Below are positions 1 to 64,000 of a stretch of DNA of 64,000 nucleotides, one piece after another (within the stretch, counting starts at the first letter, position 1; each line of letters starts with the position of its first letter). The stretch lies in NCBI GenBank assembly GCA_947630215.1, contig CANRGX010000003.1, positions 1 through 64,000 on the forward strand, read 5' to 3'. Both the position numbers and the translations under genes were made by a program. The notes under the pieces were generated by a model. The model was not told the origin of the DNA and did not search any database. It worked only from the letters and a program-made list of their open reading frames with translations. The DNA comes from an uncultured Eisenbergiella sp. (lineage in GTDB: Bacteria; Bacillota; Clostridia; Lachnospirales; Lachnospiraceae).

Positions 1-77
1 TTGTCGATTCCCATGGCGGCAAACCCGGCCAGGTTTACGATTCCGATATAGAGAAGCAAAATAACAATGACATCCAT
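1..77 (-). CDS. DUF1294-type small membrane protein, 5' end only
   Basis: The reverse strand opens with an ATG and reads MDVIVILLLYIGIVNLAGFA then MGID before leaving the window. A hydrophobic first helix followed by an N-x-x-x-F...GxDK-like turn is typical of the short DUF1294 membrane proteins of Firmicutes, whose function is unknown. Only 25 residues are visible, so the family call rests on the N-terminal pattern. It is too short for the ORF track. It lies downstream of argG on the same strand, with a hairpin between them. Confidence 0.5.
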   Translation of the reverse strand, partial: MDVIVILLLYIGIVNLAGFAAMGID

Positions 78-107
78 AACTCGATTCGCTTTCTTCTTTT
101 TGAGAAG

Positions 108-143
108 AACAGCCGGTCTGTCGTATGCGGCGGACCGGCTGTT
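108..143. terminator. Hairpin terminator after argG
   Basis: AACAGCCGGTC pairs perfectly with GACCGGCTGTT around a 14-base loop. On the + strand it is followed by TTTTG. On the argG strand the tail is less U-rich, so termination there may be partial. It separates argG from the DUF1294-type gene. Confidence 0.6.
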
Positions 144-185
144 TTGTTGACAGAAAAAAGATTTTACCGCAGGGGCAGCAGGGCG

Positions 186-1415
186 TCAGACCTCAAACCC
201 GGCGTTTTTTGCTTCCTGCAGCTTCATGGCGCGCACCTTGCTGGGAAGGCCAAACAGGTTGATAAACCCTTCCGCGTCGTGATGGTCGTACAGATCGCCG
301 GTGGTGAAGGAAGCAATCTTTTCATTATAGAGAGAATACGGGGAAGTGGTTCCGGCCTTGATAATATTGCCCTTGTAGAGCTTGAATTTCACTTCTCCGG
401 TCACGTATTTCTGGGTGGATTCGATGAAGGCCTGCAGCGCTTCGCGCAGCGGGGTGAACCATTTGCCCTCGTAGACCACCTGGGCCAGCTTGTTGCCCAG
501 ATCCTTTTTGAGCGCGTAGGTGTCGCGATCCAGAATCAACTCCTCCAGCTGCTGGTGCGCTTCCATCAAAATGGTGCCGCCGGGCGTTTCATAGACGCCG
601 CGGGACTTCATGCCCACCACGCGGTTTTCCACGATATCCACAATGCCGATGCCGTGTTTGCCGCCCAGCTTGTTCAAAGTCCGGATAATATCGGAAACCT
701 TCATCTCCTGGCCGTTTACGCTGACCGGCACGCCCGCTTCAAAGCGCATGGTCACATATTCGCCCTCATCGGGAGCCTTTTCGGGGGTTACGCCCAGCAC
801 CAGAAGATGATCGAAGTTGGGCTCGTTGGCAGGATCCTCCAGTTCCAGTCCCTCATGGCTGATATGCCAGAGGTTGCGGTCGCGGCTGTAGCTGGAGTCC
901 GCGGAAAACGGCAGGTCGATACCGTGCTCCTTGCAGTACGCGATTTCGGATTCCCGGGAATCCAGCGTCCATTTCTCATTGCGCCAGGCGGCGATGATTT
1001 TCAGATCGGGGGCCAGCGCCTTAATGCCCAGTTCAAAACGGATCTGATCGTTGCCCTTGCCGGTAGCGCCGTGGCAGATGGCGGCGGCGCCTTCCTTGCG
1101 GGCGATTTCCACCAGCTTCTTGGCGATCAGGGGACGGGCCATGGAAGTGCCCAGCAGATATTTGTTTTCATAAACGGCGTTCGCCTGTACGCAGGGAACG
1201 ATGTATTCGTCCGCGAACTCGTCGGTAACGTCCAGAATATACAGCTTGGACGCGCCGCAGAACTTCGCGCGCTCCTCCAGACCGTCCAGTTCCTCCGCCT
1301 GCCCGCAGTCAATGCAGACACAGATCACTTCATAATCAAAATTCTCCTTGAGCCAGGGAATGATGGCGGTGGTGTCCAGTCCGCCGGAATACGCCAGAAT
1401 GACCTTTTCTTTCAT
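186..1415 (-). CDS. argG: Argininosuccinate synthase
   Basis: This enzyme joins citrulline and aspartate with ATP to make argininosuccinate, the penultimate step of arginine synthesis in the cytoplasm. The protein is 409 residues, the usual length. It begins with the PP-loop ATP-binding motif AYSGGLDTT and contains the family motif [14 protein letters not shown] ribosome site, GGAGG, lies eight bases before the ATG. It is transcribed away from argC, and the shared 236-base intergenic region carries ArgR-like boxes. The 435-residue ORF on the opposite strand is a shadow. Confidence 0.97.
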
Positions 1416-1545
1416 GATACAAACCTCCGTAGCTGTTGCTTTTTTTCTTGAAATGTGTCAAGATGGTAATGCGTGATCGGATAGCGCCGCCCGCATTCTT
1501 TCCTTACTATACAACAGGCAGGAAAGAATTGCAAGTGATATTTTA

Positions 1546-1581
1546 TGCAAAAAATATGCGTAATATGTGCATAAATATGTA
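1546..1581. promoter_or_regulatory. Tandem ArgR-type operator boxes before argC
   Basis: TGCAAAAAATATGC and TGCATAAATATGTA are two AT-centred imperfect palindromes whose starts are 22 bases apart. They resemble the ARG box TGAAT-N4-ATTCA, where the hexameric repressor ArgR (AhrC) binds. They lie just upstream of a -35 element and between the divergent argG and argC genes, so one operator could serve both. The match is inferred by eye; no argR gene is in the window. Confidence 0.55.
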
Positions 1582-1586
1582 TTTTA

Positions 1587-1616
1587 TTGACAAATCAAGG
1601 CTCAATAGTGAATAAT
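1587..1616 (+). promoter_or_regulatory. Likely argC promoter
   Basis: TTGACA at 1587 is followed after 18 bases by AATAAT. This is a perfect -35 with a reasonable -10, and it abuts the ArgR-like boxes. argC starts about 36 bases downstream. Confidence 0.55.
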
Positions 1617-1651
1617 AAGAATGAAGTTATGCAGACGGATTGGAGGACAGG

Positions 1652-2719
1652 ATGATCAGAGCAGGTATAATCGGAGCGACAGGGTACGCAGGCGGAGAAC
1701 TGGTGCGGCTGCTTTTGGGACACAGGAACGTGGAGATCAAATGGTACGGCTCCCACAGTTATATCGATCAGAAGTATGCGTCCGTATACCGGAATATGTT
1801 CCGGCTGGTGGAGGACGTCTGCCAGGACGATAACCTGACCCAGCTGGCCAGACAGGTGGATGTGATTTTTACGGCTACGCCCCAGGGGTTTCTGGCATCG
1901 GCCCTGAATGAGGATATTTTATCCGGGACGAGAGTCGTGGATTTAAGCGCGGACTTTCGCATCAAGGACGTGGCAGTCTATGAAAAATGGTACGGCATTG
2001 CGCACAAATCGCCGCAGTTTATTCCGGAAGCGGTCTACGGGCTGTGCGAGATCAACCGGGAGGCGATGAAGGGCGCGCGGCTGGTGGCCAATCCGGGCTG
2101 TTACCCCACCTGTTCCATCCTTTCGATCTATCCGCTCTTAAAAGAGGGGCTGATTGAGCCGTCCACTCTTATCATTGACGCCAAGAGCGGCACTTCCGGG
2201 GCGGGACGGGGCGCCAAGGTGGCGAATCTGTTCTGCGAGGTGAACGAGAGCATCAAGGCATACGGAGTGGCCAGCCACCGCCATACGCCGGAAATTGAGG
2301 AACAGCTTTCCTATGCTGCGGCGGAGCCGGTGATCCTGAATTTTACGCCCCATCTGGTACCTATGAACCGGGGGATTCTGATCACGGCCTACGCTTCGCT
2401 CAAAAAGCTGCCCCAGCCGGACGGAAGTCTGGCGCTGCCTACGGAGCAGCAGATCCGCAGCGCCTATGAGAAGTATTATAAGGAAGAAATCTTTGTCCGC
2501 CTGCTGGAGCCCGGCGTCTGTCCGGAGACCAGATGGGTGGAAGGCAGCAACTATGTGGATGTGAATTTCCAGATCGATTCGCGTACCGGGCGGATCATTA
2601 TGATGGGCGCCATGGACAACCTGGTCAAGGGCGCAGCGGGACAGGCCGTGCAGAATATGAATCTGTTGTTTGGAGAGGCAGAGGACGAGGGACTGCGGAT
2701 GCCTCCCCTGTTCCCGTAA
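1652..2719 (+). CDS. argC: N-acetyl-gamma-glutamyl-phosphate reductase
   Basis: ArgC reduces N-acetylglutamyl phosphate to the semialdehyde with NADPH, the third step of arginine synthesis. The start used is the ATG at 1652, after GGAGGACAGG, and gives 355 residues; the track begins at an upstream TTG. The N-terminus has the Rossmann motif GIIGATGYAGGEL, and the catalytic cysteine sits in NPGCYPT. It is monocistronic or reads into the DNA glycosylase gene ten bases downstream. argJ, argB and argD are in a separate cluster 2 kb away. Confidence 0.97.
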   Translation: MIRAGIIGATGYAGGELVRLLLGHRNVEIKWYGSHSYIDQKYASVYRNMFRLVEDVCQDDNLTQLARQVDVIFTATPQGFLASALNEDILSGTRVVDLSADFRIKDVAVYEKWYGIAHKSPQFIPEAVYGLCEINREAMKGARLVANPGCYPTCSILSIYPLLKEGLIEPSTLIIDAKSGTSGAGRGAKVANLFCEVNESIKAYGVASHRHTPEIEEQLSYAAAEPVILNFTPHLVPMNRGILITAYASLKKLPQPDGSLALPTEQQIRSAYEKYYKEEIFVRLLEPGVCPETRWVEGSNYVDVNFQIDSRTGRIIMMGAMDNLVKGAAGQAVQNMNLLFGEAEDEGLRMPPLFP

Positions 2720-2729
2720 GGAGCGTTGA

Positions 2730-3236
2730 ATGGAAACGGTGACGCACACCTTTGAACCGGTATACGATGCGGAGTCCAGAATCCTGATTCTGGGCACCTT
2801 TCCGTCGGTAAAGTCCCGGGAAAACGGTTTTTACTACGGACATCCCCAAAACCGCTTCTGGAAAGTGACGGCGGCTCTGCTTGGCGTAAAGCCGCCGGAG
2901 ACGGTGGAAGAAAAAAAGGCCATGCTGTTGGCGGGGCATATCGCCATCTGGGATGTGATTGCGTCCTGCACAATCCGGGGCTCCTCGGACAGCTCCATTC
3001 GGAACGTAATGCCCAACGACATTGCCGGACTGCTGGCAAAAACCGGTATCCGGGCCATATTCGCCAACGGGCGCAAGGCCTGTGAACTATATGAAAAATA
3101 CTGTGAAGCACAGTGCCACAAAAAGGCGGTCTGCCTGCCCTCCACTTCTCCTGCCAACGCGGCGTTCAGCCTTGCGCGGCTGACGGAATGCTGGAGAGAG
3201 CAGACAGACCCCTGGCTTTTGGGGAAGTGGGGATAA
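2730..3236 (+). CDS. DNA glycosylase of the family 6 (hypoxanthine/G:U mismatch) type
   Basis: The protein is 168 residues and shows the uracil-DNA-glycosylase fold motifs ILGTFPSVKSRE near residue 15 and YYGHPQNRFW near residue 30. These are characteristic of the branch that excises deoxyinosine or mismatched uracil from DNA. A late segment, LPSTSPANAAFS, matches the usual C-terminal LPSTSPANA loop. AAGGAG precedes the ATG. Its place directly after argC looks incidental. Exact substrate preference cannot be read from sequence. Confidence 0.85.
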   Translation: METVTHTFEPVYDAESRILILGTFPSVKSRENGFYYGHPQNRFWKVTAALLGVKPPETVEEKKAMLLAGHIAIWDVIASCTIRGSSDSSIRNVMPNDIAGLLAKTGIRAIFANGRKACELYEKYCEAQCHKKAVCLPSTSPANAAFSLARLTECWREQTDPWLLGKWG

Positions 3237-3238
3237 AA

Positions 3239-4060
3239 ATGCGTGTGAAAACGGTGTGGAAGGATAAAAAACTGGTATTTTGCATCGCAACGGCGGCAGT
3301 TGTGGTCTGCATAGCGGCTGCCATATGCTTTCTGACAGATCAACTGCGTCCTGTCAGTGTCCTTTCCCGGCTTTCCCGGGTGGACTGGAACGAGATAAGG
3401 GCCCGAAATCTCACCGTCGAAGGGGACAAGGATTGGACGGATATCGTCTGTCTGGGAAAGATACCGGAGAAAAATATCACACTCTACGGATATAACGATC
3501 AGGAGTGTTTCGGCCAGGGCGTTGCCGTTGAAATAGGAGAAGACAGATATTATTTTGACTGGGTTTATATTACGCCCAGGATGCTGCTTCCCGATTGTTA
3601 CTGGAAGGAGAACGACGGGCAGCTGCAGATCTCTTTAAATGTCTATACGGGGACCGGCGTTTCGGCGCAGGAGCTGCACGTGCTCCGGTACCGGGACGGT
3701 GAACTGACGGATAGTGCGTTTGCTTTTCAGGAGTATTCCGAAATCCTTACGCAGCGGATACAGTCTGCCTATGACAGCGCAGCCTGCCGGCTCACGCTGA
3801 CCGACCGAAAAACGGGAAAAGAACTGTGTACGGTCAAACTCGGCGGGGAGAAGGAGATTGTAGGGATCGAGACAGGAATGATTTCGGAATTTATTCTGGG
3901 GGATACCGTAAGTCTTCAGGTAAAGCCGGGCTGCCGCTATGAGAACGAGGCTGCAGCGGACTATGGAGACGACATACCGCTGCTTCGGGCGGAAGTCATC
4001 CTATCGGAAGACAGCGGCGAACCGGTTTTTGACCTGGGGGATTTCTCTGTGCTGCCGTAG
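3239..4060 (+). CDS. Membrane-anchored or exported protein of unknown function
   Basis: From the ATG at 3239 the product is 273 residues. One hydrophobic segment (about residues 12-33, LVFCIATAAVVVCIAAAICF) follows a short basic start, so it is a signal anchor or signal peptide. The rest is polar and beta-rich and matches no family I recognise. It starts two bases after the glycosylase stop, with GGGGAAGTGGGG as a possible ribosome site, so it is probably co-transcribed. The ORF track extends it upstream in frame, but that part overlaps the glycosylase. Confidence 0.6.
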   Translation: MRVKTVWKDKKLVFCIATAAVVVCIAAAICFLTDQLRPVSVLSRLSRVDWNEIRARNLTVEGDKDWTDIVCLGKIPEKNITLYGYNDQECFGQGVAVEIGEDRYYFDWVYITPRMLLPDCYWKENDGQLQISLNVYTGTGVSAQELHVLRYRDGELTDSAFAFQEYSEILTQRIQSAYDSAACRLTLTDRKTGKELCTVKLGGEKEIVGIETGMISEFILGDTVSLQVKPGCRYENEAAADYGDDIPLLRAEVILSEDSGEPVFDLGDFSVLP

Positions 4061-4073
4061 TTTTCTTTTTGCC

Positions 4074-4102
4074 TTGACAGCCCTGTCCAAAGAAGGTACA
4101 CT
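4074..4102 (+). promoter_or_regulatory. Strong sigma-A type promoter before the acetyltransferase gene
   Basis: TTGACA and TACACT are separated by exactly 17 bases. The start codon of the GNAT gene is 54 bases beyond. This promoter may also supply transcripts into argJ. Confidence 0.7.
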
Positions 4103-4155
4103 GTCAAAGAATATAGCGCAGGCAAAACAGCGTAGGCACGCTACAGGAGGATACC

Positions 4156-4605
4156 ATGTTTACAGTCAGGACAATGCAGCCGGAAGATTACGACCAGGTA
4201 TACGAACTCTGGATGACCATTCGGGGATTTCGTATCCGCAGCATTGACGATTCCCGGGCGGGAGTGGAGCGTTTCCTTCTGCGCAATCCCACCACCAGCG
4301 TGGTGGCGGAGATGGACGGACGGGTAGTGGGCGCGATCCTCTGCGGCCATGACGGCAGGAGGGGCTGCCTGTACCATGTGTGCGTGCGGGAGGGTTTCCG
4401 CCGGATGGGCATTGGCAAGGCCATGGTGGTGGCGTGCATGGAAGCGCTGCGCAAAGAACAGATCAGCAAGGTTTCCCTGATTGCGTTTACCAAAAACGAC
4501 ATCGGCAACGCCTTCTGGAAGTGCATCGGATGGACGAAGCGGGAGGATCTCAACTATTACGATTTCGTGCTGAACCGGGAAAATATTGAAAAATTCAATG
4601 AATAA
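4156..4605 (+). CDS. GNAT family N-acetyltransferase
   Basis: This 149-residue protein has the GNAT layout: an N-terminal strand TVRTMQPEDY, a central beta-hairpin, and the acetyl-CoA pyrophosphate loop VREGFRRMGIGKAMV (R/Q-x-x-G-x-G/A type) near residues 77-92. A late FWKCIGWTKRED matches the usual C-terminal motif. The substrate is unknown. Although it sits just before argJ, it is too short and too generic to be ArgA, and ArgJ with bifunctional activity would make a separate NAGS unnecessary. GGAGGATACC precedes the ATG. Confidence 0.85.
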   Translation: MFTVRTMQPEDYDQVYELWMTIRGFRIRSIDDSRAGVERFLLRNPTTSVVAEMDGRVVGAILCGHDGRRGCLYHVCVREGFRRMGIGKAMVVACMEALRKEQISKVSLIAFTKNDIGNAFWKCIGWTKREDLNYYDFVLNRENIEKFNE

Positions 4606-4609
4606 GTAT

Positions 4610-4643
4610 TGCATATTTATGAAATAAGTTGTATATTTATACA
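4610..4643. promoter_or_regulatory. Tandem ArgR-type operator boxes before argJ
   Basis: TGCATATTTATGAA and the perfect palindrome TGTATATTTATACA lie with centres 20 bases apart, two helical turns. They fit the ARG box pattern TGNAT-N4-ATNCA and lie 45 bases before the argJ start. No clear -10/-35 pair is visible between the boxes and argJ, so they may act on a promoter they overlap or on read-through from the upstream gene. Confidence 0.65.
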
Positions 4644-4687
4644 TCAATGAAAGAAGACGGCGTCCGCGCCGGCAGGAGGATAGGACA

Positions 4688-5911
4688 ATGGAATGGATAA
4701 CAGGCGGCATCACGGCGGCGAAGGGGTTTCTGGCCTCCGGCGTGGAAGCCGGCGTGAAGTATTCCAACAGGAAGGATATGGCGATGGTTTACAGCCAGGC
4801 CCCCTGCAGGGTGGCCGGCGTGTTTACCCGCAATGTGGTAAAGGCCGCCCCCGTGATTTGGGATCGGCAGGTGGTAAACAGCGGCCATGAGGTGCAGGCC
4901 GTGGTAGTCAATACGGGCATTGCCAACGCCTGTACCGGGCAGCAGGGCTTTGACTGCTGCCGGAAGACGGCGGAAGCGGTGGGCGAAACGCTGGGGCTTG
5001 CGTCGGAGGACGTGCTGATCGGCTCCACCGGCGTCATCGGGATGCAGCTGCCCGTAGATCGGATTGCGGCGGGTGCGAAAAAGGCCGCGGCCGCCCTACG
5101 GGAGGGCATAGAAGCGGGCCATGAGGCGGCCTGCGCCATTCTGACGACGGACACGGTGCCCAAGGAGGCGGCGATCCGGGTGACCATCGGCGGAAAAGAA
5201 GTGGTTCTGGGCGGTATGTGCAAGGGATCCGGCATGATCCATCCCAATATGTGTACCATGCTGGCCTATGTGGCCACCGACGTCAACATTTCAAAGGAAC
5301 TTTTGCAGGAAGCGCTTTCGGAGGATGTGGAGGAGACCTTCAACATGATTTCGGTGGACGGCGACACCTCTACCAACGATACGCTGCTGGTGCTGGCAAA
5401 CGGCCTGGCGGGCAATCCCGAAATCACGGAAAAGGGAGAGGATTACAGGGCCTTTTGCGCCGCCCTGCACGCGCTTGACGAAACGCTGGCCAAAAAGATT
5501 GCCGGCGACGGGGAAGGCGCCACGGCGCTGTTTGAGGTTCAGGTGATCCATGCGGATACGAAAGAAAACGCCAAAAAGCTGGCAAAGTCCGTCGTCACCT
5601 CCAATCTGACCAAGGCGGCCATCTTCGGCCATGACGCCAACTGCGGGCGCATCCTGTGCGCGCTGGGATATTCGGGCGTTTCCTTCGATCCGGAGAAGGT
5701 GGAGCTGTGGCTTTTGAGCGCCGCCGGCAAGCTGCTGGTTTACCGGGACGGCGTTGTGCTGGATTTTGACGAAGCAAAAGCGGAAAAAATCCTGTCCTGC
5801 CCGGAGGTGACGGCTCTGGTGGATATGAAGGCAGGAGAGCAGAGCGCGACGGCCTGGGGGTGCGACCTGACCTACGACTATGTGAAGATCAACGCAGATT
5901 ACAGAAGCTGA
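4688..5911 (+). CDS. argJ: Glutamate N-acetyltransferase / N-acetylglutamate synthase (bifunctional ArgJ family)
   Basis: ArgJ transfers the acetyl group from N-acetylornithine to glutamate, recycling it, and in bifunctional forms also makes N-acetylglutamate from acetyl-CoA. It has 407 residues, the normal length. The precursor cuts itself before a threonine in the motif [14 protein letters not shown] (about residues 178-191), giving alpha and beta chains. The residue before the nucleophilic threonine is cysteine, where alanine is usual. The glycine-rich C-terminal motif GHDANCGRI is present. It heads argJ-argB-argD with a 16-base gap to argB. Confidence 0.95.
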
Positions 5912-5927
5912 GGAGTGTGCGGCATCA

Positions 5928-6842
5928 ATGAAACCAGAAATGGAAGAAATCATGAAAAAGGCGGCAGTGCTGGTGGAGGCCCTGCCCTATATCCAGAAAT
6001 TCAACCGCAAGTTCATTGTGGTCAAGTACGGCGGCAGCGCCATGAGTGACGATACGTTAAAACGCAGCGTCATCCAGGATGTGACGCTGTTAAAACTGGT
6101 GGGCTTTAAGCCCATCATCGTGCACGGCGGCGGGAAGGCCATCAGCACCTGGGTGAAAAGAGCGGGCAAGCAGCCGGTCTTTGTCAGCGGCCTGCGGGTG
6201 ACCGACGCAGAGACCATGGAGATCGCCGAAATGGTATTGAACCAGGTGAACAAGAGCCTGGTGTCCATGGTGCAGAAGCTGGGCGTCCTAGCGGCGGGGA
6301 TCTCCGGCAAGGACGGGAACCTTCTGCAGGTGGAAAAGAAGTATATCGACGGGCAGGACATCGGCTTTGTGGGAGACGTAAAACAGGTGAACCCCAAGAT
6401 CCTCTACGATCTGATCGACGACGATTTCCTCCCGATTGTGGCCCCCATCGGTATGGATGAGAACTGCGAAACCTATAATATTAACGCGGACGACGCGGCC
6501 TGTGCCATTGCGAAGGCGGTGGGAGCCGACAAGCTGGTTTTTCTGACGGATGTGGAAGGACTGTATAGGGATTTTGACGATAAGGATTCCTTTATCAACC
6601 GGATCCGTGTCAGCGATGCGGAGACCCTGATCCAGAGCGGCTACATCGGCGGCGGGATGCTGCCCAAGCTGGCCAACTGCACCTCCGCCGTGAAAAACGG
6701 CGTGAACCGGGTGCACATTCTGGACGGACGGATTCCGCACTGCCTGCTTTTGGAGGTCTTTACGGATCGAGGCGTGGGAACCGCTATCGTCGGGGACGAC
6801 GATCCGCTGCCGGATACCCCGTGTAAAGGGCAGAAGGCGTAA
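5928..6842 (+). CDS. argB: Acetylglutamate kinase
   Basis: ArgB phosphorylates N-acetylglutamate, usually the feedback-controlled step when ArgJ recycles acetyl groups. The 304-residue product has the amino-acid kinase motifs KYGGSAM and VHGGGKAI near the N-terminus and YNINADDAA in the ATP-binding half. An N-terminal helix before the kinase core ([22 protein letters not shown]) is the feature found in hexameric, arginine-inhibited enzymes, so feedback inhibition by arginine is likely. It lies between argJ and argD in one operon. Confidence 0.96.
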
Positions 6843-6895
6843 GCAGCGCAGACAGATCAACGGCCGCTGTCCGGCGGCGGAAGGGAGAGAAAAGT

Positions 6896-8122
6896 ATGGC
6901 GGAGAAAACACAGCAGTATATCGAAAGGGCCGAAGGCGCTCTCCTGCACACCTACAACCGGTATCCGATTGTGCTGGATCGGGGCGAGGGCGTTTATCTT
7001 TATGATATAGAAGGAAAAAAATATCTGGACTTTGCGGCGGGTATCGCCGTATTTTCCCTGGGGTACAACAACCCGGAATACAAGGAGGCGTTAAAGGATC
7101 AGATCGACAAGCTGACCCATACCTCCAATTATTATTACAACGTGCCTGCCATTGAAGCCGCGGAAAAGCTGAAGAAAGTGTCCGGCATGGATCGGGTGTT
7201 TTTTACCAACAGCGGCGCGGAGGCCATAGAAGGGGCCATCAAGGCGGCGCGCAAATATGCCTGGGAAAAGGATGGCTGCACGGATCATGAGATCATCGCC
7301 ATGCACCATTCTTTCCACGGCCGCACCATGGGCGCGCTTTCCGTGACGGGGACGCCCAAGTACCGGGAGCCCTTCGAGCCCGGAATCGGGCACGTGAAGT
7401 TTGCGCAGCTCAATGACTTTGACAGCGTGCTTTCCTGCGTGACGCCAAAGACCTGTGCCATCGTCCTGGAGGCGGTGCAGGGAGAGGGCGGCCTGATGCC
7501 GGCCACGGAGGATTTTTTGAAGCGGGTCCGCGCCCTTTGCGAGGAAAAAGACATTTTGCTGATCCTGGACGAGGTGCAGTGCGGCATGGGACGGACGGGC
7601 TTTCTGTTCGCCTGGCAGCGCTATGGCGTAAAGCCGGATATCATGGCGGTGGCCAAGGGCGTCGGATGCGGCGTGCCGGTGGGCGCGTTTCTGATGACGG
7701 AAGAAGTGGCGCAGCATTCCCTCAAGGCCGGGGATCACGGCACCACTTACGGCGGCAATCCGCTGGCCTGCGCGGCGGTCAGCAAGGTTCTGGATCTGTT
7801 TGAAAAATACGATCTTTTGCACCATGTCCGGGAGGTGTCCGCCTATCTGGAAGAAAAGCTGGACGGGCTGGTTTCGCAGTTTGACTGTATCCGCCTGCGG
7901 CGCGGGGCCGGGCTGATGCAGGGGCTGGTGTTCGACCGTCCTGTGGCGCCCGTGATCAACGAAGCGCTGAGCCGCGGCCTGATTCTGATCAACGCAGGGC
8001 CCGAGATCCTGCGTCTGGTGCCGCCCCTTGTGATCACGAAGGAAAATGTGGACGAGATGATCGGGATTTTGGAAGAAAGTATTGCCGCCGGCACCGGATC
8101 TTGCGGTGAGGGAAGCCTATGA
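6896..8122 (+). CDS. argD: Acetylornithine aminotransferase
   Basis: ArgD is a pyridoxal-phosphate enzyme that converts N-acetylglutamate semialdehyde to N-acetylornithine. The 408-residue protein has the class III aminotransferase signature LILDEVQCGMGRTG and the PLP lysine in DIMAVAKGVGCG. AAGGGAGAGAAAAGT provides the ribosome site. It overlaps the next gene by four bases (ATGA), so a solute-binding protein is translationally coupled to it. No argF or argH appears in the window. Confidence 0.96.
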   Translation: MAEKTQQYIERAEGALLHTYNRYPIVLDRGEGVYLYDIEGKKYLDFAAGIAVFSLGYNNPEYKEALKDQIDKLTHTSNYYYNVPAIEAAEKLKKVSGMDRVFFTNSGAEAIEGAIKAARKYAWEKDGCTDHEIIAMHHSFHGRTMGALSVTGTPKYREPFEPGIGHVKFAQLNDFDSVLSCVTPKTCAIVLEAVQGEGGLMPATEDFLKRVRALCEEKDILLILDEVQCGMGRTGFLFAWQRYGVKPDIMAVAKGVGCGVPVGAFLMTEEVAQHSLKAGDHGTTYGGNPLACAAVSKVLDLFEKYDLLHHVREVSAYLEEKLDGLVSQFDCIRLRRGAGLMQGLVFDRPVAPVINEALSRGLILINAGPEILRLVPPLVITKENVDEMIGILEESIAAGTGSCGEGSL

Positions 8123-9504
8123 GTCTGAAAAAGAGGCTGATCGCCGTTTTTTGTATTCTGGCGATGACGGGCGCCGCCGCATTTCTGGCTGTGCCAGCGC
8201 AGCAGTCTTTAGAACCGGCGCCGCAGAATATTCTGAAGACAAAACCCACGATTACGCTCTGGTACACGGATGAGGCCATGGGGGATTATCTTTCCAGCGT
8301 CGCGCTGGATTACCTGGAAAGCTGCGACATACGCGTGCTTCCCGTTCTGGTTTCCGGGCTGGATTATTTGGAAGCAATTCACGACGCTTCCATGGGGAAT
8401 ACGGACGGATCGGGCGGAAATGCCCCGGATCTGTATCTGATCAGCAATGACAGTCTGGAAAAGGCCTATCTGGCGGGACTGGCCCAGGAGATTCAAACGG
8501 ACGGAATCGTGTCGGACGGCGGTGTGCTCACATCGGAACGGTTTCCTGAGGCCGCGCTGAACGCGGTCACCTATCAGGGAAAGCGGGTGGCGTTTCCGCT
8601 TTATTATGAAACCAGCGCCTTGGTCTATAATGAGACCTATCTGCAGCAGGCGGCCCGGGAGATGGGCGTAGCTGAGGATACCCTGATTCCCCGGACCATA
8701 GAAGATATCCTGTCGTTTGCGGATGCGTACAACGCGCCGGAGACGGTGGAAGCGGTCTTTAAGTGGGATGTTTCCGATATATTTTATAACTATTTTTTCG
8801 CGGGTCACTATATCAGCGTAGGCGGCCCCTGCGGAGACGATGAGAGCCGGATCGATATCTACAATCGGGAGGCTGTGACCGGCCTGAAAGCGTATCAGGA
8901 TCTGAACCAGTTTTTCTCCATCGACGCCGAAACCTCCAGCTATGAGGCGGTGGTGCAGGATTTCCTGGACGGGAAGCTGGTGTTTACGGTAGCCACCACG
9001 GATATGCTGGGGCGGGTGGAAAAAGCCCGGGCAGAGGGAACGTTTCCCTATGAATACGGCGTGGCGGCCCTGCCGGATATCAGCGCGCAGACGCGTTCGG
9101 GCGGGCTTTCGGTGACATATGCCCTGGCGATAAACGGCTACAGTACGCAAAAGGGTATGGCCAGTGACTTTGCCCTGTTTTTGCTGGATCAGGACGTGTC
9201 GAAAATGTACGCCAGGACGGGGCGGCTGTCCGCCCAGAACAAAGCGCTGCCGGACGTGCCGGGCGCAGAGGGATTTTCCGCGGAGTATGCAAAATCCGTT
9301 CCCATGCCGAAGCTGATGAGCACGGAGAATTTCTGGGTCTGGATGGAAGTGGCCTATACCAGAATCTGGCAGGGGGAAAACGTATCCGATATTTTGAAGG
9401 CGCTGTCGGAGCAGATTATGACCCAGGTGACGGGCAGCCCTTACGAGGAAACGGAATATATTGAGGTGCCGGAGGCATCCACTCAACAGGACGAGGCGGA
9501 ATAG
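8119..9504 (+). CDS. Extracellular solute-binding protein (family 1 type) without a transporter
   Basis: The 461-residue protein begins with a signal peptide or anchor (RLIAVFCILAMTGAAAFLAV) and then ITLWYT, the first strand seen in ABC sugar-binding proteins. Later segments PDLYLISNDSLEKAYLAG and RVAFPLYYETSALVYNE fit the same fold. There is no lipobox cysteine. No permease or ATPase gene lies nearby, and the gene overlaps argD by four bases. It may therefore be a substrate-sensing protein or use a transporter encoded elsewhere. The ligand is unknown. Confidence 0.75.
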   Translation: MSLKKRLIAVFCILAMTGAAAFLAVPAQQSLEPAPQNILKTKPTITLWYTDEAMGDYLSSVALDYLESCDIRVLPVLVSGLDYLEAIHDASMGNTDGSGGNAPDLYLISNDSLEKAYLAGLAQEIQTDGIVSDGGVLTSERFPEAALNAVTYQGKRVAFPLYYETSALVYNETYLQQAAREMGVAEDTLIPRTIEDILSFADAYNAPETVEAVFKWDVSDIFYNYFFAGHYISVGGPCGDDESRIDIYNREAVTGLKAYQDLNQFFSIDAETSSYEAVVQDFLDGKLVFTVATTDMLGRVEKARAEGTFPYEYGVAALPDISAQTRSGGLSVTYALAINGYSTQKGMASDFALFLLDQDVSKMYARTGRLSAQNKALPDVPGAEGFSAEYAKSVPMPKLMSTENFWVWMEVAYTRIWQGENVSDILKALSEQIMTQVTGSPYEETEYIEVPEASTQQDEAE

Positions 9505-9570
9505 AACCGGCGGTACAAAAAGAATAAAAAGTCCGATCTGCAGGCATACTTTAGGAAAAGGAGGCTTGAC

Positions 9571-10002
9571 ATGATCGGATTTTTTATTGCTGTTTTATCG
9601 GGAGCGCTGATGAGCCTGCAGGGCGTGTTCAATACCCAGGTGACGAAATCCTCTACCATCTGGACGGCCAACGCCTTTGTGCAGTTCAGCGCTTTTCTGG
9701 TGTGTATGCTGGCCTGGGCAGCGACAGATCGGACGAACCTGCTGCAGGTTTTCCGGGTGGAACCAAAATATATGCTGCTGGGCGGCGTGATGGGCGCGGC
9801 CATCACCTGGACGGTGATCAAGAGCATGGATATGCTGGGGCCGGCAAAAGCGGTTCTGTTTATCGTGGTGGCCCAGATTGCGGCGGCCTATTTGATTGAA
9901 CTGGCCGGTGCATTCGGCACGGAAAAACAGCCCTGGGAGTGGCGGAAGGGAATCGGTCTTTTAGTGGCCATCGCAGGAATCGTGGTGTTTAAGTGGGAGT
10001 GA
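9571..10002 (+). CDS. DMT-type small membrane protein (YdcZ/DUF606 family)
   Basis: The 143-residue product is almost wholly hydrophobic with four or five predicted helices. It starts MIGFFIAVLSGALMSLQGVFNT, the N-terminal pattern of the DUF606 half-size drug/metabolite transporters, and ends in LLVAIAGIVVFKWE, typical of the last helix. Such proteins act as dimers; the substrate is unknown. AAAAGGAGG precedes the ATG, and a strong terminator follows, so it ends the arginine transcription unit. Confidence 0.8.
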   Translation: MIGFFIAVLSGALMSLQGVFNTQVTKSSTIWTANAFVQFSAFLVCMLAWAATDRTNLLQVFRVEPKYMLLGGVMGAAITWTVIKSMDMLGPAKAVLFIVVAQIAAAYLIELAGAFGTEKQPWEWRKGIGLLVAIAGIVVFKWE

Positions 10003-10033
10003 CCAGACTGCCAAACGCTATATAAAAAAGAAA

Positions 10034-10085
10034 CAACAGGCAGATCCTAACGCGGCAAACGAGGATCTGCCTGTTGCTTTTTCTG
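10034..10085 (+). terminator. Rho-independent terminator after the DMT gene
   Basis: CAACAGGCAGATCCT and AGGATCTGCCTGTTG form a perfect 15-base stem followed by CTTTTTC. Confidence 0.9.
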
Positions 10086-10122
10086 GAAATCCTGCTGGAC
10101 GTTCCATCATAGCAAAATGGTA

Positions 10123-10151
10123 TTGACAGCGTACATAAAATGCAATACGAT
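10123..10151 (+). promoter_or_regulatory. Promoter of the RelB/DinJ-type gene with an overlapping inverted repeat
   Basis: TTGACA and TACGAT are 17 bases apart. TACAT at 10132 and ATGTA at 10150 form an inverted repeat over the promoter, an arrangement suited to autorepression by the antitoxin. The operator role is inferred. Confidence 0.5.
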
Positions 10152-10182
10152 GTATATAATATAAGGAAGGAGGTGCTGGTTT

Positions 10183-10464
10183 ATGGCAAATGTAAACGTA
10201 AACATTCGCATGGATTCCGGCCTGAAACATCAGTTTGAAAAATTCTGCGAGGATATGGGGCTGACGATGAGCGCGGCGTTTAATATTTTTGCAAAAAAGG
10301 CAGTCCGTGAGTACCGTATTCCCTTTGAGATCAGCGGGGAAAACCCGAATCCCGAAACAAAGGAAGCAATTCGGGAAGGGAAGAAGATGAAAGCAGATCC
10401 AAGTCTGGAAAAGACATATACGGACGCAGACCAGATGACGGAGGATCTTTTGTCAGATGTATAA
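10183..10464 (+). CDS. RelB/DinJ-family antitoxin, apparently without a toxin
   Basis: The 93-residue protein starts MANVNVNIRMDSGLKHQFEK, a ribbon-helix-helix start typical of RelB/DinJ antitoxins, followed by MGLTMSAAFNIFAKKAVRE. The C-terminal half is charged and would wrap a toxin of the RelE/YafQ type. No such toxin follows: the 110 bases to the next gene hold only a 45-codon frame with no likeness to YafQ. It has its own promoter and GGAGG site, so it appears to be a functional but orphan antitoxin or a solo regulator. Confidence 0.85.
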   Translation: MANVNVNIRMDSGLKHQFEKFCEDMGLTMSAAFNIFAKKAVREYRIPFEISGENPNPETKEAIREGKKMKADPSLEKTYTDADQMTEDLLSDV

Positions 10465-10574
10465 TCAGTCACGACGAGCTGATCCTATCTCTCAAAGCAA
10501 GGGAAAACAGAGATTCTGCCTTTCGTGCTATCGCCAAAAACAGGAGCACATTTGGGCCGGGAGGAAACGCTGCT

Positions 10575-11336
10575 ATGCTTTTGATCGGGGATAAGATACT
10601 GGAATGCCGGAAGGCCGCCAATTTGAGCCAGGAGGAATTTGCCGCCAAGGTGGGCGTGACCAGACAGGCGGTTTCCAAGTGGGAGCTGGATAAGGCCTAT
10701 CCGGATCTGGACAAGCTGGTGGATATTTGCGACATTTTTCATATCAGCATGACGGAGTTTCTCTACGGGAAACCGGAAACGGCGCCGCCGGAGAACGACG
10801 CCGCAGCAGCGGGGGGCAAATCAGCCGGTCAGCTGCGGGGAAAGGGCGCGTTTGTCCGGCTGTGCGTGCTTTCGGTGCTGCTGGGCGGGCTTTTCGTCTT
10901 CTGCGCTGTGATCTGCTTTACGGTGCTGGGGCGCAATGTCTGGCCGGGGGCGGACAGTCCCGTCCTAAAGGCCCGGATTGAGAGAGTCTATCAGCAGTAT
11001 ACCAAGGCGGATCTGTGCGTCTATGACGACGTGGGCCGAAAGGTGGTAAAAACGGTATGGCTGGATGCGGACGGCATCCGGGACGGGGATTTTATTTCCT
11101 GCCGTACCAATGAGAAGCAGGACGGGATATTTTATGCCTACCGGATTGGGACACTGGTGATCCTGCCGTGTCTGGTACTGTTGTTTCTGGTACTGTTTTT
11201 ACTGAGCCTGGGAGAAATCGTCCGGTTTTGCAAAGAGAACCGGTGGGAGATCCGATGGGACGGCAAAGCGGATTCTGCACCGGCGCCGGCGGCAAAACCA
11301 ACGGCAGAGGAGAAAGAAACGGTGGAGCGGATATGA
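10575..11336 (+). CDS. XRE-family transcriptional regulator with membrane segments
   Basis: Residues 1-60 form an XRE/Cro helix-turn-helix (LSQEEFAAKVGVTRQAVSKWE). After a linker come two hydrophobic segments, near residues 94-117 (LCVLSVLLGGLFVFCAVICF) and 190-213 (LVILPCLVLLFLVLFLL), giving 253 residues in all. Membrane-bound HTH proteins of this kind are common in Clostridia, often beside the genes they control. The stop overlaps the start of the next gene (ATGA), so the two are coupled. The signal sensed is unknown. Confidence 0.85.
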   Translation: MLLIGDKILECRKAANLSQEEFAAKVGVTRQAVSKWELDKAYPDLDKLVDICDIFHISMTEFLYGKPETAPPENDAAAAGGKSAGQLRGKGAFVRLCVLSVLLGGLFVFCAVICFTVLGRNVWPGADSPVLKARIERVYQQYTKADLCVYDDVGRKVVKTVWLDADGIRDGDFISCRTNEKQDGIFYAYRIGTLVILPCLVLLFLVLFLLSLGEIVRFCKENRWEIRWDGKADSAPAPAAKPTAEEKETVERI

Positions 11337-12469
11337 GTACGGCGGAAAAAAGAGCGTTTTTTACGGCGGCCGCCGGAGGATTTTTGCTCGCCGCGATTCT
11401 GGGGCTTTGGTTCATGGGCGTCCTTTCTTTCGGGGGGAGGGACGAGGAAACCGTTCCGGCAGAAACGGCGGCCGCAGAGGATCGGGAAAGCTGGGAGGCG
11501 GTCTTTTCCGGGATGAAGTTTTTTCTTCCCAAACAGGGAATGGCCGCCGTTCACGAAAGCGGATGCTTAAACGTCAGGCAGAAGGACGAATATCTGATTC
11601 AGATCGATATGGAAGACGACACCATAGAAGATATGTGGGCGCGCATGGAGGATAAGAAAAAAGTCCTGACGGATTCCGGCTACCGGATAGAGAAGGAGCC
11701 GGAGTGGATCGACGGGACGGATTCGCCCCACATCCGATATGTCATCAGTATGGCAGACGAGCGGGGCAGCGATTTTCGCCGCTCCTATTTTGAAGTGCTT
11801 CTGCTGCCCGCCGACGGACAGCGGCATTTTCTGGCGGCAATCCGTTATGACGGAATCGACGTCGAAGCCCTTCGGGAGAAACAGCGGGAATCGCTTTATG
11901 ACGAAGCGGCAGACGTGGCGGCGGATATTCTGAAACGGGCCGTTCCCACCGATGAGGAGGACGATTTGCCCGGCACCTTCTGGATGGAGGATGAAAATCT
12001 GGATCCTGGCGGGAATCTTCTGGCCGGGGACTGCATGACCGACGGAGATGACGGCTGGAGCCTGTCCTACCGGCTCCCTCCGGACAGCCAGCTTGTTTCG
12101 GACAATGTGGCGGGCAAAACCTATCTGGACACGAAGCATCAGATTTATATCCTGCTGGATGTGACGGATTATACCTGGGAGACGGCCAAGCAAAAAGCAC
12201 AGTCGCTGGCGCAGAGCGAGCTTTCCCGGATCCACGATCAGGGCCAGGTCGAAGTTGGGGACTATACCTTTTATTATTATTCTTACTCTGTTCTGGAGTA
12301 CGGGGAAAAGGAAAAACTGCTCCATTCCTATTTCCATGCGTACTGTGATTTGAAAAACGGATCGATCTATTCCGTCTACGGCTATGCGGATGACTGTCCC
12401 ATGGCCCTTGAACCCGGATATTACGCGGATGTTTTCAGCCTTACGGAAACCGGTTTGGCGCGCAAGTGA
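11333..12469 (+). CDS. Signal-anchored protein of unknown function, coupled to the XRE regulator
   Basis: Starting at the ATG that overlaps the regulator stop gives 378 residues. A single hydrophobic helix (about residues 9-33, FFTAAAGGFLLAAILGLWFMGVL) anchors it, leaving an outside domain of mixed charge. The outer part has two similar halves, each ending near aromatic-rich strands (HFLAAIRYDG; DYTFYYYSYSVLEYG), which suggests a duplicated domain. No family is recognised. The coupling suggests the regulator and this protein act together. Confidence 0.6.
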   Translation: MSTAEKRAFFTAAAGGFLLAAILGLWFMGVLSFGGRDEETVPAETAAAEDRESWEAVFSGMKFFLPKQGMAAVHESGCLNVRQKDEYLIQIDMEDDTIEDMWARMEDKKKVLTDSGYRIEKEPEWIDGTDSPHIRYVISMADERGSDFRRSYFEVLLLPADGQRHFLAAIRYDGIDVEALREKQRESLYDEAADVAADILKRAVPTDEEDDLPGTFWMEDENLDPGGNLLAGDCMTDGDDGWSLSYRLPPDSQLVSDNVAGKTYLDTKHQIYILLDVTDYTWETAKQKAQSLAQSELSRIHDQGQVEVGDYTFYYYSYSVLEYGEKEKLLHSYFHAYCDLKNGSIYSVYGYADDCPMALEPGYYADVFSLTETGLARK

Positions 12470-12612
12470 GCCAAATCCGGCCGCGGCAACCGGAAGTTGC
12501 GGTTTTGCAACCACGTTTCGCTTGTGAAAAACGGTGTTTTCTCCCGATAATTTCTTTTGCGAGCCATCCGGAAGATTCCGGGGGATGCAAAAAAGAAAAA
12601 GGAGAAGACAAG

Positions 12613-13446
12613 ATGAAAAAAAGAAGACAAGCAGGAGTACTCTTTCTTACGGCGGCCGTGCTGGCTGCCATGACCGCCTGTGGCGGGAGCAGAGAGGAGG
12701 AGACGGACAAAGGAGCGGCACAGGACACGCAGCAGGCCGTGACCGTGGAGACGCAGACCGTTCCGGCGCCCGAAACGGATGAAAGACCGGACACAGAAAC
12801 ACTGGAGGAAAACGGCGAAGCGTCCGACCAGCCGGTCGAATCGGCCGAACCGGCCGAACCGGTTCCTTTCGTTCCCGTCGAAGGGCTGAGCGAAACGTAT
12901 GCGGATCTGGAAAACCTGAGCTTTGCTTACGACGGTCAAATTTATACGCTGGGAAAGAGCACGCTGCAGGATATGATCGACGGCGGCGTCCCGTTTGACC
13001 CGAACGAACTGAATAACGCCAATAATAATGTAAACAGCAACTACGAGACGGACAGATATACCGTGGAGATCAACGATTATGTCATGCTGCAGGTTTCCTT
13101 TCTCAATGTTTCGGACAGCAACATCAGTCAGTCCCAGTGCCCGCTGCACCTTGTCCGGTGGTACTCGATCTATGTCCCTCAGCCGGATTATGAGGACAGC
13201 CTGAACCAGGAAATCACAGAAAAGATTGCCGACGCGGCGCAGCATGTCTGTTTTGCCTTTCCGCTGACGCTCACCAGGCAGCAGCTTCTGGAAAACAGCA
13301 GCGGCGGCGTGGAGGAGGAGGGAGCCTCCAACAGCGTGAAATATCAGGTAGAATCCGAAGTCTATATGGGCGAGAGCGGCTATACCTTTCAGTTTAACAA
13401 AACGACGGATCAGCTAAAGGATGTGTCCATTTCCTGGCTCCCGTAA
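12613..13446 (+). CDS. Lipoprotein of unknown function
   Basis: From the ATG at 12613 after GGAGAAGACAAG the product is 277 residues. It has a basic start, a hydrophobic stretch and the lipobox LAAMTAC, so it should be lipid-anchored outside the membrane. Next is a low-complexity acidic linker rich in E, T, Q and P (residues about 25-85) and then a globular domain with FAYDGQIYTLGKSTLQDMID, of a kind seen in clostridial surface lipoproteins. The function is unknown. The ORF-track start further upstream has no ribosome site. Confidence 0.7.
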   Translation: MKKRRQAGVLFLTAAVLAAMTACGGSREEETDKGAAQDTQQAVTVETQTVPAPETDERPDTETLEENGEASDQPVESAEPAEPVPFVPVEGLSETYADLENLSFAYDGQIYTLGKSTLQDMIDGGVPFDPNELNNANNNVNSNYETDRYTVEINDYVMLQVSFLNVSDSNISQSQCPLHLVRWYSIYVPQPDYEDSLNQEITEKIADAAQHVCFAFPLTLTRQQLLENSSGGVEEEGASNSVKYQVESEVYMGESGYTFQFNKTTDQLKDVSISWLP

Positions 13447-13505
13447 CCGGTGGCAGACCGACGGACACTTTGGCACAAAACAACCGGGAAAGCGCAAGAA
13501 TTGGC

Positions 13506-13534
13506 TTGTAAAATATCCTTTTTGGGCATACAAT
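13506..13534 (+). promoter_or_regulatory. Candidate comEA promoter
   Basis: TTGTAA and TACAAT are 17 bases apart, and the GTG start of comEA lies 43 bases downstream. Confidence 0.4.
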
Positions 13535-13576
13535 GAAAGTGCGGTGCATGGGGTTCCTCTTTACGAGGAGAAAAAC

Positions 13577-14215
13577 GTGCCGAACAGAGAAAACATATAT
13601 CAAAAAATAGGGCGTCCGGCGCTGCCTGCGCTGTTGTGTATCTGCCTGCTCTTGGGCGGCTGCCGGGAGCGGGAGGAAGTTTCCTTTCTGCCTTTGGAGG
13701 AGGAAACCGGGCCGACAGAGACAGAGACCGTGCCGCCCCGGACAGCGGACGAGGAACGGACTTCGGAAGCGGTGTGCGTGGTGCATATCTGCGGAGCGGT
13801 ATCCAATCCGGGCGTATATGAGCTGCCAGAAGGCAGCCGGATCATGGACGCGGTGACTGCGGGCGGGGGATTTCTGCCCGAGGCGGATCCGGATGCCTGC
13901 AACCTGGCCCAGGTGCTGGAGGACGGCTCCCGGATCTATATTTTAAGCCGGGAAGAAAGCGCGCGCCTGGAAATTGGCGTGGAAGCTGTCCAAACAGGAC
14001 AGCCAGACGCACAGGCGGACGGCAGAGTGGATCTGAACGCTGCGGACGCGGCTGCCCTGATGACCCTGCCGGGGATCGGGGAGAGCCGCGCCGCGGCGAT
14101 TCTGGCGTGGCGCCGGGAGAACGGCCGGTTTGAGCGCATCGAGGACATTATGAAGGTAAGCGGCATCAAACAGGCCGCGTTTGAAAAGATACGGGAAAGG
14201 ATAACGGTCAGATAA
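13577..14215 (+). CDS. comEA: ComEA-type DNA-binding lipoprotein
   Basis: ComEA binds double-stranded DNA outside the membrane and passes it to the ComEC channel. I start it at the GTG at 13577 after GAGGAGAAAAAC, giving 212 residues with a lipobox (LLLGGC). A SLBB-type domain (VVHICGAVSNPGVYELPEGS) is followed by a helix-hairpin-helix tail with DLNAADAAALMTLPGIGESR and IMKVSGIKQAAFEKI. A lipid anchor in place of a transmembrane helix is a variation on B. subtilis ComEA. comEC is 3.3 kb downstream with three genes in between. Confidence 0.9.
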   Translation: MPNRENIYQKIGRPALPALLCICLLLGGCREREEVSFLPLEEETGPTETETVPPRTADEERTSEAVCVVHICGAVSNPGVYELPEGSRIMDAVTAGGGFLPEADPDACNLAQVLEDGSRIYILSREESARLEIGVEAVQTGQPDAQADGRVDLNAADAAALMTLPGIGESRAAAILAWRRENGRFERIEDIMKVSGIKQAAFEKIRERITVR

Positions 14216-14240
14216 AAAAGCGGTCGTAGGGGGAGCGGGG

Positions 14241-14930
14241 ATGGCGAAGAAAGTTCTTGTGGTGGATGATGAAAAGCTGATTGTAAAGGGAATCCGGTTC
14301 AGCCTGGAGCAGGACGGCATGGAGGTCACCTGTGCCTATGACGGGGAGGAAGCGCTGGAGTACGCGCGCAGCCAGCCGTTTGATATGATTTTGCTGGATA
14401 TCATGCTGCCCAAATTAAACGGAACCGAGGTCTGCCAGCAGATCCGGGAATTTTCCAACGTTCCCATCGTGATGCTGACAGCCAAGAGCGACGATATGGA
14501 TAAGATCATGGGACTGGAATACGGGGCGGACGATTATATCACCAAGCCCTTTAATATCCTGGAGGTCAAAGCCAGAATCAAAGCCATCATGCGCCGCACT
14601 TCGGGCGGGGGAAAGGAACGGGGAGAGAACCGCGTCATCGAAAGCGGGCAGCTTTGCATGGACTGCGACAGCCGCCGCGTGAGCATCGACGGCAGGGAAG
14701 TGAACCTGACCGCGAAGGAATTTGACGTGCTGGAACTGCTTCTTAGAAACCCCAATAAAGTATACAGCCGCGAAAAACTGCTGAATCTGATCTGGGGGGC
14801 GGACTATCCCGGAGACGTCCGCACTGTGGACGTCCACATCCGCCGTCTCCGTGAAAAAATCGAATCGAATCCCAGCGAACCCCGCTACGTCCATACCAAA
14901 TGGGGCGTAGGCTATTTCTTCCGCGCATAG
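14241..14930 (+). CDS. OmpR/PhoB-family response regulator
   Basis: The 229-residue protein has a receiver domain (residues 1-115) with the acidic pocket VVDDEK and the phosphate acceptor Asp53 in LLDIMLPK, and a winged-helix DNA-binding domain (residues 130-228) with DVRTVDVHIRRLREKIE. The paired histidine kinase starts 61 bases downstream. The target genes are not evident, although the downstream GerMN and comEC genes are co-directional. Confidence 0.95.
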   Translation: MAKKVLVVDDEKLIVKGIRFSLEQDGMEVTCAYDGEEALEYARSQPFDMILLDIMLPKLNGTEVCQQIREFSNVPIVMLTAKSDDMDKIMGLEYGADDYITKPFNILEVKARIKAIMRRTSGGGKERGENRVIESGQLCMDCDSRRVSIDGREVNLTAKEFDVLELLLRNPNKVYSREKLLNLIWGADYPGDVRTVDVHIRRLREKIESNPSEPRYVHTKWGVGYFFRA

Positions 14931-14991
14931 GCGAAGTAAAATTGTCCGGCGGCAAAGACTGTCCGGCGCACTTTCTACCGGAGGGGACGCA

Positions 14992-16479
14992 ATGCACTTT
15001 CAATTCGGGAGCTTCTTCCAGGATCTGATCCGCAAGGTTCCGGTTTTCAGGAGCCTGAAAGCCTATATTTTTCTGCTCATGCTGGTCATCGGCGTCGTGC
15101 CCGGGGCCATTATGCGCATCGGAATCCTGGAAAACTACGAAGAACGCGCCGTCTCTCTGCGCATTTCCGATTTGACCACACAGTACCGGATCATTGCGGA
15201 TCATCTGCTCAACTATAACTATCTTCAGGACACTTCTTCCGATGTCATCAACGCCGAACTGGAACAGATGGCCAATCTGTACGACGGCCGCGTGCTGATT
15301 ATCAACGGCAATTTCAGCATTGTAAAGGATACCTATGCCCTCAGCGAGGGAAAGACCATGATCTCGGAGGAGGTCATCCGGTGCTTTAAGGGGGAAAACA
15401 TTTCCCGGCACGACCGGAACAACGGCTATATTGAAATGACCGTTCCCATTGTGGAAACCGTGGAGACAGACGGAAAGGCCGGTTCCGTGGTGCGGGGGGT
15501 GATCCTGGCCAGTTCGTCTACGGACAGCATCGCCGCCATGCTGGAAATTTTGAGCCGCCGTGCGCTGATTTTAGAGATCGTCATGACAATTCTGATCCTG
15601 GGCATTGTATTTTTCTTTTCCCATATTCTGATTGCGCCCTTTGACCGGGTGACAAAAGCGATCAATGAGGTGCGGGACGGATATAACGACAAGGAGATTT
15701 CCGTGCCGGATTACCTGGAGACGGAGCAGATTGTGGACGCATTCAACCAGCTGCTGGGCAGGATGCGCGTGATCAACGATTCCCGGCAGGAGTTTGTGTC
15801 CAACGTCTCCCATGAACTCAAGACGCCCATGACCTCTGTCAAGGTGCTGGCGGATTCCCTGAACCAGCAGCCGGACGCGCCCGTGGAACTCTACCGCGAA
15901 TTCATGCAGGATATCACGGAGGAAATCGAGCGCGAAAACAAAATCATCAACGACCTTCTGACGCTGGTGAAGATGGACAGAACCGAAGCGGAGTTGGATA
16001 TCCGGACCGTGGACATCAACAGCCTGCTGGAAAAGACGCTGAAGCGCCTGCGGCCCATCGCCAGACAGCGGGATATTGAAGTGGTGTTCGAGAGCATCCG
16101 ATCCGTGACGGCGGAGGTGGATGAGGTGAAGCTGTCCCAGATTTTTACCAATTTGGTGGAAAATGCCATCAAATACAACAAGGAGCACGGCTGGGTCAGG
16201 GTGCGGCTGGACGCGGATCACCAGTTTTTTACCGTGGAGGTTTCCGATTCCGGCATCGGTCTGAAGGAAGAGGATTACGAGCCTATCTTTGAACGGTTTT
16301 ACCGGGTGGACAAGTCCCATTCCAGGGAGATCGGCGGAACGGGGCTGGGGCTCTCCATCGCCCGCAGCGCGGTGCTTCTGCACAGGGGTTCCATCCGGGT
16401 CAGCAGCGTGGAGGGAGAAGGAACCGTCTTTACCGTGAAAATTCCGCTGACCCATGTGATAGCCGGAGGTGGCGCATGA
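14992..16479 (+). CDS. Membrane sensor histidine kinase
   Basis: The 495-residue kinase has a transmembrane helix near residues 23-43, an extracytoplasmic sensor of about 140 residues, and a second helix near 187-207. A HAMP linker, a HisKA domain with the phosphorylated His274 in FVSNVSHELKTPM, and an HATPase domain with N box NAIKYN and G boxes DSGIGL and GGTGLGLSI follow. The layout resembles the PhoR/WalK/ResE class. It ends in an ATGA overlap with the GerMN lipoprotein gene, which suggests that the lipoprotein may modulate sensing. Confidence 0.95.
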   Translation: MHFQFGSFFQDLIRKVPVFRSLKAYIFLLMLVIGVVPGAIMRIGILENYEERAVSLRISDLTTQYRIIADHLLNYNYLQDTSSDVINAELEQMANLYDGRVLIINGNFSIVKDTYALSEGKTMISEEVIRCFKGENISRHDRNNGYIEMTVPIVETVETDGKAGSVVRGVILASSSTDSIAAMLEILSRRALILEIVMTILILGIVFFFSHILIAPFDRVTKAINEVRDGYNDKEISVPDYLETEQIVDAFNQLLGRMRVINDSRQEFVSNVSHELKTPMTSVKVLADSLNQQPDAPVELYREFMQDITEEIERENKIINDLLTLVKMDRTEAELDIRTVDINSLLEKTLKRLRPIARQRDIEVVFESIRSVTAEVDEVKLSQIFTNLVENAIKYNKEHGWVRVRLDADHQFFTVEVSDSGIGLKEEDYEPIFERFYRVDKSHSREIGGTGLGLSIARSAVLLHRGSIRVSSVEGEGTVFTVKIPLTHVIAGGGA

Positions 16480-17438
16480 AAATAAAGATGCCAAAAGCGT
16501 TTCTCATACGGCGGATCCGCTCCGGCGCCTGCGTAGCGGCTCTGGCCCTTTTGTGCCTTTTGACCGGCTGCGGAAAACAGGACGTGGTGCCCGGGGAAAA
16601 TGAGATTTCCGTCTATTATATCAACCAGGCGGAGACGAAGATCACGCCGGTGGTCTGCGCGCTGGAAAGCCTGGAAAAAAACGATCAGGTGAACGAGGCC
16701 ATCGGGGCGCTGATGGAAAATCCCGTGGAGCTTTCCCTGCGGACGACGGTGAACGGATACCGCATTTTGGGATGGGAAATGCAGGATACTCTGCTGGTGC
16801 TGGATGTGAGCGAAGAATACCGCACGATTCAACCGACTACGGAGGTACTGATCCGGGCGGCCATTGTACGCACGCTGACGCAGCTGGAGGGGGTAGAGCA
16901 TGTGGCCATGACCGTGCGCGGGGAAGGACTGACAGACAGTATGGGGCTGCCCGTAGGCCCTATGTCGGCGGACCAGTTTTTGGATAACGAGGGGGACGAG
17001 ATCAATTCCTACGAGCAGGTCTGGCTGAAGCTGTATTTTGCCAACGAAACGGGGGATCAGCTGATCCCGGTCAATGTAAAAAAAGTTTTTAACAGCAATA
17101 TTTCGCTGGAAAAGCTGGTAGTGGAAAGCCTGATAGCGGGGCCGGAACAGGACAGTGAAGACGCCTTTCCCGTGATCAATCCGGCCACCAAGGTACTGGG
17201 CGTGACGGTAAAGGACGGCACCTGCTATGTGAATCTGGACGACGGCTTCAGCACGCAGATTTATAACGTGACGGGGGACGTGGTTCTTTATTCCATCGTG
17301 GATTCCCTGGCGGAGCTGTCCAACATCAACAAGGTGCAGCTGTCCATAAACGGCTCCACGGAGGTGATTTACCGGGAGAATTTTCCGTTGTCCAGCGTGT
17401 ATGAACGGAACCTGGATCTGGTGTCGCCGGGGAACTGA
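16476..17438 (+). CDS. GerMN-domain lipoprotein
   Basis: The 320-residue product has a signal peptide with lipobox LLTGC and two GerMN-like repeats, one starting ISVYYINQAETK (about residue 45) and the other VWLKLYFANETGDQLIP (about residue 185). GerM of B. subtilis is involved in sporulation and spore germination. Similar lipoproteins occur in operons with two-component systems in Clostridia (as LpqB does with MtrAB in Actinobacteria). The four-base overlap with the kinase gene supports a functional pair. Confidence 0.85.
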   Translation: MKIKMPKAFLIRRIRSGACVAALALLCLLTGCGKQDVVPGENEISVYYINQAETKITPVVCALESLEKNDQVNEAIGALMENPVELSLRTTVNGYRILGWEMQDTLLVLDVSEEYRTIQPTTEVLIRAAIVRTLTQLEGVEHVAMTVRGEGLTDSMGLPVGPMSADQFLDNEGDEINSYEQVWLKLYFANETGDQLIPVNVKKVFNSNISLEKLVVESLIAGPEQDSEDAFPVINPATKVLGVTVKDGTCYVNLDDGFSTQIYNVTGDVVLYSIVDSLAELSNINKVQLSINGSTEVIYRENFPLSSVYERNLDLVSPGN

Positions 17439-17478
17439 CGGCCTGTGATCTCGGGGAGAAAAGAAAGGAATCGGGCGT

Positions 17479-19746
17479 TTGAGACGACCTTTGTGTACGG
17501 CGCTGCTGATCTTTCTGGCGGTTTATGTGTGGCTTTCCTCCTGCCCGGATGCGGCGGACCGGTGGGAGGGCCTGTCGGGCGAAACCGTCGTTTTGGAAGG
17601 AAAGGCGGCGCAGCTGTACCGGCCTGCGGACGGTTCGCGGGCCGGCGCTTCTTTTTCCCTCACCCAAGTCAGCGTGGTGAGCGGTTGGAACCATTCTTCT
17701 GATTCGGAACAATTCCCACAGCCAACAGAAAAAGAATCGATTCTCTGTTATGTAAAAGAGGGCGTGCCGCTGCCGCAGACGGGCAGCCGGGTACGGGTGA
17801 GAGGGCGGGCGCTGGCCTTTCGCCGGGCCTCCAATCCCGGAGAATTTGATTACGATGCCTATCAACGAATCAGAAATTGCATTTTCACACTAAGAGATGC
17901 AGAAATTCTTGCAGAAAGTGAAACATATGACCGAATCGGCCAGTTTCTCTATGTGTGCAGGGAACAGACGGCGGCTCTATTTTTGCGGACGCTGGGAGAG
18001 GAGGACGGTGCTCTGGCCGCCGCCATGGTGCTGGGGGAGAAAAAAGAGGTGGACGCCGGCATCAGGGCGCTGTACAAGGCGGCCGGAATTTCCCATCTGC
18101 TGGCCATATCGGGACTGCATATCTCCCTGATCGGAATGGGGGTGTTCCGATTGCTTCAAAAAGCGCGTCTGCCGGTATGGTGCGCCGCGCCCGCGGCCTT
18201 TTTCATCCTGTTTTTTTACGGTGTCATGACGGGAATGGGGGTATCCGTAACGCGAGCGATCCTCATGTTCGGTCTGCTGCTGGCGGCCCGGCTTCTGGGC
18301 AGGACCGCCGATCCGATCACGAACCTGGCGCTGGCAGCGCTGGGGATCCTGCTGTTTCACCCGGCCTACAGCAGGGATGTGGGATTCCGGTTGTCCTTTT
18401 CCGCCGTGGCCGGTATCTGTATGGTGACGCCGGTGTTGCAGGAAACCGGGAACCGTAGCAATAGGGCGCTGTATCGTCCGGCCTGGCTGCGCGGTCTGGG
18501 AAAGTCTCTCTTTTCCGGCGTCACCGCCAGCCTGGGCGTCACCCTCGCCACGCTGCCCTTTTTGCTGTACGGCTATTTCCAGTGGAACCCCTGGTCGGTG
18601 CTCGCCAATCTGATCGTGATTCCTTTGATGGGCGTGCTCCTTCCGCTTTTGTTTTTGCTGGCGGGAGTCGGGCTGATCGCGCAGCGGTTTTTGTTTTGCC
18701 AGCCGGTAGTTTGCGGGATCGCGCTGGCGGCCCGGGGCATTTTCTTTCTCTATAAGGGGATCTGTCGGGGCGTGCTGCGGCTGCCGGGCAGCGTTTTGCA
18801 TACCGGGGCGCCCAGTGGGTGGCAGACCGCCGTGTATTTTGCCGGATTGGCTGCGCTGGTCTGGCGGGGGCGCCGGATCGGCCCGGCGCTCCGGCTGACG
18901 CTGGCGGCGCTTCTGACCTATGTCTTTTTGATCCGGCTGCCCGGAAATTTACGGATTACCATGCTGGACGTGGGACAGGGGGAGAGCGTCTGCGTCGAAA
19001 CGCCGCGGCATGCGTTCTGGCTGTTGGACGCAGGCAGCAGCTCGAAGGAAAAAACGGGGGAATTTCAGATCGTCCCGTTTTTAAAATACAGCGGCGCGCG
19101 GGCGCTGGAAGGGATCTTTATCAGTCACTGGGACGAAGATCATGTCAACGCGCTGGAGGATATTTTTTCCTGGGCGCAAAGAGAACGGGTCAAAATAGGA
19201 CGGCTGTTTCTGCCGGATACGGATCTGGAGGACGAAAAGCTGGAGGAAATCCTGGCGCTGGCCCGGCGCTTTGAGGTCAAAACAGAGCGTCTGCGGGCGG
19301 GGACGCGGATGGAAACAGAGGCGCTTATGGTTTCCTGTCTGCATCCCGAAAAAGGGCGGCCGGCGGCCGACCGCAATGACAGCTCTCTTGTACTGAGGCT
19401 GGAAGCCGGGGCGTTTTCCGCTTTGTTTACCGGCGATCTGCAGGAGGAGGGAGAAAGGCGGCTGGTACAGGCCTGTAGGGAAAAAGAGCTGGACTGCGAC
19501 CTTCTGGACGCCGGGCACCACGGCGCGGCCAACGCCACCGGGGAGGAGCTGCTGCAGGCGGTCCGCCCGCGTATCCTGCTGATCTCCTGTGGGGAAAACA
19601 ACCGCTACGGACATCCGGCCAAGGAAACGCTGGATCGCGTCCGAAACGCCGGGATCCCGTACTATGTGACCGCCTCCTGCGGCGCTGTCACCGTGGAAGT
19701 TTCCCGGGACGGTCTGCATATCGGCACTTTCCTTTCCGGGAAATAG
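17479..19746 (+). CDS. comEC: ComEC/Rec2 DNA-uptake channel protein
   Basis: ComEC forms the inner-membrane channel for single-stranded DNA in natural transformation. The 755-residue protein has an N-terminal OB-like DUF4131 region, a multi-helix Competence domain (about residues 190-480, with ISHLLAISGLHISLIG) and a C-terminal metallo-beta-lactamase domain with LDVGQGESV, HWDEDHVNAL and DAGHHGAANAT. The MBL active-site residues are intact. The best start is a TTG at 17479 behind GAAAGGA; no ATG fits. Full length suggests that transformation could be functional. Confidence 0.93.
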   Translation: MRRPLCTALLIFLAVYVWLSSCPDAADRWEGLSGETVVLEGKAAQLYRPADGSRAGASFSLTQVSVVSGWNHSSDSEQFPQPTEKESILCYVKEGVPLPQTGSRVRVRGRALAFRRASNPGEFDYDAYQRIRNCIFTLRDAEILAESETYDRIGQFLYVCREQTAALFLRTLGEEDGALAAAMVLGEKKEVDAGIRALYKAAGISHLLAISGLHISLIGMGVFRLLQKARLPVWCAAPAAFFILFFYGVMTGMGVSVTRAILMFGLLLAARLLGRTADPITNLALAALGILLFHPAYSRDVGFRLSFSAVAGICMVTPVLQETGNRSNRALYRPAWLRGLGKSLFSGVTASLGVTLATLPFLLYGYFQWNPWSVLANLIVIPLMGVLLPLLFLLAGVGLIAQRFLFCQPVVCGIALAARGIFFLYKGICRGVLRLPGSVLHTGAPSGWQTAVYFAGLAALVWRGRRIGPALRLTLAALLTYVFLIRLPGNLRITMLDVGQGESVCVETPRHAFWLLDAGSSSKEKTGEFQIVPFLKYSGARALEGIFISHWDEDHVNALEDIFSWAQRERVKIGRLFLPDTDLEDEKLEEILALARRFEVKTERLRAGTRMETEALMVSCLHPEKGRPAADRNDSSLVLRLEAGAFSALFTGDLQEEGERRLVQACREKELDCDLLDAGHHGAANATGEELLQAVRPRILLISCGENNRYGHPAKETLDRVRNAGIPYYVTASCGAVTVEVSRDGLHIGTFLSGK

Positions 19747-19816
19747 GTGCTATACTATAAAAAAGGACAGGGCCGGGTACAGGCTGTCTGCGGCGGAAGG
19801 GAAGGGGGAAGCGCGC

Positions 19817-20812
19817 TTGCAGCAACTATCGCAGGATCTCAAAAGCGGCCGTTTCAAACAGGTCTATCTGCTGTACGGCGAGGAAGCCTATCTGCGCCTG
19901 CAGTACCGGGATCGGCTCAAGGAGGCGCTGCTTGGCGGAGACGATTCCATGAACTTTGGCCGCTTTGAAGGAAAGGACGTAGAGGTGGGGCAGATCATCG
20001 ATCAGGCCGAAACGCTGCCCTTTTTTGCGGACAGACGGGTCATCCTGGTGGAAAACAGCGGTCTTTTCAAAAAAGCCTCCGATCAGCTGGCGGAGTATGT
20101 AAAAGAGATTCCGGCCACCACTTACCTCATCTTTGCCGAGACGGAGGTGGATCGGCGGGGGAAGCTGTTTAAGGCGGTGCGGGACGTGGGCCGCGCCGTG
20201 GAATTTCCCGTGCAGGACGAGGCCACGCTGAAAAAGTGGATCCTTGTCCGGTTTCGCAAGGAGGGAAAACAAATTTCCGCGGCCGCGCTGGATCATTTTC
20301 TGCAAAAGACCGGCACGGACATGGAAAATATCTGCCGGGAGATGGAAAAGCTGTTTTGCTACACGCTGGGGAAAGACGCTGTGACGGAGGCCGATATGGA
20401 CGCTGTCTGTACCCGGCAGGTGAGCAGCCAGATCTTCGATATGGTGGAGGCTGTCGCGGGGCACAGGCGGCAGCAGGCGCTGAAGCTGTACTACGATCTG
20501 CTTTCCCTGAAGGAACCGCCCATGCGGATCCTGTTTCTGATCGGCCGGCAGTTTCATTTGCTGCTGCAGGTCAAGGAGCTTAAGAAAAAGGGATACCGGG
20601 ACAGGGAAATTGGAGAGAAGACGGGACTGAAGGAGTTTCTTGTCCGGAAGTACGCTTCCCAGGCGGCCCGGTTTTCAGCGGGAGAGCTCAAGGAGTCCCT
20701 GACCCTTTGCGTGGAAGCGGATGAGGCAATCAAAACGGGTGCGATGAGCGACAGGCTGAGCGTGGAACTGCTTCTGATCCGGTGCAGCGGGGAAACAACG
20801 GCAAAATCATAA
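19817..20812 (+). CDS. holA: DNA polymerase III delta subunit
   Basis: The delta subunit of the clamp loader opens the sliding clamp. The 331-residue protein has the usual start (LSQDLKSGRFKQVYLLYGEEAYL) and the C-terminal helical collar domain with KEPPMRILFLIGRQFHLLLQVKEL. It follows comEC, the typical Firmicutes order. A TTG start behind AAGGGGGAA is used. The gap to comEC is 70 bases. Confidence 0.95.
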   Translation: MQQLSQDLKSGRFKQVYLLYGEEAYLRLQYRDRLKEALLGGDDSMNFGRFEGKDVEVGQIIDQAETLPFFADRRVILVENSGLFKKASDQLAEYVKEIPATTYLIFAETEVDRRGKLFKAVRDVGRAVEFPVQDEATLKKWILVRFRKEGKQISAAALDHFLQKTGTDMENICREMEKLFCYTLGKDAVTEADMDAVCTRQVSSQIFDMVEAVAGHRRQQALKLYYDLLSLKEPPMRILFLIGRQFHLLLQVKELKKKGYRDREIGEKTGLKEFLVRKYASQAARFSAGELKESLTLCVEADEAIKTGAMSDRLSVELLLIRCSGETTAKS

Positions 20813-20829
20813 GAAAAGGAGAGCAGAAA

Positions 20830-21342
20830 ATGTCACTGATGACTTCCCTGATATTGTTTTATTTGATCATGGTGGTGGTGATTCGTGTCCTGAAAGTCAC
20901 CCGAAAGTCCAAAACCAGGGGACGGGAACAGGAAAGACAGACGGCCACACGGCAGGACAGCGCGCCTGTCCGGCGACCGGCGGCCAAAACGCCTTTGTCC
21001 CAGAGCAGCAGGACAGCCAGGACGGCAGGGTCGGCCGGAAGCGTTTCGCCTGCCGGAAAGGATTTGACCAAAACAAAGGACGGGCAGGCTTCCACTACGG
21101 AATATCTCAGGCAAAAGGCCATTGAGGACGAGCGCGCGCACGCGGAGGAGGCCAGGATTGAGGAACTGCGCCTGCACCATGAGACGGGAGGGCGTATGCC
21201 CGCCATGCGCCATTATGACGGCGACAGCGTGCCAAGAGGGATGCACATCGTCAGGTGCGGGTACTGCGCCGCGGAAAATCTGATCCGGGACGGACAGAAG
21301 CAAAGCGATTGTACCTGTTATTTCTGCAGGGAAATCCTGTAA
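20830..21342 (+). CDS. Single-helix protein with a C-terminal zinc-ribbon-like motif
   Basis: The ATG at 20830 after AAAAGGAGAGCAG gives 170 residues. An N-terminal hydrophobic helix (SLILFYLIMVVVIRVL) is followed by a long basic, disordered stretch and a C-terminal CGYC...CTCYFC pattern able to bind zinc. Proteins with this layout follow holA in several Clostridia, but I know of no function. A terminator follows 14 bases later. Confidence 0.7.
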   Translation: MSLMTSLILFYLIMVVVIRVLKVTRKSKTRGREQERQTATRQDSAPVRRPAAKTPLSQSSRTARTAGSAGSVSPAGKDLTKTKDGQASTTEYLRQKAIEDERAHAEEARIEELRLHHETGGRMPAMRHYDGDSVPRGMHIVRCGYCAAENLIRDGQKQSDCTCYFCREIL

Positions 21343-21352
21343 GGACAGCAAA

Positions 21353-21399
21353 AAAGTCAGGATTGCCGGTGGTGCCGCCGATCCTGACTTCTTTTTTTT
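21353..21399. terminator. Terminator between the holA unit and glmS
   Basis: GTCAGGAT and ATCCTGAC flank a GC-rich loop and are followed by TTCTTTTTTTTG on the + strand. A-rich sequence on the other side lets it serve the convergent glmS gene as well. Confidence 0.85.
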
Positions 21400-21407
21400 G
21401 CTTTCTT

Positions 21408-23234
21408 TTATTCTACGGTGACGGATTTTGCCAGGTTGCGGGGTTTATCCACGTCCAGCCCGCGTCCCAGAGACACATAGTAGGCGAACAGCTGCAGCGG
21501 GATGATGGCCAGAGAGCCCATGAAGGGCGCTTCGGTCTCGGGCACATAGAGCACATAGTCCGCGCATTTTTCCATGTCCTGATGCTGCAGGGTGGTCACG
21601 GCCATCACAAAGGCGCCCCGGCTCTTGACCTCCACGATATTGCTTACGGTTTTGGGATAGAGCGCATCCTGGGTGGCCACCGCGATGACGAGCGTGCCGT
21701 TTTCCATCAGGGAAATGGTGCCGTGCTTGAGTTCGCCCGCCGCGTAGGCTTCGGAATGGATATAGGAAATTTCTTTCAGCTTCAGGGAAGCCTCCAGGCA
21801 GAGCGCGTAATCGACGCCCCGTCCGATGAAGAAGATGTGTTCCGTCGCCAGATAATGATTGGCAAAAAACTGGATTTTCTCTTTCTGGGAGAGCAGCGTT
21901 TCCACCTGGCCGGGCAGCTGGGAGAGCGCCTCTAGGAGCGTCTTGAACCGTTCAGGGGAAATGGTGGAGCGCAGCTGGGCAAATTTCAGCGCCAGCAGAT
22001 AAAAGGCCGCGATCTGGCAGCTGTACGCCTTGGTGGTGGCGACGGCGATTTCCGGCCCCGCCCAGGTATACAGGACGGCGTCCGCCTCCCGGGCGATGGA
22101 GCTGCCCACCACGTTGACGATGGCCAGAACCTTGCAGCCGTGGGCCTTCGCGTCCCGCAGGGCGGCCAGGGAATCCGCCGTTTCCCCGGACTGGCTGACC
22201 ACGATAACCAAAGTCTGCGGATCGTAAATGGGGTTCCGGTAACGAAATTCGCTGGCCAGATCCGCTTCTGTCGGGATCCGGGCCAGATCCTCCAGCACAT
22301 ACCGGCCGGTCACGCCGCTGTGATAGGCGCTGCCGCAGGCCACGATGGTGATCTTGTGAAAGGAGAGCAGTTCTTCGTCGCTCATGCCAATCTCGCTTAA
22401 ATCGATTTCCCCGTTCCGGATGCGGGGGAAAACGGTGTCCTTAATCGCCTTGGGCTGCTCATAGATCTCCTTGAGCATAAAATGTTCAAAGCCGCCTTTT
22501 TCCGCCGCGTGGATATCCCAGTCAACGGTGACGGACGTTTTTTGGATGGGCTCTCCATCCACGTTGAAAAAGCGGGTGTGCTCTGCAGAAAGGCAGGCGA
22601 TTTCTTCGTTTTCCATATAGTAGACGGTGCGGGTGTAGTGCAGAATGGCGGGCACGTCGGAGGCGATGAATTTGCCGTCGGCGCTTTCTCCGATGATGAG
22701 CGGGCTGTCCTTCCTGGCCGCATAAATGTGGTGCGGATGATCCAGGAACATGATGCCCAGGGCATAGGAGCCCTCCACCCGGTGCATGACCTTCTCGATG
22801 GCTTCCACGGGATCGCCGTCGTAGTATTCGGTCAGCATATGGGCCAGTACTTCCGTATCGGTTTCGGACGCAAAATGATAGCCTTTTTCCTGCAGCCGCT
22901 GTCTGAGCTGGGCGTAATTTTCAATAATGCCGTTATGGACTACGGCGATAGAACTGTTTTCGTTGAGGTGAGGATGGGCGTTGGTATCCGAGGGCGAACC
23001 GTGAGTGGCCCAGCGGGTGTGACCGATACCGCACAGCCCCGGCATGGTGGCCCCGTGCTGTGTCAGTTCCTCCAGCACACGCAGACGGCCCGCCGCCTTT
23101 TCCATATGGATCCGCTCCCCGTCGTAGACGGCGAGGCCCGCGGAATCGTATCCTCTGTATTCCAGCTTGGACAGCCCGTCAAGAATGATGGGGGCCGCCT
23201 GCTGCTTCCCGATATATCCGGCTATACCGCACAT
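21408..23234 (-). CDS. glmS: Glutamine-fructose-6-phosphate aminotransferase (isomerizing)
   Basis: GlmS makes glucosamine 6-phosphate from fructose 6-phosphate and glutamine, the first step toward UDP-GlcNAc and peptidoglycan. The start MCGIAGYIG, with the nucleophilic Cys2 exposed after removal of Met, sets the ATG at 23234; the 675-residue ORF-track version runs into the leader. The product is 608 residues: an N-terminal glutaminase domain and two SIS sugar-isomerase domains (VVSQSGETADSLAAL). It ends DKPRNLAKSVTVE, the canonical tail. The gene has its own promoter and an attenuator-like leader. Confidence 0.97.
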   Translation of the reverse strand: MCGIAGYIGKQQAAPIILDGLSKLEYRGYDSAGLAVYDGERIHMEKAAGRLRVLEELTQHGATMPGLCGIGHTRWATHGSPSDTNAHPHLNENSSIAVVHNGIIENYAQLRQRLQEKGYHFASETDTEVLAHMLTEYYDGDPVEAIEKVMHRVEGSYALGIMFLDHPHHIYAARKDSPLIIGESADGKFIASDVPAILHYTRTVYYMENEEIACLSAEHTRFFNVDGEPIQKTSVTVDWDIHAAEKGGFEHFMLKEIYEQPKAIKDTVFPRIRNGEIDLSEIGMSDEELLSFHKITIVACGSAYHSGVTGRYVLEDLARIPTEADLASEFRYRNPIYDPQTLVIVVSQSGETADSLAALRDAKAHGCKVLAIVNVVGSSIAREADAVLYTWAGPEIAVATTKAYSCQIAAFYLLALKFAQLRSTISPERFKTLLEALSQLPGQVETLLSQKEKIQFFANHYLATEHIFFIGRGVDYALCLEASLKLKEISYIHSEAYAAGELKHGTISLMENGTLVIAVATQDALYPKTVSNIVEVKSRGAFVMAVTTLQHQDMEKCADYVLYVPETEAPFMGSLAIIPLQLFAYYVSLGRGLDVDKPRNLAKSVTVE

Positions 23235-23253
23235 ATATATGACCTCCGATTTT

Positions 23254-23340
23254 AAAAAAAGCGCGGACTCTAAATGATTGACCGCGCCTTCGCTTTCGGA
23301 AACGATAGAATGGGTCGCTTCCCAGCGACTGGCGTTTCCC
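23254..23340 (-). promoter_or_regulatory. Structured 5' leader of glmS with an intrinsic terminator
   Basis: Reading the minus strand, GGAAACG pairs with CGTTTCC around an inner perfect hairpin GTCGCT-GGGA-AGCGAC. Then come GAAAGCGAAG and a terminator, GCGCGG...CCGCGC with TTTTTTT, which ends just before the ribosome site. This is the layout of a transcriptional attenuator. The conserved core of the glmS ribozyme is absent. The sensed signal is unknown. Confidence 0.6.
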
Positions 23341-23350
23341 TTCTCTTGTA

Positions 23351-23378
23351 AGTATACACGATTGCAGGAAGATGTCAA
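23351..23378 (-). promoter_or_regulatory. glmS promoter
   Basis: On the minus strand TTGACA and TATACT are 16 bases apart. The expected start of transcription is a few bases before the structured leader, so the RNA element begins almost at +1. Confidence 0.7.
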
Positions 23379-23488
23379 GGATAAAACCGCGGTGGGGCAT
23401 GAATTGTATTGGTGATATCGGTTCGGCGGTGTCATTCGTAAAGCTGTATGCGTATGTATCCCGGACTTCGCGTTTACTTCCGGAAATG

Positions 23489-24433
23489 TTATGATTTATC
23501 CTGTAAAAGTGTAAAGCTAAGTTCAACCACATCGGTTGTATCGTTTACGTTAGACAGGCTTGCAGTTACATCGAACGAATCTTCCCTAGCGTAACGAATT
23601 ATATCATAATATTTATAGGAGAAGATAGCTTTTCCATCAGGCAGAACTTCGATCAATTTATAGTTATTTCCATGATAAACTGCCAACACGTCTTCAGCTT
23701 GCAACTGGTATTCTTCACCTTCAGATAATTCTTTTTTCAAGCCGGTGACATCGTTCCACACAATAAATGTTGGTGTATCCTTCATGAGATAATTTGCCCA
23801 TTCTTCTCCTGTCATTTTGGCCAGAAGATCTTCTGTAAGGGGTGGGACTATTGTGTAGTCAAAATACGTTCTTTCTCCAGAAAGCGATACTATTCCGAAT
23901 TCATATTCCCCCGGTTCGTAAAATTTCATTTGTATAACGTCGTACGAATCGTAAATGTTTGAACCAATATATATCGCATTCCCAGGAGTAGTAAAAGCAG
24001 AAATTTCCACTGGTCTGTAAAGCACTAATTCATCCCCTTCCCCAAATTCGTAAGTTCCGCCATTTTCCAGAAGCTCACCCTGTTTTTCTATTTTATTCCA
24101 AATACATAATTTACAGTCATCAGATTGCAGAGAGGCGATCCATTCGGCTAAAAATGATTCGTCTTCTGTCATTTGTTCCTGTGAAGGGTAGGTTTCCTCC
24201 AAAACTGTTTCAGTTGCGTTTTCTGTAATTTCTTCTGGTATAAACTCAGTTTTTGGTACTACACATTCGGTTTCCGATGTTTCTGATACCGTTGCAATTT
24301 GTACGGGGTTTTTTGAACTGCCGCATCCGCAAACAGTTTCTGCCGTAAGTGTGAGGGCAAATAAAATGCCTGCCTTGCGAATTAAATTATCTGTTTTTCT
24401 GGCGTTTATTCCATTTTCATACATCGGTTCCAT
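23489..24433 (-). CDS. Lipoprotein of unknown function in an AT-rich islet
   Basis: The best start is the ATG at 24433 behind AAGGAGG, giving 314 residues. After a basic start and a hydrophobic stretch the sequence TVCGCGSS carries a lipobox-like cysteine. A Thr/Glu-rich linker (residues about 45-85) is followed by a C-terminal region of Ig-like beta strands (GDELVLYRPVEISAFT; GEYEFGIVSLSGERTYF). No family is recognised. Base composition is clearly lower in GC than glmS or amt, suggesting acquisition. It is divergent from the XRE gene. Confidence 0.65.
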   Translation of the reverse strand: MEPMYENGINARKTDNLIRKAGILFALTLTAETVCGCGSSKNPVQIATVSETSETECVVPKTEFIPEEITENATETVLEETYPSQEQMTEDESFLAEWIASLQSDDCKLCIWNKIEKQGELLENGGTYEFGEGDELVLYRPVEISAFTTPGNAIYIGSNIYDSYDVIQMKFYEPGEYEFGIVSLSGERTYFDYTIVPPLTEDLLAKMTGEEWANYLMKDTPTFIVWNDVTGLKKELSEGEEYQLQAEDVLAVYHGNNYKLIEVLPDGKAIFSYKYYDIIRYAREDSFDVTASLSNVNDTTDVVELSFTLLQDKS

Positions 24434-24464
24434 TTTCAAATCCTCCTTGTCTCTTTTGCATATA

Positions 24465-24517
24465 TCTCTTAAAGAGCATTTATCATTCTCTTTTAGAGAT
24501 ATTATAAATCTCTTTAG
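24465..24517. promoter_or_regulatory. Three repeated operator-like sites between the lipoprotein and XRE genes
   Basis: TCTCTTAAAGAG (24465), TCTCTTTTAGAGA (24487) and TCTCTTTAG (24509) recur every 22 bases, two turns of helix apart. The first is a perfect palindrome and the second a near-perfect one. They are the natural candidates for binding by the adjacent XRE regulator, controlling both divergent genes. Confidence 0.5.
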
Positions 24518-24596
24518 GCTAATTTTCAAGGCTCAATTAAGGAATTATTGTTTTATAAAGAATTTCAATATTAAAAAGCAAAGGAGCAAGGAAAAG

Positions 24597-24914
24597 ATGG
24601 TGAAAGGGGCATTGGGAAATGTGATTAGAAAAAGCCGTATTAGTCTGGGGTATTCACAGGAGGAACTTTCTGAGAAAATAGGGATTACTCCGACTCACAT
24701 GAAACATTTGGAAAGTGAGCATCGAAAGCCGTCCCTTGAAGTATTGATTCGGCTAATGGAAACGCTTGGCTTTTCTTTTGACGCACTGGTATTCCCTTCA
24801 TCGGATAACACTATTCAAAATGAGTGGTTAGCGCTTCTTTCCAATTGCACCGAATCTGAGCAAAATATTATCAGAGATATGGTTATTTCCATCAAAAAGA
24901 ATCATTTGACCTGA
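24597..24914 (+). CDS. XRE-family transcriptional regulator
   Basis: The product is 105 residues from the ATG at 24597, behind AAGGAGCAAGGAAAAG. Residues 8-62 form a Cro/C1 helix-turn-helix (LGYSQEELSEKIGITPTHMKHLESEHRKPS), and a C-terminal helix may dimerise. Sequence before this ATG in the ORF track is non-coding operator DNA. It shares the AT-rich base composition of the divergent lipoprotein gene, and the two probably arrived together. Confidence 0.88.
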   Translation: MVKGALGNVIRKSRISLGYSQEELSEKIGITPTHMKHLESEHRKPSLEVLIRLMETLGFSFDALVFPSSDNTIQNEWLALLSNCTESEQNIIRDMVISIKKNHLT

Positions 24915-24929
24915 TTTTGCTGTATAAAA

Positions 24930-24966
24930 AAGACAAAAACGCGCCCCGCCGCATGGGACGGGGCGC
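24930..24966 (-). terminator. Terminator after amt
   Basis: GCGCCCCG and CGGGGCGC form an eight-base GC stem. On the minus strand it is followed by GTTTTTGTCTTTTTT. Confidence 0.85.
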
Positions 24967-25001
24967 ACTTTAAGGGGAACAAGTATAGGAGAGTGTTGTC
25001 C

Positions 25002-26792
25002 TTATTCTACGTCCTGCAGAGCGGCGTAGCCTTCCTCGCCGGTGCGGACCTTCACCACCTGGCTCACATTGTAGACAAAGATCTTGCCGTCGCCGATGTG
25101 GCCGGTATACAGGGTTTTCTTTGCGGTTTCGATGACATCCGAAACGGGAATCTTGCTGACGACGACCTCGATCTTGACCTTAGGCAGCAGCGTCGCGTCC
25201 ACTTCCACGCCGCGGTACATGCTTCCGGCGCCCTTCTGGATGCCGCAGCCCATGACCTGTGTGACCGTCATACCCGTGACGCCCAGGTTGTTCATGGCCT
25301 CCTTGATCTTCTCGTAGCTGGACAGCTTGGTGACAATGACCACCTTGTGGATGCCCGTATCCAGATCCATGGGCGCGCCGTTGACAGGCACGGCCGCGGC
25401 TTTCTGCACCTCGGAGGCCTTTTCGTAATCGGAAGTGCCCAGATCCGTGTTTTCGTTGATATCCATGGTCATGGTGTTGGAAATATCCATGATGGAGAAG
25501 CCCGCATAAGCGCTGGTCAGGCCGTGCTCGCAGGCGTCCAGTCCCATAATTTCTTCATCCTGGGAAACCCGCAGGCCCACGAGAGCGCGGATGACCAGGA
25601 AAGCGATGGTGATGGTGACAGCGGTCCAGAGGATCGTCGCACCCATGCCCAGAAGCTGAATGCCCAGCTGCTTCAGACCGCCGCCGTAGAACAGTCCTTC
25701 GCCCGCGATCTGGTTTGCCCCGAAGGTTACGCCGTCGCCGAACCCTCTGGCAAAAGCGGGTGCGGTTTTTGTGGCGAACAGACCGACAGAGATGGTGCCC
25801 CAAATGCCGTTTAAGCAGTGTACGGCCACGGCGCCCACCGGGTCGTCAATGTGCAGCTTGTAGTCCAGGAACCATACGCCAAATACCACCAGCAGACCGG
25901 CCACAGCGCCGATTACGATAGCGCCGAAGGCGTCGCAGACGTCGCAGGGAGCGGTGATGGCCACCAGACCCGCCAGGGAAGCGTTTAAGCACATGGAAAC
26001 ATCGGGTTTGCCATATTTGATCCAGGTAAAAATCATACATACAACCGTGGCCACAGAGGGCGCGATAGTAGTGGTGACAAAGATGGAACCCATTTCCTCA
26101 ATGGAAGTGGCGGCCGCGCCGTTAAAGCCGTACCAGCCCAGCCACAGAATGAACACGCCCAGGCAGCCCAGCGGAAGGCTGTGACCGGGGAACGCGTTGA
26201 CCTTCGTCACTTTTCCGGCCTTATCCTTCACAAATTTCCCGATACGGGGCCCAAGAAGGGCCGCGCCCACCAGCGCGCTGATGCCGCCTACCATGTGGAT
26301 ACAGTTGGAACCCGCGAAATCGTGGAATCCGATCTGGGCCAGCCAGCCGCCGCCCCAGGTCCAGTGCGCCTCCACCGGATAGATCACAGCGGAGATGACA
26401 GCGGAGTAAATGCAGTAGGAAAGGAACTTGGTACGTTCCGCCATGGCTCCGGACACGATGGTCGCCGTGGTCGCACAGAACACCAGGTTGAACACAAAGT
26501 TGGACCAGTCGAAGCTCTCGTAGGCGGTAAAAATGTCAAAACCGGGCTTGCCGATGAACCCGAACAGATCCTCACCCAGAAACAGGCCGAAGCCGACCAG
26601 GATGAACATCACGGTTCCGATGCAGAAGTCCATCAGATTCTTCATCAGAATGTTGCCCGCGTTTTTTGCCCTGGTAAAGCCGGTCTCCACCATGGCGAAT
26701 CCGGCCTGCATCCAGAATACCAGGGCGGCGCCGATCAAAAACCAGACGCCGAATACTTCGCCGTTAATGGCACTCAGAATTTCTTCGCTCAT
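25002..26792 (-). CDS. amt: Ammonium transporter fused to a C-terminal P-II domain
   Basis: The 596-residue protein joins an Amt/Rh channel (about residues 1-430, eleven helices, with the pore segment HWTWGGGWLAQIG and FPGHSLPLGCLG) to a P-II signalling domain (about residues 480-596, from HKVVIVTKL). In most bacteria P-II (GlnK/GlnB) is a separate trimer that plugs Amt when nitrogen is plentiful; here each channel subunit carries its own. The T-loop reads GAGSMYRGVEVDATLLPKV and lacks the usual uridylylated Tyr51 position, so control is probably by ATP/ADP and 2-oxoglutarate only. It is downstream of purF. Confidence 0.95.
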   Translation of the reverse strand: MSEEILSAINGEVFGVWFLIGAALVFWMQAGFAMVETGFTRAKNAGNILMKNLMDFCIGTVMFILVGFGLFLGEDLFGFIGKPGFDIFTAYESFDWSNFVFNLVFCATTATIVSGAMAERTKFLSYCIYSAVISAVIYPVEAHWTWGGGWLAQIGFHDFAGSNCIHMVGGISALVGAALLGPRIGKFVKDKAGKVTKVNAFPGHSLPLGCLGVFILWLGWYGFNGAAATSIEEMGSIFVTTTIAPSVATVVCMIFTWIKYGKPDVSMCLNASLAGLVAITAPCDVCDAFGAIVIGAVAGLLVVFGVWFLDYKLHIDDPVGAVAVHCLNGIWGTISVGLFATKTAPAFARGFGDGVTFGANQIAGEGLFYGGGLKQLGIQLLGMGATILWTAVTITIAFLVIRALVGLRVSQDEEIMGLDACEHGLTSAYAGFSIMDISNTMTMDINENTDLGTSDYEKASEVQKAAAVPVNGAPMDLDTGIHKVVIVTKLSSYEKIKEAMNNLGVTGMTVTQVMGCGIQKGAGSMYRGVEVDATLLPKVKIEVVVSKIPVSDVIETAKKTLYTGHIGDGKIFVYNVSQVVKVRTGEEGYAALQDVE

Positions 26793-26812
26793 AATATTCT
26801 CCTCCTCATTCT

Positions 26813-26832
26813 ATGACCGCTGCTGCGGTCAT
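26813..26832 (-). promoter_or_regulatory. Hairpin directly before the amt ribosome site
   Basis: ATGACCGC and GCGGTCAT form a perfect eight-base stem with an AGCA loop on the transcribed strand. It ends six bases before GAGGAGGAG, so it could influence translation or protect the mRNA end. No U-tract follows, so it is not a terminator. Confidence 0.4.
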
Positions 26833-26920
26833 GATTTTTGACGCCGGATAAGCGACGGCCCGGCGCCTGTCTATGTCAGGCCGGGATAAAAACCGGCATG
26901 GCATACCAAACAAAACATGA

Positions 26921-26952
26921 CAAAAGGTGCGCCTGTCTGCAAGCGCACCTTT
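26921..26952 (-). terminator. Terminator between purF and amt
   Basis: On the minus strand AGGTGCGC and GCGCACCT enclose ten bases and are followed by TTTGTCATGTTTTG. It lies about 50 bases after the purF stop. It may be the end of the glnN-purF unit or an attenuator before amt; no good promoter is seen between purF and the hairpin. The rest of the 209-base gap contains two more GC hairpins. Confidence 0.6.
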
Positions 26953-27001
26953 GCGTTGTTGCCCCGTTAGGGGAAAAAGAATGTCCGACAACCGGGGAGA
27001 G

Positions 27002-28441
27002 TCATACAGGGTAACGGTTGTCAAAACACGCTTTACATAGTGGAAGATCTCCTGTCATTTGGGACAGATCTTCGATTTTCATATACCCCAGGGAATCCGC
27101 GCCGATCCGGGCGCAGATTTCGTCAGCCGTATGCGTGGAAGCGATCAGCTGATCGTTGCTGGGAACGTCCGTCCCGTAGTAGCAGGGATACAAAAAGGGC
27201 GGGGAGCTGATGCGGACGTGCACCTCCTTCGCCCCGGCCTGCTTGAGCATGGAGATGAGACTTGCCATGGTGGTGCCGCGGACGATGGAATCGTCAATCA
27301 GGACCAGCCGTTTGCCTTTTACCACGCTGCTAAGTACGTTCAGCTTTAAGTGTACGGCCGATTCCCGCTCCTTTTGGGTGGGCTTGATAAAGGTTCTGCC
27401 CACATAACTGTTTTTATGAAACGCGAGGGCGAAGGGCAGGCCGGAAGCCTGCGAAAAGCCCATGGCGGCGGCCAGTCCGGAATCGGGAACCCCGGTGACC
27501 AGATCCGCGTCCGCCGGCTGTGAGAGGGCCAGCGCCCTGCCGGCACGGATTCTCGCGTCATAAACATTTACGCTGTCCAGCGTGGAGTCCAGCCGGGCAA
27601 AATAGATGTATTCAAAAATGCAGTGCGCGTGGGCCTCCTGTGCCAGCCGGCAGTCCGACTGTACCTTATCTTTGGTGACGGTGAGAATCTCGCCGGGCAT
27701 GACGTCCCGGACAAATTCCGCGCCCACCGCGTCCAGCGCGCAGCTTTCGGAAGCAAACAGATAACTGTCGCCCCGCTTCCCCAGGCAAAGAGGCTTTAGG
27801 CCCAGCGGATCCCGCACGCCTATCAGCTTGCGGGGACTCATGATCACCAGCGCATAACCGCCCTTTAACTTCTGTGCGGCATGCAGGATGGCATCCTCCA
27901 CCCGCGCGGCGCGGGTGCGCTCCTTCGCGATGAGACAGGCGATCACCTCCGAATCGGTGGTGGTGTGGAAGATTGTGCCGTTTTCCTCCAATTCCTGCCG
28001 CAGCTGCAGGGCGTTGGTCAGATTTCCGTTGTGCGCCAGCGCCAGCGTTCCCTTTAAATACTTTAAAACCAGGGGCTGGGCGTTTTCGGCGGTACTGGAA
28101 CCGGTGGTGGAGTAGCGCACGTGCCCGATGCCCAGATTGCCCGTCAGGGCGTTGAGGGTTTCGGGACGGAACACCTCGTTTACCAGTCCCATATCCTTGT
28201 GCCAGGTGATGTTTCCCTTGGGCCCGAAGGTATCGCAGACGGCCATGCCGGCCGCCTCCTGCCCGCGGTGCTGTAAGGCGCAAAGGCCGTAGTAGACGTC
28301 GGGGGCCGCGGCGCCTTTGTCCGGGTTGAAAATCCCGAACACGCCGCATTCTTCTTTTATGGAGCGCACCAGCGCCACGCGCTTTGCGCCGGTATCCAGC
28401 CCCGGTGCGCCCTCTGTTTCGCCGGATGTCTGCCTAGACAT
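27002..28441 (-). CDS. purF: Amidophosphoribosyltransferase
   Basis: PurF transfers the glutamine amide to PRPP, the first committed step of purine synthesis. The 479-residue precursor has a propeptide before the catalytic Cys in IKEECGVFGIF (about residue 33), a glutaminase domain, and the PRPP loop VLIDDSIVRGTT. It starts 42 bases after the type III glutamine synthetase stop and is probably co-transcribed with it, a link between glutamine supply and purines. C-terminal iron-sulfur ligands typical of the B. subtilis type are not all evident (the tail has PLCKACFDNRYPV). Confidence 0.95.
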   Translation of the reverse strand: MSRQTSGETEGAPGLDTGAKRVALVRSIKEECGVFGIFNPDKGAAAPDVYYGLCALQHRGQEAAGMAVCDTFGPKGNITWHKDMGLVNEVFRPETLNALTGNLGIGHVRYSTTGSSTAENAQPLVLKYLKGTLALAHNGNLTNALQLRQELEENGTIFHTTTDSEVIACLIAKERTRAARVEDAILHAAQKLKGGYALVIMSPRKLIGVRDPLGLKPLCLGKRGDSYLFASESCALDAVGAEFVRDVMPGEILTVTKDKVQSDCRLAQEAHAHCIFEYIYFARLDSTLDSVNVYDARIRAGRALALSQPADADLVTGVPDSGLAAAMGFSQASGLPFALAFHKNSYVGRTFIKPTQKERESAVHLKLNVLSSVVKGKRLVLIDDSIVRGTTMASLISMLKQAGAKEVHVRISSPPFLYPCYYGTDVPSNDQLIASTHTADEICARIGADSLGYMKIEDLSQMTGDLPLCKACFDNRYPV

Positions 28442-28483
28442 ATTGACGGTTTCCTTCCTGTTTCCCGGTCGGGCCGGAAAAGC

Positions 28484-30580
28484 TCAGATGTAAAACAGCA
28501 GCTTTTCGTAGTTCGGATAGGGCAGAATGCTGTCGGGAATATATTCCTCCGCCGCGTCCGCGCTTTCGCGCACGGCCGCCATGTCCGCCAGTACGGTTTC
28601 GTGATAGAACCTGGCCGCTTCCAGCATATCCGTCATGCCCTCCGCCGTCCTGGTATCGGCCGCCAGCTTTTCCTGTGCCGCGTAGATGTCCTCATAGTAA
28701 CCGGACAGCGTGGAAAGCAGCTTCTGCTCCGCCGTGCAGGGCAGATCGGCCACCGCTTTTTTGCCGCGGATGGAGCTGCTCACCTCGTCGGCGTACTGCA
28801 TCAGCGCCGGCAGGAAGTCGCGCCGGATCATATCCTGCATGGTTTTGGCTTCAATGTGCAGCGTCTTGCAGTAATTCTCCAGCAGGATTTCATATCTGGA
28901 ATGAATTTCGCTTTCCGTAAAGATCCGGTGTTTGGTAAACAGCTGAATGTTTTTCTCGGCGATGAAGCAGGGCAGAGCCTCGGGCGTGGATTTCAGATTG
29001 TAAAGACCGCGCTTTTTGGCTTCCTCCACCCATTCGTCGGTGTAGCCGTTGCCGTTGAAAATGATCTTTTTATGTTTCAGAATCGCGCGCTTGACCAGGG
29101 TATGTACCGCGTTGCCCATCTGATCCGCGGGCGTATCCTTCAGCTCGTCATAGAACTGGGACAGAGCCTCCGCAACCGCCGTGTTCAGTACGATGTTGGG
29201 GCCGGCCACCGAAATGGAGGAACCCAGCATACGGAACTCGAACTTATTGCCGGTAAAGGCAAAGGGTGAGGTACGGTTCCGGTCGGTGTTGTCCTTGAAG
29301 AAGTGGGGCAGTACGGTCGCCCCCGTCTCCATCTGAATCTGCTGATGCTTGCCGAAGAACGTATCGTTCTCGATGGAATCCAGAACCTCCGTCAGTTCGT
29401 CGCCCAGGAAAATGGATACAATGGCGGGCGGCGCTTCGTTGGCGCCCAGCCGGTGATCGTTTCCGGCGCTGGCCACGGAAAGACGCATCAGATCCGCGTA
29501 TTCGTCCACCGCCTTGATGACCGCCATCAGGAAGATGAGGAACTGAATGTTCTCCGCGGGCGTGCGGCCGGGATCCAGAAGATTCACGCCGGTATTGGTG
29601 ATCATGGACCAGTTGTTGTGCTTGCCGGAGCCGTTGATGCCGTCGAAAGGCTTCTCATGCAGCAGGCATACCAGCCCGTGCTTGTCGGCCACCTTTTTCA
29701 TGACTTCCATGGTCAGCTGGTTGTGATCCACGGCGATGTTGGCGGTATCGAAGATGGGAGCCAGCTCATGCTGCGCGGGCGCCACTTCGTTGTGCTTGGT
29801 CTTGGCGGGAATGCCCAGCTTCCAGAGCTCTACGTCCAGATCGTGCATGAAAGCGGCGACGCGGGGCTTTAAGGCTCCGAAATAATGATCTTCCATTTCC
29901 TGGCCCTTGGGGGGCATGGCGCCCAGCAGCGTGCGGCCGGTGAAAATCAGATCCTTTCTCTTTGCGTACTGTTCTTTGTCAATCAGGAAATATTCCTGCT
30001 CGGGCCCGATGGTGGTGGAAACGCTGGTCACATCCGTCTGCCCCAGCAGATTTAAGATCTTGGCGGCTTCCCGGCTCAGCGTTTCCATGGAGCGCAGAAG
30101 CGGGGTCTTTTTGTCCAACGCTTCGCCGCTGTAGGAGCAGAAAGCGGTGGGAATATACAAGGTGCCATCCTTGATAAAAGCCGGAGAGGTGGGATCCCAG
30201 GCGGTATAACCTCTCGCCTCAAAGGTCGCCCGCAGTCCGCCGGAAGGAAAGCTGGACGCATCGGGTTCGCCCTTTACCAGCTCCTTGCCGGAGAAGTCCA
30301 TAATGACCTGCCCGTTGCCCACCGGGGAAATAAAGCTGTCATGCTTTTCGGCGGTGAAACCGGTCATCGGCTGGAACCAGTGCGTGAAATGCGTCGCGCC
30401 GTTTTCCACGGCCCATTCCTTCATCGCCACCGCAACGGAATTGGCCACGTCCAGCTCCAGATGCGTGTTGTTCTCAATGGTTTTGCGCAGCGCCTTGTAG
30501 ATGTCCCTGGGGAGCTTGTCGCGCATGACCTTGTCATTGAAAACGAGGCTGCCGTACAGTTCGGGAATACCTTTTTCCAT
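28484..30580 (-). CDS. glnN: Type III glutamine synthetase
   Basis: GSIII makes glutamine from glutamate, ammonia and ATP. It is a large form (about 700 residues) found in Bacteroidetes, cyanobacteria and some Clostridia; this one is 698 residues. The N-terminal segment HWFQPMTG and motifs SSFPSGGLRATFEARGYTAWDPTSPAF (read in parts), GPEQEYFLID and NGSGKHNNWS are diagnostic. The C-terminal third is helical. A second, type I, synthetase is encoded 10 kb away, so two forms are present. The gene has a strong promoter and a highly structured leader. Confidence 0.96.
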   Translation of the reverse strand: MEKGIPELYGSLVFNDKVMRDKLPRDIYKALRKTIENNTHLELDVANSVAVAMKEWAVENGATHFTHWFQPMTGFTAEKHDSFISPVGNGQVIMDFSGKELVKGEPDASSFPSGGLRATFEARGYTAWDPTSPAFIKDGTLYIPTAFCSYSGEALDKKTPLLRSMETLSREAAKILNLLGQTDVTSVSTTIGPEQEYFLIDKEQYAKRKDLIFTGRTLLGAMPPKGQEMEDHYFGALKPRVAAFMHDLDVELWKLGIPAKTKHNEVAPAQHELAPIFDTANIAVDHNQLTMEVMKKVADKHGLVCLLHEKPFDGINGSGKHNNWSMITNTGVNLLDPGRTPAENIQFLIFLMAVIKAVDEYADLMRLSVASAGNDHRLGANEAPPAIVSIFLGDELTEVLDSIENDTFFGKHQQIQMETGATVLPHFFKDNTDRNRTSPFAFTGNKFEFRMLGSSISVAGPNIVLNTAVAEALSQFYDELKDTPADQMGNAVHTLVKRAILKHKKIIFNGNGYTDEWVEEAKKRGLYNLKSTPEALPCFIAEKNIQLFTKHRIFTESEIHSRYEILLENYCKTLHIEAKTMQDMIRRDFLPALMQYADEVSSSIRGKKAVADLPCTAEQKLLSTLSGYYEDIYAAQEKLAADTRTAEGMTDMLEAARFYHETVLADMAAVRESADAAEEYIPDSILPYPNYEKLLFYI

Positions 30581-30604
30581 AGATTTTTCTCCTTTCGCTC
30601 TTGT

Positions 30605-30675
30605 GTGCGCGCCGGAAGCCGTTCAAACAAACGGCCGCCGGACAAAACCGACAGAAACGCGGGCTGTCCGCGCAC
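30605..30675 (-). promoter_or_regulatory. Three-way-junction RNA structure in the glnN leader
   Basis: On the minus strand GTGCGCG pairs with CGCGCAC (seven bases). Inside are two stems: GACAG-N9-CTGTC, and CCGG...CCGG extended by GGCCGTT/AACGGC. The element begins right after the U-tract of an upstream terminator hairpin and ends about 24 bases before the start codon, leaving the ribosome site free. It does not match the glutamine-riboswitch (glnA RNA) consensus as I recall it. Confidence 0.5.
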
Positions 30676-30711
30676 AAAAAAGGCGCCTGGGGAAATTCCC
30701 AAAGCGCCTTT
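30676..30711 (-). terminator. Early terminator (attenuator) in the glnN leader
   Basis: On the minus strand AAAGGCGC and GCGCCTTTTTT form a stem around an inner GGG/CCC helix. It lies only some ten bases after the predicted transcription start and well before the gene, so it must be overcome for glnN to be expressed. The 339-base gap 30581-30919 holds this leader, its promoter and, beyond it, the inverted repeat before the ATPase gene. Confidence 0.7.
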
Positions 30712-30725
30712 GCTTTACGATTGGT

Positions 30726-30753
30726 AGTATACACTCCTAAAATAAAAAGTCAA
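30726..30753 (-). promoter_or_regulatory. glnN promoter
   Basis: On the minus strand TTGACT and TATACT are 16 bases apart, close to consensus. Confidence 0.7.
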
Positions 30754-30824
30754 GAGGTTTTTTTGTATTTTTAGGCGTACATTTTGAGAGGGACATAATG
30801 AAAATTTCGGGTCAAGGTAACCAA

Positions 30825-30878
30825 AATTTCTTCCAGATACTTGAAAAAAGACAGGAATATGGTATTCTGGAAGAAATT
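30825..30878. repeat. Inverted repeat before the DUF4143 ATPase gene
   Basis: AATTTCTTCCAGATAC and GTATTCTGGAAGAAATT are near-perfect inverted copies (one base inserted) around about 21 bases. It lies 40 bases before the ATPase start. It may be an operator or an RNA hairpin; it has no U-tract. Confidence 0.5.
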
Positions 30879-30919
30879 ATGGGAATAATAACCCAAAATA
30901 TCTTTTGGGAGGGAGCGCT

Positions 30920-32179
30920 ATGGAAAAGGAAATCAAAAGGGACAGATATCTCGATCAACTGGTGCAACGCAAGGGCAACGGATTGATTAAAGTGATAACG
31001 GGGATCAGAAGATGCGGGAAATCCTATTTACTGCGGACATTGTTTAAAAACCATCTGTTGGAGGAAGGCGTAGAAAAGGATCATATTATTGAAATGGCCT
31101 TCGATCTGTTCGACAACATCGACTACAGAGATCCCCGGGTTTTTTATCCGTGGGCAAAGGAACAGATCCGGGATAACGGAAGATATTATTTTTTGCTGGA
31201 CGAAGTACAGCTTTTGGGAGAATTTGTCAGCGTCTTAAACGGCCTTGCGGATAAAAAGAACTGTGATGTGTATGTAACCGGAAGCAACGCCCGGTTCCTT
31301 TCCCGGGATATCGCGACGGAATTTGGCGGCAGAGGGGAAGAAATACACATGTATCCGCTCAGCTTTTCGGAGTTTATGACCGTATCCCCCAAAAATCGCT
31401 ATGACGGCTGGAATGAGTATATTACCTACGGCGGGATCCCGATGGTGGTTCTGGCGGATACCGACGATCAGAAGGAGGCCCTTTTAAAAAGCCTGTTTCA
31501 GGAAACCTATATCCGTGATATTGCGGCAAGAAATAAGGTCAGGAATGTGGGCGAGATGGAAGCGCTTCTGGATATCCTGTCCTCCGCAATTGGTTCCCTG
31601 ACCAATCCAAACAAGCTGCAGAAAGTTTTCCAGAGTGTGAACCGTTCCAAAATAACGGCGTCAACCGTCACAAAGTATATCGAATATCTCAAGGATGCCT
31701 TTCTGATTGAGGAAGCGAAGCGCTATGACATAAGGGGAAACGCCTATATCGGTACGCCTGTGAAGTATTACTATATGGATTTGGGCCTTCGGAATGTGCG
31801 GATCAATTTCAGACAAATGGAAATTTCGCACGCGATGGAAAATGTCATCTACAATGAACTGAGAATGCGCGGCTACAGTGTGGACGTGGGAAATCTTGGC
31901 ATCGTGGAGAGAAAAAAGGACGCGGCTCCCGTAAAAAAACAGCTGGAGGTCGATTTTATCTGTCGGAAGGGTTCCGGGCGCTGTTATGTGCAGTCCGCCT
32001 ATTTGCTGGAGTCAGAAGAAAAGATAACCCAGGAGATCAGGCCCTTTTTAAAGATCCGGGATTCCTTCCGGAAGATGATCATCACCTCCAATACGCCCAA
32101 ACCTTTTTTTAACGATCAGGGAATCCTGATCATGAACGTCTATGATTTTCTCCTGGATCCGGATTCGGTGGTTTTTTGA
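30920..32179 (+). CDS. AAA-14/DUF4143-type ATPase
   Basis: The ATG at 30920 behind GGGAGGGAGC gives 419 residues. The N-terminal P-loop ATPase has Walker A GIRRCGKS (residues 28-35) and Walker B YYFLLDEVQ; the sensor region reads VYVTGSNARFLSRD. The C-terminal DUF4143 domain, with LEVDFICRKG and YVQSAYLL, has the core of a PD-(D/E)xK-like fold. The family is very common in anaerobes and often mobile, but its role is not established. It sits alone between glnN and pyrG with an inverted repeat upstream. Confidence 0.88.
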   Translation: MEKEIKRDRYLDQLVQRKGNGLIKVITGIRRCGKSYLLRTLFKNHLLEEGVEKDHIIEMAFDLFDNIDYRDPRVFYPWAKEQIRDNGRYYFLLDEVQLLGEFVSVLNGLADKKNCDVYVTGSNARFLSRDIATEFGGRGEEIHMYPLSFSEFMTVSPKNRYDGWNEYITYGGIPMVVLADTDDQKEALLKSLFQETYIRDIAARNKVRNVGEMEALLDILSSAIGSLTNPNKLQKVFQSVNRSKITASTVTKYIEYLKDAFLIEEAKRYDIRGNAYIGTPVKYYYMDLGLRNVRINFRQMEISHAMENVIYNELRMRGYSVDVGNLGIVERKKDAAPVKKQLEVDFICRKGSGRCYVQSAYLLESEEKITQEIRPFLKIRDSFRKMIITSNTPKPFFNDQGILIMNVYDFLLDPDSVVF

Positions 32180-32197
32180 TTGTCTGTCAAAATGTAC

Positions 32198-32226
32198 TTT
32201 ACAAATTTCACCGAATAGAGTAAACT
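32198..32226 (+). promoter_or_regulatory. Candidate pyrG promoter
   Basis: TTTACA and TAAACT are 17 bases apart. A second possible pair, TTGAGT (32229) and TAAAAT (32253), 18 bases apart, overlaps it downstream. Both precede the leader hairpin. Confidence 0.5.
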
Positions 32227-32267
32227 GTTTGAGTAAAAGGTTGGAAAGCGCATAAAATGAAATTGAC

Positions 32268-32321
32268 AAGGGCGTCAAATGGCCTGCAAAAGCAGGCTTA
32301 TTTGACGCCCTTCGCTGTTTT
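32268..32321 (+). terminator. Terminator-like hairpin in the pyrG leader
   Basis: AAGGGCGTCAAAT and ATTTGACGCCCTT form a perfect 13-base stem that contains an inner hairpin GCCTGC-AAAA-GCAGGC, followed by CGCTGTTTT. It lies between candidate promoters and pyrG, so it may attenuate pyrG. It could instead simply end the ATPase transcript. Confidence 0.6.
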
Positions 32322-32369
32322 GGGGACGCTTACAGGGAAGCGGCCGGAAGGAAAGCAGGGAGGGAGAGT

Positions 32370-33992
32370 ATGGCGGTTAAATATGTGTTTGTGACGGGCG
32401 GTGTGGTGTCCGGGCTGGGCAAAGGGATCACCGCCGCGTCGCTGGGACGGCTGTTAAAGGCCAGAGGCTACCATGTGACGATGCAGAAGTTCGATCCCTA
32501 TATCAACGTGGATCCGGGAACCATGAATCCCATCCAGCACGGGGAGGTCTACGTGACCGACGACGGCACCGAAACCGATCTGGATCTGGGGCATTACGAG
32601 CGGTTCATCGACGAAAGCCTGGATTTCAACTCCAACGTCACCACCGGAAAAATTTACTGGTCGGTATTAAATAAGGAAAGACACGGTGACTACGGCGGCG
32701 GCACGGTACAGGTAATCCCCCACATCACCAACGAGATCAAATCCCGTTTCCATCGGGCGAAAACCCCGGACGAGGAGACGATTTCCATTATCGAGGTGGG
32801 CGGCACCGTAGGCGACATCGAAAGCCAGCCCTTCCTGGAGGCCATCCGGCAGTTCCAGGCGGAAATGGGACGGGAAAATGCAATTTTGATCCAGGTGACC
32901 CTGATCCCGTACCTGAAGGCTTCCGGAGAAATGAAGACCAAGCCCACGCAGATGAGCGTCAAGTCCCTGCAGAGCATGGGAATCTGGCCCGACATTCTGG
33001 TGTGCCGTTCCGATTATCCCATAGATGAGAAAATGCGGGAAAAGATCGCGCTTTTCTGCAATGTAAAAAAAGAACATGTCCTGCAGAACCTGGACGCGGA
33101 TTCCCTCTATGAGGTTCCGCTGATGCTGGAGGAGGAGAAGCTGGCCCAGGCGGTCTGCGAATGCCTGCATCTGCCCTGCCCCGATCCGGATTTGAGCGAC
33201 TGGCGGCGGCTGGTGGAGGATCTGCACCACCCCCTCACCAGTGTCACCATTGCGCTGGTGGGCAAATATGTGGCGCTGCACGACGCTTACTTAAGCGTGG
33301 CGGAGGCCTTAAAGCACGGCGGCATCGCCAACCGGGCCGAGGTACATATCCGCTGGATCGACGCGGAGGAACTGACGCCGGAAAATCTGGAGGAATATCT
33401 GCACGATGTGGACGGCATTCTGGTGCCCGGCGGGTTCGGACAGCGGGGCACGGAGGGGAAGATCCTGGCGGTGGGTTACGCCAGGAAAAATAAAATCCCC
33501 TATCTGGGGCTCTGCCTGGGAATGCAGCTGGCCATTGTGGAGTTTGCCCGGAACGTGGCAGGACTGCCGGAGGCGGCCAGCATCGAGCTTTCTCCCGATA
33601 CGCCCGACCCGGTTATCGCTCTGATGCCGGAGCAAAACGGCGTGGAAAATCTGGGCGGCACGCTGCGGCTGGGCGCCTATCCCTGTGTGTTAAAGGAAGG
33701 AACGCTGGCCCACAGGCTTTACGGAAAGACACAGATTTCAGAGCGGCACCGCCACCGCTATGAGGTAAACAACGAGTACCGCGCCTGCCTGACCGAAAAC
33801 GGAATGGTGCTTTCGGGCCTTTCCCCGGACGGCAGGATTGTGGAAATGATAGAACTGTCGGATCATCCGTTTTTTGTGGCGACCCAGGCGCACCCGGAGT
33901 TCAAGTCCAGGCCCAATCTGCCCCATCCGCTCTTTAAGGGACTGATTGAGGCGGCGGTGCGGTATGCCGGTTGTGCGGAGCCGCTCATGTAA
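32370..33992 (+). CDS. pyrG: CTP synthase
   Basis: PyrG aminates UTP to CTP with glutamine and ATP. The 540-residue protein has the synthetase domain ([21 protein letters not shown], and the UTP/CTP-site segment [11 protein letters not shown]) and a class I glutaminase domain with the catalytic Cys in [11 protein letters not shown] and the His-Glu pair near [10 protein letters not shown]. It starts the run pyrG-gltB-gltD-glnA-ANTAR, in which gaps are under 30 bases, so these may form one nitrogen operon. Confidence 0.97.
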
Positions 33993-34010
33993 GCGGGAAT
34001 GGAGGAAAAA

Positions 34011-37000
34011 ATGGATCAATTCTGTATCAGGAAACAGGACGACGAAACGCAGCAGGGGCTTTATCATGCTTCTTTTGAACACGATAACTGCGGCATTGGC
34101 GCTATCGTGAACATAGAGGGAAAGAAAAGCCACCGGATCGTCGCGGACGCGTTGAAGATTGTGGAAAATCTGGAGCACCGCGCGGGCAAGGACGCGGAGG
34201 GAAAAACCGGAGACGGCGTGGGGATTCTGACCCAGGTTTCCCACCGTTTCTTTGAAAAGGCCTGCAAAGAAGCAGGCATCCAAATCGGCGGGGAGAGGGA
34301 ATACGGCGTCGGTATGTTTTTCTTTCCCCAGAACGAACTCAAGCGCAGCCGGGCCAAAAAGATGTTTGAGATCATCGTGCAGAAAGAGGGCATGCGGTTT
34401 TTGGGCTGGCGCGATGTGCCGACGGATCCGCAGGTGCTGGGACATAAAGCGCGGGAGTGTATGCCCGTGATCTGCCAGGGCTTCGTGCAAAAGCCGGAGA
34501 ATCTGGAGAAGGGGCTGGAGTTTGACCGCAAGCTCTATGTGGTGCGGCGGGTTTTCGAACAGAGCAACGACAATACCTATGTGCCGTCCCTGTCCAGCCG
34601 GACTGTGGTTTACAAGGGAATGTTTCTGGTGGGACAGCTGCGCACCTTCTTTTTGGATCTGCAGGACGAGGACTATGACTCGGCCATTGCCATTGTCCAC
34701 TCCCGTTTTTCCACCAACACCAATCCCAGCTGGGAGCGGGCCCACCCCAACCGGTTCATTGTCCACAACGGGGAAATCAACACCATCAAGGGAAATGTGG
34801 ATAAAATGCTGGCCCGGGAGGAAACCATGTCCGCCCATAAATTTTCCGCGGACGATCTGACCAAGGTGCTGCCGGTGATCAACGCCACCGGATCCGATTC
34901 CGCCATGCTGGACAACACGCTGGAATTTCTGGTGATGAGCGGGATGGATCTGCCGCTGGCGGTGATGATCACCATTCCGGAGCCCTGGACGCACAACGAC
35001 ACCATTTCCCAGGAAAGACGGGATTTCTATCAATATTACGCCACCATGATGGAGCCCTGGGACGGCCCGGCCTCCATTCTGTTTTCCGACGGCGATCTGA
35101 TGGGGGCGGTGCTGGATCGAAACGGCCTGCGCCCTTCCCGTTACTACATTATGGATGACGGGCGGCTGATCCTCTCCTCCGAGGTGGGCGTGCTGGATCT
35201 GCCCGACGAGCACATTCTGAAAAAGGAGCGGCTGCATCCCGGCAAAATGCTGCTGGTGGATACGAAGCGCGGCCGGGTGCTTTCCGACGAACAGATCAAG
35301 GAAGCCTACGCGCTAAAGGAGCCCTACGGGGAATGGCTGGACAGCAACCTGGTGACGCTTTCGGAGTTAAAAATCCCCAACGAAAAGATCCCCGCCTATT
35401 CTTCGGAGGAACGGGCCCGGCTGCAGAAGGCCTTCGGCTATACCTATGAAGAATACCGGGGCAGTATCTGCGCCATGGCCTTAAACGGCACGGAGCAGAT
35501 CGGGGCCATGGGCGTGGATACGCCGCTGGCCGTGCTTTCCAAAGAATACCAGCCGCTGTTTTTCTATTTTAAACAGTTGTTTGCCCAGGTGACCAATCCG
35601 CCCATCGACGCCACCCGGGAAAAAATCGTGACCTCCACCACCGTTTATGTGGGCAAAAACGGCAATCTTTTGGAAGAAAAGCCGGAGAACTGCCAGGTGC
35701 TCAAAATCAACAATCCGATTTTGACGGATCTGGATCTGCTCAAAATCCGCACCATGAAAAAACCGGGCTTCCAGGTGGCCTATGTGCCCATTATTTTCTA
35801 CAAGAGCACGCCCATGGAAAGGGTGCTGGAGCATCTGTTTGTGGAGGTGGACAAAGCCTATCGGGAAGGGGCCAATATCCTGATCCTTTCCGACCGGGGC
35901 GTGGACGAAAACCATGTGGCGATCCCGTCCTTGCTGGCGGTTTCTGCTGTCCATAAGCATCTGGTCAAAACCAAAAAATGTACGGCGCTCTCTCTGATTC
36001 TGGAGTCCGGAGAACCCAGGGAGGTGCATCATTTCGCCGCCCTTTTGGGCTACGGCGCCAGCGCCGTGAACCCCTATCTGGCCCACGCCACCATCGCCGA
36101 ACTGGTGGAGGCGGGACTGGTGAACAAGGATTACTATGCGGCGGTCAACGATTATGACAACGCGATTTTGCAGGGCATCGTAAAAATCGCTTCCAAGATG
36201 GGCATTTCCACGATCCAGTCCTATCAGGGCAGCCAGATCTTTGAGGCGGTGGGCATTTCCCAGGAGGTGATCGACCGGTATTTCACCGGCACGGTCAGCC
36301 GGGTGGGCGGCATTACGCTGGAGGACATCGCGGCCCAGACCGACGCCCAGCACTCCAGGGCCTTTGACCCGCTGGGGCTGGAAACGGATCTGACCCTTTC
36401 CTCCCTGGGACGGCACAAAATGCGCAGCCAGGGGGAGACGCACCGGTACAATCCGCAAACCATCCATCTGCTGCAGCAGTCCACGCGGGAAGGAAATTAC
36501 GAGAAGTTTGTGGAATATACGAAGATGGTGGACGCCGAGCAGACCGGCTATCTGCGCAGTCTGATGGATTTTAACTATCCAAAAGAGGGCGTGCCCCTGG
36601 AGGAAGTGGAGAGCGTGGAGGAGATTGTGAAGCGCTTTAAGACCGGCGCCATGTCCTACGGATCGATCTCCGAGGAGGCCCATGAAGCGCTGGCCATTGC
36701 CATGAACCATCTGCACGGCAAGTCCAACAGCGGCGAGGGCGGAGAAAGCGACGAACGGCTGGAATCCGCCGGGACGGATCACGACAGAAGCTCCGCCATC
36801 AAGCAGGTTGCCAGCGGCCGTTTTGGCGTCACCAGCCGCTATCTGGTCAGCGCAAAAGAGATTCAGATCAAAATGGCCCAGGGAGCCAAGCCCGGCGAGG
36901 GCGGTCATCTGCCGGCCCGCAAGGTCTATCCCTGGATCGCTAAAACGAGACATTCCACACCGGGCGTAAGTCTGATTTCGCCGCCGCCGCATCACGATAT

Positions 37001-38579
37001 TTACTCCATCGAGGATTTGGCGCAGCTGATCTACGATTTGAAAAATGCCAATAAGTACGCGCGGATTTCCGTCAAACTGGTCTCCGAGGCCGGGGTGGGA
37101 ACCGTAGCGGCGGGCGTGGCCAAGGCCGGCGCCCAGGTGGTGCTCATCTCCGGCTATGACGGCGGCACCGGCGCGGCGCCCATCAGCTCCATTCACAACG
37201 CGGGCCTGCCCTGGGAGCTGGGACTGGCGGAGACGCACCAGACGCTGCTTGCCAACGGCCTGCGCAACCGCGTGATGATCGAGACGGACGGCAAGCTGAT
37301 GAGCGGCCGGGACGTGGCCATCGCGGCGCTGCTGGGCGCGGAGGAATTTGGGTTCGCCACGGCTCCGCTGGTGACGCTGGGCTGTGTGATGATGCGTGTC
37401 TGCAACTTGGACACCTGTCCCATGGGCGTGGCCACCCAGAACCCGGAGCTGCGCAAGCGCTTTATCGGGAAGCCGGAATACGTGGAGAATTTCATGCGCT
37501 TTATCGCGCAGCAGCTGCGGGAATACATGGCAAAGCTGGGCGTGCGCAGCATCAACGAGATGGTGGGCCGCACGGATCTGTTGAAGAAAAAGGAAAACCT
37601 CACCGGCCGCGCGGCCAAGGTGGATTTGAGCCGCATTTTAAACGCTTCGCCGGAAACGGATCGGAGCCTGTGCGTGTTCGATCCCGCCTGTGCGTATGAT
37701 TTCGGACTGGAAAAGACCAAGGACGAGGCCGTTCTTTTAAAGAAAAGGGATCTTCGCAAGGCCATTGCTTCCGGTGAAAAAACGGAATACAGCGTAAAAC
37801 TGAGCAACGTGGACCGCACCTTCGGGACGCTGCTGGGGGCGGAAATCACCAGACAGCATCCGGAAGGACTGCCGGAGGATACCATTACCGTCCGCTGCAG
37901 CGGCGCGGGGGGGCAGAGCTTTGGCGCCTTTTTGCCAAAGGGTCTGACGCTGAGCCTTTGCGGAGACAGCAACGACTATTTCGGCAAGGGGCTTTCCGGC
38001 GGCAAGCTGGTGGTCTATGCGCCCCAGAAAGCGAAGTTTGTCCCGCATGAAAATGTCATCATCGGCAACGTGGCCCTTTACGGCGCCACCAGCGGCGAGG
38101 CCTATATCGCGGGCGCGGCGGGAGAACGGTTCTGTGTCCGCAACTCCGGCGCCACCGCCGTGGTGGAGGGTGTGGGCGAGCACGGATGCGAGTATATGAC
38201 CGGCGGCCGGGCCGTAATTTTGGGCCCCACCGGAAAGAACTTTGCGGCCGGCATGAGCGGCGGCATCGCCTATGTGCTGGATGAGAAAAACTGCCTGTAC
38301 CGGAACCTGAATAAGGAGATGGTGCTGATGGAAAAGGTGGAGACAAAGTTTGACAGGGAAGAACTGCGGGCCATGATCGAAGCCCACGTGGCCCACACGG
38401 GATCGGAAAAAGGGAAGGAAGTGCTGGCGCACTTTTCCGAGTATCTGCCCAAATTTAAAAAGGTCATTCCCGGCGACTATAAACGGCTGATCCAGCTCTC
38501 CTCCCAGTTCGAGGAACAGGGCATGAGCAGACAGGAAGCACAGATCGAAGCCTTTTACGCCAGCCTGGGCAACAAATAA
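34011..38579 (+). CDS. gltB: Glutamate synthase, large subunit
   Basis: GOGAT transfers the glutamine amide to 2-oxoglutarate, giving two glutamates. The start at 34011 fits the GGAGG spacing better than the ATG at 33999 and gives 1522 residues. The class II glutaminase nucleophile Cys lies in HDNCGIGAIV after a short propeptide. The FMN/synthase region holds SGYDGGTGAAPISS, and the 3Fe-4S cluster segment reads CNLDTCPMGVATQ. The C-terminal beta-helix GXGXG repeats are present. It stands 12 bases before gltD. Confidence 0.97.
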   Translation: MDQFCIRKQDDETQQGLYHASFEHDNCGIGAIVNIEGKKSHRIVADALKIVENLEHRAGKDAEGKTGDGVGILTQVSHRFFEKACKEAGIQIGGEREYGVGMFFFPQNELKRSRAKKMFEIIVQKEGMRFLGWRDVPTDPQVLGHKARECMPVICQGFVQKPENLEKGLEFDRKLYVVRRVFEQSNDNTYVPSLSSRTVVYKGMFLVGQLRTFFLDLQDEDYDSAIAIVHSRFSTNTNPSWERAHPNRFIVHNGEINTIKGNVDKMLAREETMSAHKFSADDLTKVLPVINATGSDSAMLDNTLEFLVMSGMDLPLAVMITIPEPWTHNDTISQERRDFYQYYATMMEPWDGPASILFSDGDLMGAVLDRNGLRPSRYYIMDDGRLILSSEVGVLDLPDEHILKKERLHPGKMLLVDTKRGRVLSDEQIKEAYALKEPYGEWLDSNLVTLSELKIPNEKIPAYSSEERARLQKAFGYTYEEYRGSICAMALNGTEQIGAMGVDTPLAVLSKEYQPLFFYFKQLFAQVTNPPIDATREKIVTSTTVYVGKNGNLLEEKPENCQVLKINNPILTDLDLLKIRTMKKPGFQVAYVPIIFYKSTPMERVLEHLFVEVDKAYREGANILILSDRGVDENHVAIPSLLAVSAVHKHLVKTKKCTALSLILESGEPREVHHFAALLGYGASAVNPYLAHATIAELVEAGLVNKDYYAAVNDYDNAILQGIVKIASKMGISTIQSYQGSQIFEAVGISQEVIDRYFTGTVSRVGGITLEDIAAQTDAQHSRAFDPLGLETDLTLSSLGRHKMRSQGETHRYNPQTIHLLQQSTREGNYEKFVEYTKMVDAEQTGYLRSLMDFNYPKEGVPLEEVESVEEIVKRFKTGAMSYGSISEEAHEALAIAMNHLHGKSNSGEGGESDERLESAGTDHDRSSAIKQVASGRFGVTSRYLVSAKEIQIKMAQGAKPGEGGHLPARKVYPWIAKTRHSTPGVSLISPPPHHDIYSIEDLAQLIYDLKNANKYARISVKLVSEAGVGTVAAGVAKAGAQVVLISGYDGGTGAAPISSIHNAGLPWELGLAETHQTLLANGLRNRVMIETDGKLMSGRDVAIAALLGAEEFGFATAPLVTLGCVMMRVCNLDTCPMGVATQNPELRKRFIGKPEYVENFMRFIAQQLREYMAKLGVRSINEMVGRTDLLKKKENLTGRAAKVDLSRILNASPETDRSLCVFDPACAYDFGLEKTKDEAVLLKKRDLRKAIASGEKTEYSVKLSNVDRTFGTLLGAEITRQHPEGLPEDTITVRCSGAGGQSFGAFLPKGLTLSLCGDSNDYFGKGLSGGKLVVYAPQKAKFVPHENVIIGNVALYGATSGEAYIAGAAGERFCVRNSGATAVVEGVGEHGCEYMTGGRAVILGPTGKNFAAGMSGGIAYVLDEKNCLYRNLNKEMVLMEKVETKFDREELRAMIEAHVAHTGSEKGKEVLAHFSEYLPKFKKVIPGDYKRLIQLSSQFEEQGMSRQEAQIEAFYASLGNK

Positions 38580-38591
38580 GGAGATGAGAAA

Positions 38592-40076
38592 ATGGGAAAA
38601 CCCACAGGATTTCTGGAATATGAACGCAAAGACGGCCCGGTGACAGAGCCGGAGGAAAGAATCGGGAATTTCGGGGAATTTCACGGGGCTCTCTCCGAAG
38701 AACAGCAGCGCCTGCAGGGCGCGCGCTGTATGGAATGCGGCGTGCCCTTCTGCCAGGCGGGCATGATGATCGCCGGCATGGCGTCCGGCTGCCCGCTGCA
38801 CAATCTGGTGCCCGAGATCAACGATCTGGTCTATCACGGCAACTGGGAACAGGCCTATGTGCGGCTGAGCAAAACCCACTGTTTCCCGGAATTTACTTCC
38901 CGGGTCTGCCCGGCGCTGTGCGAAGCGGCCTGTACCTGCGGCCTGCACGCAAAGCCCGTCAGCACCAAGGAAAATGAACGGGCAGTCATTGAATACGCGT
39001 TTGCCAACGGCCTGGTAAAGGCCGATCCGCCCAGGGTGCGCACCGGCAAGACCGTGGCGGTGGTGGGCAGCGGCCCCGCGGGACTGGCGGCGGCCTGGCA
39101 GCTGAACAAAAGAGGACATCTGGTGACCGTGTACGAAAGAAGCGACAGGCCCGGCGGCCTGCTGCGTTACGGGATTCCCAACATGAAGCTGGAAAAGCGC
39201 ATCCTCGACCGGCGCATCCGGCTGATGGAGCAGTCCGGCATTCAGTTTCAATGCGGCGTCAACGTGGGCAAAGACATATCCGGCGCAGATCTGGCGGCGC
39301 AGTATGACCGGGTGATTCTGGCCTGCGGCGCTTCCCATCCCCGGGACATCAGCGTGCCCGGCCGGGACGCGCAGGGGATCTGGTTTGCTGTGGACTTTTT
39401 GTCCCGCGTGACCAAAACCCTCCTGGACAGTGAGTTTAGGGAGGTGCCCTATGAACTGGCGAAGGGAAAACAGGTGCTGGTCATCGGCGGCGGCGACACC
39501 GGGAACGACTGTGTGGGCACCGCCATCCGGCTGGGGGCCGCGAACGTGGTACAGCTGGAAATGATGCCCAAACCGCCGGAAGTGCGGGCGGAAAGCAATC
39601 CCTGGCCCGAATGGCCCAAGGTATTAAAGACCGATTATGGCCAGGAGGAGGCCATCGCCAGGTTCGGACAGGATCCCAGAATCTATCAGACTACCGTGAC
39701 GGAATTTCGGAAAAACGAAGCCGGACAGGTATGTGGCGCCACCGTCGTCAGCCTGCGGCCCCAATATGACGAAAAGACGAAACGCACGGCCATGGTGCCC
39801 GTAGAGGGCAGCCAGAGACAGATTCCGGCGGATCTGGTTTTGATTGCGGCGGGATTTTTGGGAAGTGAGGCTTACGTTTCGGAAAGTTTTGGTGTAAAAT
39901 GTAATGCAAGGACCAATGTGGACACCGCCCCCGGCCAGTATCAGACCAGCCGGGAAAGAATCTTTACGGCGGGCGACATGCACCGGGGGCAGTCCCTGGT
40001 GGTCTGGGCCATTGCGGAGGGAAAGGAAGCAGCTCACGCGGTGGACGAATCTCTCATGGGATACACAGATCGGTAA
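38592..40076 (+). CDS. gltD: Glutamate synthase, small subunit
   Basis: GltD passes electrons from NAD(P)H to the large subunit. The 494-residue protein has N-terminal 4Fe-4S cysteines (CMECGVPFC, CPLHN, CPALCEAACTC), an FAD-binding Rossmann motif VVGSGPAGLAAAWQL and an NAD(P)H site VIGGGDTGNDCVG. The order gltB-gltD is standard, and glnA follows 15 bases later, which places the whole GS-GOGAT cycle in one transcript. Confidence 0.97.
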   Translation: MGKPTGFLEYERKDGPVTEPEERIGNFGEFHGALSEEQQRLQGARCMECGVPFCQAGMMIAGMASGCPLHNLVPEINDLVYHGNWEQAYVRLSKTHCFPEFTSRVCPALCEAACTCGLHAKPVSTKENERAVIEYAFANGLVKADPPRVRTGKTVAVVGSGPAGLAAAWQLNKRGHLVTVYERSDRPGGLLRYGIPNMKLEKRILDRRIRLMEQSGIQFQCGVNVGKDISGADLAAQYDRVILACGASHPRDISVPGRDAQGIWFAVDFLSRVTKTLLDSEFREVPYELAKGKQVLVIGGGDTGNDCVGTAIRLGAANVVQLEMMPKPPEVRAESNPWPEWPKVLKTDYGQEEAIARFGQDPRIYQTTVTEFRKNEAGQVCGATVVSLRPQYDEKTKRTAMVPVEGSQRQIPADLVLIAAGFLGSEAYVSESFGVKCNARTNVDTAPGQYQTSRERIFTAGDMHRGQSLVVWAIAEGKEAAHAVDESLMGYTDR

Positions 40077-40091
40077 AAGGAGAAAGAGGAT

Positions 40092-41414
40092 ATGACGAAG
40101 GCCGAAATCTTGCGTTTGGCGGAAGAAGAAGATGTGGAGTTTATCCGGCTGCAGTTTACGGATATGTTCGGAGTGCTCAAAAATGTGGCGGTTCCGGCCA
40201 GCCAGCTGGAACGCGCCGTCAACAACGAGTGTTCCTTCGACGGCTATGGCATGGACGGCATCTGGAACAGAAGCGAGGGCGACCTGTTTCTGCATCCGGA
40301 TCTGGACACGTTCCGGATTTTGCCCTGGCGGCCCCAGCAGGGAAAAGTGGCCAGGATGTTGTGCGATGTGCGCCGGGAGGACGGCTCCTCCCTGCCGGTC
40401 AGCACCCGGGCCATGCTCAAGTGCGTCCTGCAAAAGGCGGACGAAATGGGCTATGAGGTCTATGTTCATCCGGAATGCGAATTTTTCCTGTTCCATACGG
40501 ACGAAAACGGCGTACCCACGACCGTGAGCCATGAACGCGCCGGTTTTCTGGACGTGAGCCCGCTGGATCTGGGCGAGAACGCCAGACGGGAAATGGTGCT
40601 GGCGCTGGAGAGCATGGGATTTGAAATTGAGTCCTCCTTCCACGAGAGCGCTCCCGCCCAGCATGAGATCGATTTTAAACCCGCCGGGGCGCTGGAAATC
40701 GCCGACAAGATTGTCACCTTTAAGAATGCGGTGCGCTCCACGGCCAAGCGCTTTGGCCTGCACGCCACCTTCATGCCCAAGCCCACGGCCGGATCCGCGG
40801 GATCCGGAATGCACATCAGCTTCACGCTGCGCAGGGACGGGAAAAATATCTTTTTCGATTCGCAGGATAAGGACGGTATCAGCAGCGAGGCGCGCTGGTT
40901 CATGGGAGGCGTCATGGCCCATGTAAAGGGAATGTGCGCCCTGACCAACCCGCTGGTCAATTCCTATAAACGTCTGACATCGGGTTTTGAGGCGCCCCGG
41001 GACATCATCTGGACGACCCGCAATCAGAACACGCTGATCCGGGTGCATACCCAGAGGGGAACCGACGTGGGGATCGAACTGCGGTTTCCCGACCCTTCGT
41101 CCAATCCCTACCTGGCGCTGACGGCCTGCATTGCGGCGGGGCTGGACGGCATAGAAAAACGGACGGATCCCGGCGCGGCGGCGGCCTACAATTTCTCCGA
41201 GCGCACGGAGGCCGAAAAGACGGCCGCCGGTGTGGAACGTCTGCCGGCAACGCTGCCGGAGGCGGTGGCCTGCCTGGAACAGGACGCGTTTTTAAAGACC
41301 GTGCTGGGCGGGGAGTTTGTCCAGACCTATGTGGACTGCAAAAAAGCGGAATGGAACGAATATATGTCCCAGGTTTCCGAATGGGAAATAGAAAAATACC
41401 TGTACCGGGTATGA
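40092..41414 (+). CDS. glnA: Type I glutamine synthetase
   Basis: This second synthetase is 440 residues, the GSI-alpha size typical of Firmicutes. It has the metal-site segment VYVHPECEFFLF, the ATP-site motif KPTAGSAGSGMHISFT and the glutamate-site stretch NSYKRLTSGFEAP. The adenylylation segment of the beta type is absent, so covalent control is not expected; feedback and transcriptional control are more likely. It is followed 13 bases later by an ANTAR gene. Confidence 0.97.
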   Translation: MTKAEILRLAEEEDVEFIRLQFTDMFGVLKNVAVPASQLERAVNNECSFDGYGMDGIWNRSEGDLFLHPDLDTFRILPWRPQQGKVARMLCDVRREDGSSLPVSTRAMLKCVLQKADEMGYEVYVHPECEFFLFHTDENGVPTTVSHERAGFLDVSPLDLGENARREMVLALESMGFEIESSFHESAPAQHEIDFKPAGALEIADKIVTFKNAVRSTAKRFGLHATFMPKPTAGSAGSGMHISFTLRRDGKNIFFDSQDKDGISSEARWFMGGVMAHVKGMCALTNPLVNSYKRLTSGFEAPRDIIWTTRNQNTLIRVHTQRGTDVGIELRFPDPSSNPYLALTACIAAGLDGIEKRTDPGAAAAYNFSERTEAEKTAAGVERLPATLPEAVACLEQDAFLKTVLGGEFVQTYVDCKKAEWNEYMSQVSEWEIEKYLYRV

Positions 41415-41427
41415 GGCGGGGGAGCGG

Positions 41428-41976
41428 ATGAGCGGCATAATTGTTGTTTTGCCAAAACTGGAGGACGCAAAACAGATTCGCAGCATCCTCAGCCGCCGCG
41501 GCCTGGATACCGCCGCCGTCTGTACCACAGGGGCGGGGGTTTTGTCCCGTCTCTCCCAGATCGGCAGCGGCGTGGTGATTTGCAGCTACCGCCTGAAGGA
41601 TATGCACTATACGCAGCTTGCGGCGTATCTGCCCGATTATTTTGAAATGCTGCTTTTGACGTCGTCTGCCGAGGTGGAAAACTGCCCGCCGGACATTCTG
41701 TCTTTGACCTATCCCATCCGGCCCAACGACCTGGCGGGAACGGTAAGTATGATGCTGGCCCAGCTGGATCGGCGACTCCGCCGCAAAAAGACGATGCCCA
41801 AACAGCGGTCGGATCGGGAGCAGAACTACATCAACAACGCGAAGATGATTCTGATGGAACGCAACAATATGACGGAGCAGGAGGCCTATCGGTACATCCA
41901 GAAAAGCAGTATGGATTCCGGCACCAATATGGTAGAAACGGCGCAGATGATCCTGCTGCTTTTGTTTGACAGCTGA
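41428..41976 (+). CDS. ANTAR-domain RNA-binding regulator with a pseudo-receiver
   Basis: The 182-residue protein has a receiver-like N-terminal half whose usual phosphorylated Asp is replaced ([11 protein letters not shown]), so it is probably not controlled by phosphorylation there. The C-terminal ANTAR helices ([24 protein letters not shown], read in parts) are the family signature. ANTAR proteins bind twin hairpins in leader RNAs and prevent termination; in Clostridia they are often linked to glutamine and glutamate genes. The position right after gltBD-glnA supports a nitrogen role. Candidate targets are the terminator-bearing leaders of glnN, pyrG and amt, but I did not see a clear twin-hairpin motif in them. 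Confidence 0.88.
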
Positions 41977-42002
41977 CGGCGCGCAGGCGGAGGGAGGAAA
42001 TC

Positions 42003-43217
42003 ATGTATACAATCAATGAAAATTATCTGAAACTGCAGGGAAGCTATCTGTTTTCCGAAATTGCAAAGAGAGTGGCGGCCTACAAGCAGGCCCACCCCGA
42101 GGCGGACGTGATCCGGCTGGGGATCGGCGACGTGACGCAGCCCATCGCGCCGGCCATTGTGCAGGCGCTGCATCGGGCGGTGGACGAAATGGGAACCCGG
42201 GAGGGATTTCGGGGGTACGGCCCGGAGCAGGGCTACGACTTTCTGCGGCAGGCCATCGTAAAAAACGACTACCAGGCCAGGGGCTGCGACATCAGCCCGG
42301 AGGAGATCTTTATCTCCGACGGCGCCAAGTGCGACGTGGGCAATATCCAGGAGATCTTTGGAACCGACAATACGGTGGCGGTCTGCGATCCGGTCTATCC
42401 GGTCTATGTGGACACCAATGTAATGGCAGGGCGCACCGGACAGTTCAATCCTGCCACCGGCGGGTTCGACAAACTGATCTATATGCCCTGTACGGCGGAA
42501 AACGGATTTTCCCCCCAGCTGCCCAAACAGACGCCGGATCTGATCTATCTGTGCTTTCCCAACAACCCCACCGGTGCGGCCATCCAAAAAGACGCGCTGC
42601 AGGCGTGGGTGGACTATGCGAACAAAAACGGCTCCGTCATTCTCTATGACGCGGCCTATGAAGCCTATATTTCCGAGGAGGGCATTCCGCACAGCATCTA
42701 TGAGTGCCAGGGGGCCAGAGGCTGCGCCATCGAAATGCACAGCTTTTCCAAAAACGCGGGCTTTACGGGACTGCGGCTGGGCTACACCGTCATTCCAAAG
42801 GATCTGGTCTGCAACGGCACCAGCCTGCACAGCCTGTGGGAGAGAAGACACGGCACCCGCTATAACGGCGCGCCCTATATCGTACAGCGGGCCGGAGAGG
42901 CGGTGTATTCCCCGGAAGGGAAGGCACAGCTTAGGGAACAGGTGGCCTACTATATGGAAAATGCCCGCCTGATCCGGGAAGGGCTGGCGCAGGCCGGCTT
43001 TACCGCCTACGGCGGCGTCAACGCCCCCTACATTTGGCTGAAAACGCCGGACAAAATGACCAGCTGGGCCTTTTTTGACCGTCTGCTCCACGAGGTACAG
43101 GTGGTGGGAACACCCGGATCGGGCTTTGGCGCCAGCGGAGAAGGGTATTTTAGACTGACGGCCTTTGGCACCCATGAAAACACCAGGGAAGCGCTCCAAA
43201 GGATCCAAAAGCTGTAA
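42003..43217 (+). CDS. dapL: LL-diaminopimelate aminotransferase
   Basis: DapL converts tetrahydrodipicolinate directly to LL-diaminopimelate with glutamate as amino donor, a shortcut to lysine and cell-wall DAP. The 404-residue class I/II aminotransferase has [27 protein letters not shown] and the PLP Lys in [15 protein letters not shown]. Use of glutamate fits its place next to the GOGAT genes. The start follows GGAGGGAGGAAATC. Confidence 0.96.
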
Positions 43218-43235
43218 AAAGAGAGGTCAGAACAG

Positions 43236-44648
43236 GTGCGTTTGTTATCCCCAAAAAATGCTTTCCCCTGGAAAAGCTTTCTGAAAAATCTGGCGTCTAT
43301 AGCGATTCCCATTGCGCTGCAGAACCTTCTGACGACCACGGCCAGCATGGTGGATACCATGATGGTGGCCCCGCTGGGCGAGTTGTCCGTGGGAGCGCTG
43401 GGCCTGTGCGCCCAGTTTTCCTCGCTGATGTTCTCCGGCTACTGGGGCTTTGTGGGCGGGGGCATGCTGTTCATTTCCCAGTACTGGGGGTCCAAGGAGG
43501 ACGACGGCATCGAGCGTTCCTATGGGATGACGCTGGCGTGTATGATGACGGTGGCGGCGGTGTTTGGCTGCCTTGCCATTTTCGCGCCGAATCTGGTCAT
43601 GCGGATCTATACGGACAAGGAGGCCATCCGGCAGATAGGCGTACAGTATCTGCATATTGTGGGGGCGGCCTATTTCTTACAGGTGTTCTCCATGGCCATG
43701 AGCTGCCTGCTGCGGGGGACGGAGCGGGTGAAAATCCCCATGATCGCGTCTGTCGCTTCGGTGGCGGCGAACCTGTTTTTAAACTGGGTCTTTATTTACG
43801 GCAATCTGGGCGCGCCCGCCATGGGGATCCGGGGCGCGGCCCTGGCCACCACCTGCGCGGCGGCCGTAAACGTGATCACCATATATCTTCTGGCATATCT
43901 GAATGGATATCCCTATCTGTTCCGGCTGCGGGGACATTTCCGGTGGAAAAAAGAGAAACTGAAAGAATATTTTGTGAAGTGCTTTCCGATCCTCTGTAAC
44001 GAGGTGCTGGTGGGCGTGGGCAACATGGTGATCAACATCACGCTGGGAAGACAGTCAGAGCAGGTGATTGCGGCGCTGGCGGTCTTTCGCACGCTGGAAG
44101 GCCTGATCATCGGCTTTTTCGCGGGCTTCTCCAATGCCTCCTCCATTCTGGTGGGCAAATGTGTGGGCGCGGGAGAGCTGGACACGGCCTTTGCGCGGGC
44201 CAAACGGCTGGTCTATCTGTGCAGCGGCGTGATTCTGATAGCGAATCTGTGCGTGCTGGCCGTGCACCGGCCGCTTCTGACGGGTATGAGCCTGTCCGGG
44301 CCGTCCTATGAGGCGGGCCTTCGGATGCTTTTGATTTACGCCGTCGTCTCCGTTATCCGGATGGGAAACTGGATCCAGAACGATACCTACCGGGCCTCCG
44401 GAGACGCGGTATATGGCACCGTGCTGGAAATTGTCTTCATGTATGCGGTGGTGATCCCGGGGGTCGTGCTGACGGGCTTTGTCCTTCATGCGCCCTACTG
44501 GGTCGTGTTTTTGTGCTGTTATCTCGACGAGCCCATCCGGTATGTGCTCATGCAGATCCACCTGTATTCGGCCAAATGGGTCAGACCGGTGACCGAGCTG
44601 GGGAAAGCTGCGCTGCCGGGGTTTTTGGAGAAAAGGCGGAAGGGCTGA
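43236..44648 (+). CDS. MATE-family efflux protein
   Basis: The 470-residue protein has about twelve hydrophobic helices arranged as two MatE repeats, starting SIAIPIALQNLLTTTASMVDTMMV. Such proteins export drugs or metabolites using a sodium or proton gradient. The start is a GTG behind GAGAGG, 18 bases after dapL, so it may be co-transcribed. The substrate is unknown. Confidence 0.92.
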   Translation: MRLLSPKNAFPWKSFLKNLASIAIPIALQNLLTTTASMVDTMMVAPLGELSVGALGLCAQFSSLMFSGYWGFVGGGMLFISQYWGSKEDDGIERSYGMTLACMMTVAAVFGCLAIFAPNLVMRIYTDKEAIRQIGVQYLHIVGAAYFLQVFSMAMSCLLRGTERVKIPMIASVASVAANLFLNWVFIYGNLGAPAMGIRGAALATTCAAAVNVITIYLLAYLNGYPYLFRLRGHFRWKKEKLKEYFVKCFPILCNEVLVGVGNMVINITLGRQSEQVIAALAVFRTLEGLIIGFFAGFSNASSILVGKCVGAGELDTAFARAKRLVYLCSGVILIANLCVLAVHRPLLTGMSLSGPSYEAGLRMLLIYAVVSVIRMGNWIQNDTYRASGDAVYGTVLEIVFMYAVVIPGVVLTGFVLHAPYWVVFLCCYLDEPIRYVLMQIHLYSAKWVRPVTELGKAALPGFLEKRRKG

Positions 44649-44761
44649 AGCACCGACCTGAAAGCGGACAAAATTTCCTTCTTTGCAGATGGAAAAGTCC
44701 GTATGGATGTGGTAAAATATGATCTGTCGTAGGAAGACGGAAAGCAGTCCAGGAGGAAAAC

Positions 44762-45718
44762 ATGAGCGGATACGATGTGATGGCTCTCGGAGAGCTTTTG
44801 ATTGACTTTACGGAGAACGGAAAGAGCGCGCAGGGCAACCCCTTGTTTGAGGCCAATCCCGGCGGCGCGCCCTGCAACGTGCTGGCCATGCTGGCGCGGC
44901 TGGGCAAGAAAACCGCCTTTATCGGAAAGGTGGGCAGGGACTTTTTCGGGGACCAGTTAAAGGAGGCTCTGGAGGAGGTCGGGATTGACGCGTCCGCCCT
45001 GCGGATGGACGAACAGGTACATACGACGCTGGCGCTGGTACACACCTATCCGGACGGGGATCGGGATTTTTCGTTTTACCGCAATCCGGGCGCGGATATG
45101 ATGCTGACAGAAGCAGAAATTCCGGAGGAACAGATTGCGGCGTCCCGGATCCTGCATTTCGGCACGCTGTCCATGACCCATGAGGGAGTGCGCGCGGCAA
45201 CGCAAAAGGCCCTTGCCGCCGCGAAGAAAAACGGCGTTCTCATTTCCTTTGATCCCAATCTGCGGCCGCCGCTGTGGCCGTCCCTGGAAGCGGCAAAGCA
45301 GCAAGTGCTCTGCGGAATGGGCTATTGCGATGTGCTCAAGATCTCGGACAATGAAATCACATGGCTGACCGGGACGCAGGATTACGATGAAGGGGTGGCA
45401 TGGATCCGCAGCCGGTATCCGGATATTACCCTGATCCTGGTTTCGCTGGGAAAAGAGGGCAGCCGGGCCTACTACGGAAAAGAAACGGTGGAAGTGCCCG
45501 CCTTTGTGCGGCAGGATACGGTGGAGACCACGGGCGCAGGGGACACCTTCTGCGGCTGCGTGCTCAACTACATCCTGGAGCATGGCCTGCAAAAGTTGAG
45601 CCGGGAAAATCTGACAGAAATGCTGCGGTTTGCCAACGCCGCGGCGTCCCTTATCACAACCCGGAAGGGAGCGCTGCGCGTGATGCCCACCAGACAGGAA
45701 GTGGAAGCGCTGCTGTAA
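44762..45718 (+). CDS. PfkB-family sugar kinase, probably fructokinase
   Basis: The 318-residue protein has the ribokinase-fold motifs NPGGAPCNVLAMLARLG near residue 35 and ETTGAGDTFCGCVL near residue 257, with the catalytic Asp in GAGD. Similarity to bacterial fructokinases (start DVMALGELLIDFTE) makes fructose the likely substrate, giving fructose 6-phosphate. No sugar transporter is next to it. A bidirectional terminator separates it from purC. Confidence 0.88.
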   Translation: MSGYDVMALGELLIDFTENGKSAQGNPLFEANPGGAPCNVLAMLARLGKKTAFIGKVGRDFFGDQLKEALEEVGIDASALRMDEQVHTTLALVHTYPDGDRDFSFYRNPGADMMLTEAEIPEEQIAASRILHFGTLSMTHEGVRAATQKALAAAKKNGVLISFDPNLRPPLWPSLEAAKQQVLCGMGYCDVLKISDNEITWLTGTQDYDEGVAWIRSRYPDITLILVSLGKEGSRAYYGKETVEVPAFVRQDTVETTGAGDTFCGCVLNYILEHGLQKLSRENLTEMLRFANAAASLITTRKGALRVMPTRQEVEALL

Positions 45719-45738
45719 GAAAAGAAACGGATAGGAAA

Positions 45739-45776
45739 TCAGGCCGCCGGGGGAACCGGCGGCCTGACTGTTTTTT
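45739..45776. terminator. Bidirectional terminator between the kinase gene and purC
   Basis: TCAGGCCGCCGG and CCGGCGGCCTGA form a 12-base stem with GGGAA loop, followed by CTGTTTTTT on the + strand. Confidence 0.9.
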
Positions 45777-46650
45777 ATAACCGAGTGCCGGTCAACAGCT
45801 CGTAAGCCTGCAGATATTTTTCGATGGTCTGATCCACCACGTCCTGCGGCAGCGTCCAGTCGTTGCCGGGATGGGCTTTGAGCCAGTCGCGGGCGAACTG
45901 TTTGTCAAAGGAGGGCTGGCTGTGTCCCGGCTCGTAGCTGTCGGCGGGCCAGAAGCGGGAGCTGTCGGGCGTCAGCATTTCGTCTCCCAGCACAATCTGC
46001 CCGTTTTCATCCAGACCGAACTCAAATTTGGTATCCGCGATGAGGATGCCCCTGTCCGCGGCATAGTCCGCGCATTTCCGATAGAGGGCAATCGTATAAT
46101 CCCGCAGTTTGGAGGCATATTCCTCTCCCTTGCCGGGAAAGCGTTTTTCCAGATAGTCTATGCTCTGTTCATAGGAAATGTTCTCGTCGTGATCGCCGAT
46201 TTCCGCCTTGGTGGAGGGCGTGTAGATGGGCTCGGGCAGCTTGTCGGACTCTTTGAGCCCCTCCGGCAGCCGGATGCCGCATACGGTACCGTCCTTGACA
46301 TAGCTGGCCCAGCCGCTGCCCGTGATATAGCCGCGGACAATGCACTCGACGGGCAGCATATGCAGCTTCTTGCACAGCATACTGTTGCCGGAGAACCGGG
46401 GCTGGCGGAAAAATGCCGGCATATCTTCCGTGTCCGTGGAGATCATGTGGTTGGGCAGGATGTCCCGCGTCATTTCAAACCAGAACCGGGACATCTGGGT
46501 CAGCACCGTCCCCTTTTTGGTAACGGTGTTGTGCAGGATCACATCAAAACAGCTGATGCGGTCGGTGGCCACCATGATCAGACTGTCGCCGTTGTCATAA
46601 ATTTCGCGTACCTTTCCTTCTTTTATCGGTTTTCTCGTCTCTGTGTTCAT
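45775..46650 (-). CDS. purC: Phosphoribosylaminoimidazole-succinocarboxamide synthase
   Basis: PurC condenses CAIR with aspartate in purine synthesis. The start MNTETRKPIKEGKVREIY at 46650, after AAGAAAGGAC, gives 291 residues; the longer ORF in the track runs into non-coding DNA. Motifs GKVREIYD, RISCFDVIL and the tail segment with DNWTLPQDVVDQTIEKY-like sequence fit the fungal/Bacteroidetes-like longer PurC class. It is a lone pur gene here and marks the left border of the AT-rich island. Confidence 0.95.
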   Translation of the reverse strand: MNTETRKPIKEGKVREIYDNGDSLIMVATDRISCFDVILHNTVTKKGTVLTQMSRFWFEMTRDILPNHMISTDTEDMPAFFRQPRFSGNSMLCKKLHMLPVECIVRGYITGSGWASYVKDGTVCGIRLPEGLKESDKLPEPIYTPSTKAEIGDHDENISYEQSIDYLEKRFPGKGEEYASKLRDYTIALYRKCADYAADRGILIADTKFEFGLDENGQIVLGDEMLTPDSSRFWPADSYEPGHSQPSFDKQFARDWLKAHPGNDWTLPQDVVDQTIEKYLQAYELLTGTRL

Positions 46651-46848
46651 GTCCTTTCTTACCTCGCTTGTGCGGATTTTGCCGGAACGCAACCGGAAAA
46701 ACGCCTTTCGCCATGCGAAGGGCTGATACCCATAGTTAAACAGATTTCGGGGGAAAATGCAAGGGCCATTTTCAGAAAGATGGTCTGCAGGTTTGTCAAA
46801 CATATGTTGCATTTTGACCTTTTCATTTGTTATTATTTAAGAAGGAGG

Positions 46849-46872
46849 CCTGTATCCCCAGGAGGATACAGG
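46849..46872. repeat. Perfect 9-base inverted repeat
   Basis: CCTGTATCC and GGATACAGG enclose CCAGGA. It lies at the left edge of the AT-rich island, directly after GAAGGAGG. There is no U-tract. It may be an RNA hairpin or a recombination remnant. Confidence 0.4.
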
Positions 46873-47019
46873 GAAAAGAGAGGGTTTTAACGGATGTTCT
46901 AAACATGGCTGTTATCCGGACTGGCATCAGAATTGTGGGTATACTAGAGATTAGTCTGATCGATCTCATGGGGTGTGCTGGTTGGAGTGTTGGTGGAGAT
47001 GTCTTGATAAGCAAAACAG

Positions 47020-47157
47020 GGATTTAATAAAGCTATCGAAATATTTCTTCCAGTGGTAGATGATCTGTCAGTTGATCCTGTACTTGATTACCGCGTTGGT
47101 GATGCCTTTTTTCAGTATACTGAAAAAGGATTAGCCATATGGAGATACCTGTTTTAA
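47020..47157 (+). pseudogene. Gene fragment without a start codon
   Basis: An open frame of 45 codons, beginning just after a stop codon, reads GFNKAIEIFLPVVDDLSVDP and ends EKGLAIWRYLF. It looks like the C-terminal end of a real protein, but has no start or ribosome site. The family is not recognised. The region 46651-47349 otherwise holds only the inverted repeat and no supported gene. Confidence 0.35.
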
Positions 47158-47349
47158 GTTAGTCGTGGTTCGGCGGTTAGCATATAGCACAAAACGGGTA
47201 TCTTGTTTTTAATTATTAGGTTGTGTTGTATGGAATAGAATCCTACATACACAGTGCATTGGGCGGGGATAGGATTGAGTTTTTTGCGTGTACTATATTT
47301 CGACCACGAATGTTCTGCATTATGACATTTTTCGACGGAGGAAAGACAT

Positions 47350-47703
47350 ATGGTTCGTCCAAGTGATTTTTTAGATAGTATTGACAAAGTTTGCGATATT
47401 ATGAATTTTTGGACTGATATTAACAAACGCAAAATAGCAGATGAAATTTTCTGGCTTGGACAGAATTATGAAAATCCAAACGTTCTGCGTTGCTATATTT
47501 TGAAATGTGCAGATTTTAAAGATAATAAAGCAAATGAATCATATGCGAGGCAGCTGTTTGAATATTCTGATGAGAAAGTACAGAGACTAGCTGATTTGAG
47601 AGCGAATTATTTATACAGTCAGTTGCAGAATCTGCAAAATAGCAAAATAGACCATAAACCTTTGAAAATCATAATTCATGAACTGAAATTACTGGGAAGA
47701 TGA
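47350..47703 (+). CDS. Small helical protein of unknown function
   Basis: The 117-residue product has an excellent ribosome site (GGAGGAAAGACAT) before its ATG, so it is probably expressed. It is predicted all-helical with no membrane segment, and contains repeated patterns of the type YARQLFEYSDEKVQRLADLR. It shares the low GC of the island and precedes the five-gene operon by 0.9 kb. It may be an accessory protein or unrelated; I do not recognise it. Confidence 0.6.
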   Translation: MVRPSDFLDSIDKVCDIMNFWTDINKRKIADEIFWLGQNYENPNVLRCYILKCADFKDNKANESYARQLFEYSDEKVQRLADLRANYLYSQLQNLQNSKIDHKPLKIIIHELKLLGR

Positions 47704-47859
47704 AATCGGGATTAGCGGCGGGTGTTTAAAATAACGTGAGTGCGAATGAGCCCATGTGAATACACTGGCGATGCTGGTGGATATGTTTTATTTTGATGTT
47801 TTTTAGTATAACTTGAGTGTTATGTTGAATTCGCATCTTCAAGGATATTTTATACAAAT

Positions 47860-48052
47860 TCAGGATTCTTCTTTGAATATCTTAAGCAGATCAGCTGCAG
47901 TATAGGGACATACAGCATTTAGCTGTATGTTTTTTTCCTTTCCTGCGATTTCTTCAAATGGTTGATATATGATATCGCAAAAGGGATTTCTTTTTCAAGA
48001 TGATCTGCAATTGCTAATACAACCTGTATGTCAGATTCCACTGAAAAAATGT
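47860..48052 (-). pseudogene. Frameshifted gene remnant
   Basis: On the minus strand one frame reads FSVESDIQVVLAIADHLEKE and then stops making sense; a neighbouring frame continues with IIYQPFEEIAGKEKN and ends LLKIFKEES before a stop. Joined, they would form one protein end, so a frameshift has probably broken the gene. A stop codon closes the frame upstream, so no start survives. The remainder of 47704-48600 is AT-rich with only a promoter-like pair. Confidence 0.35.
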
Positions 48053-48453
48053 TCCTTCCCCGGCGCCTCCCTTAAACCAGAAGTATTGTCAGCAAATAAT
48101 ACATTATTTCTTTCCGGCCCCTGATAAAATTCCCGCATAATATAAATGTACCTTTACTTGTTAAAATATGAATTCTTTGATTTTGGGTAAATGCTGTTTT
48201 TAAGGGATTTTTCAATCTATTTGGATAATAAAAGTAAATTATTCCATATATATTCTTTGTACAATGCATATCCCTCCCCCAAAAACGTCCAGTACTCCCA
48301 AAAATGAAACTAAAAAATGAAAAGAAAAAACATGATTAGACGCATCATATATATAGATGTCAAATAAACATTTGTGTGGCACGCAAACACAGAAAAATAT
48401 AACCATTGAATTTGCCAAAAGAAATAAGAGATAATAATTATTTAAAAAATGTA

Positions 48454-48482
48454 TTGAAAACTTGTTTTTAATACTTTAAAAT
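48454..48482 (+). promoter_or_regulatory. Likely promoter of the VWA-tubulin operon
   Basis: TTGAAA and TAAAAT are 17 bases apart. The first gene starts about 150 bases downstream. The region is very AT-rich, so chance matches are possible. Confidence 0.4.
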
Positions 48483-48632
48483 AAAAATGGAATTATTATA
48501 ACCAATTAAAGACAGAAAAAATAGTTCAAATTAATTTGGAGAAATTGCGAAAAAATGCAAGAAGTATAATGAATCAAGGTATTGTGATTTGTTAGAAACT
48601 TGGATACGACACACACAAGTAAAGGAGAACAA

Positions 48633-51221
48633 ATGAAAAAGATATGTTGTGTACTGATGATGGGTTTAATAGTATGTGTCATGTCTGGATTTGAAAAGCC
48701 ACCCACAATCGCGGGATTGTCAACAGAAAAAAAAGGGAAAGCAATTAGTGTTATTTTTGATAATTCGTCTTCTATGTATCAAGAAAAGGAAAAGTATACA
48801 AGTAGATGGGTGGAAGCGGATTATGCACTAAAGGCATTGTACGCTATGATGAATTCGGAAGATATTCTTGATTTATATATTATGGGTGATTATAGTGGTG
48901 AAATAGAACCTAAAACTACATCTATATCGAGTATTAGTGATATTGAAAACAAAATGAACGAAATGGTATTTACAGAGATGACATATTTTCAAGGGGTGCA
49001 GAAAGCAGCAAAGTATATGTCAGATAACTATAAAGATAAAGATTGCTGGATTGTAATTTTAACAGATGGCACTTTTAATATGCCAAAAGAATTGTTTCCC
49101 AAATTGCCAAAAAATATGCCACAAGAAGAAATAAATAAGGAACGAGCAAAAATTTTACTAAGGAATCTGAAAACCACAATAGAGGATACAGATATTTCAA
49201 TTGCATATGTGCCAATTGGTGCAGGTGCAACTGATTTATCAGAAATGGATTTGGAACATATTATTACGACGGAAATGAAGGATGATATAATCGGACAGGT
49301 TACCGAAATTATAAATAAAATATATCAAAGGGTAAAACTTGATGAGGAAACTCAAAAAAAATATTTAACCCAAAAAGATACAGGAGACATGAATGTTACG
49401 CTGGATATTCCGCTGGAAAAAATGATAGTCTTTTTTCAGTCATCGGGGCAGGAGGATTTGTATACGAAATTAAATCCGGCTCAGGATCCATGGATGAAGG
49501 AAGAAAATGGCCGGATCAATTTGAATACTCGAAATTCAAAAACTATAAGTGTAGAAGATTCTGTTGTATTTGCGGGCAAGACAGAGCCTCCATCAAAAGA
49601 TTCAACTGTTACAAAATACTCCATAGAAAAATTCAGATATCATATGCTGAAGGGATCCGTATATTGTATAAATGATAGTTTGGGTGATATTACTTCGGTC
49701 CAAATTAAACCTAATGATGCTGCGGTAGATATATATTATCAACCAGCAGTTAACATTAAATTTGAATATTGGCAGGATGGTGTACAAGTAATAAATTGTG
49801 CGGATGAGGAACAGGATTTGGGATTAGAGAATTCTCAATACCTCCAGGAAGGAGAATTTACAGTAAAATTAGTAGCAGTAGACAATAATGGGGAAAAAAT
49901 CAATCAGGATTCCAAATTATTAAATTCAGAAAAATTTGATGTAAAACTTACATCAGAAGGGAAAAATTTTGAACTAAAAAAGGGAAGTAATGCATATGAA
50001 TATAATGTGCAGGCTGACAGAGGGGAATATGAATTGACTGTAACTACTCCATGGAATGAGGTGATTACAACTAATATTTCGGTACAAGAGAAACGAAAGG
50101 CAATTGAAATTGTTAAACCGGACAATACAAAACTTAATATTGACAAAACCGCTGATGGAGAAAGTGATTTTTTTGTAAGTGTGACGGAAAATGGGGAGTC
50201 TCCGTCAGAAGAATCATTGAAACGTATTAAAGTTACCTTGGGAGAATGGGATGCTCAGGATTTTCTGATAGAACCATATGGGGAACCGCGTAAGGGAATA
50301 TGGACATATAGAGTATCCTTGAAAGAGCCGGATAAATTTCAAATTCCTTCGGAGATCACTGTCCCGGTCATTGCGACTCGTGAATATGACTATGGAGAAC
50401 CTGAGAAAGATGTCGAAAATCTTCTTTTTTCGATTATTTCCGAACCGCCAAACTTGACCACAGAACTTAAAGATTATTCTGCCGATCATTGTTATTCAAG
50501 GGTTTTATGGGGAGAAAAAATCCCTATTACTTATTATTGTGACGGTAAGGAACTGCCAAGGGAGCAATATGGTAATATTGAGATAATAGATCTTGATATA
50601 GAACCAAAAGAAATACAGGATTTGATTCGTATAGAAAATGGGGGGATTTTTTTATGCCCAAATCTGAAATGGTTACGCACATATGATGAAACTGTGAAGA
50701 TTGATTATAAATGGAAATTTGAAAGAAGAAATGCAGAGGGAATGGGGGGAAATTTAATCGAGCTCAGAATGACTTATATTTCAAGATGGCAGTTATATTT
50801 GGGATTTATATTGATTATTATAGTATTAATATGGCTTTTCTTGTGTCTGTTAAAACGAAAAACAGGCATTTTTATTAAGCGAAGTAAGGTATACTTATAT
50901 TCAGAGAAAAGCCATGAAACTATTCCGGTAAAACTTCATAGGAAAGCAATGATCTGGATCCCTTTCTGGAAAACTGCTTATATTAAATATGCACGCCCAG
51001 GAGTGTCCAAGCCGCTTGTTGAGGGATTTCAATTAAAAATAATCAAGAATGTGGCAGGAACCGGATATCAGATAAAAAATTATAATGATTTCCTAAATAC
51101 AGAGAAGTATCGAATTGCTGCCCAAGGGATAACAGAGGGAAATTGTATTATTTCTCCAAATTTGCATTTTGAAATCAGGGATAGAAGTAATAACTGGAAA
51201 GAACTCCATATGGAAGAATAG
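48633..51221 (+). CDS. Exported von Willebrand A (VWA) domain protein with a C-terminal membrane helix
   Basis: The ATG at 48633 behind AAAGGAGAAC gives 862 residues; the TTG start of the track is less likely. A signal peptide (residues 1-20) is followed by a VWA domain with the metal-binding DxSxS site at residues 43-47 (DNSSS) and the later Thr and Asp (LTDGTFN). Several Ig-like beta regions follow. One transmembrane helix lies near residues 718-741 (LYLGFILIIIVLIWLFLCLL), with a basic cytosolic tail of about 120 residues. The topology is outside VWA and inside tail. It starts a tight operon with a tubulin-like gene 16 bases later. Confidence 0.88.
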   Translation: MKKICCVLMMGLIVCVMSGFEKPPTIAGLSTEKKGKAISVIFDNSSSMYQEKEKYTSRWVEADYALKALYAMMNSEDILDLYIMGDYSGEIEPKTTSISSISDIENKMNEMVFTEMTYFQGVQKAAKYMSDNYKDKDCWIVILTDGTFNMPKELFPKLPKNMPQEEINKERAKILLRNLKTTIEDTDISIAYVPIGAGATDLSEMDLEHIITTEMKDDIIGQVTEIINKIYQRVKLDEETQKKYLTQKDTGDMNVTLDIPLEKMIVFFQSSGQEDLYTKLNPAQDPWMKEENGRINLNTRNSKTISVEDSVVFAGKTEPPSKDSTVTKYSIEKFRYHMLKGSVYCINDSLGDITSVQIKPNDAAVDIYYQPAVNIKFEYWQDGVQVINCADEEQDLGLENSQYLQEGEFTVKLVAVDNNGEKINQDSKLLNSEKFDVKLTSEGKNFELKKGSNAYEYNVQADRGEYELTVTTPWNEVITTNISVQEKRKAIEIVKPDNTKLNIDKTADGESDFFVSVTENGESPSEESLKRIKVTLGEWDAQDFLIEPYGEPRKGIWTYRVSLKEPDKFQIPSEITVPVIATREYDYGEPEKDVENLLFSIISEPPNLTTELKDYSADHCYSRVLWGEKIPITYYCDGKELPREQYGNIEIIDLDIEPKEIQDLIRIENGGIFLCPNLKWLRTYDETVKIDYKWKFERRNAEGMGGNLIELRMTYISRWQLYLGFILIIIVLIWLFLCLLKRKTGIFIKRSKVYLYSEKSHETIPVKLHRKAMIWIPFWKTAYIKYARPGVSKPLVEGFQLKIIKNVAGTGYQIKNYNDFLNTEKYRIAAQGITEGNCIISPNLHFEIRDRSNNWKELHMEE

Positions 51222-51237
51222 GGAAGGAGAACAAAAG

Positions 51238-54200
51238 ATGAGAGCTCCATCGATGGTTATAGGTGTAGGGGGTATAGGCGCAGATATATGTGCGCGTGTT
51301 GCACGGCAGTTATCAGAAAATATGCCGGATAAGAATTCTATCCAGTTTGCAATTATGGATACGGATATTAATACCATCCATGAATTACATAGGGAAGGAT
51401 TCAGAGGCATTGAAATTCAATTATCTGATAACAGAACAGTCAAAAACTGTAGAGAAAGTATATTGGATCGGTTGGACGACTGGTATCCCCAAAGTGATAT
51501 CTTTGATAGAAAATCGATGACAGAAGGGGCCGGACAGCAGCGTTCTATTTCCAGACTGGCATTTGATTATTCTCTACGTGAAAATAAACTGGATGAATTG
51601 TTTCATGCGCTTCGGGAATTAAAAGAAGTTGCTTTGGATGCCAGTGATCAGCAAATTAGGATTTATATTATCAGTTCCCTGGCTGGCGGAACTGGTTCTG
51701 GAATTATATTGCCTTTAGCATTGTGCCTGAACCGATACATTCAGAAAACATTTGGAGATAATCTTGCGCTGTGCAAGGGATTTTTTGTCCTTTCGAGTGC
51801 GATAAAGAACAATGTTAAACATAAACTCGAAAAACAAAGTCTTGATTCAAACGCGTATGCAACAGTAAAAGAGTTGGATGCATTTATGAGACTGGCAGAT
51901 GGAGATAATGCGCGTTATCAGAATCTGGGTATACATATTCCGGACGGAGAGTCATACGAATATCAAAAATATATGGATAGTTCGTATGAATACTGCTATC
52001 TGTTTGGAATGATTAATGATGAAAAAAATGGCTTACATTCTTTTGAGGATTTAAAGAATCAAGTGGCCATGGCTGTTTATTTACAAGCATGCAGTCCTAT
52101 ACATAATAGGAATAATTCGAGAGAAGACAATACTCTGAAATTTCTGATTCAGCGGATGATTGCAAAGGGCTCCAATAAATTAAGCCGGTTCGGAAGCATT
52201 GGCTGTGGGGAATTGGTATATCCATATGATATACTTAGACGCTATTATGCAATAAGAAGAGCTGTGACAGTCATGGAAAGACAGTGGCAGGTTTATGATG
52301 AAATTTACCAAAAAAAAGATATGGAACAATATAAAAGAAGAAAGGAAGGGAAAAAATCTGTTCCTGTTAAGAGAAGTACAGAATATATTACTGCAGTAAA
52401 ATATGCTGATAAAACAGATTCTTTTGCTGAAATGATTCGTGTATCCTGTTTCAGGGATGAAAAAGATTATGCCTGGGATGGGTATTTAGATGCGCTTTGG
52501 AATGAGGCTGGTAAATATATAGACGAAATTCGAAAAACGAAGGAAACGGATGAAAGTAGTGATGAATACGCAGTTTCAACTGTAATGGATATTCTAATGG
52601 GTAAGTCGAATCGAAGAAGTAAAATTGATGCCAGAAACAGAATGCTGGAATATTTTAGAAATATGCGTTCCGATGTGTTGACCCGGAGTAATGAGTTGGG
52701 TACGCAGCTCGAGCATACATTGTTTTCCCTTCATCCGCTAATAGAAGAACTGTCAGTTAATTCTATGGAATACTGGCTGCGTCAAGGGGAAAACTTTCTT
52801 CATCCAAATGCAGTAAGGTATTTTTTATATAATTTACTGGATGCAATTCAAGTTAAAATGAAGAAAGTTGAAGGTGAAGCACAAATCGAATATAGTAAAT
52901 TGAGCTTTGTAGACTCAGACCAGAAGGTAAACAAAGGAAATTATTATGCATTTTATTTTCTGAATCTAAAAAAAGAATGGGAAAAATATGATAAAGCAAA
53001 GGAAGCGCTTTATGCTTATGCCAAGAGAAAAGTTTATTTGCAGATGTTGGAAAGCTGCAAATCCTATGCAGAAAAATTATGTACGAATTATGAAAACTTT
53101 TATGATTCATTAGGAACTATTCTGGACAATTTTAAAGATGAATTAGCTGTTTTAGAGGAACGGCTAAATAGAACAAAAGGAATGGGAAAAGCATTTATAT
53201 GTAGTGATAAAGAGTGTAGAGATATAGTTTTCGGCGAAATTCAGAGAAAAAGCAATTTTTCCATGTCGAGCACAGGACTTTCATATCTGATATTTGAACT
53301 GATGGGGAAATCTGAAGATGAAATATATCGAAAAGATGCTCTGATAGAACGGATTAAAGAATATTGGATTAAGGATATTGAATGGGAATATCCGGAATTA
53401 AATATGAATATTTTGCATGCTATGGACATGGAGTGCTTTTGTAAAAATAAAATACATATGAACGAAGAAATGTTTAAAAATCAAATTAGAAATGCGGAAA
53501 AGAAATTAGTAGCACCGTATTTGTTATATAAGACAATTTCGGGAGAACATCAAGGTATTTCTATTTCCTGCTTTAATAGCGAATTAGAATCGGAGAAAGA
53601 TATATATCATGATGTTTTTACCTGGCTAAAAGAAAACGACGGAATTGAGGATGAGTTTTTCTGTGATAAATACAGAATTATGTTTTATCGATCATTTGTG
53701 GGCTTAGATGCCTATGAAGTTTTGGAATATTATCATGATGGAAAGGAAAAAAGTGGAGAGGCATTTATTTCTTATGAGAAAATGATAGAAAATATGGGAA
53801 ATACAAAAGATGGAAATATGCAGATTACACCACATGTAGATAAGAAATGGAATAGTATTCTTGAACTTCCGGATCCGAATTTCTTTTATCAAAATAAAAA
53901 GGAAATTGAAATCGGCTGTGTTTTTCTATTTGCAATTTTGGAAGGAAAATTTAGAAAAATGGATTCTGGAAGTTATGATTTCACATTGTCTGATTCGGGA
54001 AAAAAATTTGAGAATTTGATGTCATGTCATGAGTTCCTTTATGAAAATCAGTGGTGGGAACATCTGTTGTTGGAACAATTGGAAGAATGCTTAAGAAAAG
54101 AAGACTCAGAAGGGAAATGTGTATTGCTGGAAAGTATTCATAATTATGATGATGGTATCCTGTCAATTATATATAACTATAATTTTGAAGTGCCGATCCC

Positions 54201-54426
54201 AAAACAGGATAGTGTAAGAAACACGATTCTAATTAATGCAGCCAAGTATTTGCTTGCTAATTGCTTCAAAGGGGAAAAATCTGCAATTGATAGGATGTGT
54301 AAGGAGGAAATGGAGTATGCAGCAGATAAAGTGAGAGAAAAAATGGATGAGGATAAAGTTAAGGGACTTAAGGAGATGCTGGTAAGTTTTTATAGGAAAA
54401 ATGGATATCGCTGGGATAAAGAATAA
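51238..54426 (+). CDS. Large tubulin/FtsZ-like GTPase (Tub2-type)
   Basis: The ATG at 51238 after GGGAAGGAGAAC gives 1062 residues. The N-terminus MVIGVGGIGADICARVARQL carries the glycine-rich first loop, FAIMDTDINT the next strand, and SSLAGGTGSGIILPLAL (GGTGSG near residues 150-155) the G-box that binds GTP phosphates in tubulin and FtsZ. The protein is over twice the length of FtsZ; the remaining 700 residues are helical and unassigned. No membrane helix is seen, so it is cytosolic. Two bases separate it from the next gene. Confidence 0.85.
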   Translation: MRAPSMVIGVGGIGADICARVARQLSENMPDKNSIQFAIMDTDINTIHELHREGFRGIEIQLSDNRTVKNCRESILDRLDDWYPQSDIFDRKSMTEGAGQQRSISRLAFDYSLRENKLDELFHALRELKEVALDASDQQIRIYIISSLAGGTGSGIILPLALCLNRYIQKTFGDNLALCKGFFVLSSAIKNNVKHKLEKQSLDSNAYATVKELDAFMRLADGDNARYQNLGIHIPDGESYEYQKYMDSSYEYCYLFGMINDEKNGLHSFEDLKNQVAMAVYLQACSPIHNRNNSREDNTLKFLIQRMIAKGSNKLSRFGSIGCGELVYPYDILRRYYAIRRAVTVMERQWQVYDEIYQKKDMEQYKRRKEGKKSVPVKRSTEYITAVKYADKTDSFAEMIRVSCFRDEKDYAWDGYLDALWNEAGKYIDEIRKTKETDESSDEYAVSTVMDILMGKSNRRSKIDARNRMLEYFRNMRSDVLTRSNELGTQLEHTLFSLHPLIEELSVNSMEYWLRQGENFLHPNAVRYFLYNLLDAIQVKMKKVEGEAQIEYSKLSFVDSDQKVNKGNYYAFYFLNLKKEWEKYDKAKEALYAYAKRKVYLQMLESCKSYAEKLCTNYENFYDSLGTILDNFKDELAVLEERLNRTKGMGKAFICSDKECRDIVFGEIQRKSNFSMSSTGLSYLIFELMGKSEDEIYRKDALIERIKEYWIKDIEWEYPELNMNILHAMDMECFCKNKIHMNEEMFKNQIRNAEKKLVAPYLLYKTISGEHQGISISCFNSELESEKDIYHDVFTWLKENDGIEDEFFCDKYRIMFYRSFVGLDAYEVLEYYHDGKEKSGEAFISYEKMIENMGNTKDGNMQITPHVDKKWNSILELPDPNFFYQNKKEIEIGCVFLFAILEGKFRKMDSGSYDFTLSDSGKKFENLMSCHEFLYENQWWEHLLLEQLEECLRKEDSEGKCVLLESIHNYDDGILSIIYNYNFEVPIPKQDSVRNTILINAAKYLLANCFKGEKSAIDRMCKEEMEYAADKVREKMDEDKVKGLKEMLVSFYRKNGYRWDKE

Positions 54427-54428
54427 TT

Positions 54429-56192
54429 ATGTATACAATAATTATGTATAATCAGGTAGAACCCATTTCTATAGAGAGGTATCAATTTATTTTTTCGAGT
54501 TATGTCGAAGAACACAAAATTGCATTGTTTCAATGGAATGATAAGACTTCTCTTGAAAAAATGGTAGAAACATTGGAAATATTGACCGAGGTACATCATG
54601 AATGGAGACTAATCATTTTTGATGGGGCAAGAGATTTATCCAAATTCGGTGTTCGGTTTGCCATGGATGTGAAAATAAGGGAACTGATTTCGCGATATGC
54701 AAACAATGGAAGATACCCTGAATTTCCCATTCGGGGCTGTTTGCCACAGTATGTATTGTATCTTACATACCGTAAAATGGGGACAGATCCATTTATTTCT
54801 TCCCAACAATTTTGGAAAGTAGATGAAATGAGAGAATTTGGGACAAACTTTAGGATGCTATGGACGGAAATAGATTTCTGCTGTGAATTAAATATGCAAT
54901 TTGATTTGTTCCGGTTAGCTTGTGCTCTGCTTACATTGGCAATTAACGAATCATTATTGGAAATGGACTATGGGTTTTTATATCAAATCAATATAAATAT
55001 AGAAAGGGAGCTTTTCGCTAAATATGTTATAAAGAAAACAGATCAAATAAAAAAAATTGAACGATTGCTTGAAGAAGAAAATATTAAGTTGTACGGACGA
55101 AAAAAAGGGGATAATGATTATCCCGAAATAGAAGTAAAAATATCAGTTCTTCAAGGGATGCATAATAAAATGAATGCAGATATAGGAACTGAGAAGATAG
55201 GGCGTGCAGATTTAAAGGATATTGCAAAATTAAAAAATAAACTTGAGAAAGATAAGCGAGTGGTCAGGGCACGGTTATATTTTCCAAAGGGAGTTTTAAG
55301 GGATGAGGCCTCGAATATACAGGAGTGGGTATCCAAAAAGGCCAGAGTAGGTGGATTTTTAAATGAGGCAGGTATTGATAGATTAGAAAGAGAAAAATGG
55401 GAAATAATAAAAGAAATATGCATGCTTAAACCAAAACAAATGCGTCAACATGAATTTGAGGAATGCTTTGCTGAAGATCAGGAAAATCTGGTAAAGAGAG
55501 CAGAAAGGAAATGGAGCATCCCTTTAAGTTTATTATTACTGTGCTGTTTGGAATTCATAGAATGTATCATGCTGTTTCCATTCATATATTACGCAAACAA
55601 AGTAGGTAATAATTTATCATGGCTTGCAAAATTTCTTTCAATGTTTACAGAAGAAAATCAATCCAAGAGGTTTTTCCTCCGAGGAGGAGTAATTATCTTC
55701 GTGATTATTATATCCTTATATGTACTATTTTCTTTCATTCTGGATCAAACTACAATTAAGAAATATAAAAGAGATATAAAGAAAAAATTGCAAATAAAAC
55801 AAGTCGAAAAAATGGAATATATGGAAAAGATGCTGGGCTTGGTAGCGGAATATCAATATTGTATAAGATTGGAAGAAGAACAGTTTGAATTGCTAAATAA
55901 TTGGGAATTTCAAAGGAAATGCCTATATCGGCATCGGGCTGTATGGAAGAACAGCATCATAATGTGTGAACAACTAAAGCATCTGATGGTTGAACAGGGG
56001 ACAAGTTCATATGGATGTGAATTTATACATATAAAATTTGGAGATGAACCGCAGGAAATTGAGTATTATTGGCTTCCTTATAAAGATAAAATATATTTGG
56101 CACCATTAAACAGAAGCGGCCGACAAGTAAATGTGCCGTTTGATTTTATTACAAAAGTAACAATAGTAAAAACTCGTAAAATCTGGCAATAA
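54429..56192 (+). CDS. Two-helix membrane protein with a coiled coil, unknown function
   Basis: The 587-residue protein has a soluble N-terminal alpha/beta domain (with EWRLIIFDGARDLSKFGVRF, near residue 60), a lysine/glutamate-rich coiled-coil region (about 195-300), two transmembrane helices (about 365-388 and 420-442) and a soluble tail. Both large soluble parts should face the cytoplasm. An alternative ATG lies at codon 6. I know no family for it. It sits between the tubulin-like and helicase-like genes in the same operon and may tether them to the membrane. Confidence 0.75.
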   Translation: MYTIIMYNQVEPISIERYQFIFSSYVEEHKIALFQWNDKTSLEKMVETLEILTEVHHEWRLIIFDGARDLSKFGVRFAMDVKIRELISRYANNGRYPEFPIRGCLPQYVLYLTYRKMGTDPFISSQQFWKVDEMREFGTNFRMLWTEIDFCCELNMQFDLFRLACALLTLAINESLLEMDYGFLYQININIERELFAKYVIKKTDQIKKIERLLEEENIKLYGRKKGDNDYPEIEVKISVLQGMHNKMNADIGTEKIGRADLKDIAKLKNKLEKDKRVVRARLYFPKGVLRDEASNIQEWVSKKARVGGFLNEAGIDRLEREKWEIIKEICMLKPKQMRQHEFEECFAEDQENLVKRAERKWSIPLSLLLLCCLEFIECIMLFPFIYYANKVGNNLSWLAKFLSMFTEENQSKRFFLRGGVIIFVIIISLYVLFSFILDQTTIKKYKRDIKKKLQIKQVEKMEYMEKMLGLVAEYQYCIRLEEEQFELLNNWEFQRKCLYRHRAVWKNSIIMCEQLKHLMVEQGTSSYGCEFIHIKFGDEPQEIEYYWLPYKDKIYLAPLNRSGRQVNVPFDFITKVTIVKTRKIWQ

Positions 56193-56223
56193 GAATTGAA
56201 AAACATAAGAAAAGGAATGTGTC

Positions 56224-59200
56224 ATGGAAACTCTTTCAAAAGCTATTTTTTATATTTTAGGTGAAGTATTGGGAGATTCTTCGTTTTTCCTGGCATATTA
56301 TTCGGACAAAAAAATAGTCCCGCTGATTAAGCAACAAAGAAAGAATTATGTATTAATGCCCGCACTTTCTGTTTTTTTCTCAATGGTAGCCATTGGAATG
56401 TGTGCTATGACCAGAGAAATATTACGAGAATTGTATTTATATATAGTTTCTTTTTATCCGGGCATAAGAGAATTAAAAAATCTTGTTCTGCAAATTCTGA
56501 ATGTTTTCCCAAATGTATCAAGCATGTATACATATATGTTTTTCTATCGCCTGTTTAGAAATAAAGGAGAAGATATAATTGTAAAACTTGGGTGTGATGT
56601 TAACAATAAGTATAGAAATTTCTTAGGTATATATTGTGATAATGAATTAACTGGAGAGTCTGTATTGTCAAAAGAATGGGAAAATGTTTCAGATCACTTA
56701 TCCATTGTAATATTGGTGGATTTGATTATTCTGGGGGTATTACATTCGAATTTAGTTGGAATGCCAATTCAAAATTTAGCTTATTTTGAGGTTTATGAAT
56801 TAATCCCGATTGCGACAATTTCATTTTTGCTGGAGTTATCCTATTTTCTTGGCTATCGGAAATTAAAAATATGGGAATTTTTTGGCTCGAAAAGGAAAAA
56901 ACATGAATCCGACTGGAAAATGGATTTGATTGATATGAGAACTAAGGCAATTGAAATTGCCCAGGCCGATAATGCAAAAGTAAAGTTAGAGTTTGTACGA
57001 GGGAATACCGGATTTGAAAATGAAATAAGGAAGGCTTTCGAACAGTACCAGGAAATAAATGATCCTGAAGTACAATATTTTCGAGTTTATTTGGAGACGA
57101 GGAAATTTCATTATCCATATCATATACATTGTATTGATACGACAGTCCGATTGATTCAAGGAGAAAGTATTTTTTTCGCGACACCTTTCTATCACGATAT
57201 TGATATATGTATTTTTTTCCCCGCTTATATGGCATTACTGAGAAATGAGAAAGTGTTAATTTTAGTTGAAGATACAGGAAATTTGGAAGAAATAGCGTTA
57301 TGGATTAAAAATGGAATAGAACAAATCCCTGATTTGATTGATTTTTGGAAATTTGACATTCTGAGTAAATTGGTCGATAGTACAGATGTAGGCATTATGG
57401 CATTTCAGGATGTGGATAAGGAAGAAGTTATTCAATGGCAAAGGGATTTTTTGTCACGTGTATCTTTTGTGGTAATTATAAAGGCATCAGATATTTTAAC
57501 AGCGGGACAGGAGGTAGTTTCTGCGTTAGCATCAAAAATTGGGAAAAATGTAAAGAAATGTGTTTGGCTGTTATGCGATAGAAATGCCGAGAGCATGATT
57601 GATCTATTTGCCCACTTATTGAATCAGGAAATGCATTTTGTGGCAGCAACTCCCAGGAGAGCAAAAGAGTCATTGACGGCATATTGGGATGCGGAGTGTG
57701 AGAAGGAGAAGGTGTGGGAACCTGCTAATAGATATTTAGGGGTGGAAGCAAGAATTGCAGAACTCGCGGGGAGGGAAAAAATTCCTTTGGTCGAATGGTA
57801 TGGGGAAGAAACAGTACCAATATACGATTTGAACTGGATTCTTGGTCAATACTATATGCAATATGCGGCGAGAACTATGCTAAAACCGCATCAGCTTCAG
57901 TTACAATGGCATATCGATTGTGAGATTTCAGGGAATACAGGAGAGCTTTGCAATGATAAATTTATTGTTGTAGAGGATTATTGTTTCAATCTATATGAAA
58001 TGGGGAGACAGTACGCTTCCAGGGCAGTAAACAAAGCTTTTGTTCATATTATTTCACCAAAGTATATGCTTCGGGATTTTATGAAGAGTGAGGATATTGC
58101 CATGAATGCGGATCCTAAGTATATAACTCAATTTGTACCCGAATATGTGGATTCTATTCGTAATATTACTCTAAGATTAATCCGGGATATGCTCGAGGAC
58201 TCACTTTCGGAAAATTATATTCGGGCAATGCTGAAAAAAAGTGAAGAAGAAACCGTAACGGAGGTATCTGTTGATAGTTTAAAGAAATTAATCAGGTTAG
58301 TTTTCTATGATATAGAAGATGCGGAAATTATGGTGACTTATCGAAGCGAATTTTCCGAGAGATGGGATGAAATCGGACAAGTTGCTTATTATCGCATCAT
58401 TGATGAACGTGTGAGGAAAGAATTTAAAAGATACTTTACGCAAGCAAGTTATATCGATGAGGAAGGGATAAAAAGACACATTAGCAGATTAATGCTGGCA
58501 GGACATTTAGAGCAGAAATATCAGTTGGGGCAGTATGTTACCTTAGATGGGAAATATTACGAAATTGTTGGAAACGTATCGGAAAATTACGATCAATCCT
58601 TGTTGGTAAAACGGGCATCAGATCAAATTAACGGAAGAAAATATTACCGTCAAAGGCGGTGGTATAAAGTTATAGATAATGGTGATTCGGATAATAAAAC
58701 AAGCGAGCTCAAGTTTCAAGATAGTAAGGTGATTGTTACAAGGTGCTATATGAGCATTGAAGCCTATACTTATGGATATGTATGTATGGATTCCTGGAAT
58801 AATATTGCAGGAGGGGAAGAAGTTTTTAATCCTCTTTATGAGAATAAGAAAAGACGGTATCAGAGAAAGCAAATACTGAAAGTAGAATTACCTAACGTAC
58901 CGGATAAGGATCCTCTGACGTGCTGGTTAGCAGCAATGTTAAATGAAATGTTTTGTACACTTTATCCACAATATTATCATTTGCTTTCTGTTGCGGTGGA
59001 CAGAATGCATTATGCGAATACAGAAATTTCTGATGAAATTTTGTACACAGTTTTGGCAGGAATTTCGACAGATACAGAAGAAGCTGATACAGGGAAGGAA
59101 TTTGCAAAAAATGCTTTTTATATTTTAGAAGATAGCCGGGAAGATATGGGATTGCTTCGTTCTATTGAAAGAAACTTTCAAAGAATTATTAATATTATAA

Positions 59201-59259
59201 TAGACTATGTCTCATGGAGTGAAAGAGTAAATGATGACTATTTTAAGTTTGGAGCATAA
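56224..59259 (+). CDS. Membrane-anchored protein with a possible degenerate helicase-like region
   Basis: The start follows AAAAGGAATGTGTC and gives 1011 residues. Three or four hydrophobic helices lie in the first 212 residues. The soluble part has ESIFFATPFYHDIDICIFFP then ALLRNEKVLILVED, which follows the strand-loop-helix pattern of helicase motifs I and Ia, but the GKT of Walker A is missing. The last 100 residues (ending AFYILEDSREDMGLLRSIER) resemble the DUF1998-like C-terminal domain of MrfA-type helicases. These likenesses are drawn from memory and are tentative. It overlaps the next gene by 29 bases if that gene starts at 59231. Confidence 0.7.
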   Translation: METLSKAIFYILGEVLGDSSFFLAYYSDKKIVPLIKQQRKNYVLMPALSVFFSMVAIGMCAMTREILRELYLYIVSFYPGIRELKNLVLQILNVFPNVSSMYTYMFFYRLFRNKGEDIIVKLGCDVNNKYRNFLGIYCDNELTGESVLSKEWENVSDHLSIVILVDLIILGVLHSNLVGMPIQNLAYFEVYELIPIATISFLLELSYFLGYRKLKIWEFFGSKRKKHESDWKMDLIDMRTKAIEIAQADNAKVKLEFVRGNTGFENEIRKAFEQYQEINDPEVQYFRVYLETRKFHYPYHIHCIDTTVRLIQGESIFFATPFYHDIDICIFFPAYMALLRNEKVLILVEDTGNLEEIALWIKNGIEQIPDLIDFWKFDILSKLVDSTDVGIMAFQDVDKEEVIQWQRDFLSRVSFVVIIKASDILTAGQEVVSALASKIGKNVKKCVWLLCDRNAESMIDLFAHLLNQEMHFVAATPRRAKESLTAYWDAECEKEKVWEPANRYLGVEARIAELAGREKIPLVEWYGEETVPIYDLNWILGQYYMQYAARTMLKPHQLQLQWHIDCEISGNTGELCNDKFIVVEDYCFNLYEMGRQYASRAVNKAFVHIISPKYMLRDFMKSEDIAMNADPKYITQFVPEYVDSIRNITLRLIRDMLEDSLSENYIRAMLKKSEEETVTEVSVDSLKKLIRLVFYDIEDAEIMVTYRSEFSERWDEIGQVAYYRIIDERVRKEFKRYFTQASYIDEEGIKRHISRLMLAGHLEQKYQLGQYVTLDGKYYEIVGNVSENYDQSLLVKRASDQINGRKYYRQRRWYKVIDNGDSDNKTSELKFQDSKVIVTRCYMSIEAYTYGYVCMDSWNNIAGGEEVFNPLYENKKRRYQRKQILKVELPNVPDKDPLTCWLAAMLNEMFCTLYPQYYHLLSVAVDRMHYANTEISDEILYTVLAGISTDTEEADTGKEFAKNAFYILEDSREDMGLLRSIERNFQRIINIIIDYVSWSERVNDDYFKFGA

Positions 59260-59956
59260 TAGGAACGAAATGGAACAAAATTATAATTGGAAAGAAAGTT
59301 TTTTAAATTATATCAAAGAAAAGGACAGTAATCAAGAAGAACGTACGAATAGAGTGATTTCTGGAAATGTTTGTGATTATTGCGGCGGAGAATTGAAGGA
59401 TTATGTTCATATTGGTGAAAACAATATGTGTATGAATTGCAGGGAGGAACTCGCAAAATCAAAGACGGAAATTGTAAACATAGTCAATGATGGTATATGT
59501 AACTTTGCTTATTTGTATGGATTCTCAGTGAAAAGAAAATTAAAAATTCAGGTAAAAAAATATAGGATTAGAAAAAAATTTGAAAAAAAACGCCAGTTAT
59601 TTCAAAATAATAATAGTATTAAAATAATTAAAAAAAGGAAATTTGATAAAGTGATTATACCGGAATATATGCCAAAACATTTAATTTTAGCATATTTGAC
59701 GGCATATGGAGCAAAATATTGTATGAAAACATCTGATACGGAACGGGAAGTAAAAAATGAGGATGGGCTGATTCTGTGGATGGTAATTAACTATCTTTTT
59801 GTGACAGGTTATAAGGAATTTGCTGCACGACTAGAAGAATATCAAAAAAATCAAGATGACAATGGAGACTATAAGATATGGTACGGAAAAACGGGGACAC
59901 CATTGACGGAAAAAAGGGTAATATCGGGCGATTTGTTGACAGATAAGAGTAAGTAG
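59231..59956 (+). CDS. Zinc-ribbon protein, possibly a DA1-like peptidase without its catalytic motif
   Basis: The product is 241 residues from 59231, or 228 from the ATG at 59270, which has a better AGGA site. A zinc-binding pair CDYCGGEL...CMNCREEL lies at about residues 47-71. A basic linker follows, then IIPEYMPKHLILAYLTAYGAKY and NEDGLILWMVINYLF. In LIM-DA1 proteins this place reads LAHExxHAW...EEG; here the HExxH histidines and glutamate are replaced (YLTAY). If the comparison holds, it is a pseudoenzyme or scaffold. It is the last gene of the operon. Confidence 0.65.
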   Translation: MMTILSLEHNRNEMEQNYNWKESFLNYIKEKDSNQEERTNRVISGNVCDYCGGELKDYVHIGENNMCMNCREELAKSKTEIVNIVNDGICNFAYLYGFSVKRKLKIQVKKYRIRKKFEKKRQLFQNNNSIKIIKKRKFDKVIIPEYMPKHLILAYLTAYGAKYCMKTSDTEREVKNEDGLILWMVINYLFVTGYKEFAARLEEYQKNQDDNGDYKIWYGKTGTPLTEKRVISGDLLTDKSK

Positions 59957-60242
59957 ACTACTTATATATTATCATCAAAACTTTGGCTTCGAGGCTGGAA
60001 AAAAGACCGTTCCGCTCTATGCCGCATTTTGTATTTGAACCTGTAAGGCAATCGGTAACGTTCCCTTATAAGTTGAGAGTTTTTCTAAAGCCATAAAAAG
60101 GTTAAAATACATCAACTAAATTGATTAAATTTACCTCTTGCGGAATAGAAGGTGCTATGGTAAGCTGAATATCGTCGCAGAGGCATGGCAGAGGAGAACG
60201 CGGCAGCAAAGCTGCCCCGACGTATGCGGATGCGGGGAAACG

Positions 60243-60553
60243 CGAGGATGAGGACTAGTAGCCTTTCTGTTGGCAAGCAGAGAACTGCCGGGCGGTGCGA
60301 GGCAGTCAGAGACGAAAGGGGAACTGACCTCGGAGCGGCTGTCCGAAGGCCGGTGGATTTTGCTGTGCATTGCCGGTTGTGTAGGCGCAGACGGAATTTC
60401 CGCCGTGAAAAGGGAACAGGCATCCGGCCCGTTTGTGGGAGCCCGTGCCGACGAGCGCATGGCACAGCCATGAAATAGAGTGGTACCGCGCAAGAGGATT
60501 TTGCGTCTCTATGAAAACGTCTCCGAGGGGAGTTTTCATGGAGACATTTTTTT
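60243..60553 (+). promoter_or_regulatory. T-box leader, leucine type, before leuA
   Basis: The T-box sequence AGAGTGGTACCGCG (60477) is diagnostic of tRNA-sensing leaders. Upstream, GACTAGTAGCC, CAGAGAA and GGTGCGAGG match the stem I elements, and GAACTGACCTCGGAG holds a likely CTC leucine specifier at 60329. Uncharged tRNA-Leu would stabilise the antiterminator and allow leuA expression. The 641-base gap 59957-60597 holds this leader; 59957-60150 shows no gene, and a GGCAGC-AAA-GCTGCC hairpin lies at 60202. The promoter is not resolved. Confidence 0.9.
60505..60553 (+). terminator. T-box terminator
   Basis: GTCTC-ATGAAAAC and GTTTTCAT-GAGAC pair around GTCTCCGAGGGGA and are followed by ATTTTTTT. 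It competes with the antiterminator that uses the T-box sequence. Confidence 0.88.
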
Positions 60554-60597
60554 GTAAGTTGCAGAGAAGTTATCGGGAAGGAAAAGGAGAAAATCCC

Positions 60598-62592
60598 ATG
60601 GACGTGAAAGAAAAATACGGAAAATCTTATTTTATGCCCCCTGTGATCACCTACGACTGGGTGAAGAAGGATACCATTACAAAGGCGCCTGTCTGGTGCA
60701 GCGTGGACTTGCGGGACGGCAATCAGGCGCTGATCGAGCCCATGAGTCTGGAGGAGAAGCTGGAGTTTTTCAATCTCCTTGTGGAAGTTGGCTTTAAGGA
60801 GATCGAAGTGGGATTTCCGGCGGCCTCCGACACGGAATATCAGTTTGTACGCGCGCTGATCGAACGAAATATGATCCCGGAGGATGTGACCATCCAGGTG
60901 CTGACCCAGGCCAGGGATCACATCATCCGCAAGACCTTTGAAGCGGTCAAGGGAGCGCCCCGGGCCATCATTCATCTTTACAATTCCACCTCGGTGGCAC
61001 AGCGGGAGCAGGTGTTTAAAAAGAGCAAGGAAGAAGTGAAAAAGCTGGCCGTAGACGGCGCCAGGCTGCTGGCGCAGATCGCGTCGGAGATGGAGGGCAA
61101 TTTCGCCTTTGAATACAGTCCGGAGAGTTTCCCGGGCACAGAGGTGGAGTACGCGCTGGAGGTTTGCAATGCGGTGCTGGATGTCTGGCAGCCCACGGCA
61201 GAGCGAAAGGCCATCATCAATATTCCCACCACGGTGCAGATTGCCATGCCCCATGTGTTTGCCTGCCAGGTGGAATATCTGCATAAAAATATGAAATACC
61301 GGGACGCGGTGGTTTTGAGCGTCCATCCCCACAATGACCGGGGCTGCGGCGTCAGCGACGCGGAGTTCGGCGTGCTGGCGGGGGCGGACCGCATAGAAGG
61401 GACGTTGTTTGGCAACGGCGAGCGCACCGGGAACGTGGATCTGGTGACGGTGGCCATGAATATGGTCTGTCACGGAGTGGAGCCCGGGCTGGATTTCCAC
61501 GATGTGAGCCGGATCCGGCAGGTGTACGAGCGCCTTACCGGGATGCGTGTGCATGAGCGCACGCCCTATGCGGGAGATCTGGTGTTTACGGCTTTTTCCG
61601 GTTCCCATCAGGACGCGATTTCCAAGGGTATGGCCTGGCGGAAAGAAGGAAAGAGCAAAGAACGCTGGGAAGTGCCCTATCTTCCCATCGATCCCAGGGA
61701 TGTGGGACGCGAGTACGAGTCCGATGTCATCCGCATCAACAGCCAGTCCGGCAAGGGCGGCGTGGCCTTTATTCTGAAGCAGAACTTCGGGATCAATCTG
61801 CCGGATAGGATGAAGGAAGAAGTGGGGTATCTGGTTAAGGGCGTCTCCGATAAACGGCACCAGGAGCTGTCCCCGGCGGAAATCCATCAGATTTTCGAGG
61901 ATAAGTACATCAACCGCAGCGATGTGTTTACGGTGCCGGAATGTCATTTCCGGCAGGTGGACGGCATTCAGGCGGAAGTGACGATTGAGCAGAACGGCGT
62001 CCGCCGCGTGGTAAATGCCGGCGGCAACGGGCGTCTGGATGCGGTCAGCAACGCCATTAAGAGCTATTTTGGCATCAGCTATGAGCTTTCCGTTTATGAG
62101 GAGCATGCCATTTCCCGCGGGTCTTCCTCCAAGGCGGCGGCCTATGTGGGACTTTCCCATCAGGGCAGGATGTACTGGGGCGCGGGGATTGATGAGGACA
62201 TCATCAAAAGCTCCATCGCGGCGCTGGTATCCGCAGCCAATCAGCTGGCCCTGGCGGAGAACTGCATGGAAGGCCGGGAGGAACGCATCATCGAGATTAT
62301 GAATTATATCCAGGGGCATTACGTGGATGTGACGCTGGAAGGGCTGGCGGAGCAGTTCCATCTGTCCGCCCCTTACCTTTCCAAGTATATCCGCCAAAAG
62401 ACCGGCGGGACGTTCCAGGAGGCCGTGAAGCGGGCGCGCATGAAGAAGGCGCGCACGCTGTTGAAGGATTCCGGTCTGAAGGTGGAGACGGTGGCCGCAA
62501 ATGTGGGCTATGAGAACGTGGAGCACTTCAACCGGCTGTTTAAAAAGACGTATGGGATGACGCCGCTGCAGTTCCGGAGCCGGAACCGGTGA
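60598..62592 (+). CDS. leuA: 2-Isopropylmalate synthase with a fused C-terminal AraC-type DNA-binding domain
   Basis: LeuA condenses 2-ketoisovalerate and acetyl-CoA, the first step of leucine synthesis. The start at 60598 behind AAAGGAGA gives 664 residues. The TIM-barrel ([31 protein letters not shown]) and the leucine-sensing regulatory domain (about residues 440-555) are complete. They are followed by about 105 residues, [20 protein letters not shown] onward, that form an AraC two-HTH domain ending [18 protein letters not shown]. The usual enzyme stops near residue 560. The fusion suggests that the enzyme could also act as a leucine-sensing regulator. A terminator follows. Confidence 0.95.
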
Positions 62593-62621
62593 GAAAATAT
62601 CGAAAAAAAGATTGGAAAGAA

Positions 62622-62650
62622 AAAAGGCCGGCAGGTTTGCCGGCCTTTTG
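62622..62650. terminator. Bidirectional terminator between leuA and carB
   Basis: AAAAGGCCGGCA and TGCCGGCCTTTT form a 12-base stem with a GGTT loop. Confidence 0.9.
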
Positions 62651-62652
62651 CA

Positions 62653-64000
62653 TTATTTTTGCAGGGTGCAGATATCCACCAGCGACGCGGTTTCGGTAGT
62701 AAATCCGCTCTTTAGAATATCTGCCAGCGCCACCGCCGTGTCCAGGCTGGTGAGACAGGGGATGCCCAGTTCCACGCTCTTGCGGCGGACTTTCACGCTG
62801 TCTCTGGCAGGGGTCCTTCCCTTGGCGGAGGTGGAGATGATATAGTTGACCTTTCCGCTCTCCAAAAGAGAGATGGTGTTGTGCTCGGATTCGCTGATTT
62901 TGTGTACCATGGTGACCTGCATACCGTGGCTGCGCAGCACCTTTGCCGTTCCCTGTGTGGCGTAAAGCTGAAAGCCCAGATCCGCGAAATGGCGCGCCAC
63001 CTCCGGAATTTCCTCCTTGTCGGTGTCCCGGACGGTGAGAAAGACGCCGCCGCTGCGCTTCATGGTGTAGCCGGCTCCCGCCAGTCCTTTGTAGAGGGCT
63101 TCCGTCATGGTGGGGCCGATGCCCAGCACTTCGCCGGTGGATTTCATTTCCGGGCCCAGCTGGGTGTCCAGGCCGGACAGTTTTTCAAAGGAAAAGACCG
63201 GCACTTTGATGGCGGTATAGGGAGAAGCGGGATAGAGGCCGGTGCCGTAGGGCATATCCTTCAGTTTTTCGCCCAGCATTACGCGGGTGGCAATGTCCAC
63301 CATGGGAATACCGGTGACTTTGCTTAAATAGGGTACGGTGCGGGAGGAGCGGGGATTGACCTCGATGACGTACACCTGTCCCTGGCTGATGACATACTGG
63401 ATATTGATCAGTCCCTTTGTGTGCAGCGACAGGGCCAGCCGGGTGGAGTAATCCACCAGCTTCTGTGTCTTGGCGGGGCTTAAATTCCAGGCCGGATAGA
63501 CGGCAATGGAGTCGCCGGAATGGATACCGGCCCGGTCGATGTGTTCCATAATGCCCGGCAGCAGCACGTCGTCGCCGTCGCAGATGGCGTCCACCTCCAG
63601 CTCCGTTCCCATCATATATTTGTCGATCAGCACCAGGTTCCCTTCCATGTGGGAAAGAATGATCTGCATATATTCTTCCACGTCCGCGTCGGAAAAGGCG
63701 ATGATCATATTCTGGCCGCCCAGTACGTAGCTGGGGCGCAGCAGCACGGGGTATCCCAGCCGGTTGGCCACCTCCAGCGCTTCTTTGGCGGTACGGACGG
63801 TGTCGCCCTTGGGCTGGCGGATATGCAGTTGTTTTAACAGAGCTTCAAACCGTCCCCTGTCCTCGGCGGCGTCGATGCTGTCGGCGGGCGTGCCCAGGAT
63901 CGGGATATGATTGGCGGAGAGCCATTTGGTCAGGCGGATGGCGGTCTGGCCGCCAAAGGCCACCACTGTTCCCACGGGTTTTTCCACGCGGATAATGTCT
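62653..64000 (-). CDS. carB: Carbamoyl-phosphate synthase, large subunit (3' part)
   Basis: The frame reads through the right edge (DIIRVEKPVGTVVAFGGQT), so only the C-terminal 449 residues are seen. They match the second ATP-grasp half (LVLIDKYMMGTELEVDAIC; IEVNPRSSRTVPYLSKVTGI) and the C-terminal allosteric MGS domain (VFLTVRDTDKEEIP). CarB makes carbamoyl phosphate for arginine and pyrimidines, which fits the arginine genes at the other end of the window. It ends at TAA next to the terminator shared with leuA. Confidence 0.96.
   Translation of the reverse strand, partial: DIIRVEKPVGTVVAFGGQTAIRLTKWLSANHIPILGTPADSIDAAEDRGRFEALLKQLHIRQPKGDTVRTAKEALEVANRLGYPVLLRPSYVLGGQNMIIAFSDADVEEYMQIILSHMEGNLVLIDKYMMGTELEVDAICDGDDVLLPGIMEHIDRAGIHSGDSIAVYPAWNLSPAKTQKLVDYSTRLALSLHTKGLINIQYVISQGQVYVIEVNPRSSRTVPYLSKVTGIPMVDIATRVMLGEKLKDMPYGTGLYPASPYTAIKVPVFSFEKLSGLDTQLGPEMKSTGEVLGIGPTMTEALYKGLAGAGYTMKRSGGVFLTVRDTDKEEIPEVARHFADLGFQLYATQGTAKVLRSHGMQVTMVHKISESEHNTISLLESGKVNYIISTSAKGRTPARDSVKVRRKSVELGIPCLTSLDTAVALADILKSGFTTETASLVDICTLQK

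Follow-up and report, generated by a model that had tools for sequence, protein, structure and literature searches.

A probable single-hexaloop ANTAR antitermination leader at the start of the glnN transcript in a Lachnospiraceae genome

Introduction

RNA targets of ANTAR proteins are recognised by a hairpin, P2, whose signature is a six-base loop with adenine at position 1 and guanine at position 4 (A1 and G4; PMC3369931, PMC3369936). In the antiterminator EutV, a tyrosine stacks on G4 and a methionine acts as the plug of the hexaloop, and in the crystal structure the dimer engages one hexaloop only, leading its authors to ask why two are needed (PMC8934654), since EutV requires both hairpins in vivo and deletion of the first, P1, abolishes induction (PMC3369931). 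Within Clostridia, NitR of solventogenic Clostridium is an antiterminator of ammonia assimilation (as cited in PMC4676874), and Desulfotomaculum reducens has ANTAR-linked glutamate synthase genes whose elements were reported as dual hairpins (PMC3369931); in the open literature neither system was found described with a one-hairpin leader. Nor did that literature show single-hairpin ANTAR leaders to have been reported before, whether from Lachnospiraceae or upstream of genes for type III glutamine synthetase (GSIII), with the proviso that the supplementary tables of Ramesh et al. may list individual leaders as dual hits.

Here we describe the leader of the GSIII gene glnN in an uncultured Eisenbergiella sp., which in our judgement is probably a single-hexaloop, promoter-proximal ANTAR antitermination leader controlling a glutamine/nitrogen regulon, and a variant of the known two-hairpin switch. 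By computation we find mutually exclusive structures, covariation, A1/G4 specificity, co-occurrence with ANTAR genes, promoter proximity and a missing P1.

The glnN locus

The window, that is, the whole stretch of 64,000 nucleotides analysed (contig CANRGX010000003.1), carries the following genes.

25002-26792, minus strand: amt, ammonium transporter ending in a P-II domain (domain search)
27002-28441, minus strand: purF-like amidophosphoribosyltransferase, an open reading frame with the class II amidotransferase start EECGVFGI...; purF leaders occur in relatives
28484-30580, minus strand: glnN, type III glutamine synthetase, domains GSIII_N, Gln-synt_C and Gln-synt_C-ter
32370-41414, plus strand: pyrG (32370-33992), gltB (33999-38579), gltD (38592-40076) and type I glnA (40092-41414)
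41428-41976, plus strand: gene for a 182-residue ANTAR protein, ANTAR domain at residues 129-176, receiver-like domain without the phospho-Asp

GlnN is 93% identical to a homologue from an uncultured Eisenbergiella, and the purF-like frame starts 42 nt 3' of glnN, the two probably sharing one transcript. The identity of pyrG rests on homology with CTP synthases of relatives. The ANTAR gene, the only one in the genome, ends the series pyrG-gltB-gltD-glnA-ANTAR, 11 kb from the glnN leader. The P-II domain of Amt spans residues 482-586, making the protein an Amt-GlnK fusion. At 30920-32179 (plus strand) lies a divergent AAA_14/DUF4143 ATPase that matches the PADLOC candidate defence models PDC-S01, in a broad family. 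A second GSIII gene, 53% identical, occupies 45029-47128 (plus strand) of contig C4 in genome G000, and inspection by eye of the sequence fetched upstream of it revealed no hexaloop-terminator.

Promoter, hexaloop hairpin and early terminator

The elements of the glnN leader, in the order of transcription, are these.

30748-30753, minus strand: -35 box TTGACT; the same promoter stands at the same distance in relatives
30726-30731, minus strand: predicted -10 box TATACT, separated from loop base A1 by 14 nt
30700-30717, minus strand: ANTAR P2-type hexaloop hairpin UAAAGC[AAAGGC]GCUUUG, loop 30711-30706, A1 at 30711 and G4 at 30708
30676-30711, minus strand: predicted intrinsic terminator, stem 30711-30679 with one mismatch, U-tract 30681-30676
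30604-30676, minus strand: three-way junction of the preliminary description, which forms in isolated folding, is lineage-specific and has no support for a function

The two promoter boxes, 16 nt apart, match the consensus at 10 of 12 positions, and their position leads us to expect a transcription start at about 30722-30718, with the terminator beginning some 8-10 nt downstream. The preliminary description of a promoter running straight into a terminator was correct: both lie on the minus strand and are widely conserved across relatives, which excludes chance. The whole leader outfolds 199 of 200 shuffled sequences (z -2.97).

The hexaloop hairpin has a six-pair stem and a six-base loop, and shares positions 30711-30700 with the terminator, its loop and 3' arm being the terminator's 5' arm, so that the two structures exclude each other. 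When the growing transcript is folded, the hairpin is present from nt 20 to 36 and is then replaced by the terminator; when it is enforced, no terminator is left. In the completed transcript the terminator is the minimum-energy fold and strongly favoured (-21.1 versus -8.5 kcal/mol), which implies that a protein stabilising the hairpin must act fast. Three features of ANTAR targets are found here: the A1/G4 hexaloop, a P2 stem that has 3 bp or more and overlaps the terminator's 5' arm, and a genome that encodes an ANTAR protein. The idea first drawn from the sequence, that the type III synthetase is controlled by antitermination, is well supported; the predicted antiterminator is the hexaloop hairpin at the 5' end, which shares terminator bases, and not the downstream junction. 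Of the RNA families put forward for comparison, ANTAR proved the right one, while no Rfam family, the glutamine riboswitch included, reached its gathering score with the glnN leader, lower-scoring covariance matches being attributable to chance.

Conservation and covariation across Clostridia

GSIII upstream regions were gathered from related genomes at genus, family and class level, together with 80 loci with organism names. The hexaloop-terminator recurs among 133 distinct GSIII leaders of Clostridia, and is present at 72 of 79 named GSIII loci. Cultured species that share the leader include Blautia schinkii, Oliverpabstia intestinalis and Sellimonas caecigallum. Selection by a good promoter and then a terminator only gave 65 leaders (57 after removal of near-duplicates), 51 of these 57 having AANGNY at the terminator foot. 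In leaders not selected for pairing, the flanks form a mean stem of 3.7 bp, against 1.9 with shuffled arms, and none of 10000 shuffles did as well. The antiterminator helix is paired in 90.8% of alignment cells, with a covariation score of 0.544 (0.259 when shuffled, at most 0.153 when slid), and four of its five pairs vary on both sides among 48 aligned hairpins; the terminator helix is 96.4% paired, scores 0.593 (0.287 when shuffled) and varies on both sides in 10 of 14 pairs among 38 leaders. Some of these alignments were built from sequences preselected for the hairpin, the unselected pairing test and the loop-letter control described next being less biased.

Loop position 3 may be A, C, G or U, and its changes are compensated across the terminator (column 12 with column 49). 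Positions 1 and 4 are invariant, an invariance built into the AANGNY selection pattern; the fair test, requiring other letters at both positions across 71 ANTAR-encoding genomes, gave 57 matches for A..G and between 0 and 2 for the other combinations tried. The glnN leaders L206, L222 and L234 deviate slightly, either in the loop (AAGAGC or GAAGGU) or by a shorter stem, and could act as natural loop mutants.

The module tracks the presence of ANTAR genes, standing before GSIII in 57 of 71 genomes with such a gene versus one of ten without (Fisher 2.6e-5, an optimistic value because the genomes are related), the single exception, G198, being 6% contaminated. Fourteen ANTAR-bearing genomes have no module before the GSIII copies examined. 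ANTAR is encoded in about nine-tenths of 298 Lachnospiraceae genomes, and in the ten genomes for which both matches were listed, about 1 kb separates the ANTAR domain from the glnA match, both being on one strand.

The ANTAR protein

The ANTAR domain of the 182-residue protein is recognised by Pfam (E 1.3e-16), and its predicted fold (pLDDT 89) is a receiver joined to an ANTAR domain, with Rv1626 and RNA-bound EutV as closest structures. EutV Tyr164 and Met172 align to a tyrosine and a methionine, but R142, K143 and K147, basic residues that are important in EutV, align to Q, N and N. In the receiver-like domain, Cys-Ser replaces the Asp expected at the end of strand 3, so the domain is not a phosphorylatable receiver and a kinase is unlikely to activate the protein. 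AmiR is a precedent for an ANTAR protein with a pseudo-receiver; no AmiC-like partner was identified for the protein in the window.

Elsewhere in the family, a CTP synthase with a fused C-terminal ANTAR domain occurs in G031 and its congener G277 (L289, 2125-3873, minus strand; L290, 1-1662, plus strand). No other ANTAR domain was found in either genome, and these two are all that is available for that Lachnospiraceae genus (G277 is 59% complete); the glnN leader of G031 (L012) retains the hexaloop-terminator module. The fusion suggests that a metabolic enzyme may itself serve as antiterminator, and hints that a glutamine-handling enzyme could be the sensor.

Other leaders and a putative regulon

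Two further modules lie in the window, weaker versions of that at glnN with weak scores against the covariance model.

26922-26955, minus strand: amt leader, hexaloop CGC[AAAGGU]GCG with a 3 bp stem, overlapping the terminator AAAGGUGCGC...GCGCACCUUUU (E 0.016)
32263-32312, plus strand: pyrG operon leader, hexaloop UUGAC[AAGGGC]GUCAA, overlapped by a long hairpin that resembles a terminator and has a weak U-tract (E 0.38)

The model matched 37 of 38 relatives tested; many of these supplied training sequences, so the glnN matches are not independent, in contrast to matches away from glnN. In relatives the module adjoins purF, gltB, amt, pyrG, carA, glnA, asnB and an ABC ATPase, and nearly all of the adjacent proteins produce, transport or consume glutamine or ammonium. 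Most modules away from glnN keep the promoter-proximal geometry, a few lying 26-65 nt from the promoter. A covariance search of the genome itself gave only glnN as a clear match, with a second on contig C37 that has no open reading frame of at least 80 aa within 879 nt; a short DNA pattern tried for the same purpose was rejected, performing no better than its reversed control.

One hairpin or two, and other readings of the leader

That EutV needs two hairpins implies that one might not suffice, which counts against a one-hairpin reading, and the characterised ANTAR targets have both P1 and P2 (PMC3369931, PMC8164766). The glnN leader could then be a canonical two-hairpin target whose start lies farther upstream, or whose second hexaloop lies elsewhere; six glnN leaders (L048, L058, L212, L213, L228 and L237) and one amt leader (L171) do carry two complete hexaloop-terminators in tandem, 53-65 nt apart, possibly as two-step attenuators. 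Against this stands the position of the promoters. A promoter with at least 10 of 12 consensus matches lies within 60 nt in 110 of the 133 distinct leaders, and the median distance from its -10 box to A1 is 14 nt (5-95% range, 13-18.6). In about 80% of leaders promoters of this quality are placed 10-19 nt ahead of A1, and they are almost absent elsewhere. With a start 6-7 nt past the -10 box, just 1-5 nt precede the stem, leaving no room for P1. Moreover, neither the 70 nt upstream of the module (17 of 131, 21 expected) nor those downstream of it (42 of 129, 37 expected) show an enrichment of A..G hexaloops, and on this ground a P1 hidden upstream or shifted downstream was rejected; none was found upstream of the hairpin in the window's glnN leader, which does not have the dual-hexaloop arrangement of an upstream P1 and a linker of about 2-25 nt. 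We therefore regard a two-hairpin leader as unlikely.

Two readings dispense with the hexaloop as an ANTAR target. Nucleotide-dependent choice of start site, or slippage, operates at some pyrimidine genes, and the early terminator might be governed in such an ANTAR-free way, the stem starting a few bases from the expected start and pyrG, carA and purF being among the targets; yet this would leave unexplained why the loop is specific for A1 and G4, why the 5' arm that lies beyond the terminator covaries and why the module co-occurs with ANTAR genes, and would not suit the few modules distant from their promoters, so we think it very improbable. Even less credible is a pair of independent devices, the early terminator and a ligand-binding three-way junction. 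The seven-base outer stem of the junction (30675-30669 with 30611-30605) is indeed perfect and lengthened by an eighth, U-A pair, and when 30604-30676 is folded alone the junction is the best structure, as originally drawn (-35.4 kcal/mol, outer pairs with p of about 0.88). When the leader is folded as a whole, however, another arrangement of these bases beats it, and in related GSIII leaders the stretch from terminator to ribosome site ranges from 17 to 199 nt, with very different shapes and a mean folding z of only -1.5, a diversity that rules the junction out as a conserved element. The second RNA signal that the preliminary description had placed there falls with it, its stems not being kept in related leaders, and the lack of an Rfam match points the same way.

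A proposed mechanism

Returning to antitermination through a single hexaloop, we infer protein binding, the start site and the signal in the following scheme. RNA polymerase would start a few bases ahead of the hexaloop hairpin, and by default the transcript would refold into the terminator and stop after about 45 nt. An active ANTAR protein would grip the hexaloop, with G4 on the conserved tyrosine and the methionine as plug, sequestering the terminator's 5' arm and letting transcription continue into glnN-purF. The same protein would read the modules at amt and at its own operon, forming a nitrogen/glutamine regulon with read-through presumably occurring when glutamine or ammonium is short; the sensor is possibly a partner enzyme such as GlnA. 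Points that weigh against the scheme are the three basic EutV contacts missing from the protein, the fourteen ANTAR-bearing genomes whose GSIII copies have no module, the weak scores at amt and pyrG, and the energy advantage of the finished terminator. We propose more tentatively, as a possibility that may well prove wrong, that one hexaloop suffices for ANTAR antitermination throughout a clostridial regulon and that the switch consists of glutamine-handling enzymes (linked to glnA, or CTP synthase-fused) in place of a kinase. If so, metabolic enzymes would drive transcription antitermination directly.

Comparison with known systems

The search models published for two-hairpin targets depend on P1 and should overlook one-hexaloop leaders, so that common gut Clostridia may have a large and hitherto undescribed ANTAR regulon that serves ammonium and glutamine metabolism. 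One-hexaloop leaders in more than 100 species make the question of why two hairpins are needed directly testable.

The closest described systems are the EutV leaders eutP, eutG, eutS and eutA of Enterococcus faecalis (Ramesh et al. 2012, PMC3369931), which likewise have an A1/G4 hexaloop on a short stem, its 3' arm doubling as the 5' arm of the terminator, and a protein-stabilised antiterminator, here predicted. They differ in having P1 and P2 joined by a linker of 5-12 nt, whereas glnN has the equivalent of P2 only, at the transcript start, and in that EutV is activated by a kinase while the ANTAR protein of the window lacks the phospho-Asp. The AmiR/amiE and NasR/nasF pairs share the ANTAR domain and the A1/G4 loop, and the AmiR receiver is also non-phosphorylatable, but both are single-locus systems with dual hairpins, in contrast to the regulon and single hairpin described here. 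NitR and the D. reducens system resemble the present case in placing glutamine synthetase and glutamate synthase genes of Clostridia under ANTAR control.
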